Shown here: one piece after another, positions 1-30,321 of the stretch | Layout of the letters: every line of letters begins with the position of its first letter | How positions within the stretch are numbered: the first letter of the stretch is position 1 | Source: a virus | Direction: 5' to 3' (one strand) | Length of the DNA stretch: 30,321 nt | IMG/VR virus record: IMGVR_UViG_3300021559_000076 | Span: 1-30,321 of that record | Translations under genes and position numbers: made by a program | The notes under the pieces: model-generated | The model's database searches: none | Told to the model about the DNA's origin: nothing | What the model saw: only the letters and a program-made list of their open reading frames with translations

Positions 1-305
1 CTCCCCTGCGAGCTATCGCAGGCCGTCACCTGCGAGCTACCGTAGGCCCTCACCTGCGAGCTATCGTAGGCCCTCACCTGCGAGCTATCGTAGGCCCTCA
101 CCTGCGAGCTATCGCAGGCCGTCACCTGCGAGCTACCGTAGGCCCTCACCTGCGAGCTATCGTAGGCCCTCACCTGCGAGCTATCGCAGGCCGTCACCTG
201 CGAGCTACCGTAGGCATAAAACACGCCCGCCCGAACAACGGCAATATCGCCGTCTTTACAAACCTTCTCAAGTTCTGCTTGTGTTTTTACTTCAACTTCC
301 TTCAT
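1..305 (-). CDS. Octapeptide-repeat protein (3' end cut by window edge)
   Basis: The start is the ATG at 305, preceded by a strong GGGGG ribosome site and a minus-strand promoter at 331-359. The first 30 or so residues (MKEVEVKTQAELEKVCKDGD...) form an ordinary globular start. From about residue 33 the protein is a run of 8-residue units of the type AYGSSQVT, ACDSSQVR, AYDSSQVR, continuing past the window edge. Alternating small, polar and valine residues at this spacing are typical of short parallel beta-helix repeats seen in some phage and bacterial proteins. The function is unknown; a surface or virion-attached solenoid is an inference. The gene is incomplete here, so its length is not known. 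Confidence 0.8.
   Translation of the reverse strand, partial: MKEVEVKTQAELEKVCKDGDIAVVRAGVFYAYGSSQVTACDSSQVRAYDSSQVRAYGSSQVTACDSSQVRAYDSSQVRAYDSSQVRAYGSSQVTACDSSQG
5..213. repeat. 24-bp tandem repeat, nine units
   Basis: The word GCGAGCTA starts at 8 and recurs exactly every 24 bases up to 200, giving nine units. They encode the octapeptide repeats of the minus-strand gene. Units differ at a few positions and fall into three types ordered A-B-C-C-A-B-C-A-B, so a 72-bp higher-order unit has been copied as well. The array continues to the left edge. Confidence 0.95.
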
Positions 306-330
306 TTAATAGTCCCCCGAAACTTAGAGT

Positions 331-359
331 ATTATCCGCCGTATTTGTCAACTTGTCAA
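331..359 (-). promoter_or_regulatory. Minus-strand promoter for the repeat-protein gene
   Basis: On the minus strand TTGACA (359-354) is separated by 17 bases from GATAAT (336-331), and the ATG lies at 305. A second TTGACA half-site follows the first directly, giving TTGACAAGTTGACA. The same hexamer forms the dyad operators elsewhere in the window. The stop codon of the upstream small gene lies inside this site. Confidence 0.6.
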
Positions 360-533
360 ATTATCTTTGGTAACGGGCATCCGGAAACCGGACTCGTCGT
401 TGGCTGCCCGTAACAGTCTGGCTCCCATCGGGCAACGGTCAAAAAGACTACCGAAGCCCGCATCTACACAATGGCAGTCATTACAACGTTTCTGATGTGC
501 GGCATACGCGGCGTTATGAGGTCCAAATGTCAC
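348..533 (-). CDS. Small Cys-containing phage protein, 61 aa
   Basis: It starts with GTG at 533 inside a GTGA overlap with the upstream gene's stop, which implies translational coupling. The protein has the pattern H-x-A-A-x-x-A-H followed by CNDCHC and, further on, CPMGARLL. This C-x-x-C ... C-x-x-G-x-x-L arrangement resembles small putative zinc-binding proteins common in phage accessory regions. The exact function is unknown. The last codons and the TGA stop are made of the TTGACAAGTTGA operator sequence, so gene end and promoter are fused. Confidence 0.65.
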   Translation of the reverse strand: MTFGPHNAAYAAHQKRCNDCHCVDAGFGSLFDRCPMGARLLRAANDESGFRMPVTKDNLTS

Positions 534-748
534 AGTTCCCCTCTGATTCCCTCGGGCAAAGTCTGTCGCCCGAAGTTATGCGTTTCAGAATCCGTTTTCC
601 GGATCGTGTCGCCCGTCGTCATAGAAATTTCTGCCTTATTTTGCAATCGTACTTTATCTCGGGCAAGCCTACGGGCTTGCCTCTTGTACTCGGTTTTGTA
701 CCATCTCGCCCAACGTTTGCGGAATGATGCTGTAGTTAATCCGTTCAT
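530..748 (-). CDS. Small basic protein, 72 aa
   Basis: The ATG at 748 overlaps the upstream stop as ATGA, which is why it is preferred over an in-frame ATG at 769. The first 40 residues are strongly basic (RKRWARWYKTEYKRQARRLARDK) and probably helical, and the C-terminal third is polar. It has no recognisable domain. A nucleic-acid-binding role would fit the charge but is only a guess. It sits in a chain of coupled minus-strand genes. Confidence 0.6.
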   Translation of the reverse strand: MNGLTTASFRKRWARWYKTEYKRQARRLARDKVRLQNKAEISMTTGDTIRKTDSETHNFGRQTLPEGIRGEL

Positions 749-990
749 TTCGGGCGATTCTCCGCGCATACTTCACAGAGGCTTTCCCCTTGAGTAGTCA
801 CGGGCAGCCCGCATCTATCGCAAGTCTTACACTCACAATCCAATTCACCGCAATGCCAGCAATGACACTGACAAGCGTCATGCTCTAGCCCGCATTCGAT
901 GCACGTATCCTCATCGTCTGTGATTTGATCCTCGCCATAGTTGCCCGTAATGTAACGGTCTAGGTCTGCTCTTTGCCGGGCGTCCATCAT
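745..990 (-). CDS. Cys-rich zinc-binding protein, 81 aa
   Basis: The acidic N-terminal 30 residues are followed by a dense set of cysteines: CIECGLEHDACQCHCWHCG, CECKTCDRCG and CEVC. These could form two or more zinc sites of the C-x2-C type. The ATG at 990 overlaps the stop of the 34-residue gene upstream (ATGA). Zinc binding is inferred from the cysteine spacing; no partner or activity can be read from the sequence. Confidence 0.7.
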   Translation of the reverse strand: MMDARQRADLDRYITGNYGEDQITDDEDTCIECGLEHDACQCHCWHCGELDCECKTCDRCGLPVTTQGESLCEVCAENRPK

Positions 991-1091
991 TTGCCTGTAC
1001 GCTTTCCGGACGCCCGTAGCTGCTGTAACTCTCGGGCTTCCCTTAGAATAGCTTGACGGAGTGCTGCTAGAAGTGCCTTCTTTTTGGACAT
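987..1091 (-). CDS. Very small basic helical protein, 34 aa
   Basis: The peptide begins MSKKKALLAALRQAIL and is predicted to be one amphipathic basic helix. Its ATG has an excellent AGGAGA ribosome site six bases upstream, and its TGA overlaps the next gene's ATG, so it is very likely translated. The last codons carry a 24-base sequence (995-1018) repeated exactly at 4270-4293 in another frame. The function is unknown. Confidence 0.6.
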   Translation of the reverse strand: MSKKKALLAALRQAILREARELQQLRASGKRTGK

Positions 1092-1133
1092 GATTCTCCT
1101 TTGGTTTGCGGGCGAGCGGGGGAGTTACGGAAC

Positions 1134-1604
1134 CTAGACGGTTTTTGCTTTTGCAACCTGAAACTGGTTTTCTACCATCGCCACAACGTCAGCGGGCAAT
1201 TCCTCCTTGAGCCAAGCGAACCCGTATTTGTAGCCACCATCGGGATTCAAGCCCGCGTCTGTGAGTACCTTGCTTGCCTTCTTATAGTGCGATTCGGGAT
1301 ATACCGCGTTTACAGGATGCTCACGAAGGTAAGCCATCTGTGCGGGCGTTCCCGCTCGCAAATCGTTCAAATGCCAACGTTCCCAAACTGCTTTGATGCG
1401 CTGAATACGGGCGTTCCCGCGCAATAGCTTCGCTATCTCATCAATGTTTTGCCCGCCTGAATAGATATCAGTTTCGCGGGGATTCCAGATGCTACCGCAA
1501 ATACTCAGACGCCCGTCTTCCAAACTAACTTCAACGGTTACGCGGCAGTTCTTTCGCCCGCTATTGTTGTAGTCTACCTTGCCGAAGTCTATCGTGTATT
1601 TCAT
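1134..1604 (-). CDS. Conserved phage protein of unknown function, 156 aa
   Basis: The start at 1604 has a GGAGAG ribosome site. The N-terminal half is predicted to be beta-rich (YTIDFGKVDY ... CRVTVEVSLEDGRLSICGSIWN). The middle carries the stretch VWERWHLNDLRAGTPAQ, and the C-terminus ends in YGFAWLKEELPADVV. I recall this combination, WHLND-x-x-AG plus G-x-AWL-x-x-x-LP, from uncharacterised proteins of several phages and plasmids. No catalytic motif is evident and the role is not known. Confidence 0.75.
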   Translation of the reverse strand: MKYTIDFGKVDYNNSGRKNCRVTVEVSLEDGRLSICGSIWNPRETDIYSGGQNIDEIAKLLRGNARIQRIKAVWERWHLNDLRAGTPAQMAYLREHPVNAVYPESHYKKASKVLTDAGLNPDGGYKYGFAWLKEELPADVVAMVENQFQVAKAKTV

Positions 1605-1657
1605 ATTCTCTCCTCTCGGGCTTCGCCCGTAATCTCTTGTCCGTTTCCCGTACCTAG

Positions 1658-1957
1658 TTACTCGCCCGCGTCCGAGTCGTTCTTACGGGCAAGCTTGATT
1701 ACAGGTTCGATTCTCGCCCGAATCCATTTGTATTGCCTGCCTTCAAGCCCGTTTAGTTGCGCGAAAATATCCTCTAGCGCGTCTAGCATCTCGGGCGATG
1801 CAGCACACAAGTAAGCATTGCAGTCCCGTTCTACTGGCATTGTCCCGTTGCTAGGTTCCCTGTCCATACGGGCAATAGGGACGCCCGAAACCGTTTCGAC
1901 CGCGCCAGAGCTAACTACCCAAGGTCCGGGCGTGTGTGTTGTCTTTGTCATTGTCAT
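1658..1957 (-). CDS. HTPGPW-type phage protein, 99 aa
   Basis: The protein opens with MTMTKTTHTPGPW and ends its core with NAYLCAASPEMLDALEDI. The HTPGPW start followed by an ANA-x-L-x-AAP-x-LL motif defines a very common small phage protein family of unknown function. The ATG at 1957 overlaps the upstream TGA (ATGA), so it is chosen over an in-frame ATG at 1993. The C-terminal third is charged and helical. Confidence 0.75.
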   Translation of the reverse strand: MTMTKTTHTPGPWVVSSGAVETVSGVPIARMDREPSNGTMPVERDCNAYLCAASPEMLDALEDIFAQLNGLEGRQYKWIRARIEPVIKLARKNDSDAGE

Positions 1958-2289
1958 TGCATTTCCTCCTGCTCGGATTCTGCTTTCTGGCAATCTTCTA
2001 GCGCCATGTCATACTTTTCTTTGGTTTCGAGGATCGTAGCAGATACAAAGCCCGTATCTGATTCGGACAATGCAAGCCCATAAGCTTCCCCTAATTCCGG
2101 AAACCGTACACGGTCCTCCGCGTCAATCTGGAAGAAGTAAACATTGTCAACGTCTTCGGACCATGCACCATCTAAACCCGATTCCCAAAAATCGGGAGTG
2201 TAAAGCATTTCTCCCTCGAATTTTCCGGGCGTCCGGATGATACCGTTTGTATCTACGTTGTACATTCGGAGAATTTCTTCGCGTGTCAT
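1954..2289 (-). CDS. Conserved phage protein, 111 aa
   Basis: It starts MTREEILRMYNVDTNGIIRTPGKFEGEMLYTPDFW. The pattern Y-N-x-D-x-x-G-x-I-x-x-PGKFEGE occurs in uncharacterised phage proteins. The protein is acidic (many D/E) and ends in a charged helix. It lies three bases downstream of the previous gene's stop. A copy of the 14-base word TCCGGAAACCGTAC lies inside it at 2096-2109, on the plus strand. The function is unknown. Confidence 0.7.
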   Translation of the reverse strand: MTREEILRMYNVDTNGIIRTPGKFEGEMLYTPDFWESGLDGAWSEDVDNVYFFQIDAEDRVRFPELGEAYGLALSESDTGFVSATILETKEKYDMALEDCQKAESEQEEMQ

Positions 2290-2292
2290 GGT

Positions 2293-2781
2293 CTATAACT
2301 CCTCTCGTTCGGAATCGTTCATATGCTGGACACTCGCCCGTAATGCCTCACGTTCTTGCTTGCGGGCTTCCAAAGCTTCAGAGGCTAATTCTGCCTCTAC
2401 CACTCTGCGATAGTCGTTAGTCGCACCACAGATTCCCCACAGCGAAAACGGCATATGTTTCCCATGTTCATCTAGCAGGATACAGCCTAGGGTTTCGTGC
2501 TCCTCGCCCGTGCTGCATTTGCATTCGGGCGATTTGCAATCACAGCCCGAGCATCCCGAATCATCCCACTCCCAAGCATAGGACCATTGTTTGCGGGCTG
2601 CTATGGATTCGGCCTCTGACAATTCCTTAGCGCAACGGATGCGCCCGTCTTCGGGCTTCTCATTAGGCCCGTAGGAATAGCCCGCGTGATCGTAGAAAAA
2701 CAGTTCTGTGGGCGTCAATTCCTTTACTGCCTTCGCCCGTTTGCTCCTGCCTGCCTTTACTGCCTTCGTTTTGAGTGTCAT
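2293..2781 (-). CDS. Conserved phage protein with Cys cluster, 162 aa
   Basis: A basic N-terminal tail of about 20 residues precedes ELTPTELFFYDHAGYSYGP, then a charged helix. A cysteine cluster (GCSGCDCKSPECKC) follows and probably binds metal, and the protein ends in a long charged helix. FFYD-x-AG-x-SY with GRIRCA is a feature I associate with uncharacterised phage proteins. The ribosome site GGAGGAA lies about seven bases before the ATG at 2781. The role is unknown. Confidence 0.7.
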   Translation of the reverse strand: MTLKTKAVKAGRSKRAKAVKELTPTELFFYDHAGYSYGPNEKPEDGRIRCAKELSEAESIAARKQWSYAWEWDDSGCSGCDCKSPECKCSTGEEHETLGCILLDEHGKHMPFSLWGICGATNDYRRVVEAELASEALEARKQEREALRASVQHMNDSEREEL

Positions 2782-2802
2782 TAGCGTTTCCTCCGTTGAA
2801 TT

Positions 2803-2955
2803 TTACTGCAATTCTAATACCTTTGCCGCATTCTCAAACCGGACGCCCGCATACTTCGCTACGAGCTTTACCGTACCGTATGCCAGCATCAAAAGTACAG
2901 CAAGCATAACGGCGTATTCGGTCAATCCTTGTCCGGTTTGTTTGCGGGCGTCCAT
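2803..2955 (-). CDS. Flp/Tad-prepilin-like peptide, 50 aa
   Basis: After a short basic leader (MDARKQTG) comes QGLTEYAVMLAVLLMLAYG, a hydrophobic helix of about 20 residues, and then a basic and polar tail. Flp-type prepilins of Tad systems are cut after a glycine and have Glu and Tyr at mature positions 5 and 6; here G8 is followed by Q-G-L-T-E-Y, an exact match. The spacing to the previous gene is seven bases, and the ribosome site is weak (GGAAAG). What a phage would do with a pilin-like peptide is unknown. It could also be just a small membrane anchor. Confidence 0.65.
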   Translation of the reverse strand: MDARKQTGQGLTEYAVMLAVLLMLAYGTVKLVAKYAGVRFENAAKVLELQ

Positions 2956-2959
2956 TTGT

Positions 2960-3145
2960 TTACTTTCCGCAAGAGATTACCAACACGTCGCCCGTCTTAA
3001 TTCCGGTCGCATCCCCACCGTTAAGGCAGGTAATGGCTACCTCATTCTCCGTCAAATGGGAAACGTGAATGTTAGACTTCGGACGCTCGCCCGCTATCAA
3101 ACTTGCGGACGCCATGAGCACGAAAACTGCAATTGCTTTTGTCAT
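2960..3145 (-). CDS. Small secreted protein with two cysteines, 61 aa
   Basis: A basic start and hydrophobic run (MTKAIAVFVLMASASLIAG) form a typical signal peptide, probably cut near AGE. The mature part is about 40 residues and carries two cysteines (ITCLNGGDATG and VISCGK) that could form a disulphide in the periplasm. The ribosome site GGAGGG is strong. It lies next to the pilin-like gene, so both products are likely exported. The function is unknown. Confidence 0.65.
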   Translation of the reverse strand: MTKAIAVFVLMASASLIAGERPKSNIHVSHLTENEVAITCLNGGDATGIKTGDVLVISCGK

Positions 3146-3160
3146 ATTCCCTCCGATTAG

Positions 3161-3334
3161 TTATCTTGCACGATACTCGCCAAACTGAGCGAGCACAAAA
3201 CAATAGGCTTTTACCAGATTGACAACTAGCCCGACAATCAAGACTTGCCAAGTTGACAAACTTTGCTCACGGGCTTGACACTTACGGGCAATGCTCGCCC
3301 GGAATACCGAATTGTCACGCCTGTAACGGGTCAT
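3161..3334 (-). CDS. Small membrane protein, 57 aa
   Basis: The ATG at 3334 shares bases with the upstream stop (TAATG). A basic N-terminal half (MTRYRRDNSVFRASIARKCQ) precedes one transmembrane helix (WQVLIVGLVVNLVKAYCFVL) and a short basic tail. The helix region resembles the peptide encoded at 4191-4397 (both LS-x-WQ followed by valine-rich residues). In both, the codons overlap a TTGCCA-N3-TGACAA dyad. No function is known. Confidence 0.55.
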   Translation of the reverse strand: MTRYRRDNSVFRASIARKCQAREQSLSTWQVLIVGLVVNLVKAYCFVLAQFGEYRAR

Positions 3335-3525
3335 TAGCGGGCTTCCTCTGTATAGCTTCCGCACCATTCGCAGCAACGGAGTGATTGATTCGGAACGTGC
3401 TCGCCCGGTACAGTCAAAACGTTCTGCTCGCATGACGGGCAGTATTGGACGCGCCTATCATCGCCCGCAGGAGCGGAATACGCGGGCAGTTCGTAAGGAG
3501 TCTTACCGAAACGTTTGATCGTCAT
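3334..3525 (-). CDS. Zinc-finger-like protein, 63 aa
   Basis: Four cysteines sit in two knuckles, CPSC and, about 20 residues later, CCEWCG, a layout typical of small zinc ribbons. The ribosome site GGAGG lies just upstream of the ATG at 3525. The stop overlaps the start of the downstream membrane-peptide gene. Zinc binding is inferred and the target is unknown. Confidence 0.7.
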   Translation of the reverse strand: MTIKRFGKTPYELPAYSAPAGDDRRVQYCPSCEQNVLTVPGEHVPNQSLRCCEWCGSYTEEAR

Positions 3526-3581
3526 ACTTCCTCCGTTTTTCGTACTCTAAGCCCGTGACCTAGAGTAGTCAAGAAAATAAT

Positions 3582-3611
3582 TTGTCGTTTGTCACACTAT
3601 CGTGCTATGCT
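3582..3611 (+). promoter_or_regulatory. Plus-strand promoter for the 32-aa membrane peptide
   Basis: TTGTCG (3582-3587) is separated by 18 bases from TATGCT (3606-3611), with a TGC extension before the -10 box. The ATG follows at 3631. This matches the TTGTCA-18-TATAAT layout before the homing endonuclease gene. A short hairpin (CGTGC/GCACG) overlaps the -10 region. Confidence 0.5.
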
Positions 3612-3630
3612 TCGCACGTTAGGGGGACAT

Positions 3631-3729
3631 ATGCTAATCCTGAAAATCATCGGGCTTGTGTATCTAGTTTCCATTGTGTTCTGCCTGTTATTCGGGCAAA
3701 TCTGCGCAGTCGGGGAAAATGCCCGATAG
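3631..3729 (+). CDS. Membrane micropeptide, 32 aa, antisense to its neighbours
   Basis: The peptide MLILKIIGLVYLVSIVFCLL, followed by a short polar tail, is almost entirely one transmembrane helix. It has a clear AGGGGG ribosome site seven bases before the ATG and its own promoter. It is the only plus-strand gene I see inside the minus-strand cluster. The inverted pair GCCCG/CGGGC flanks its stop. A toxin, holin-like or host-takeover peptide would be possible, but nothing in the sequence decides. Confidence 0.5.
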   Translation: MLILKIIGLVYLVSIVFCLLFGQICAVGENAR

Positions 3730-3759
3730 CTCACTAGACTACCGGGCTTCGAGTGCGGA

Positions 3760-4020
3760 CTAAACTCTGGTAAAGCTCGCCCAGTCCTCTTGATCCTGTA
3801 GGCGGGCTTCGCTCGCTATCTCCTCATGCGATGCGAAGCAGTTCTCACAGCCATATGACGCTAGCTGGAAATGCGGGCAATCCATATTCCGTACAGGTTC
3901 GGGCGTCTGTTCAGTGATTGGCAGGTAGCCCGTAAACGGGTCAAGGGCTGTGAGCAATTCCTGATAAATCGCCCGTGATACCCAAATTTGCTCTGGCGTG
4001 TTTTGCTTGTAGGTAGTCAT
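3760..4020 (-). CDS. Cys-containing phage protein, 86 aa
   Basis: The N-terminal half is helical (EQIWVSRAIYQELLTALDPFTGY). A metal-binding pattern follows: CPHFQLASYGCENC, i.e. C, H, then C-x-x-C. The C-terminal part is acidic. The ribosome site GGAGGAG precedes the ATG at 4020, and the ATG overlaps the stop of the gene upstream (ATGA). The function is unknown. Confidence 0.7.
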   Translation of the reverse strand: MTTYKQNTPEQIWVSRAIYQELLTALDPFTGYLPITEQTPEPVRNMDCPHFQLASYGCENCFASHEEIASEARLQDQEDWASFTRV

Positions 4021-4184
4021 AACTCCTCCGTAGATTCTTCAAGCCATTTCCAGAGCTTCGGGCAAACCCATTCAAACGGAAGCCCGATAGCAACTTCTAA
4101 GCCCTTTACTTTCACGATTACCGCTATTGGCTCGAATCGAATCATGCAAAGGGTTATGCAAGCCCGATTCCAAACGCAAATCAT
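4017..4184 (-). CDS. Small protein of unknown function, about 55 aa, start uncertain
   Basis: The reading frame ends in an ATGA overlap with the next gene, which supports it. Two starts are possible: ATG at 4184 (55 residues) or ATG at 4145 (42 residues, MIRFEPIAVIVKVKGLEVAI...). Neither has a good ribosome site. The promoter at 4201-4228 ends only 16 bases before the first ATG, so the leader would be very short. The sequence is beta-like with several Trp near the end (FEWVCPKLWKWLEES). Confidence 0.45.
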   Translation of the reverse strand: MICVWNRACITLCMIRFEPIAVIVKVKGLEVAIGLPFEWVCPKLWKWLEESTEEL

Positions 4185-4190
4185 TTAGAA

Positions 4191-4397
4191 TCAGCGGGCG
4201 ATTATACGGAATATTGACAAAGTGACAATGATTGTCAGAAATACTAGCACAATTTGCCAATCTGACAAGCTGTACGCTTTCCGGACGCCCGTAAGCTCTT
4301 TAGAATTGCCCGTAATTTGTCTATTGACTTTGGTATCAGGAGTGCTGCGGGATAGATGCCAATGATTCGAGCGTTGGCTTCCTAGGATGCTGCCCAA
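4191..4397 (-). CDS. Possible small membrane protein, 68 aa, weak start
   Basis: The C-terminal 25 residues form a clear transmembrane helix (LSDWQIVLVFLTIIVTLSIF) related to the membrane peptide at 3161-3334. The only start for the full length is TTG at 4397, without a good ribosome site. Two minus-strand promoters and several TTGTCA/TGACAA sites overlap the codons. It may therefore be a real paralogue, a decayed copy or chance. Confidence 0.3.
   Translation of the reverse strand: MGSILGSQRSNHWHLSRSTPDTKVNRQITGNSKELTGVRKAYSLSDWQIVLVFLTIIVTLSIFRIIAR
4201..4228 (-). promoter_or_regulatory. Minus-strand promoter of the left gene cluster
   Basis: On the minus strand TTGTCA (4228-4223) is separated by 16 bases from a perfect TATAAT (4206-4201). 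The -35 box is half of an inverted dyad TGACAA-TGA-TTGTCA at 4223-4237. It would drive the genes from 4184 leftwards. Confidence 0.6.
4241..4268 (-). promoter_or_regulatory. Second minus-strand promoter overlapping a dyad operator
   Basis: On the minus strand TTGTCA (4268-4263) is separated by 16 bases from TAGTAT (4246-4241), which has a TGC extension. The -35 is one arm of the dyad TTGCCA-N3-TGACAA (4254-4268 on the plus strand). The same degenerate dyad lies at 3245-3259. Confidence 0.45.
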
Positions 4398-4474
4398 CTT
4401 GCGGGCCTATTTCCTGCCCGGATTGCGCCGCGATTATCCGGTTAGCACACAAGTACAAACTCTCAGACATTGCC

Positions 4475-4505
4475 CGTTACAAGCGGTAACGTTACAGAGT
4501 GTAAC
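4475..4505. promoter_or_regulatory. Array of GTTAC/GTAAC dyads (putative operator or origin sites)
   Basis: Two adjacent 15-17 bp inverted repeats, CGTTAC-AAGCG-GTAACG and GTTACA-GAG-TGTAAC, share a central GTAACGTTAC palindrome, and their centres are 15 bases apart. Tandem dyads at this spacing suggest cooperative binding of a dimeric DNA-binding protein. Confidence 0.5.
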
Positions 4506-4584
4506 ACTACGCTCGATTACACTTTGATTTCTCGACCGACAAAAATTCTCAATTTGAGACGAGACGAAATTTCCGACAGGTTTA

Positions 4585-4608
4585 GGCTGAGTTTTCGGCT
4601 GAGTTTTA
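4585..4608. repeat. 12-bp tandem direct repeat
   Basis: GGCTGAGTTTT occurs at 4585-4595 and again at 4597-4607, giving two 12-bp units that differ in the last base. GAGAC is also doubled just upstream (about 4557-4566). These are iteron-like but too few to prove an origin. Confidence 0.6.
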
Positions 4609-4753
4609 ACGTGCAACGGCAAACACAATCAAATCAATACGTTAGGAGCGAGCGAACGCCCGCAAATTGCTTCCGCTCAGAGCGAGATATTCTAAGCTGA
4701 TGATATATACCACTTTCGTGCTATTACTTCCGTACTACATAAGCATCCTTTTT

Positions 4754-4827
4754 CCAGAGAGATACCGGGTGGTCGTACCCAAGTACCTTTAAGCGCTCTG
4801 GCTCAGGCTTGGGTGGTAAGCCTTTTT
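4754..4827 (+). promoter_or_regulatory. Attenuator- or riboswitch-like RNA with terminator
   Basis: A closing helix CCAGAG/CTCTGG (4754-4759 with 4796-4801) encloses a hairpin GGGT/ACCC (4767-4780). It is followed by a terminator hairpin (4805-4823) and a T run. CCCAAG (4778-4783) can pair with CTTGGG (4808-4813), which would break both the inner hairpin and the terminator stem. This is the usual logic of a transcription attenuator. I do not recognise a known class, and no promoter was firmly identified upstream. Confidence 0.4.
4805..4827 (+). terminator. Rho-independent terminator
   Basis: The hairpin AGGCTT-GGGTGGT-AAGCCT is followed directly by TTTTT (4823-4827). It faces the plus strand, although no clear plus-strand gene lies directly upstream, so it may end a small RNA. 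Confidence 0.5.
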
Positions 4828-4944
4828 GTATTTAAGGGGCCCCTTTTCATGGACTTAGGGGTGGTCGCTCTGCTGGCGGGGAGTCACACCGAGCGGGCAA
4901 TAGCGGGCCACTAGCTGTACGCTAACTGGCACGGGCCTCTGAAT

Positions 4945-4981
4945 TTGTCGAGTTGACAAATGAGGCTCCTTTTGGTACCAT
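4945..4981 (+). promoter_or_regulatory. Operator dyad and promoter giving a leaderless start
   Basis: The dyad TTGTCG-AGT-TGACAA (4945-4959) overlaps the -35 box TTGACA (4953-4958). It is followed after 17 bases by TACCAT (4976-4981) with a TGG extension. The ATG at 4988 begins exactly six bases after the -10 box, so transcription should start at or next to the A of the ATG. Confidence 0.6.
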
Positions 4982-4987
4982 CGCGGC

Positions 4988-5291
4988 ATGAAGTCTCCTA
5001 TGGATGTGAGTACCTTTCCCAAGCGTGACCTCTCGGAGTACCTGCTGGAGTGGCGGGGTATTGAAGACCCGTGTAAGGCTTGCTCGGGCTCCGGGTATAT
5101 CGTCTACGGCAGCACGTCAACCTATTTGGGGCGGAATCGGCGGGGCGGCCATGACCAAGGGCGTCTGCAACAGGTGTTGGGGTTCCGGAGAGGCGAATCG
5201 CCCGTGGCCGTCTCATAAGGAGTTCCATACTCTCAAGAAGGCCGCCGACAAGCTACGGGCTTCCAATACGGAAAACGGACGTGAGCAATAA
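4988..5291 (+). CDS. Cys-rich zinc-binding phage protein, split by a +1 frameshift
   Basis: The first frame (4988-5125) gives MKSPMDVSTFPK ... CKACSGSGYIVYGSTSTY. The second frame (5127-5291) continues WGGIGGAAMTKGVCNRCWGSG ... and ends at 5291. Skipping one base near 5126, in the homopolymer-rich TATTTGGGG, joins them into a protein of about 100 residues. It then has two zinc knuckles, C-x2-C-x-G-x-G and C-x2-CWGSG, as in known phage proteins with a YGSTSTW-x-GGIGG centre. The break may be a sequencing or assembly error, a fresh mutation or a programmed shift. There is no ribosome site, because the promoter places the start at the ATG itself. Confidence 0.65.
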
Positions 5292-5379
5292 GCAAGTTTG
5301 GAAATGTCTCGGTAAGCGCGGGCACCCGTCACGATGGCACGCCGAGGAAGCCGCCCGTCCACTTGATTTGTCATCTTGA
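5281..5379 (+). CDS. Possible 32-aa basic protein
   Basis: A GTG at 5281, overlapping the end of the previous gene, opens a short frame (MSNKQVWKCLGKRGHPSRWH, then AEEAARPLDLSS). The pattern K-R-x-x-PSR-x-x-AE-x-AA resembles short basic phage proteins. Its TGA stop lies inside the dyad TTGTCA-TCT-TGACAA, as happens for two other genes here. Support comes from composition and overlap only. Confidence 0.4.
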   Translation: MSNKQVWKCLGKRGHPSRWHAEEAARPLDLSS

Positions 5380-5404
5380 CAAACCTCCCGTGATATAGTA
5401 GGCT
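5368..5404 (+). promoter_or_regulatory. Operator dyad with promoter
   Basis: A perfect dyad TTGTCA-TCT-TGACAA spans 5368-5382. TTGACA (5376-5381) is followed after 17 bases by TAGGCT (5399-5404). A better -10, TATAGT (5394-5399) with a TGA extension, sits too close to it for standard spacing. The promoter would serve the genes from 5486. Confidence 0.5.
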
Positions 5405-5485
5405 GTCTTTAGGCTGTTCAGGGCGAAGTGATCGGCAGGGGTTGTTACGGGCGACCGGGCAGCCCCACCGTTATCCGGAAAACGT

Positions 5486-5668
5486 ATGAGAACCCACAAG
5501 AATTTCATCCTCTGGTACTTGTCTCAACTCTGCCACCATAGTCCGGACTGGATTATTGTTTCGGGCAGGACCATGCGTTGTTCCCACTGCCAAAAAGAGA
5601 TGCCGATAACGGATGACATAATCGCCCGCTATAACCAGTCGCTCGAACTACAGAAGGTATCCCTATGA
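5486..5668 (+). CDS. Small zinc-knuckle protein, 60 aa
   Basis: It contains one clear C-x-x-C (CSHCQKEM) preceded by an aromatic and hydrophobic N-terminal half (FILWYLSQLCHHSPDW) with extra Cys and His that could complete a metal site. The ATG directly follows the motif TCCGGAAAACGTA, whose GGAAA may act as ribosome site. The stop overlaps the next ATG (ATGA). The function is unknown. Confidence 0.6.
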   Translation: MRTHKNFILWYLSQLCHHSPDWIIVSGRTMRCSHCQKEMPITDDIIARYNQSLELQKVSL

Positions 5669-5883
5669 CCACAGACGAACTACTGGCAAAGCTGGATGCC
5701 GAGTTTAATGCCATCTCGGGAGAGCTACCTGCCATTTACGAAAAGTACGGTCGGGTCAAGTACAGCTATCCGGACGATAAGAGTTTCCCAATGTGGGAGA
5801 TACGTAATAGGCGAGATCGCCAAGAAGAGATTCTGGAGTTCAAAGCCCGTCTGACACAGGAAGTAGAAAAGGCATCCAAATGA
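5665..5883 (+). CDS. Small acidic helical protein, 72 aa
   Basis: It is bounded on both sides by ATGA overlaps with its neighbours, which makes translation very likely. The sequence is rich in E, K and L and should form two helices around a short YSYPDD turn (MTTDELLAKLDAEFNAISG ... RQEEILEFKARLTQEVEKA). No family was recognised. Confidence 0.65.
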   Translation: MTTDELLAKLDAEFNAISGELPAIYEKYGRVKYSYPDDKSFPMWEIRNRRDRQEEILEFKARLTQEVEKASK

Positions 5884-6164
5884 AGGTCTTAGACGCTATC
5901 GGTAACGAACTCTCAGAACTCGACGGAGTGTCCGTCGCTATGCAGCACGTCGTTGGACAGATCGTAAAGATCGAATCGGGCGAGATTGCCCGTGGAATTC
6001 TCCTAGACGGGGGGAAGCCTGCGGGCCAGCAGCTTCCTCCCCACATCATTGTAAAGATAGACCTTACGAAGCCCGAACTAATCCAGATGGTTGGTCCGGG
6101 CGTAGGTCAGGTTTCGGGCGTCCTCAAGGTCCAGAAGCCCGCCAGTACGGGAAACGGACAGTGA
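5880..6164 (+). CDS. Conserved hypothetical protein, 94 aa
   Basis: The start overlaps the upstream stop (ATGA), and the stop overlaps a GTG start (GTGA). The protein is predicted to be beta-rich (VVGQIVKIESGEIARGILLDG ... HIIVKIDLTKPELIQMVGPG) with glycine turns. The C-terminus carries the boundary-type sequence TACGGGAAACGGA. The role is unknown. Confidence 0.6.
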   Translation: MKVLDAIGNELSELDGVSVAMQHVVGQIVKIESGEIARGILLDGGKPAGQQLPPHIIVKIDLTKPELIQMVGPGVGQVSGVLKVQKPASTGNGQ

Positions 6165-6313
6165 GGCGGGCCCTTGAAATTATCACTTTCACGATTGGCC
6201 TAGCCTTTATGCTCGAAGGCATAAACATCCACAACCTTGAAATGCTAATAGTCGGGTCTACGATGGTAGTTTTGGCCGCTGTATCAACTCATGCTCAACG
6301 GACTAACCAATGA
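6161..6313 (+). CDS. Small two-helix membrane protein, 50 aa
   Basis: It begins with GTG in a GTGA overlap and ends in an ATGA overlap with the next gene. Two hydrophobic segments, LEIITFTIGLAFMLEG and LEMLIVGSTMVVLAAV, are joined by a short polar loop (INIHN), so it is probably a membrane hairpin. Holin-like size and shape are noted, but the location far from lysis genes argues against that. Confidence 0.6.
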   Translation: MRRALEIITFTIGLAFMLEGINIHNLEMLIVGSTMVVLAAVSTHAQRTNQ

Positions 6314-6615
6314 ACAAGATCGCCCGCATATTTTTCACCGACAATACCCAAACAGATATTGAAGCAGACGAGCTATCCTCGTTCCAGCAATATACCTTCA
6401 GCAAAGAAGGTAGTGTTGTCGAAATTATTCCCCACAACGTTGTCAAAAGAATTTCGTGGACATGCTCGGAAAGCACTCCTCAAATAAAGAAAAGGAAAGC
6501 GCAAGTTTGGTCGGTTGACGGAAAACAGAGAATTATCGACGCACAAAAACGCCGCTGGTCGGCGTATAAATCAAATAAGACGGTGGTCTGCTCCGATTCA
6601 CCCTTGTCAATTTGA
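6310..6615 (+). CDS. Hypothetical protein with basic C-terminal tail, 101 aa
   Basis: The N-terminal 45 residues look like a small beta sheet (ARIFFTDNTQTDIEADELSS ... VVEIIPHNVVKRISW). The tail is basic with RIIDAQKRRWSAYK, a motif resembling the AQK-x-RW tails of small DNA-binding or mobile-element proteins. The TGA stop lies inside the dyad TTGTCA-ATT-TGACAA. The function is unknown. Confidence 0.6.
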   Translation: MNKIARIFFTDNTQTDIEADELSSFQQYTFSKEGSVVEIIPHNVVKRISWTCSESTPQIKKRKAQVWSVDGKQRIIDAQKRRWSAYKSNKTVVCSDSPLSI

Positions 6616-6640
6616 CAATCTGTTTCTGACATGGTAATCT
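6604..6640 (+). promoter_or_regulatory. Operator dyad with promoter for the HTH gene
   Basis: A perfect dyad TTGTCA-ATT-TGACAA (6604-6618) contains the -35 box TTGACA (6612-6617). TAATCT (6635-6640) follows at 17 bases with a TGG extension, the same as in the promoter at 4953. The next gene starts at 6709, leaving a leader of about 60 bases. Confidence 0.65.
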
Positions 6641-6708
6641 ATTGCCGGAGTCGGGCACAGACCCTATCGGGCTAAACGGCGGATTCTAATTCACTTATAG
6701 GATTCTCC

Positions 6709-6951
6709 GTGTTTCCTTCACAAACCATAACTCCTAAGACTCCGCTGAAGTCCCGCCGCACCCGGCCCGCGTGGGCCAAAGACGACCGCTCTCTGATGCT
6801 CAAAGTTCTCGGGCAAAAGGTTGTCAGGCGCTGGAATATTGCCCGCATGTACTGGCGGGAAAACAAGACCGCAAGGGAGATTGCCTCCGAACTTCAAACT
6901 ACGGAACGTGCTGTAAAGAACATACTTAATAGGATAAGGTCCCGCAAATAG
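6709..6951 (+). CDS. Helix-turn-helix protein (sigma region 4-like), 80 aa
   Basis: The N-terminal 40 residues are basic and proline-rich (SRRTRPAWAKDD). The C-terminal 40 residues fit a sigma-70 region 4 or LuxR-type helix-turn-helix: WNIARMYWRENKTAREIASE, then LQTTERAVKNILNRIRSRK. It starts at GTG 6709 with AGGA upstream. It has its own promoter with an operator dyad and ends in a terminator that overlaps its stop. It is a monocistronic unit and thus a reasonable candidate for the regulator acting on the TTGTCA dyads, but that link is inference. Confidence 0.7.
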   Translation: MFPSQTITPKTPLKSRRTRPAWAKDDRSLMLKVLGQKVVRRWNIARMYWRENKTAREIASELQTTERAVKNILNRIRSRK

Positions 6952-6960
6952 GGACCTTTT
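6936..6960 (+). terminator. Rho-independent terminator after the HTH gene
   Basis: AAGGTCCC (6936-6943) and GGGACCTT (6951-6958) form an 8-bp stem around a 7-base loop, followed by T residues (6957-6960). The stem overlaps the last codons and the TAG stop (6949-6951) of the HTH gene. Confidence 0.7.
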
Positions 6961-6991
6961 GCTGCTTCTAGGGGAGGGGTGATCCGGTTTC

Positions 6992-7201
6992 GTGAATAAG
7001 CCCAGCAAACAACTGTTACGCAAGTGGGAGCAGATATTGATTGACTTAGGCTTATCAATGGAGCGCGGGCGCTCGTCCAAACTCGTATATGGAACAGATT
7101 TTGATCGACAGGACTATCAGAGCTATGGATGCGGGGGCGGCAGGCGAATTAAGCCACACGCAACCCTTTCTCAAATTGAGCGGGACAAGTCAGATGATTA
7201 G
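6992..7201 (+). CDS. Small phage protein with GLSM-type motif, 69 aa
   Basis: The frame opens with GTG at 6992 and has WEQILIDLGLSMERGRSSKL, a pattern (WE-x-x-L-x-x-x-GLSM-x-x-GR) I associate with small uncharacterised phage proteins. The C-terminal part is polar (GCGGGRRIKPHATLSQIERD). A GGAGG lies rather far upstream. The last eight bases overlap the next gene. The function is unknown. Confidence 0.55.
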   Translation: MNKPSKQLLRKWEQILIDLGLSMERGRSSKLVYGTDFDRQDYQSYGCGGGRRIKPHATLSQIERDKSDD

Positions 7202-7442
7202 AACTTGTTACGCTTGCCACAAACCTTTATCAGAAGCCCGATTGAAAGCAGTTCCCTCCGCTACGCGATGCGTTACATGCCTTTGTAAACAGGGCGATGT
7301 TCCTGTTTATAGGAACAAAGGTGAATACGCCTACGCACTTGAGAACGACGACCCTACGGATGTTGCCCGCCGCATGGACGAAGGCATCAATATTATGATG
7401 CGGCAAGGCGATTGGCCGTATTCCGATGAGGACTCAGAATAG
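7194..7442 (+). CDS. TraR/DksA-type zinc-finger protein, 82 aa
   Basis: The core CYACHKPLSEARLKAVPSAT followed by RCVTC is the four-cysteine zinc finger of the TraR/DksA family (C5, C8, C26, C29 counted from the ATG at 7194). TraR-type proteins bind RNA polymerase through its secondary channel, and phages carry short versions. The N-terminal coiled coil of full DksA is missing, and a longer helical acidic tail follows the finger. An in-frame ATG at 7089 would add 35 residues fully overlapping the previous gene. The later start is preferred, with moderate certainty. Confidence 0.75.
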   Translation: MIRTCYACHKPLSEARLKAVPSATRCVTCLCKQGDVPVYRNKGEYAYALENDDPTDVARRMDEGINIMMRQGDWPYSDEDSE

Positions 7443-7618
7443 TGGACCACTCTTACGAGACCGTCTATCAGAGTTTTATAGAGTACAGAAAACGTATAGG
7501 TCTGGGGCCCATCAGCTTTGAGGATTGGATGCACAGGCGGGAAGAACCTCTAGCGTCGCCCGCCCAAAAAACAAAAGACTTTTTAGACCAAGTTCACGCA
7601 CGGGCGGGAGCGGTTTGA
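7442..7618 (+). CDS. Small helical protein, 58 aa
   Basis: It starts with GTG sharing one base with the upstream TAG (TAGTG). The sequence MDHSYETVYQSFIEYRKRIG, then FEDWMHRREEPL and a helical tail, is typical of a folded small protein. No family was recognised. It is the last of this coupled group before a stretch without a gene. Confidence 0.55.
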   Translation: MDHSYETVYQSFIEYRKRIGLGPISFEDWMHRREEPLASPAQKTKDFLDQVHARAGAV

Positions 7619-7930
7619 TTCCAAATAAGTGGTTTCAAGTAAATGAATGCCCGCCCAACAATCTTTCCTACCACGGTCGCCCGGAGCCGATGAAGTCCTG
7701 ATCCGGGCATCAGGGGGTCTTTCAGGCCCCCGCGAGTTTGGTAGTAGGTGTCTGGTCCAGCGTCTAGCCGTACGACAACGGCGGCTGCCCGTGAGTGCAG
7801 GTCTTGAAGTTGCTTTGGCAGCTAGCCCGCAAAGTTTACGAATCTGAGTGACCCGGAGCAGAGGGGCTCGTAAGAGCGCCGGGGCTAGTCGCGTGATGCT
7901 CTGCAAAGGGCGCGGCTCTGAGGCCACTCG
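7619..7930. other. Stretch without a supported gene; contains hairpins
   Basis: I see no convincing coding frame in this 312-base stretch. It holds the strong hairpin GGGGG-TCTTTCAGG-CCCCC (7713-7731). A nested structure follows, in which GCAGAG (7858-7863) pairs with CTCTGC (7899-7904) around GCTC-GTAA-GAGC (7866-7877), a GNRA-type tetraloop. A small structured RNA or a leader for the membrane-protein gene at 7931 is possible. Confidence 0.45.
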
Positions 7931-8365
7931 ATGAAAGCAGTTCGGAAGTTTTTGTGTGCGTCATATCTCTGGGTTTTACTGTTGCCCTTAGCCTGTACGT
8001 TTGCGGGCGTACTGAGCAACCAACTGGTCCTGTGGGCTAACCACGACAAGTTCCCCGTCATGGCTAACCCGGTAAAGCTTCAGGTGTTCACGGACGGCGA
8101 ACCGTCGTTGAACCCGGATGGAAGCGTGGTGGTCAAGGGCGGGCACTTCGTTATTCTGCCGGATGGCACGATAATGATGGACCCGATTCATTGTTTGATG
8201 ACCAAGCAGACTCACCTGAATTTCTTGGCAGATGTGTTTGACTTCCAAGATGAGACTATGAGCATCGGTGACTTAATGCTCGAACTCGGGGATTGGTCGT
8301 GGAGTTTCGCACCCTTCTTGTGGGGCTCCTTACTTTGCCTGAAGGTTTATAGACTGACTCAATGA
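7931..8365 (+). CDS. Membrane protein, 144 aa
   Basis: A first transmembrane helix spans about residues 8-30 (LCASYLWVLLLPLACTFAGV). The segment NQLVLWANHDKFPVMANPVK follows, then a polar loop of about 75 residues (NPDGSVVVKGGHFVILPDG) and a second helix near residues 122-140 (FAPFLWGSLLCLKVYRL). The N-x-x-V-x-x-AN-x-x-x-x-PVM pattern recalls DUF5317-type membrane proteins, but that match is tentative. The stop overlaps the next ATG (ATGA). Confidence 0.65.
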   Translation: MKAVRKFLCASYLWVLLLPLACTFAGVLSNQLVLWANHDKFPVMANPVKLQVFTDGEPSLNPDGSVVVKGGHFVILPDGTIMMDPIHCLMTKQTHLNFLADVFDFQDETMSIGDLMLELGDWSWSFAPFLWGSLLCLKVYRLTQ

Positions 8366-8526
8366 TCTGGACTGACGCTGAAGGCTGGCAGGAAGTAAAA
8401 CCCAAGCGAGGGAAGTTTTCGGGCTGGATAATCGCCCGCCACGATGACGAGGTTTCCTACCAAATCGTTTCGGATACTGAGGCGATCAAGACGGTTATCG
8501 GGCATGTTTCTGTTACGAAGGATTAA
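8362..8526 (+). CDS. Small protein of unknown function, 54 aa
   Basis: The ATG at 8362 overlaps the upstream TGA. The sequence MIWTDAEGWQEVKPKRGKFS, then GWIIARHDDEVSYQIVSD, suggests a small beta-rich fold. No known motif was recognised. Confidence 0.55.
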   Translation: MIWTDAEGWQEVKPKRGKFSGWIIARHDDEVSYQIVSDTEAIKTVIGHVSVTKD

Positions 8527-8531
8527 AGACA

Positions 8532-8996
8532 ATGGCTGACAACGATACTGAAGTTCAAACTGATTTGCGAGATTCGGAAGTACAACAGTCGGGGTGGGTA
8601 GAGAATTCGCCCGTACCCGTTCGTTCTGCTTTGCGGGCTTCAAATACCAATGCGACACTCGCTCCGAAGAGCATCTTTGATTCGAGCAACGTCCTTGAAA
8701 TCCCCGAATCAGTAGTCGAGCAGATCGCAGCTTTCAAGCCGAAGGAAGTAGTTTACGGGCCTCCGAAGGTCGCCCCAGAAGTAAAGAAAACCGAAGTAGT
8801 TTATAGCGTCCCGGCCAACTCGATTCCGCAGCGTGTCCCTAGATTCAGTTCCATCGGGGCTCTGGTGGATAACAAGCCTACAGTTTCAGCCGCCCACAAA
8901 ACTGACGGGGATCGGATTCAGAGGCTCGAAGAACAGATGGACAGTCTGCTCGATAGACTTGCCCGTTATAACGCGAAAAGCTCACATAAAATCTGA
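8532..8996 (+). CDS. Hypothetical protein with C-terminal coiled coil, 154 aa
   Basis: The first 110 residues are low in predicted structure, with repeated VVY motifs (KEVVYGPPKV and TEVVYSVPAN). The last 30 residues form a heptad-rich helix (DRIQRLEEQMDSLLDRLARY). The shape is that of a structural linker or small scaffold, but this is inference. The stop shares bases with the next start (TGATG). Confidence 0.6.
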   Translation: MADNDTEVQTDLRDSEVQQSGWVENSPVPVRSALRASNTNATLAPKSIFDSSNVLEIPESVVEQIAAFKPKEVVYGPPKVAPEVKKTEVVYSVPANSIPQRVPRFSSIGALVDNKPTVSAAHKTDGDRIQRLEEQMDSLLDRLARYNAKSSHKI

Positions 8997-9133
8997 TGTT
9001 GCTCTATAACCGTTTACGGATGCTTCAAGAGAAGCTCCAATCGGGTAAAGTTAGGGATGTAGACGGGCTTCTGAAGGTTCTTAATACCCTAATCGAGTTC
9101 CTGATGGAACAGGAATTGTACGGCAAACGATAA
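8996..9133 (+). CDS. Small helical protein, 45 aa
   Basis: MLLYNRLRMLQEKLQSGKVR, followed by DVDGLLKVLNTLIEFLMEQE, is probably a two-helix hairpin. It is coupled by TGATG upstream and TAATG downstream, directly before the fucosyltransferase-like gene. No family was recognised. Confidence 0.6.
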   Translation: MLLYNRLRMLQEKLQSGKVRDVDGLLKVLNTLIEFLMEQELYGKR

Positions 9134-9972
9134 TGGTAGTTCTCAAGCCAGTTGGTGGTATCGGGAATCAGCTTCACATCCGCGCAATGGGCTACGCGCT
9201 CGAAGCCCTAGGAAATGAAGTAGGTTTCGACCTTTCGTATTTTAAGACTGATGATACACGGGCATACGCGCTAGACCGATTCAATACTGAAGTAAATCAG
9301 GTCTATATCGGCGGACAAGAGATAAGCGAGCCGGACCTGACGTACCATCCGGAACTGCTGAAGAAGTACGAGAACGACGTTAGGCTTTCGGGCTATTTCC
9401 AATGTCCTCGATACTTCGAGGGTGTCGAAGATACGATCCGAAAGGCTTTCACTCTCAGGAACAAGCCAAGCGACCAGACACTAACGATCGCCCGAGAGAT
9501 AGAAGCCTGCAACTCCGTGTTCTTGCATGTCCGGAGAACGGACAGCTTAGCAGCAAGAGGGCTGGCGTTTCACGGTGTTTGTTCGGGCGAGTATTACGGA
9601 CGAGCAGTATATTACATCTTAAAAAACGTCTCTAGACTGAAATTTTTCATTTTCTCAGACGATATCGGGTGGTGCAAGAAGAACGTTGTGGAGTTCGGGT
9701 ATCCGCTGACGTACGTGGATCACAATAGTACGGGCGTTACAGTATTGCCTGACAACGAAGTCCGGAAGACGGATACGGGCACGGAGCACGAAGACCTATG
9801 GCTGATGTCCCGATGTAAGCACGGCATCTGCGCGAACAGTAGCTTTTCGTGGTGGGCCAATTGGCTTATCCAGAATCTGCAAAAAAATTGCATAGCGCCC
9901 CGAGATTGGTTTACTCCTACTTTCAACCACCTGAGCGCAGACATGATTCCTGACGGTTGGGCGCGACTATGA
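9133..9972 (+). CDS. Alpha-1,2-fucosyltransferase-like GT11 glycosyltransferase
   Basis: GT11 enzymes transfer fucose from GDP-fucose to a sugar acceptor. The family signatures are present in order: VGGIGNQL (residues 7-14), HVRRTD (132-137, usually HVRRGD), IFSDDIGWCK (173-182) and DLWLMSRCKHGICANSSFSW with WANWL (221-245). At 279 residues it has normal bacterial length. The Gly-to-Thr change in HVRR-x-D and the partial replacement of GNQL-F-Q-Y-A by GNQLHIRAMG could affect donor or acceptor choice. It opens the glycan cassette, and with the epimerase at 14597 it could use GDP-L-galactose, which is inference. Confidence 0.85.
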   Translation: MVVLKPVGGIGNQLHIRAMGYALEALGNEVGFDLSYFKTDDTRAYALDRFNTEVNQVYIGGQEISEPDLTYHPELLKKYENDVRLSGYFQCPRYFEGVEDTIRKAFTLRNKPSDQTLTIAREIEACNSVFLHVRRTDSLAARGLAFHGVCSGEYYGRAVYYILKNVSRLKFFIFSDDIGWCKKNVVEFGYPLTYVDHNSTGVTVLPDNEVRKTDTGTEHEDLWLMSRCKHGICANSSFSWWANWLIQNLQKNCIAPRDWFTPTFNHLSADMIPDGWARL

Positions 9973-10223
9973 CCGAACGAGAAGCATACGCAGCGTTGGG
10001 CTGGCCCGAAGATGGCGTGGTGAATAAATTCATCCTGCCTATTTCTGGTTCAGAGGCGAACGACTGGCACGCCTATCGTTGCCTTAATGAAAACTGTCCC
10101 GCACCGTTTTCGGGCGTCGGTGTTGGGTATTATTTAGAGCGCGAGCCTAACTGCCCGAATTGCGATACGCCGTATACGGAAATTGTACAGACGAGCAAAG
10201 CAACTTACGAATATAAGAAATGA
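9969..10223 (+). CDS. Small zinc-ribbon protein, 84 aa
   Basis: The ATG at 9969 overlaps the upstream stop (ATGA), so an in-frame ATG at 9957 is disfavoured. Two cysteine pairs, CLNENC and CPNC, about 25 residues apart, form a probable zinc ribbon (YRCLNENCPAPFSG ... PNCPNCDTPYTE). It lies inside the glycan cassette between two transferases. Its role there is not clear. Confidence 0.6.
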   Translation: MTEREAYAALGWPEDGVVNKFILPISGSEANDWHAYRCLNENCPAPFSGVGVGYYLEREPNCPNCDTPYTEIVQTSKATYEYKK

Positions 10224-11032
10224 GCTATCTTTCGTTCGTCTTTACGGGCAGCAATGCATGTTACGGCGGTGACTTTATCCAGCGAATGCAAAACTGCTTG
10301 GATAATCTTTACGGGCTTCTTGAGCAGCATGGTTTTGACGCCGATGTAACGGTAGTTGAGTGGAACCCCCCGAAAGATCGCCCGCGAATTGCGGATGCGC
10401 TCGACTGGAACTCCAAGTGGATTCAGACCAAGATTATCACTGTACCGGGCGAGGTCCATAACAGTCTTCCCAATCCACACGGCGAGAAGTTCTTTGAGTA
10501 CGTTGCCAAGAACGTAGGAATCAGACGGGCTTCGGGTGAGTTCATCCTTAGCACGAATCCGGACAACATCTATAGCCCGGAATTGATTCAAAGACTTTCG
10601 AAGCTCGACAAGGATTGTTTCTATCGGGTAAACCGATACGACGTTCGAGACGGAAAAGTAACAGCGGCGAACTTCAATACAGGCACCCGCTATCCAGACG
10701 GTTCGAGTACGGAAAGCGAACTTACAAACCCCGACCCGGACGGACTGCACTTCAACGCTTCGGGCGATTTCATTCTGATGCACCGAGACGCGTGGGCGGC
10801 GATCAAGGGTCACCCGGAAGTGCCGTACAGTCTCACAGTAGATGGGCAGACGGTTTACCTCGCGGCTCAAGAAGGCTTGAAGCAAGTCATCCTTCCGGAG
10901 CCAATGTTTCACCAAGACCACAGCCGGACCGACAAGTGGTGCCCGCCGTGGGATGATAATTCTCCTTGGGGAGAAAAGAACGCAATAGATTGGGGCCTGT
11001 CGGAACTCTCGTTTGAAACAAGATACTTATAA
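10220..11032 (+). CDS. GT-A fold glycosyltransferase-like protein, 270 aa
   Basis: The pattern fits a nucleotide-sugar glycosyltransferase of the GT-A type. It has an N-terminal beta strand and helix with VVEWNPPKDRPRI, then NVGIRRASGEFILSTNPDNI (the place where GT2 enzymes have ASG-x-(Y/F)-I-x-x-x-D), and a later FNASGDFILMHRDAW. Instead of a clear DXD there is N-P-D-N. Acceptor and donor are unknown. It is coupled by ATGA to the previous gene, and the next start overlaps it by 20 bases. Confidence 0.65.
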   Translation: MSYLSFVFTGSNACYGGDFIQRMQNCLDNLYGLLEQHGFDADVTVVEWNPPKDRPRIADALDWNSKWIQTKIITVPGEVHNSLPNPHGEKFFEYVAKNVGIRRASGEFILSTNPDNIYSPELIQRLSKLDKDCFYRVNRYDVRDGKVTAANFNTGTRYPDGSSTESELTNPDPDGLHFNASGDFILMHRDAWAAIKGHPEVPYSLTVDGQTVYLAAQEGLKQVILPEPMFHQDHSRTDKWCPPWDDNSPWGEKNAIDWGLSELSFETRYL

Positions 11033-11687
11033 CCAGCAGTTAGCTCAGTTCTCCGCTAAGCACGACGGGCGTTTTCCTGTTATTCAGCAGTTGCCGTGCT
11101 TGACGGATGATGATTCCGGGCACGACCACTGCCCGATCTATTTGCATTTTCTGGGGTGGGCTTCCCGGATTCTGGCAAAGACGCGCCCCGCGAGTCACGC
11201 CGATTTTGGCGGACTGACCTATTTCTCTGCCATCGCTTCCGCAATCTGCCCGATCACGTTCTACGACATCCGGGAAGTACGAATATCATTGCCTGACGTT
11301 AAAGTCGAACAAGCGGACCTGACGCGTCTTCCGCTATCGGATGGTTCTCTGAAATCTCTGTCTTGTATGCACGTTCTTGAGCACGTTGGCCTCGGGCGAT
11401 ACGGCGATACTTTGGATGTGCAAGGCGACCTGAAAGCTGCGGGCGAGTTGAAAAGAGTTCTGGCTCCGGGCGGGCAAGCACTCATCGTGTTGCCCGTAGG
11501 ACAGCCCAAAGTAATGTTCAATGCCCATCGAATCTATTCGTACCAGCAAGTTCTGGAAATGTTCAAGGGTCTTGAATTAAAAGAGTTCACGCTGTTTGAT
11601 CCTCCGCAGTACATCGTCAACGCGAATCCTGAGCGGGTAAAAGGAATCTCTGAGGGCGCGGGTTGTTTCTGGTTCAAGAATGCCTGA
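11013..11687 (+). CDS. DUF268-type SAM-dependent methyltransferase, 224 aa
   Basis: The sequence has DFGGLTYFSA, TFYDIREV, QADLTRLPLSDGSLKSLSC, then MHVLEHVGLGRYGD and LKRVLAPGGQALIVLPVG and FNAHRIY. This series is characteristic of DUF268, a methyltransferase-like family often found in polysaccharide loci. The best start is TTG at 11013, inside the end of the previous gene. It probably methylates a sugar or glycan; the substrate is not known. Confidence 0.75.
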   Translation: MKQDTYNQQLAQFSAKHDGRFPVIQQLPCLTDDDSGHDHCPIYLHFLGWASRILAKTRPASHADFGGLTYFSAIASAICPITFYDIREVRISLPDVKVEQADLTRLPLSDGSLKSLSCMHVLEHVGLGRYGDTLDVQGDLKAAGELKRVLAPGGQALIVLPVGQPKVMFNAHRIYSYQQVLEMFKGLELKEFTLFDPPQYIVNANPERVKGISEGAGCFWFKNA

Positions 11688-12483
11688 TACGCTTAGCGAA
11701 GCATTGCTTCAAGAACTCCCGGATATGCCGGAGGAGTTCAAGACGAGACTCCTCAAAGTTGTCCGGGAATGGGATAACGGGGAATATTGGCGAAAGTTAA
11801 AAAGAGATCAGGACGCTCGTACTCAACGTTTCTACGAAAGATTCATAAAGAATGGCGATCTGGTTTTTGATATCGGCGCGAACATCGGGGAACGTACTGA
11901 GATATTCCGGGCGCTCGGAGCCAAAGTAGTCGCGGTCGAACCCCATCCGGATTGCGTACGAGTTCTGAACAAGAAGTTCAGCGACGATCCGAACGTTACC
12001 GTTGTCCCCCGCGCCCTAGGAAACCACGTTGGAATAGGAACGCTTATCACAGGAGAACGTAGCGGAATTTCATCCCTATCGTCCCCGTGGATCGAAGCGG
12101 TTCGAGAATCTAATAGATTCGGCGAATACCAATGGGATCGTAAGTGTGAAGTAGAACTCGATACCTTGGATTTTCTAGTATCGCAGTACGGCATCCCGTC
12201 GTTCATCAAGATTGATGTTGAAGGGTTTGAAGATCAGGTTTTGAGCGGGCTATCGACTCCGGTACATTCTCTGTCTTTTGAATTCAACACCGAGTTTCTG
12301 ATTTCGACTGAAGCCTGTGTTCGTAAACTGGAAAAACTTGGCCCGGTAAAGTTTAGTTACTCCACGAAAGAAACAATGGAACTTCATCCCGAGTGGCTAA
12401 CGGGCGATGAAGTTCTTGGGTATTTGGACCGATACAAGCACGACAATAAAATGTACGGCGATGTCTATGCCCGGTTTGCATGA
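11680..12483 (+). CDS. FkbM-family methyltransferase, 267 aa
   Basis: A Rossmann SAM-binding motif, LVFDIGANIGERTEIF, is followed by AKVVAVEPHPDCVRVL and VELDTLDFLV. The FkbM signature FIKIDVEGFEDQVLSG comes next. FkbM enzymes O-methylate sugars and other hydroxyl groups. The N-terminal 60 residues form a helical extension (EFKTRLLKVVREWDNGEYW). Its start overlaps the DUF268 gene by eight bases. Together they make sugar O-methylation likely. Confidence 0.8.
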   Translation: MPDTLSEALLQELPDMPEEFKTRLLKVVREWDNGEYWRKLKRDQDARTQRFYERFIKNGDLVFDIGANIGERTEIFRALGAKVVAVEPHPDCVRVLNKKFSDDPNVTVVPRALGNHVGIGTLITGERSGISSLSSPWIEAVRESNRFGEYQWDRKCEVELDTLDFLVSQYGIPSFIKIDVEGFEDQVLSGLSTPVHSLSFEFNTEFLISTEACVRKLEKLGPVKFSYSTKETMELHPEWLTGDEVLGYLDRYKHDNKMYGDVYARFA

Positions 12484-13154
12484 ACACGGCTTTGGTTTTA
12501 GTAGCTACGGGCAAGATGTATCACGAGTACGCCCGTCAACTGATTGCATCAGCGAAGCAATATTTTGTCCCCCACGAAGTCTGCTTGTTCACGGATAGCG
12601 ACGAGGACTTCGAAGTTTACAAAGTCAAGTGTCCTACGCTCGGGTATCCGGAAGCAACACTCAAAAGATATCACCTGTTTCTGACGCAAGAACGGGCGCT
12701 CGCTAAGTTTGATTACGTATTTTACGTAGATGTTGACGCAAAGTTCGTAAGTTCGGTTGGGCAAGAGATTTTCGGGCCGGACATTACAGTCGTTATACAC
12801 AAAGGTTATAACGAACACACTTGGGATTGGTTCGCGGAACACCGACCTGAAAGCTCCGCCCACACAGGATATATCGGGCGGTATTATGTTGGTGGTTTTA
12901 ACGGCGGCACGAGCAAGGCGTTCTTGGGTATGTCTCGGGCGATTCGAGACGCGGTGGACAGAGACGATAGCAAAGGATTGGTAGCCCGCTGGCACGACGA
13001 GTCGCACATGAACCGATACTTGTCCGAGCATAAACCTTCTACTGTTCTTTCGATTGACTACGGGTATCCCGAAACGGATTTAGAAGGCTACAAGGGTTCT
13101 CCAAAGATTCTGTTTTTAGAAAAGGGTTTAGGTGATCGTACGGTTTGCGGATAG
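12480..13154 (+). CDS. GT6 (ABO/alpha-1,3-galactosyltransferase family) glycosyltransferase
   Basis: GT6 enzymes add galactose or GalNAc in alpha-1,3 linkage. Visible hallmarks are YPEATLKRYHLFL (residues 56-68), FYVDVDAKFV with a DVD metal site (84-86), RYYVGGFNGGTSKAF (134-148) and WHDESHMNRYL (171-181), the counterpart of the WHDESHLN-x-Y of the blood-group enzymes. The length of 224 is that of the short, stem-less bacterial form. As I recall, most bacterial members have NXN in place of DXD, so this phage copy keeps the metal site. It overlaps the next gene by 23 bases. Confidence 0.85.
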   Translation: MNTALVLVATGKMYHEYARQLIASAKQYFVPHEVCLFTDSDEDFEVYKVKCPTLGYPEATLKRYHLFLTQERALAKFDYVFYVDVDAKFVSSVGQEIFGPDITVVIHKGYNEHTWDWFAEHRPESSAHTGYIGRYYVGGFNGGTSKAFLGMSRAIRDAVDRDDSKGLVARWHDESHMNRYLSEHKPSTVLSIDYGYPETDLEGYKGSPKILFLEKGLGDRTVCG

Positions 13155-13806
13155 GCCGCCTTTGGCCAGCATAGTCATCGCGCTCTACAACAAAGGCGCA
13201 TACGTTCAAGAGACTCTAGAATCTTGCTTCGCACAGACGTACAAAGGGTTCGAAGTAATTGTTGTTGATGACGGCAGTACGGATAGCGGACCTCAGATCG
13301 CCCGTCAGTTTCCTGTCAAGATTGCCACAGTGACAAACCGGGGGATTGCCGGGGCCCGGAATGCGGGCGTGATGGCTTCAACGGGCGACTTCATTCTCCC
13401 GCTCGACGCCGATGACATTATTCACCCGTGGTATCTGGAAAAGACCGTTCCGTTGATGACTGAAGACGTGGGCATTGTTTCAACGGATATGCAGCGGTTC
13501 GGAGCACAGACCGAACGACTGCCCGCTAAGGTTCTGACGTACGAGCAAGAGCGCCAGTACAACGAGATTCCAGTTTGCTCGCTGATTAATAGGCAAGCGT
13601 TTATCTGGTGCGGCGGATACACTCCGCGAGTTCCGGGCTACGAAGACTGGGCGCTCTGGACAGACATTCTTAGACGCGGCTGGAAGATGGCCGTAGTTAA
13701 TGAGCCTCTGTTCTTTTACCGGACGGGCTGCAACACCGCCAACAACGAAGCAGACAAACACAGGGAAGAATTCACGAGACTGGTTCACGAATGGAACCCA
13801 CTTTAA
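13132..13806 (+). CDS. GT2-family glycosyltransferase, 224 aa
   Basis: It is a classical GT2 domain: SIVIALYNKGAYVQETLESC, FEVIVVDDGSTDSG, TNRGIAGARNAGVMASTGDF and ILPLDADDI, where DADD is the metal-binding motif. GYEDWALWTDILRRG near the end matches the ED acceptor-site motif. The start is GTG at 13132 inside the preceding gene. It transfers a sugar from a nucleotide donor to an unknown acceptor. Confidence 0.85.
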   Translation: MIVRFADRPPLASIVIALYNKGAYVQETLESCFAQTYKGFEVIVVDDGSTDSGPQIARQFPVKIATVTNRGIAGARNAGVMASTGDFILPLDADDIIHPWYLEKTVPLMTEDVGIVSTDMQRFGAQTERLPAKVLTYEQERQYNEIPVCSLINRQAFIWCGGYTPRVPGYEDWALWTDILRRGWKMAVVNEPLFFYRTGCNTANNEADKHREEFTRLVHEWNPL

Positions 13807-14600
13807 CGGACGTAGCGGCGTATTGGAATTCCCGCCCGTGCAATATACGGCGGAGCGCGGCCCCAACAGACTCCAAGCAGTTCATGGACGAGACTGAGGC
13901 CCGTAAGTACACATCGGAGCCGCATATTCCGGGTTTTGCTGAGTTTGACAAGTGGGCCGGAAAGTACGTTCTAGAAATCGGCTGTGGCATCGGGATTGAT
14001 ACAGTCAATTTTGCCCGAGCAGGCGCTAATGTAACAGCGGTTGATTTATCAGAAGAGTCTCTTCGAATTGCAAAACGGCGGGCCGATCTAGCCAACGTTC
14101 CTTTGCGGTTCATCCAGTCGAACGCTGAAGAACTTAGCCTTTGTGATCCGGCCTATCACTTGATTTACGCTTTCGGTTCTATCCACCACAGCCCGCGCCC
14201 GGTTTCGATTCTGCGCGAGATGCGAAAGTATAGCGGCAAAGTCACGACTCTCAAGATCATGGTTTATAACAAGTGGTCTTGGAAAGCGTTGTGGATTCTG
14301 TTGAAGTACGGCAAAGGACAGTTCTGGAAGTTCAGCGAATTGATCGCCCGCTATTCGGAAGCGCAGACCGGATGCCCCGTGACTCATGTGTACTCGCGAC
14401 GGTCAATCAAGAAACTAGTCGAGTCTGCGGGTTTCCGAGTCAAGAAGATTTCAGTAGATCACGTTTTTAAGTTCGACATTCCATCCTACATAAAGCATGA
14501 ATACAAAGTGGACTGGAAGTTTCGTTGGATGCCTTCGTGGTTGTTTCGGGCGTTCGAACGTGTGGCGGGATGGCATCTTCTGGTTGAGGCGACTGCTTGA
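13791..14600 (+). CDS. Class I SAM-dependent methyltransferase, 269 aa
   Basis: The SAM-binding site is VLEIGCGIGIDTVNFARAGA with AVDLSEESL after it, as in the UbiE/Methyltransf_11 group. IYAFGSIHHSPRPVSILREM marks motif IV and the following helix. The extra C-terminal 90 residues carry several aromatic patches (VDWKFRWMPSWLFRAFERVA) and might bind a lipid-linked or membrane-near acceptor. The start overlaps the GT2 gene end. The substrate is unknown. Confidence 0.75.
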   Translation: MEPTLTDVAAYWNSRPCNIRRSAAPTDSKQFMDETEARKYTSEPHIPGFAEFDKWAGKYVLEIGCGIGIDTVNFARAGANVTAVDLSEESLRIAKRRADLANVPLRFIQSNAEELSLCDPAYHLIYAFGSIHHSPRPVSILREMRKYSGKVTTLKIMVYNKWSWKALWILLKYGKGQFWKFSELIARYSEAQTGCPVTHVYSRRSIKKLVESAGFRVKKISVDHVFKFDIPSYIKHEYKVDWKFRWMPSWLFRAFERVAGWHLLVEATA

Positions 14601-15553
14601 GGATACTAGTTACAGGCGCGGGCGGCTTTATCGGGCACCATCTCGTTAAGAGATTGAAAGCCGAGGGACACTTTGTTCGGGGTGTAGACATCAAGTTTCC
14701 CGAGTACGAGGAAACAGCCGCCGACGAATTTTGGCCTTTGGACTTGCGAGAGTACGGAAACTGTTTGCTGGCTACGGGCGACGGGATCAACGCTTGCTAT
14801 TCTCTTGCGGCGACGATGGGCGGGATCGGATTTATAGAGACCCATCTCTCCGAATGTGCCCGCGACAATGTGTTGATAAACGCAAACATGTTAGAAGCCG
14901 CCCGAAAAAACGGCGTCAAGAAGTATCTTTATACTTCCAGTGCGTGCGTTTACAACCAAGATAAACAGCGGGACGAAGATGTCACTCCTCTAAAAGAGGA
15001 GGACGCTTATCCAGCGATGCCCGAGCCCGGATACGGGTGGGAGAAGTTGTTCAGCGAGCATCTAGCGGAATGCTACCAGCACGACTTTCCGGAGATGGAC
15101 ATCAAGATTGTCCGGTTCCATAACGTCTACGGGCCTCTTGGAACATACGATGGCGGGAAAGAAAAATCTCCCGCAGCATTGTGCCGGAAGATTGCGAAAG
15201 CTAATTCGGGCGACGAGATAGAAATTTGGGGCGACGGTTCCCAAACTCGCACATACATGGCCGTGGACGATTGCGTAGAAGGCCTTATCCGTCTGATGAA
15301 CTCAGACTACAACAAGCCTCTGAATCTCGGGACAGACGAACTAATCAGTATCAACGGGCTAGCCGACAAGATCGCAGGAATCGCGGGCAAGGAAATACGG
15401 AAAGCGCACAATCTTTCCGCCCCGCAGGGTGTTCGCGGTCGTTCTTCTGACAACACTCGGCTGCTAGAAGTCCTCGGTTGGGAGCCCAGAATAACGTTAG
15501 ATCAAGGGTTGCCCGAAACATACGCTTGGATCAACGAGCGGGTCAATGGATAG
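14597..15553 (+). CDS. GDP-mannose 3,5-epimerase-like NAD-dependent epimerase
   Basis: It belongs to the extended SDR family: GAGGFIGHHL (residues 7-16) binds NAD, and Y146-x3-K150 (YGWEK) is catalytic. Features shared with GDP-mannose 3,5-epimerase are MGGIGFIETH (74-83), SSACVYNQDKQ (114-124), PLKEEDAYPAMPEPGYG and HNVYGP-x-GTYDGGKEKSPAA. That enzyme turns GDP-mannose into GDP-L-galactose or GDP-L-gulose. The TTG start overlaps the upstream stop (TTGA). The product fits use by the GT11 enzyme, which prefers GDP-6-deoxy-L-galactose. Confidence 0.8.
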   Translation: MRILVTGAGGFIGHHLVKRLKAEGHFVRGVDIKFPEYEETAADEFWPLDLREYGNCLLATGDGINACYSLAATMGGIGFIETHLSECARDNVLINANMLEAARKNGVKKYLYTSSACVYNQDKQRDEDVTPLKEEDAYPAMPEPGYGWEKLFSEHLAECYQHDFPEMDIKIVRFHNVYGPLGTYDGGKEKSPAALCRKIAKANSGDEIEIWGDGSQTRTYMAVDDCVEGLIRLMNSDYNKPLNLGTDELISINGLADKIAGIAGKEIRKAHNLSAPQGVRGRSSDNTRLLEVLGWEPRITLDQGLPETYAWINERVNG

Positions 15554-16781
15554 ATTTTTCTCAACCAATCTGAAATTGGGTGTGATCGGGCTTGGGAAGC
15601 TTGGGGCTCCAATGCTTGCCGCGTTAGCGAGCAAGGGCTTCGAAGTATTCGGGTGTGACTCGGACGAGAGCAAGGTCCGGGCGATCAACGAAGGACGGGC
15701 ACCCGTAGACGAGACTGATCTGCAAGAATTCTTGATAGCCAATAAAGAACGGATTCGGGCGACCACCAAGATTAAAGAATGTGTGCAGTTTGCGGATATA
15801 ACGTTCGTGGTGACCGCGACACCGAGCGGCCCGGATGACAAGTTCTCATTGGAATACATCCTGCCCGTGTGTGAAGAACTAGGGCGCTCGCTGAGAACGA
15901 AATCCAAGCAGGCGTTTCATATTGTAGTCATTACAAGCACAGTGATGCCCGGAGACACTTGGGGCCCGATACGAGAAACAATTGAAAAGCACAGTGGACG
16001 AAAATGCGGAGAAAGTTTCGGTCTTGCGTATAGCCCGGAATTTATTGCTTTGGGCAGTGTTCTACGTGACTTCCTCAGCCCTGATTTTGTATTGCTTGGT
16101 GCGTCTGACCCTCTTACTGAAGCACGAGTGACGAGCGTCTACAAGACGATTTCGGATGCTCCGATTGCCGCGATGTCTCCCGTGAACGCCGAGATCACAA
16201 AGATCGCAGTCAATACGTTCCTCTGTACCAAGATTAGCTATGCCAACATGCTTCTCCGAATATGCAACGAGATTCCGGGGGCGGATGTAGACGTAGTTTC
16301 CGGCGCGGTAGGAATGGATTCCCGGATCGGCAAGAAGTTGCTGAAGGGTGGGACGAGCTACGGAGGCCCGTGCCTCCCCCGCGACACGAAAGCAATGGCA
16401 ACTCTCGGGCAGAGTTTCCCACTCGTGATCGACAGTTTCAATCGGGCACAGATTTTGTGGCTTGCAGATTTTGTCCAGAAACACGCCAAGGGCGTTATAA
16501 ATATTCTTGGGTTTACGTACAAGCCCGGAACTTGCGAAGAAACAGAATCGGCAGGGAAAGCTCTGCTGCAAGAATTGAATCGGCGGGGCGTCAGAACTAC
16601 GAGGGACGATAACTATAACGTGGACGGAGATTCCGACACGTTTGTGGTGATGCTCCCGGACCCAGCGTTCAAAGATTATTCGTTTTCCGGATCGACTGTT
16701 ATAGACCCGTGGCGATTCTTGCCCGAGCTAGCAAATGATCCGTCTATTCGATACATACCGCTTGGAGTCGGGCCTCACTAA
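15546..16781 (+). CDS. UDP-glucose/GDP-mannose dehydrogenase family protein
   Basis: The NAD-binding start LGVIGLGKLGAPMLAALASK, the middle LAYSPEFIALGSVLRDFLSP and the active-site loop GGTSYGGPCLPRDTKAM, with catalytic Cys276, identify a nucleotide-sugar 6-dehydrogenase. It oxidises a hexose C6 to a uronic acid. The central domain (VNAEITKIAVNTFL) and a shortened C-terminal domain follow. At 411 residues it is slightly shorter than usual. Whether it uses UDP-glucose, UDP-HexNAc or GDP-mannose cannot be told. Confidence 0.8.
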   Translation: MDRFFSTNLKLGVIGLGKLGAPMLAALASKGFEVFGCDSDESKVRAINEGRAPVDETDLQEFLIANKERIRATTKIKECVQFADITFVVTATPSGPDDKFSLEYILPVCEELGRSLRTKSKQAFHIVVITSTVMPGDTWGPIRETIEKHSGRKCGESFGLAYSPEFIALGSVLRDFLSPDFVLLGASDPLTEARVTSVYKTISDAPIAAMSPVNAEITKIAVNTFLCTKISYANMLLRICNEIPGADVDVVSGAVGMDSRIGKKLLKGGTSYGGPCLPRDTKAMATLGQSFPLVIDSFNRAQILWLADFVQKHAKGVINILGFTYKPGTCEETESAGKALLQELNRRGVRTTRDDNYNVDGDSDTFVVMLPDPAFKDYSFSGSTVIDPWRFLPELANDPSIRYIPLGVGPH

Positions 16782-16813
16782 AGTAAATCTGCTCAATAAA
16801 CAAAGGAACTTTA

Positions 16814-17470
16814 GTGAGCAAACGACTGCTTGCCGTTTTAACCTGCCGGAAGTTCTCGTACGCTCCACAAGACACAGGCGCGGCTCACCACAACGGCCCG
16901 AACGAAAGAATCCAAGCTATACTAGATACATGGTATGCTCGATGGCTTTGTAGGTATGCCGACCAGATAGACCTCCGGTTCTTCGTAGGGCGCGGAGAAG
17001 TAAGACCTGATCTTCCGAATCTCATCGAACTAGACTGCGGCGACGATTACAGGTCATTACCCGAAAAAGTACAAAAGGCTTGTTCTTGGGCATATATTGC
17101 GGGCTATGATGAGTTTGCCAAGATTGATGATGATGTTGCGGTCAATCTGGCTAACCTGCTCGCCGACACTACTTTCTCTGATTATCGCGGCTTCGAGGTA
17201 GAAGCTGATTATAAGTACGCGAGCGGAACGTTTTACTGGTTTAGTCGGCGGGCAATGGGATTGGTTGCCGAAGCTGAATGGAAGCCCGAAGAACATGCTG
17301 AAGATCGTTGGGTCGGAAAGATCATGCTGGACAATGGAATACCACTTGTCCATGATCCAAGATTCCTGTGCTGCTCCTGTGATGCTTGCTTAGAACGCTA
17401 CGATAAAGACTCTTTAATCTCAATACATACTACTTCACCGAAGCAGATGTATTCCTTTATGGAGAAATAA
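16814..17470 (+). CDS. GT31-like glycosyltransferase, 218 aa
   Basis: The sequence RIQAILDTWYARW ... DLRFFVGRG ... LIELDCGDDYRSLPEKVQKA ... EFAKIDDDVAVNLANLL follows the order seen in beta-1,3-galactosyltransferase-like GT31 proteins, with DDD as the metal site. WKPEEHAEDRWVGKIM corresponds to the E-D motif near the active site. CCSCDAC near the end may bind metal or form disulphides. The start is GTG with AAAGGA upstream. This is the last gene of the glycan cassette, coupled by TAATG to the structural genes. Confidence 0.7.
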   Translation: MSKRLLAVLTCRKFSYAPQDTGAAHHNGPNERIQAILDTWYARWLCRYADQIDLRFFVGRGEVRPDLPNLIELDCGDDYRSLPEKVQKACSWAYIAGYDEFAKIDDDVAVNLANLLADTTFSDYRGFEVEADYKYASGTFYWFSRRAMGLVAEAEWKPEEHAEDRWVGKIMLDNGIPLVHDPRFLCCSCDACLERYDKDSLISIHTTSPKQMYSFMEK

Positions 17471-17760
17471 TGAGCAACGTCTCAACAGTAACCCCCGCGA
17501 ATATTATCAAAACGTCGCGGACGGCTGCGCCGAATGCGGCGTCTAGCACGGCAACCCCTTTCGATTCCGGAAATATTTTGACATGGTCGCTCCCAAATTT
17601 TCCGACCCAGAAGCTCGTGAACGGAACCCAGAGTTTTAGCACCACGCAAGGTCAGGTATTTACAGACATGGCTTCGGGCCAAGTAGTCACTCCGAGCACG
17701 GACACTACTGGCTCTACCCTTCTGTATTCGCTTCAGGGCGGCTCGCCGGAGATGGACTAA
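17470..17760 (+). CDS. Ser/Thr-rich probable virion protein, 96 aa
   Basis: The protein is rich in Ser, Thr, Ala and Gly (SRTAAPNAASSTATPFDSGN ... TPSTDTTGSTLLYSLQGG) and has no lysine after residue 50. It probably forms an exposed beta-structured or disordered virion component. It sits directly after the glycosyltransferases, with TAATG coupling, and its stop overlaps the next ATG. It is a reasonable glycosylation target, by inference only. Confidence 0.6.
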   Translation: MSNVSTVTPANIIKTSRTAAPNAASSTATPFDSGNILTWSLPNFPTQKLVNGTQSFSTTQGQVFTDMASGQVVTPSTDTTGSTLLYSLQGGSPEMD

Positions 17761-18068
17761 TGGACTACATCGACTACAGCGATAAGACCTACGGCACTCG
17801 GTACTTCCCTACTCCTGCTGGAGCGAGTACGTCTAATCCCTCGACCCTGCACAACGTTCACAATGATCTGATTTATGTGAACACGGGATCGGGCTGGCAG
17901 CCGATGCTTCACTTGACTTCGGGCTCCGTGTATTCTGCGTACACGACGGCTTCCCCGACTACGCAGGCGGCTATTATCGCGAGCGTGACCAAAACCTCAT
18001 CGGCTCCTTCGACGGCTCACACCACGACCGCGACTGTGGCCGCAACTGTGGCAATTCGCGGACGGTAA
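17760..18068 (+). CDS. Thr/Ala-rich probable virion protein, 102 aa
   Basis: The N-terminal 60 residues look folded (YIDYSDKTYGTRYFPTPAGA, HNVHNDLIYVNTGSGWQPML). The rest is low complexity (TTASPTTQAAIIASVTKTSS, then TAHTTTATVAATVAI). The pattern suits a short tail-fibre or decoration protein with a Thr-rich tip. The neighbours are structural. No homologue was recognised. Confidence 0.55.
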   Translation: MDYIDYSDKTYGTRYFPTPAGASTSNPSTLHNVHNDLIYVNTGSGWQPMLHLTSGSVYSAYTTASPTTQAAIIASVTKTSSAPSTAHTTTATVAATVAIRGR

Positions 18069-18488
18069 ATGGCCGACTACACGCTGTTCTGCGACGGCAG
18101 CGCGAAGCACGGAACGGGCTACTTTGGTTATGTTCTGTTCAAGGACAAAGTTGAAATAGACAGTGGGTACGGGATGATCGGGCAAGGTATTAAGCCCAAG
18201 ATCGCCGAGAAATACGCGCTGTCTTACGGGCTGGATTCTTTTGTCCGCAAATGGTCCGAGCCCGGAACTCTTAAAGTTTTTGGTGACGCAAAACAGGTCA
18301 TCGAAAAGATCGAAGAAGACTCTGATGTAAGCCCGAAGATTAAACAGATCAGAGGGTGGGGCGTGCCCGTAATCTTTAAGTGGATTCCGAGGGACGCTAA
18401 CCAATTGGCGAACGATCTAGCCAGAAAAATGATCGACTATTTCCGCATCGCTGGTACAGGTAACCGGGAATTGAAAGGTAACAAATGA
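18069..18488 (+). CDS. Ribonuclease HI-like protein, 139 aa
   Basis: RNase HI cleaves the RNA strand of RNA-DNA hybrids. The four acidic positions are visible: D9 in FCDGSAKHGTG, E47 in AEKYALSYGL, D73 in VFGDAKQVI and D116 in WIPRDANQLANDLARK. The protein is of normal length for a single-domain enzyme. Its place between virion genes is odd, because RNase H genes usually sit with replication genes. The stop overlaps the next start (ATGA). Confidence 0.85.
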   Translation: MADYTLFCDGSAKHGTGYFGYVLFKDKVEIDSGYGMIGQGIKPKIAEKYALSYGLDSFVRKWSEPGTLKVFGDAKQVIEKIEEDSDVSPKIKQIRGWGVPVIFKWIPRDANQLANDLARKMIDYFRIAGTGNRELKGNK

Positions 18489-19102
18489 GCTTCGTAAACG
18501 GCAACGCTCCTGTTGCATATAGCTTGATGACTTCTGGGACCGGAACCTCGGCTCAGCTTTGGCAGGTTAGCTCGACCGGAACTTCGGCGGGCGTGACTGC
18601 TGGTAACTTCTATCTGGACAGCACTGATTCCGACAAACTGAACGGACGGAAGTTCAACGTCACGGTTGGCGGATGGTTTAAGGCGCACGGCGCGACCCAG
18701 ACCGTGGCTGTTGGTCTTCAGATTTTCCCGTGGAACACGACTGTCTCGGGCGGGCGTACTGCTTCTGGTACGGCTACTTTCACCCCCGTTGCAAGCGGAA
18801 CCTTGATTGCTGGAACGTATTATGACTTCCTTGTCAGTCAGGACTTCTTCGGCGAAGCGAATGCCAACACTCTGACTTGCTTTGCCCCGACCGTGTATTT
18901 TGCGGGCTCCGCAGTCACTATCGTGACTACGGCTTCTGCTCAGACTGTGGCTTTTGCTTCGTCTTCGCAGACCGAGCCGATCAATGGTGTGAACGCGACC
19001 ACGGATTATGCTCTAGCCTCGTTCGTGCCGACGTTCACCAACAGCGTGAGCGATAGCACGATGACGGCGCAGTTGACGACCTGCTCGATCACCACGATCT
19101 AG
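18485..19102 (+). CDS. Probable virion structural protein, 205 aa
   Basis: The sequence is beta-rich and high in Thr, Ser, Gly and Ala (SLMTSGTGTSAQLWQVSSTG ... NVTVGGWFKAHGATQTVAVG), with few charged residues and no enzyme motif. It fits capsid decoration or tail proteins. It ends just before one of the TAGTCCGGAAACCGTA boundary repeats. The exact position in the virion is unknown. Confidence 0.65.
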   Translation: MSFVNGNAPVAYSLMTSGTGTSAQLWQVSSTGTSAGVTAGNFYLDSTDSDKLNGRKFNVTVGGWFKAHGATQTVAVGLQIFPWNTTVSGGRTASGTATFTPVASGTLIAGTYYDFLVSQDFFGEANANTLTCFAPTVYFAGSAVTIVTTASAQTVAFASSSQTEPINGVNATTDYALASFVPTFTNSVSDSTMTAQLTTCSITTI

Positions 19103-19115
19103 TCCGGAAACCGTA
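19100..19115 (+). repeat. Gene-boundary repeat, copy 1
   Basis: TAGTCCGGAAACCGTA begins with the stop codon of the preceding gene. The identical 16 bases occur at 19908-19923 and 28318-28333. CGG-AAA-CCG can form a tiny hairpin. Looser copies lie at 5474, 20990 and 23572. Confidence 0.75.
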
Positions 19116-19121
19116 CGACTT

Positions 19122-19448
19122 ATGAATCTAGTTGAGGCTCAAGCGGAACTTCAGGAAAAATCCAAGGAAGCCCGCAAAAAGCAGAACCGCAAGAATGCTC
19201 GTAGACCGAGGAAGGTGAAACTGCCTCCTCGGTCGCGGGCCTCTTTAGAAACACTGATTAAAGAAGCAATTAAAGACCCGTCTGTCAAAGGATCGCCCAA
19301 AGTCGAGTTGTGCAAGCTCTTGGCTGTCCTCGAAGGACGGTTGTCGAGCGACGTACTCAAGGTTGAAAAAGATGAGCCAGAAGAACCCCAACCCGTCTCA
19401 AACCCAACTCCCCGAGGATCAGACCTCGCTCCCGCAAGATCAGTATAA
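19122..19448 (+). CDS. Basic protein, 108 aa, possible small terminase or scaffold-like
   Basis: The N-terminal 45 residues are extremely basic (KKQNRKNARRPRKVKLPPRS). They are followed by a helical region (LETLIKEAIKDPSVKGSPKV) and an acidic and proline-rich tail. Location shortly upstream of the terminase and the strong charge would allow a small terminase subunit or another DNA-binding role. No sequence motif proves it. The last 77 bases overlap the next gene in another frame. Confidence 0.5.
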   Translation: MNLVEAQAELQEKSKEARKKQNRKNARRPRKVKLPPRSRASLETLIKEAIKDPSVKGSPKVELCKLLAVLEGRLSSDVLKVEKDEPEEPQPVSNPTPRGSDLAPARSV

Positions 19449-19527
19449 GACGGGCTATCCGTGGGTTCGGTCTGAGGAAGGGCTCGATCCGAACGACACT
19501 CATTTGCACGGTTGCTGCTGCGAATAA
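19372..19527 (+). CDS. Small acidic protein, 51 aa, overlapping its neighbour
   Basis: MSQKNPNPSQTQLPEDQTSL starts at an ATG with AAGG upstream. It runs on to TGYPWVRSEEGLDPNDTHLH and ends in three adjacent cysteines (HGCCCE). The coding overlap of 77 bases with the previous gene is unusual, but both frames look natural. The Cys and His at the end may bind metal. The function is unknown. Confidence 0.45.
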   Translation: MSQKNPNPSQTQLPEDQTSLPQDQYKTGYPWVRSEEGLDPNDTHLHGCCCE

Positions 19528-19571
19528 CTTTGCTCGAAAGTCGGACACGACGGCGGGCTTAGGAAACCAAC

Positions 19572-19910
19572 GTGAGGTCCAATCCTTGGCTGAAGAAGTT
19601 GTACAGGCAGTACAACCGTAAGTATTTCGGGAACAAACTCCCACTCGATATCTTTGTGGTGTTCGGCAACGCCCGAACTTGGCGGTCGGCCAGAATAAGC
19701 AAGAACAGTGCCGCTGTTACTTTCATAAAAGGTGGCAAGCCGCTCGGGATAGTGATCCGGTACTACAAACACAAGGGTCGCCCGTATATTAAATGCGACC
19801 TTCTCCACGAGATGATTCACGTTGCTCATCCCCGAGCAAGCCACGGTCCTATATTCAAACAAGAAGTTCGTCGGCTGGCCGCTCTAGGCGCTCTCGATAA
19901 ACTCTTGTAG
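19572..19910 (+). CDS. SprT-like zinc metallopeptidase-type protein, 112 aa
   Basis: It has the zinc-site motif HEMIH (residues 79-83) and a third ligand His91 in RASHGPIFKQEVRRL, as in SprT/Spartan-like domains. The N-terminal YRQYNRKYFGNKLP is also typical of these proteins. The start is GTG at 19572. Such proteins cleave DNA-crosslinked or other substrates in cells. In a phage the role, whether in packaging, maturation or DNA clearance, is unknown. It ends in the boundary repeat. Confidence 0.75.
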   Translation: MRSNPWLKKLYRQYNRKYFGNKLPLDIFVVFGNARTWRSARISKNSAAVTFIKGGKPLGIVIRYYKHKGRPYIKCDLLHEMIHVAHPRASHGPIFKQEVRRLAALGALDKLL

Positions 19911-19923
19911 TCCGGAAACCGTA
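19908..19923 (+). repeat. Gene-boundary repeat, copy 2
   Basis: TAGTCCGGAAACCGTA runs from the TAG stop of the SprT-like gene to the A of the next gene's ATG (19923). Here the GGAAA may double as the ribosome site. Confidence 0.75.
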
Positions 19924-20399
19924 TGAAAGAAGTTTACTCACGACTCTTTATTGGCGGAGACTCCGACTACGAGAAAGTCAAAGACAAATCTGACTGGAGA
20001 GTTCTGAGGGCCGCTAAAGATGGTCCGGGCGGTCATCGTGAGCAATTGGGCTATGAGACGATGGGCGCTCCTAAAGGGCCAAACTACTTGTCCGTAGAGA
20101 AGCCAAGATTACTTGCACTTAATATTGTAGACCATGATTCTCCCGATTATTTCCCTGCTTCGATGGTTGATAAAGGGCTTGCGTATATTACGCATTCTCT
20201 TGGCCTAGGCCATAAAGTTCTTGTCTGCTGTAACCACGGAAAATCACGCAGCCCGTCCCTAGTTCTCCTGTGGCTGGTCCTGAACGGCAAACTCCCGTTC
20301 GAAGGCGCGTTTCGAAGATTCAAGCAACTCTATCCTGATTATGACCCTTCGCCCGGAATAAAGGGCTACATCCGCCAGCGACTTGCTGCCAGAAGGTAA
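19923..20399 (+). CDS. Dual-specificity protein phosphatase-like, 158 aa
   Basis: The active-site loop CNHGKSR (C103 to R109, C-x5-R) with a preceding strand (KVLVCC) and a following helix (SPSLVLLWLVL) is that of cysteine-based phosphatases. NIVDHDSPDY (residues 67-76) may hold the general acid. The start is like other phosphatases of this type (VYSRLFIGG). It is one of two different phosphatases in the virion block. The substrate could be protein, RNA ends or a sugar phosphate. Confidence 0.75.
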   Translation: MKEVYSRLFIGGDSDYEKVKDKSDWRVLRAAKDGPGGHREQLGYETMGAPKGPNYLSVEKPRLLALNIVDHDSPDYFPASMVDKGLAYITHSLGLGHKVLVCCNHGKSRSPSLVLLWLVLNGKLPFEGAFRRFKQLYPDYDPSPGIKGYIRQRLAARR

Positions 20400-20403
20400 A
20401 CAC

Positions 20404-20988
20404 ATGATGAACCCCGTACGCAGTCTGATGTCCGATCCCGAGGGTAAAAGCACTCCTATCGGAACCGAACTCGCTGAAAAAGTAAAGATGCGCCGAGAGG
20501 CAGACAAGGCTATGGCCCCGACTTCTGCCGCTGAGCCCGCGAAGGTGTCCACGCCCATGAAATCCTCGCCCGTAGATTTGGTTAATCCGGGCAATAAGGG
20601 AACGACCGGACGTGAAGCTCTTGACAAGATGAATTCGAAATACCCCGATCTCCCGAAGATGCACACGGGCGGAACAGTCCCTAAGACGGGGCCGTATGTA
20701 ATGAAACAAGGTGAGCATGTACTCACACCCGAAAAGCATGGGAAGCTGAAGGCCGCGATGGGCCTCGCGATGGACGCTCTTTCTCAGGAGCCCGATGAGG
20801 ACGACATGCCGCAGGAGCCCGCTAAGGTGGGCAAGGACATGACTATTCGTCGGCTGCACGACCAGTCGTTCCACATGAAACATCGTCACGAACCGCCGCA
20901 TGACATGCCGGAGCACGATGAGGAGTATTCCGCACCTGACCTGAAGGGACTGCACGGTCATATCGACGCTATGTGGGGAAAGAAGTAA
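20404..20988 (+). CDS. Phage virion-associated protein with GG-x-VP/GE-x-VLTP motif, 194 aa
   Basis: After the start at 20404 (an in-frame ATG at 20383 would lie inside the previous gene) the protein is charged and flexible. In the middle it has HTGGTVPKTGPYVMKQGEHV, then LTPEKHGKL, a motif common in phage tail or head-associated proteins. The C-terminal third is rich in His, Asp and Glu (HMKHRHEPPHDMPEHDEE), which might bind metal. It lies just upstream of the terminase. Confidence 0.6.
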   Translation: MMNPVRSLMSDPEGKSTPIGTELAEKVKMRREADKAMAPTSAAEPAKVSTPMKSSPVDLVNPGNKGTTGREALDKMNSKYPDLPKMHTGGTVPKTGPYVMKQGEHVLTPEKHGKLKAAMGLAMDALSQEPDEDDMPQEPAKVGKDMTIRRLHDQSFHMKHRHEPPHDMPEHDEEYSAPDLKGLHGHIDAMWGKK

Positions 20989-21016
20989 GTACGGAAAACG
21001 AATAGGAGAAAAGACT

Positions 21017-21178
21017 ATGCATTATCTCATTGGAGCAGTTCTCGGATATCTTGCGGGTATCCTGACACCCGGAGTTATTAATCGCCTTCGCAACACGGCC
21101 AAGAAGGACGTGACGCTAGTTGAAGGTGAAGTGAAAGCGGCTCAGGCCGACATTAAGGCAGAAGCGAAGAAACTGTAG
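21017..21178 (+). CDS. Small membrane-anchored helical protein, 53 aa
   Basis: A hydrophobic N-terminus (HYLIGAVLGYLAGILTPGVI) is followed by a charged alanine-rich helix (VEGEVKAAQADIKAEAKKL). GGAGAA lies seven bases before the ATG. It resembles short anchored coiled coils. Its position right before the terminase is typical of unassigned small phage genes. Confidence 0.6.
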   Translation: MHYLIGAVLGYLAGILTPGVINRLRNTAKKDVTLVEGEVKAAQADIKAEAKKL

Positions 21179-21181
21179 TCT

Positions 21182-22990
21182 GTGGAGAAACTGACCGAAG
21201 CCCGTAAAGATGATCTAGCTGCTCTCTGGACAAAATACCGACAGGTAGTTCTAGACCAGTACGGATACGATCTCATTAAGGATGGGCTCACCCTTCGGTA
21301 CAGATGTCAGACGGACGGCTTCTGGTTTGCTCGCGAGGTTCTCGGGTATCGGTATTTTGCTGACTGCCACAAGGAACTCTTCTCGTCGCCCGATCAGCCA
21401 AATAACTTTTTTGTCCTCAAAGACCCTTCGGCCAAGAGCTTCAAAGACTTCGCTGAAGCAGATAAAGAGTTGCATGATCGCCTCTTGTTTCTTTCCCGAG
21501 GCGGATTCAAATCGACTGCCGATATAGTCGATACGATCCAATATGTAATTTGCTGGCCCTCGATCCGCGTGAATATTATGACGGGCACCGTTGACCTCGC
21601 CGCCGAGTTCACAGGTATCATCAAAGGGCACTTCAAGCTGAACGAAGAAGGAAGCCCGAGATATTTTGACGAGGGCGATCTAACGGGCAAGGTTCGTCTG
21701 CTGCAAATCCTTTTCCCCGAGCATTGCGAGACCAAACCGGGTGAAAAGCCAATGTGGGTCACGCCCGCCCGCACCACGGACGTTGCAGGCCCGACAATTC
21801 GTGCCACGTCACTCGGAAAGAACACGACTGGTACGCACTGCGACGTTCTCAAGATTGACGACGGAACAACCGCAGACAATACTCAGAACATCGAGCGCAT
21901 AGCGGGCGTCAACCGTGAAATCAGCATGGCCCGTAAGCTGGTCGAGCCGTACGGCTACAAGGATCGAATCGGCACTCCATACCACCTGAACGACAACTTG
22001 ACTGCAACAGTCAAGGATGAGGAACTTAGATTCAGGAACGGGAAGCCGCCGCTGGTCAAGGTGCTCGCGCACCCGGTCGGCGTAGTTAAGCCGGGTTTCG
22101 AAGACCTGACTCCCGACTTGCTCGAAAACCACATGATCGACCTGTGGTTCCCCGAGCGACTGACTTTAGAGGTCATCAAGCGGGAATACGCGGAAGCGCA
22201 GAAGACCAACGACACTGCGACCTTCTACAGCCAATACTTCCTAGACCTGAACAAGTCTTTCGAAACGAAGTTCAGGCGCGAGCTAATGGTTGCCCGCACA
22301 GTTGATACTCTGCCTCAACAGGGAATCACTTTCGAGGCTTGGGATTTAGCGTACTCCGAGAAGTCAAATGCGAAGTATACCGTAGGCATGGCGGGCTTGT
22401 TTACCATGCAGGGTATCTACATCATTGACATGGTTCGCGGGCGATTCAGCGAGTACGAACTTCCCGGAGTCATGGCTAGTTTCGCGCATAAGTGGAAACC
22501 CCGAAGAGTAGCGGTTGAAGACTCGATGGGTGCCCGCTGGCTGAACGCCGAGATTCGACGCGAGCAAGAGAAACTCCGGATTCACGTACCGTTCGAGTTC
22601 GTTTCAATCGGAAAAGGTTCGAAGCAGAACTCCAAGGAAGTCCGGGCGAAGCCCGCAGCAAGATTGCTCGGAGACGGGCGACTATACTTCTGGAAAGCAA
22701 TGTCCGGCCTCGAAGAACTCTACAACGAGTTAGAGGCGTTTCCGAAGGGTGTGTATACGGATATCGTATGTAGCCTGTCGTTGCTAGTCAACCACTTCTC
22801 TGCTTTTGCGGATACGTCGCCCGTGGCTCCTCCGAGCGTAACCGACAGTATGGAGCGGACTCGCTTAAATCAAATATACGGGCTTGGGAAATTCGCCCCG
22901 CAAGTTCAGGATTCCACAATAATTTCCAATTCAGGCGGGGTTCAGGAATTCGACCGAGACCCGCTGGCCGAATCCGGCCTCTTCTCGTAG
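21182..22990 (+). CDS. terL: Terminase large subunit, 602 aa
   Basis: The terminase motor drives DNA into the procapsid and cuts it. The ATPase domain has a Walker A-like SRGGFKST (residues 105-112) and a Walker B DVLKIDD (221-227). The nuclease domain, an RNase H-like fold, has AWDLAYS with D388, VAVEDS with D447 and the late D in YTDIVCSLS. The start is GTG at 21182, four bases after the previous stop. The length fits large podovirus-type terminases. The following dyad operator begins right after the TAG stop. Confidence 0.95.
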   Translation: MEKLTEARKDDLAALWTKYRQVVLDQYGYDLIKDGLTLRYRCQTDGFWFAREVLGYRYFADCHKELFSSPDQPNNFFVLKDPSAKSFKDFAEADKELHDRLLFLSRGGFKSTADIVDTIQYVICWPSIRVNIMTGTVDLAAEFTGIIKGHFKLNEEGSPRYFDEGDLTGKVRLLQILFPEHCETKPGEKPMWVTPARTTDVAGPTIRATSLGKNTTGTHCDVLKIDDGTTADNTQNIERIAGVNREISMARKLVEPYGYKDRIGTPYHLNDNLTATVKDEELRFRNGKPPLVKVLAHPVGVVKPGFEDLTPDLLENHMIDLWFPERLTLEVIKREYAEAQKTNDTATFYSQYFLDLNKSFETKFRRELMVARTVDTLPQQGITFEAWDLAYSEKSNAKYTVGMAGLFTMQGIYIIDMVRGRFSEYELPGVMASFAHKWKPRRVAVEDSMGARWLNAEIRREQEKLRIHVPFEFVSIGKGSKQNSKEVRAKPAARLLGDGRLYFWKAMSGLEELYNELEAFPKGVYTDIVCSLSLLVNHFSAFADTSPVAPPSVTDSMERTRLNQIYGLGKFAPQVQDSTIISNSGGVQEFDRDPLAESGLFS

Positions 22991-23005
22991 TTGTCAAACT
23001 GACAA
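22991..23005. promoter_or_regulatory. Dyad operator between terminase and portal genes
   Basis: TTGTCA-AAC-TGACAA is a perfect copy of the dyad found at the promoters of 4953, 5376, 6612 and 29331. No good -10 box follows at the right distance. It may therefore act on transcription passing through or on the portal leader, whose ATG lies at 23014. Confidence 0.55.
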
Positions 23006-23013
23006 GGATATAG

Positions 23014-25107
23014 ATGGCGCTTCTAGAAAAAGACGGTAACCCGAACGCAGTTCTCCACGCTTCTGATTTTACAAGCGCGGGAGAAACTAAATCGCTTGCT
23101 ACGGATTTAGCCCTTGTTGTCGGGTGCGCTACCACTGATGAGGCGTGGGTTTCGAGTAAGCGATGGAATTTGTTATGGTCTGAGGCGGATTTGCTTTTTC
23201 AAGCGCCCCGCCCGGTGACTACGTTCGAGGGGTCGTACATACTCGAACCAAACGTCCAGCGGTTCACTATCGCGAAAGTTGTTAATTCGGTTGTGCCTCA
23301 GCTTGTAAAAGGTCTTTTCTATCAAGACCCGCCGATGGTTCTTCGCCCGCGCAAAGGAACTTCTGAGAAGACGGTTGAAGAGAAAACCACAGTCATGTCT
23401 GTCATGCTTGATGCCTGCGACTTCAAAAGCGAAGTCAAGTGGGGCATGGAGCAGCTAGCCCATTTAGGAACGGGTATCTGGAAATGGGGCGTTCATCGAG
23501 TAGAGAAGCAAGTTCCGAGGAGAATTGTAGACAAGGTTAAGACTGTTGATTCGGCAGGTGGTTCGGAAACCGTACACTCGGATGCACCCCCAAAGATCGA
23601 ATACACCAAGAAGGTTCATTACTATCCTTTCTTCGAATCTCGGCCTATTGGCAATGTTCTTATTGACGCATCGACACCCGTAGGCGATATCCGTCGTTCC
23701 GGGCACGCGATTGATGTCTATTATGCCGATTTCTACGCTCTCCGCGATTTGAAGAATGCAAACGTCGGTCAGGACGGCAAACCGTTGCCCGGATGGACGT
23801 GGGACGAGTATTGGTCTGACGAGAAATTAAAGGAATTGTGGGCCCCGCCTGTTGAGGCTTTTGAAACTCCAGCGTTGTTAAGAAGCGACCAGACTAACAC
23901 CACCGTTGGAGTTGTTCATCACGCGGAGCAACCGACTGCTGTCACGAGCGCCGATCCTCTGGCAAAGAAGATGGAAGTCCTAGAGTATTGGGATAAGAAG
24001 CGTAAGATCATCGTCATCAATCGCCGGAAAGTCATCTTCTCGGGACCAAACGAATTCGAAAGACTCCCATTCTTGTCGGCCAATTGGTGGAATCGCCCGA
24101 AGGCTTTATACGGAATGGGCATTGGTCTCACAGTTGGGCAGAACCAGCGCGTTGACCAAGGTGCAATTAACTCGATCCTGAAGATTCTTAGCTTCGGCGT
24201 AAATCCGGTTTACCTCCGGGCAAGAGATTCTAACTCCCCGACGCAGATGATCCGCACGAGCATCGGAAAGATTATTTCAGTCGATGGCGAGCCAGAGAAG
24301 GCTTATAAATTGCTCGAACAGCCCCGCGTTCCTGCGGACGTTTGGGCGGCGTTGGAGAATTCTGAAGCTAACACTGAATCCACGACGGGTGCAGACCAGA
24401 CTCTTGTTCAGGGTTCTTCTGCTGGCCCGAGGGCGGGCATCGGTAGAAGTGCTACTGGCGCGGGTGCAATGGCTCAAGCGTCGGCTACGAGGCTCGACGG
24501 GCCCCTAGACAATTTTCTCAATCAAGTTTTCGTCCCGTTCCTATATATCCTCGATGAGTTGATTTTCAAGTATGTCTCTGATGCACAAATATCCGACATT
24601 TTGGGAGAAGAGTTAGGTAAAGATTATCTCCAAGAAATTGACATGCAGGAGTACCACGACGGCAAGGTAACCTTCGAGGTTCTTGCCGGGTCCGCGATGT
24701 CCGCTCGCCGGACAATGACTCAGGCACTCACTTTGCTCACGCAGTTCATGCAGAACCCCGAGTTCAACGAATACTTGGCTGACATGGGTAAGTACATAGA
24801 TTGGGAAGTTATCTTCCAAATGTATTTCGAGGCTAGTGAGTGGAAGAACTCGCAAGACGTGATTAAACCTCTGACACCCGAAATGGAAAAGAGACGGGCC
24901 GCTAAACTGCAACAGCAGCAACAGGGTCCGATGCAGACGCAAATGGCTTTGAATAACCAAAAGGCGGATGCCAAGTCCAAATTGGAAGAACAGCGTTCGG
25001 CGGATCGTATCAAGAACGATGTTGTGCGGTTCGCTGTTGAACACTCTGTCCGTGACGAAGCAACTGAGGGGCTAGCAGGAAACGCGGGCTTCGGAGACGT
25101 TGAATAA
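23014..25107 (+). CDS. Portal protein, 697 aa
   Basis: It follows the terminase directly, as portal genes do. The length and composition match the large podovirus (P22-like) portal group: a long alpha/beta body (YILEPNVQRFTIAKVVNSVV, WNRPKALYGMGIGLTVGQNQ), a central DQ-type segment (RVDQGAINSILKIL) and a C-terminal helical barrel with a Gln run (LQQQQQGPMQTQ). The portal ring is the entry gate for DNA and docks the terminase and tail. It contains the boundary-like word TTCGGAAACCGTAC at 23572-23585. The stop overlaps the next ATG. Confidence 0.85.
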   Translation: MALLEKDGNPNAVLHASDFTSAGETKSLATDLALVVGCATTDEAWVSSKRWNLLWSEADLLFQAPRPVTTFEGSYILEPNVQRFTIAKVVNSVVPQLVKGLFYQDPPMVLRPRKGTSEKTVEEKTTVMSVMLDACDFKSEVKWGMEQLAHLGTGIWKWGVHRVEKQVPRRIVDKVKTVDSAGGSETVHSDAPPKIEYTKKVHYYPFFESRPIGNVLIDASTPVGDIRRSGHAIDVYYADFYALRDLKNANVGQDGKPLPGWTWDEYWSDEKLKELWAPPVEAFETPALLRSDQTNTTVGVVHHAEQPTAVTSADPLAKKMEVLEYWDKKRKIIVINRRKVIFSGPNEFERLPFLSANWWNRPKALYGMGIGLTVGQNQRVDQGAINSILKILSFGVNPVYLRARDSNSPTQMIRTSIGKIISVDGEPEKAYKLLEQPRVPADVWAALENSEANTESTTGADQTLVQGSSAGPRAGIGRSATGAGAMAQASATRLDGPLDNFLNQVFVPFLYILDELIFKYVSDAQISDILGEELGKDYLQEIDMQEYHDGKVTFEVLAGSAMSARRTMTQALTLLTQFMQNPEFNEYLADMGKYIDWEVIFQMYFEASEWKNSQDVIKPLTPEMEKRRAAKLQQQQQGPMQTQMALNNQKADAKSKLEEQRSADRIKNDVVRFAVEHSVRDEATEGLAGNAGFGDVE

Positions 25108-25943
25108 TGGCGGGCGAGCAGAGCGGTAAGGACGGAACCAAAGCCTCCGGTTTCGTGCATAGCTCGGAAAACCGCGCCCCGCGCCAGTGTGGGAATTGTA
25201 TCTTCTTTTGTGAATCTGGAAAGTGTAATAACCGTTCAGTTATCGAAGACCCAGAGGTTCCTAAGAACGCTGACGGAACTGCGAAAGTAGATGCCGACGA
25301 CTGCTCAGATCACTTCATGTCTCGCGGGAACGCAATTATCTACGCCCTGCGTCATGGGGAGACGGCCAATAATAAACAGAAGAAATTCCGAGGGTGGATC
25401 GACGTTCCGCTGAACGAAACAGGAAAGAGTGAGGCTAAAGAAGCCCGCGAATTCTTGGCTGATAAAGGTATCAAACGGGTGTTCGCTTCTGATCTCGGGC
25501 GTGCGGGCGAGACTGCTAAATTAGCTCTGCCGAGTATCAAAGCCGAGAAAGACCCCTTGATGCGTCCGTGGGATGTGGGCGTGTTCTCGGGCAAAGACCG
25601 TGAAGATACGCAAGACGACTTCAACCACTACATTGACAATCCCGATGTACGGATTCCGGACGGCGAGAGTCTGAAAGAGTTCGCAACCCGGATGAACAAG
25701 GTCTTCAAACGATACGTAAAAGAAGGACAAGAAGACGGGCCGATCCTTCTGGTGTGGCACTCAAGCAACTGCATTCAGCTTGAGAAACAAGTTGAGGGAG
25801 AAGATGAACTCGGACGCCCGGAAGACGTAGACCGCGTATTACCCGGAGGCGTTATGGCCGTGCTGGACGAGGGCGACGGGAAGTTCAAAGTAGAGATTGT
25901 GTTCGGGGATAGTCCAGAGCAGCAAGCAGATTACGGTAGCTAA
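25107..25943 (+). CDS. Cys-rich domain fused to a histidine phosphatase, 278 aa
   Basis: The N-terminal 70 residues carry C28, C31, C35, C40 and C66 (CGNCIFFCESGKC ... DDCSDHF), a probable zinc- or iron-sulphur-type domain. A histidine phosphatase (phosphoglycerate mutase-like) domain follows, with LRHGETANN (RHG at residues 82-84), SDLGRAGETA and VWHSSN (H218) as catalytic features. The fusion sits between portal and scaffold genes and is coupled to the portal gene. The substrate is unknown. Such domains in phages may act on nucleotides, sugar phosphates or proteins. Confidence 0.75.
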   Translation: MAGEQSGKDGTKASGFVHSSENRAPRQCGNCIFFCESGKCNNRSVIEDPEVPKNADGTAKVDADDCSDHFMSRGNAIIYALRHGETANNKQKKFRGWIDVPLNETGKSEAKEAREFLADKGIKRVFASDLGRAGETAKLALPSIKAEKDPLMRPWDVGVFSGKDREDTQDDFNHYIDNPDVRIPDGESLKEFATRMNKVFKRYVKEGQEDGPILLVWHSSNCIQLEKQVEGEDELGRPEDVDRVLPGGVMAVLDEGDGKFKVEIVFGDSPEQQADYGS

Positions 25944-25949
25944 GACACT

Positions 25950-26261
25950 ATGGAAAAAGCGGCATTCAAACCTCAAGACACTGAAATACAGCAACTCATG
26001 CAGATCGTATCGTTGCCCGGATACCAAGTGCTTCAACGGGTGATGATGGCAGAAGTAGACGGCTTCCAGATCGACATGATGAACGTTGATCCGACCAAGC
26101 CTAACTATGACGTTGAAGTCCGGGCAAAACATAGCATCGCTCTAGCTGCGGGCATGTTCTACCAGAGATTGCAGGAACGAGTTGCGGGTTACGCCAATCG
26201 CCTGAAAGAGAAAGACGGGCCTCCGATTCTTCCAGACCCAACCGAAGAGGTATTCGGGTGA
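25950..26261 (+). CDS. Head-module protein of unknown function, 103 aa
   Basis: The protein is almost wholly helical (TEIQQLMQIVSLPGYQVLQR, VRAKHSIALAAGMFYQRLQE) with no enzyme motif. It lies between portal and scaffold genes, where small head-assembly proteins are common. The stop overlaps a GTG start (GTGA). Confidence 0.6.
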   Translation: MEKAAFKPQDTEIQQLMQIVSLPGYQVLQRVMMAEVDGFQIDMMNVDPTKPNYDVEVRAKHSIALAAGMFYQRLQERVAGYANRLKEKDGPPILPDPTEEVFG

Positions 26262-26428
26262 GTTCGGAAACCGAACAAGAATGGAAAGGCTGGCCTCATT
26301 GGATAGAGCAAGAACTAGCTAAGACGCCCGACGACGACGTTCTGCTCGCAATGAAGGCGATGATGGAATACCGAATCGAACCGGATTTCTCACTAGACAA
26401 AGATCAGATTCGCAGAAAAAGACACTAA
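26258..26428 (+). CDS. Small head-module protein, 56 aa
   Basis: A GTG start overlaps the upstream stop (GTGA). The sequence MSSETEQEWKGWPHWIEQEL, then AKTPDDDVLLAMKAMMEYRI, is acidic and helical. The boundary-like word TTCGGAAACCGAAC is in this case part of the coding frame. No family was recognised. Confidence 0.6.
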   Translation: MSSETEQEWKGWPHWIEQELAKTPDDDVLLAMKAMMEYRIEPDFSLDKDQIRRKRH

Positions 26429-26451
26429 CTACTAACCCTAGGAAAAGACAA

Positions 26452-27369
26452 ATGTCAGAAACACCAGTTGTCCAAGAAACTACAGTTACGCCCGAGCCTC
26501 CTAAAGAGTTCGTTTTCAAATATCAGCCTGTTGATCCGGCTAACGGACAAGCCATTGGCGGCGAGCAAGTCGTTAAATACGACGGCACGCCCGAAGACCT
26601 CGGGAAGAAAATGGGGGAGAATAATTCCCGCCTGATAGTGTTGAACCGCTCCTTGAACAAGAAAGTGCGCCTCAGTTCTTCGTTCAAAGACGAGATTCCA
26701 CCCGAGGCGCAACGTTTTGATCCAAGCAAGTACGAACTGAAGCCCGAACCCTTGACTGCTGAGGAAAAGATTCAACTCGCGCAGGACATGACCGATCCAG
26801 AGAAGATGGATGCTGTAGCCGACAGGCTTGTGCGGGCAAGAATCGGCGATCCTGAGATTCTACGAACACGGCTAGCTCGTGTCGAGCAGCGTATGGACCG
26901 CTCGAACGTTGATGCTGAAGCGCGTGCGTTCCTCCGTCTTCGCCCGGATTACTATCCGCTTCAGGCGAACCTAGAAACCTTGGCCGCGTGGATTGAGAAG
27001 AACCAACTCGACCCGATCAAGGAAAACTTTGTTCTGGCATACGACACCTTGAAAGACGTGCTTGAGCCGCGTCCGGCTGCTCCGGTTTCCGTACAGCCTC
27101 CTCCGGCCCCCGTCGTTGAGACGCCCGTACAACCTGCGACTCCCGCGACCATAAGACCTGTTAGTTCCGGGCTTACCCGCAGCGTAGCGTCAGACAGTGG
27201 CCCGGTAGCGAATCCGGGTGACGAGATTGTCTGGGGCAACTTCAAGGGCTATGAGGCTCTGGAGCGTATGCCCGGAGATGAATACAAGAAAAAGCTTCTT
27301 CACGAAAAGGGATTCAAAGAGAAGGTTCAGGCTTTGGATAACGCTCGTCAGCAGAAGAGGGCGCAGTAA
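26452..27369 (+). CDS. Probable head scaffolding protein, 305 aa
   Basis: It is placed after the portal gene, where scaffolds usually lie. The protein is charged, helical and low in aromatics in the middle (TAEEKIQLAQDMTDPEKMDA, ARVEQRMDRSNVDAEAR). A Pro/Ala/Val linker (residues about 210-235) and a short conserved-looking C-terminus rich in Lys (YKKKLLHEKGFKEKVQAL) follow. Scaffolds guide capsid assembly and bind the shell through a basic C-terminus, which fits. No sequence motif proves it. Confidence 0.6.
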   Translation: MSETPVVQETTVTPEPPKEFVFKYQPVDPANGQAIGGEQVVKYDGTPEDLGKKMGENNSRLIVLNRSLNKKVRLSSSFKDEIPPEAQRFDPSKYELKPEPLTAEEKIQLAQDMTDPEKMDAVADRLVRARIGDPEILRTRLARVEQRMDRSNVDAEARAFLRLRPDYYPLQANLETLAAWIEKNQLDPIKENFVLAYDTLKDVLEPRPAAPVSVQPPPAPVVETPVQPATPATIRPVSSGLTRSVASDSGPVANPGDEIVWGNFKGYEALERMPGDEYKKKLLHEKGFKEKVQALDNARQQKRAQ

Positions 27370-27527
27370 TGGCTTACACAGCTTCTCCCGGCAATATCAT
27401 GTTGGGTTTGGGAATTTACATTGCCCGTAGTTCCGGCCCCTCCGTATCGGACCCTGCGGCATTGTTTACTAATCGCTGGACTGTTGTAGTTCAGTTTGGC
27501 CCGTGGATTTGGCGAAAGATGTTCTAA
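27369..27527 (+). CDS. Small hydrophobic protein, 52 aa
   Basis: The start shares bases with the upstream stop (TAATG), and its stop shares bases with the next ATG. The sequence MAYTASPGNIMLGLGIYIAR, then a polar stretch and VVVQFGPWIWRKMF, might be a membrane or capsid-associated peptide. No family was recognised. Confidence 0.6.
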   Translation: MAYTASPGNIMLGLGIYIARSSGPSVSDPAALFTNRWTVVVQFGPWIWRKMF

Positions 27528-27940
27528 TGATTCGCCTGTTCGAAGCCCGAGACTTTCAGGATGTCTTTTTCCTGAATGAAATTTGCTATGAAAACCCGTG
27601 TACGGAAACCGAACTACGGGAGAAGTTATCTTCGGGCAAGGCTTGGGTTGAAGAACCTGATCCGGCTGTACAGGCAGTGATAGGCGCAGTGATAATTGTT
27701 CCCCACGAGGGAACGAATCTGATTTGGAGTATCACTGTTGCTCCTACGTTCCGAAAGAGGGGGATCGCTTGGAACCTACTCTCGGAAGCTGAGAACAACT
27801 TCCCGGAGCTTTGGCTACACACCGATCCTTCGGGGCCCGCAATCGGCCTGTACCTCCGTCGTGGATACAAAGTAGTTCAAGAAGAACCGAACTTTTACGG
27901 ACCTTCGAGGCCCGGAGTTCTGATGGTGAAAGTAAAATGA
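27527..27940 (+). CDS. GNAT-family N-acetyltransferase, 137 aa
   Basis: Motif A of the GNAT fold is clear: SITVAPTFRKRGIAWNLLSE, with R-K-R-G-I-A (residues 76-81) binding acetyl-CoA. The following WLHTDPSGPAIGLYLRRGYK is the usual motif B region. The ATG at 27527 overlaps the upstream stop (TAATG) and is preferred over an in-frame ATG at 27503. The target may be a protein or an amino sugar. Confidence 0.85.
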   Translation: MIRLFEARDFQDVFFLNEICYENPCTETELREKLSSGKAWVEEPDPAVQAVIGAVIIVPHEGTNLIWSITVAPTFRKRGIAWNLLSEAENNFPELWLHTDPSGPAIGLYLRRGYKVVQEEPNFYGPSRPGVLMVKVK

Positions 27941-28320
27941 GTTGGACATACGAGCAGAAGACAGGCAAGTTGAGTCACAACGGAACCTTCGTTGCTACGG
28001 GCTATGCCGGGGGAAATTGTGGCCTCAACCCCGAGGGCAAGAATTCTCCTGAGCACCAATCCGTTCCCAAGATCGGCCCGCTTCCACAAGGCAAGTACAA
28101 GTTCGGAACGCCCGTACCGCAATCTCATCTCGGGCCGTTCGCGATTCCTTTGATTCCAGACGGCAGCAATCAGATGTTCGGACGCTCGTCATTCTACATG
28201 CACGGAGATACAACTCCTCCGGGCAATGCTAGCGAGGGTTGTATCATCATGCCGCGCAACGTACGTAACCAAGCGTCGGCTTCGCCCGACAACGATTTAG
28301 AAGTAGTTTCAGGAGAGTAG
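27937..28320 (+). CDS. Tlde1/DUF2778-type L,D-transpeptidase-like protein, 127 aa
   Basis: The pattern MSWTYEQKTGKLSHNG ... GPLPQGKYKFG ... FYMHGD-x-x-PPGNASEGCIIM with a following Arg is that of DUF2778/Tlde1 proteins. These use a Cys (here C102 in SEGC) with a His (H89 in MHGD) and attack peptidoglycan peptides. The ATG at 27937 overlaps the acetyltransferase stop (ATGA), so a longer frame from 27811 is not needed. It could be the phage's cell-wall hydrolase or a virion enzyme. It has no signal peptide. Confidence 0.8.
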   Translation: MSWTYEQKTGKLSHNGTFVATGYAGGNCGLNPEGKNSPEHQSVPKIGPLPQGKYKFGTPVPQSHLGPFAIPLIPDGSNQMFGRSSFYMHGDTTPPGNASEGCIIMPRNVRNQASASPDNDLEVVSGE

Positions 28321-28333
28321 TCCGGAAACCGTA
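28318..28333 (+). repeat. Gene-boundary repeat, copy 3
   Basis: TAGTCCGGAAACCGTA starts with the stop codon of the transpeptidase-like gene and leads into the hairpin at 28331. Confidence 0.75.
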
Positions 28334-28368
28334 CGCATTTTGAGTACAAACGTACTCTTTTTGCGTAC
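28331..28368 (+). terminator. Two-step hairpin with T runs, probable terminator
   Basis: GTACGCA (28331-28337) pairs with TGCGTAC (28362-28368). Inside, GAGTAC-AAAC-GTACTC forms a second stem (28342-28357), and the two are joined by symmetrical TTTT strands. The inner stem followed by TTTTT (28358-28362) works as a rho-independent terminator for the upstream genes. The near-perfect symmetry would also function on the minus strand. Confidence 0.6.
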
Positions 28369-28444
28369 ATCTTGAGGTCGCAAATTGCGACTAGAGCGTG
28401 GAACCCGTTGAGGGCTTAAGGGCGGCACGTACAAAAACCGCCCA

Positions 28445-28464
28445 ACAATTTTAGTAACAAGTTT
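28445..28464 (+). repeat. 20-bp repeat ahead of RNA domain 1
   Basis: ACAATTTTAGTAACAAGTTT is identical at 28696-28715, 251 bases downstream. Each copy runs straight into the 5' strand of a closing stem. Confidence 0.85.
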
Positions 28465-28585
28465 AAGTTGTGTGGGCGAGCGGCTAAAGCCTGACCCATA
28501 CCTATAAAGCGGAGAGAGCAAAAAGACGGGGGTATGGCCCGAGTCTCTCGTTCGCACGAAGGTTCGAAACCTTCCGCAACTTAAA
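28462..28585 (+). ncRNA. tRNA-like domain 1 (class II cloverleaf with enlarged anticodon loop)
   Basis: A stem of 11 pairs (TTTAAGTTGTG 28462-28472 with CGCAACTTAAA 28575-28585) closes a cloverleaf. The D-arm is GGC-GAGCGGCTAAA-GCC (28475-28491). The anticodon-position stem CCATACC/GGTATGG (28496-28502 with 28531-28537) encloses a 28-base loop. A small arm CGAG-TCT-CTCG (28540-28550) and a perfect T-arm GAAGG-TTCGAAA-CCTTC (28558-28574) follow. D and T arms match class II tRNAs such as tRNA-Tyr. The extended acceptor stem, missing CCA and 28-base loop argue against an ordinary tRNA. Confidence 0.6.
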
Positions 28586-28695
28586 GTTCACGGGCCGAAG
28601 AAGGAACTGCATCAATCTTCGGAGCAATCTATCTGTCAAGCCTATTGGATCAATTCCGCCCTGCATGGGGATTTACACGCCTCTAGGTAGCCCGT

Positions 28696-28715
28696 ACAAT
28701 TTTAGTAACAAGTTT
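28696..28715 (+). repeat. 20-bp repeat ahead of RNA domain 2
   Basis: It is identical to 28445-28464 and again leads directly into a closing stem. Confidence 0.85.
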
Positions 28716-28865
28716 GAAGCGTGAGCGAGGAATGATCCCCTCCGCGCTGTCTATAAAGTAGCCGCTCGAAAGAGAGACGCGGGATGACCAAGACCTTCCC
28801 GCCCTGCCCACCGCGAAAGCGACACGGATCATTGGGACAGATAGGCGAGGGCAATATCACGCTTC
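28716..28865 (+). ncRNA. Structured RNA domain 2, paralogous to domain 1
   Basis: GAAGCGTG (28716-28723) pairs perfectly with CACGCTTC (28858-28865). Inside, AATGATCC (28731-28738) pairs with GGATCATT (28826-28833). Further in lie GCGGG/CCCGC (28779-28783 with 28798-28802) and two GNRA-type hairpins, CTC-GAAA-GAG (28765-28774) and CGC-GAAA-GCG (28812-28821). Domain 2 shares with domain 1 the 20-base leader, the position of TATAAAG after a 5' strand and an AAA-x-AGACG-x-GG segment. A T-arm is not present. Confidence 0.6.
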
Positions 28866-29330
28866 TTTACTAACGGAGTCGAAGTCCCGGAAAAAGACGC
28901 GGCAACCTCACATTAGCCCGTCAAAGGTCCAGTAACCCGATTGTGAAACGGGCAGGATCAACTTCTTCAATTTTGACGTAAGGGCCGGATTGCCCGTAAC
29001 GTCCCCAAACCGTGCGTGAGGGAATATTTCGAGATTCTCTACCTCGAAGCCCGCAAATCTATCGGATTATAGATTGCCCGCGAGCGCACAAGAGCAGCTT
29101 AGGCTGAACTTAGACTTAACAGGTGACTACCTATGGGCTTTAGCCCAGCATCAAATAACCAGTCAAACCTGCCTCAGTCCACGGTTCGTTACTACGACAA
29201 AAAGTTCCGTTTGTAAATCTCGCGGAATTGTAGGCCAAGCTGAAATACCTGATTTGGAGAACCTGAAGGCTTAATTTGGGCCTTTAGAGCAGGTAGAAAT
29301 AAAACTCGGCTATATCGGTGAACCTCTGAT

Positions 29331-29360
29331 TTGTCAACCTGACAATCATTGTGATATAAT
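29331..29360 (+). promoter_or_regulatory. Operator dyad and promoter for the homing endonuclease gene
   Basis: TTGTCA-ACC-TGACAA (29331-29345) is followed by a perfect TATAAT (29355-29360) with a TGA extension; the TTGTCA to TATAAT spacing is 18. A GAGGAAAG ribosome site and a TTG start at 29385 come next. The phage operator thus controls the foreign gene. Confidence 0.7.
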
Positions 29361-29384
29361 CAGACAATACCGAGGAAAGACGTT

Positions 29385-30260
29385 TTGAAAGAAACCAAAT
29401 TTGCTTATGTGGCCGGACTCATTGACGCTGACGGAAGTTTTTCAATCAGCCGATCCGAATCCAAAGAAGGCTACATTCACTACGACCCTCTGATAAGGAT
29501 TCGATCCAAACATTTGCCGACCATGCGATGGCTGGTTGACACGTTTGGTGGCTATCACCGCCCACAAATTTTAGATGGTGAAATCTACTATCAGTGGAAA
29601 TTTAGTAGCGACACACAAGCTTCGCGGTTTCTGGAGAAGATTATTCCGTATGTATGGATCAAACAGCAGCAAGGTTTGGTGCTGAAAGAATACTACGGGC
29701 TACAAGGCGTTCAAAATAAACCTTTGCGACAGTCCTTGTACGAGAAAATAATAACTCTAAACCAGAACGAATCCGTCACGACTAATACGCCGAGATTGCC
29801 GTTTTCCGGAAAGATTCTACCCGCGTACCTCGCGGGGGTTTTCGACGGAGAAGGCAGCGCATACGTTATACGAGTGAAACAAACCTATAGTAGTGGGTTT
29901 TACTACAGGGCTTCGATTTCTCTAGGCATGTCTTATAAGCCCCTGATTATGGAGCTACAAAGACTGTATGGAGGAGCGTGGCGACAACGACCCCCGCATC
30001 GCGGGAAGTTGCCGATGTACCAGTGGGACGTACAAGACAACAAGAGCAAAGAAATCTTCTCGTTGTCCGTACTTCCATATCTGGTAACGAAGCGAGAGCA
30101 AGTCAATATTGCACTCAATTTCGCTCGTATGAACGGAAAACCCGATCCCGAAAAAAGGATCGCAATGTGGAAACGCTGCTGCGCTTTGAACGGCAATATG
30201 ATAGAGCCTGAACTCGCGGGTGACCGCGAGAGCGCCTCGTTGGTGACAACTACGGCCTAA
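29385..30260 (+). CDS. LAGLIDADG homing endonuclease, two-motif monomer, 291 aa
   Basis: Two LAGLIDADG helices are visible, YVAGLIDADG (residues 8-17) and YLAGVFDGEG (148-157), each supplying an acidic active-site residue. The two copies in one chain mean a monomeric enzyme that cuts a long asymmetric site. The start is TTG at 29385 with GAGGAAAG upstream and its own promoter. It contains only one CGGGC/GCCCG word in 876 bases, unlike its neighbours, which supports recent arrival. It may be free-standing; no group I intron core was seen beside it. Confidence 0.9.
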   Translation: MKETKFAYVAGLIDADGSFSISRSESKEGYIHYDPLIRIRSKHLPTMRWLVDTFGGYHRPQILDGEIYYQWKFSSDTQASRFLEKIIPYVWIKQQQGLVLKEYYGLQGVQNKPLRQSLYEKIITLNQNESVTTNTPRLPFSGKILPAYLAGVFDGEGSAYVIRVKQTYSSGFYYRASISLGMSYKPLIMELQRLYGGAWRQRPPHRGKLPMYQWDVQDNKSKEIFSLSVLPYLVTKREQVNIALNFARMNGKPDPEKRIAMWKRCCALNGNMIEPELAGDRESASLVTTTA

Positions 30261-30321
30261 ACACTCCTGCAAACCCCCTTCGTCGCGTGCTCCGAGCGTC
30301 TCGACCTCCCGATGAAGAGTG

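Follow-up and report, generated by a model that had tools for sequence, protein, structure and literature searches.

Why would a tailed phage from soil encode a 50-residue peptide that begins like an Flp prepilin? The peptide is encoded in the 30,321-base IMG/VR record IMGVR_UViG_3300021559_000076, the whole of which was analysed and is called the window below. An earlier note had proposed that it might poison or mask host Tad pili, alter the receptor or block superinfection. The reading we favour, at roughly even odds (about 0.5), is that the gene is a moron whose product is a prepilin-like peptide of the Flp type (type IVb/IVc, Tad), which stands alone in the phage, would use the host's peptidase and assembly platform and would act as a decoy at host Tad pili. 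Coordinates are collected in Table 1.

Table 1. Positions of the main features in the window, with the contigs that carry comparable pilins
Feature	Position	Strand	Remarks
Small leftward genes	1134..4020	-	good Shine-Dalgarno sites in most; read from the listed ORFs and the bases ahead of them
Downstream gene, 162 aa, FFYDHAGYSY family	2293..2781	-	relatives in three other IMG/VR contigs
Flp-prepilin-like ORF, 50 aa	2803..2955	-	coordinates include the stop; translation MDARKQTGQGLTEYAVMLAVLLMLAYGTVKLVAKYAGVRFENAAKVLELQ
Shine-Dalgarno-like site GGAAAG (TGCGGAAAGTAAACA-ATG)	2956..2970	-	about 6-8 nt ahead of the ATG
Upstream gene, 61 aa, signal-like N-terminus, TCLNGGDA...SCGK (two Cys)	2960..3145	-	homologues in G003 and G002
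Terminase large subunit	21182-22990	+	36% identity with Tunturiibacter phage Tunturi_3, covering 95% of the query
Portal-type protein	23014-25107	+	52% identical to Tunturi_3
Stand-alone-pilin contigs (14)	L083-L091, L095, L096, L098, L099, L102		from the GQGL[VA]EYA scan

Prepilin motif and coding potential

Translation of the minus strand confirmed the residues on which the earlier note had relied, namely G8, then Q-G-L-T-E-Y, then about 20 hydrophobic residues. G8 is followed by QGLT, E13 and Y14, placing Glu and Tyr at +5 and +6 after the G|Q junction, and the Flp prepilin motif GXXXXEY is thus present in full. This is the published Flp motif and the processing site of TadV/CpaA peptidases (PMC10934763). 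The predicted cleavage at G8|Q9 would remove the leader MDARKQTG and leave a mature peptide of 42 residues (QGLTEYAVMLAVLLMLAYGTVKLVAKYAGVRFENAAKVLELQ). The roughly 20 mostly hydrophobic residues behind the motif have a mean Kyte-Doolittle value of 1.96 (Y14-A33), and AlphaFold, run on the single sequence, predicted one continuous helix over residues 3-49 (mean pLDDT 79.9). The single predicted hydrophobic helix after the motif is as in Flp pilins, and the size of about 50 residues falls within the Flp-pilin range (about 50-80 residues).

Several counts give the chance level of this arrangement. Across some 590 kb (the window plus its relatives), a comparable hydrophobic stretch comes after about 1% of the E-[YFL] dipeptides found in open frames; the combination of G....EY with a hydrophobic stretch occurs once, at the pilin ORF itself. 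A DNA pattern for GQGLTEYA, searched in all of IMG/VR, was found in three other contigs, none of which continues into a hydrophobic segment. Among 84,980 prokaryote genomes, GQGLTEYAV was present six times: in five Flp-like pilins and one CTP synthase.

The 50-residue ORF is probably a real gene, judging from its Shine-Dalgarno-like site, the 4-nt gap that separates it from the stop of the upstream gene, and its phage-like codon usage (+0.24 bits per codon, compared with a mean of 0.18 for the known coding windows of this phage). Antisense ORFs have a mean codon score of -0.17, and 92 of the 93 score below the pilin ORF. The downstream gene follows 21 bases further and, being encoded on the minus strand, confirms that this is the coding strand here. 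Overlapping plus-strand ORFs were ruled out as genes by codon scores of -0.15 and -0.27.

Relation to Flp and TadE proteins

The peptide alone was used in a six-frame search of 121 Gemmatimonadota genomes and of 58 from the phylum to which a Silvanigrellales MAG belongs. The best Gemmatimonadota match (E 0.007, residues 6-48, 37% identity) lies in a gene that itself matches Pfam Flp_Fap. Among 20 further matches fetched from the two phyla, 18 have a hydrophobic segment preceded by G....EY, as in Flp, or by G....EF, as in TadE; E-values of the six-frame matches were modest (0.005-0.1 per genome). Nearly all cellular relatives examined retain G....E[YF].

Scored with a profile of 25 Flp-type sequences, the peptide reached 21.5 bits, a value attained by none of 3000 full shuffles. 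Most of this score comes from the first 14 mature residues, and the second half of the helix does not stand out from shuffled sequence (p 0.36). For the tail, where Flp pilins show I...F..a...L, an ungapped match to the Flp profile had p of about 0.035 (24-42), or 0.005 for the last 13 columns (30-42), a range chosen afterwards. By our own reading the tail is also more basic than that of most Flp pilins.

Pfam Flp_Fap did not match the peptide; this model is insensitive here, as cellular Flp-like proteins with a GQGLTEYAV core likewise fall below its cut-off. Pfam TadE gave a sub-threshold 13.6 bits over residues 8-31 (cut-off 22.9), and PHROGs and NCBIfam returned nothing useful for the peptide. 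The only matches in a PDB sequence search, to MATE transporters, were dismissed as chance.

The peptide thus resembles Flp major pilins (PF04964/PF16982) in its GXXXXEY motif, the hydrophobic helix directly behind it, its length of about 50 residues, its single-helix fold and its best whole-genome match, which is an Flp gene. It differs from them in being phage-encoded, in having no adjacent tad/cpa genes, in scoring below the Pfam cut-off and in the divergent second half of its helix. TadE/TadF pseudopilins (PF07811) follow the same prepilin logic and account for the sub-threshold match, but TadE has EF and a long periplasmic domain, whereas the window peptide has EY and ends after 50 residues. 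The Flp-prepilin-like identity put forward in the earlier note is therefore well supported, by the motif, the hydrophobic helix, the unbiased retrieval of Flp and TadE genes from genomes and the weak tail match. The peptide would be either Flp-derived or strongly Flp-mimicking, with divergence after the processing site. Formal membership in the Flp family is not reached at the Pfam cut-off or by gene context, and we do not file the peptide as a proven member.

The phage and its leftward gene cluster

The terminase and portal genes (21182..25107, plus strand) mark the contig as a tailed phage and make the phage location of the peptide, also claimed earlier, certain. Among cultured phages, Tunturi_3 of Tunturiibacter comes closest; it is a podovirus with a length of 97.6 kb and an Acidobacteriota host. 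G002 and G003, two relatives known from uncultured phages and each near 92 kb long, share 74-75% identity in the terminase and the entire rightward gene order with the window, and a further contig (G006), 100% identical to the last 10,002 bases of the window, extends the same phage. Together, Tunturi_3 and these relatives make Acidobacteriota the likely, though not proven, host. The phage is probably lytic, and no integrase was found within the window.

The pilin ORF belongs to a cluster of small leftward genes that adjoins a divergent boundary, the first rightward gene starting at about 5486; Tunturi_3 has the same leftward/rightward layout. Upstream of the cluster, four overlapping promoter-like matches occur at 4201-4268 on the minus strand, and the best such site for the cluster (4228-4201, minus strand, TTGTCA-16-TATAAT) scores 11/12. 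Between positions 1000 and 6000 there are 11 promoter-like sites, compared with 4.1 expected. The leftward cluster is a probable early operon.

The peptide itself has no homologue in the related phages. A tblastn search against cultured phages and plasmids gave no match, and scans of IMG/VR and of the genomes for the peptide alone, with exact 8-mer patterns, gave no confirmed relative. The function of the peptide can consequently draw on no argument from conservation. Both neighbours have viral relatives. The downstream gene product belongs to a family found in three otherwise dissimilar viral contigs (L008, L009 and L010; 35-43% identity) and has no Pfam family. The upstream gene matches the description of a secreted Cys-containing protein beside the peptide: a 61-residue product read from 3145 to 2960 on the minus strand, predicted to be secreted or membrane-anchored and to carry two Cys. 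Its homologues in G003 (L015:6853-7122) and G002 (L011:1347-1757) keep both Cys and have no pilin ORF alongside; the spacer between the anchor and the TCLNGGDA...SCGK motif varies.

In G002 and G003 the Cys protein is instead followed by other genes, including one for a one-helix peptide of 39-40 residues without a prepilin motif. The early regions of these two relatives hold several unrelated one-helix peptides close to the Cys protein (for example MTEKILSFWYWLEQWSLICFAGWALLAGLDWLFGKNRYNR), which suggests that the early region swaps small membrane genes. The pilin gene accordingly has the look of a recently acquired moron and not of a companion to the Cys protein.

Orphan Flp-type pilins in other viral contigs

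A scan of IMG/VR for GQGL[VA]EYA returned 21 contigs, 14 of which encode Flp-type pilins, mostly of about 50 residues. PHROG matches place three of them in a phage context: L091 has a tape measure gene (4e-37), L088 a virion protein gene (7e-67) and L098 terminase and portal genes. For L084, L086 and L102 the phage context comes from our own reading of the neighbouring genes. No prepilin peptidase matched in the 14 contigs, several of which are fragments in which absence carries little weight; no T2SSE match exceeded the cut-off, and there was one weak 11-bit match (G084). Some of the contigs may include host DNA, among them L089, which has a TadE-like GQAIVEF ORF beside its pilin.

These orphan pilins (L084, L086, L088, L091, L098, L102 and others) share with the window peptide their length of about 50 residues, a comparable core (GQGL[VA]EYA in their case) and their stand-alone position in phage contigs. 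They are nearer to the canonical Flp consensus, and the first of them has only 24% overall identity with the window peptide. Where phage neighbours are clear, these pilins are found close to tail, terminase or portal genes, in contrast to the window pilin with its place in a probable early leftward cluster.

The only open-access report of phage-encoded Flp pilins that we found describes such genes in the Vibrio harveyi prophages phi345 and phiGANI1709, where they were interpreted as possible adhesion factors (PMC12482185). Compared by description only, these are phage-borne and Flp-type like that of the window, but they are prophage genes from another phage group and host. The 14 IMG/VR contigs and the V. 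harveyi prophages together indicate that orphan Flp pilins are recurrent in phages.

Possible function and alternatives

If the resemblance to Flp pilins extends to processing, a host TadV/CpaA-type peptidase would cleave at G8|Q9, and the 42-residue mature helix would then join the host Flp pilins awaiting assembly in the inner membrane. In the third and least certain step, this divergent subunit, made early, may enter or clog the host Tad platform. Pili could become fewer or altered, with less adsorption of further phages, or the cell surface could be changed in some other way. Neither Peptidase_A24 (PF01478) nor T2SSE (PF00437) was matched in the window, its relatives or the continuation contig, these being partial records; with neither enzyme found in the phage, the motif, if used, needs a host enzyme. 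The early-operon position of the ORF leads us to favour interference with host Tad pili over a role in lysis or structure. The poisoning or masking of Tad pili, the receptor change and the superinfection block suggested in the earlier note are all compatible with that position and with precedents of the PfsE type.

Four other explanations were weighed. That the ORF is a chance frame that is never expressed seems scarcely credible: it is short, has no phage homologue and its expression is predicted from sequence, but a coding score typical of real genes where the opposite strand is negative, a ribosome site, a tight operon and a protein-level relation to Flp all speak for a gene. The 4-bp spacing within one operon could also mean that the peptide works together with the Cys protein, for instance as a pilin with its periplasmic cap or chaperone. 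We consider this very unlikely, as relatives have the Cys protein and no pilin, and scans of IMG/VR for the Cys protein gave no second pair; a conserved unit of the two was ruled out on these grounds, and the link implied by the earlier note is weakened.

A small membrane peptide with some other task, for example superinfection exclusion at DNA entry, membrane-acting host takeover or an antiholin, would have an Flp-like or Flp-derived N-terminus and no use as a pilin. The turnover of one-helix peptides near the Cys protein in the early regions of G002 and G003 fits this; none of those has the motif. Against it, chance would very seldom produce eight residues that match the Flp core with a helix behind them. 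Divergence has, moreover, spared exactly the residues needed for peptidase recognition and assembly, and we give this explanation a minority share of some weight. Alternatively, the product could be a working extra pilin, built into host Tad pili, that alters adhesion or aggregation of infected cells in a way that profits both host and phage and inhibits nothing. The adhesion-factor reading of the V. harveyi pilins (PMC12482185) points this way, as do those orphan phage-contig pilins that resemble regular Flp pilins with a ...LG..I...F tail. The window peptide, however, departs from the Flp consensus past position 14, and an adhesion benefit would be brief when delivered from the early operon of a probably lytic phage; an extra pilin thus appears unlikely here.

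The decoy reading has functional precedents in phage products that shut off other pili. PfsE (PA0721, Pf4) is a very small phage protein of the inner membrane that attaches to PilC and halts T4P extension, while the phage proteins Tip (D3112) and Aqs1 (DMS3) bind PilB (PMC8764522). PfsE also shares with the window peptide its tiny size and the inner-membrane location predicted here. These proteins differ in having PilC or PilB of T4aP as their targets and, as described in the same source, are not pilin mimics. Known phage inhibitors of pili hit the ATPase or the platform, and a pilin look-alike, if real, would mean another strategy, one relying on a processing enzyme of the host; Tad pili would then be a phage battleground in soil bacteria. 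Weighing against the decoy reading are the missing phage homologues, the sub-threshold Pfam scores, the divergent helix with its basic tail, the different gene setting of the other phage pilins and the presumed, host-dependent presence of Tad pili. On the last point, an acidobacterial comparison lists four each of the Flp assembly ATPases CpaE/CpaF in Solibacter, versus 0 in its comparison column (PMC3174227).

More tentatively, phages may have picked up orphan Flp pilins again and again for use as dominant-negative or masking subunits. Such mimicry of the pilus subunit, processed by the host peptidase, would serve to exclude superinfecting phages or to change the receptor at Tad pili. We hold this wider proposal to be somewhat doubtful. 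Stand-alone Flp pilins that occur in unrelated viral contigs without detectable Tad machinery make the question testable through some 15 short genes.

Other genes of the phage

Tandem short-repeat proteins are encoded in comparable parts of the early regions, at 3-305 (minus strand) in the window and at L015:8499-9146 and L011:1-367 in the relatives; the repeat units are YGSSQVTACDSSQVRAYD... in the window and pentapeptide-like ADLRSANLRS in the relatives. A phage-borne sugar pathway block on the plus strand (9133-16781), just ahead of the packaging genes, comprises a glycosyltransferase, a methyltransferase, an NAD-dependent epimerase and a UDP-glucose dehydrogenase, with 47-70% identity in G002, G003 and G005. 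Right behind the portal gene, at 25107-25943 on the plus strand, lies a member of the histidine phosphatase superfamily (Pfam E 1.5e-32) that is about 72% identical in relatives.
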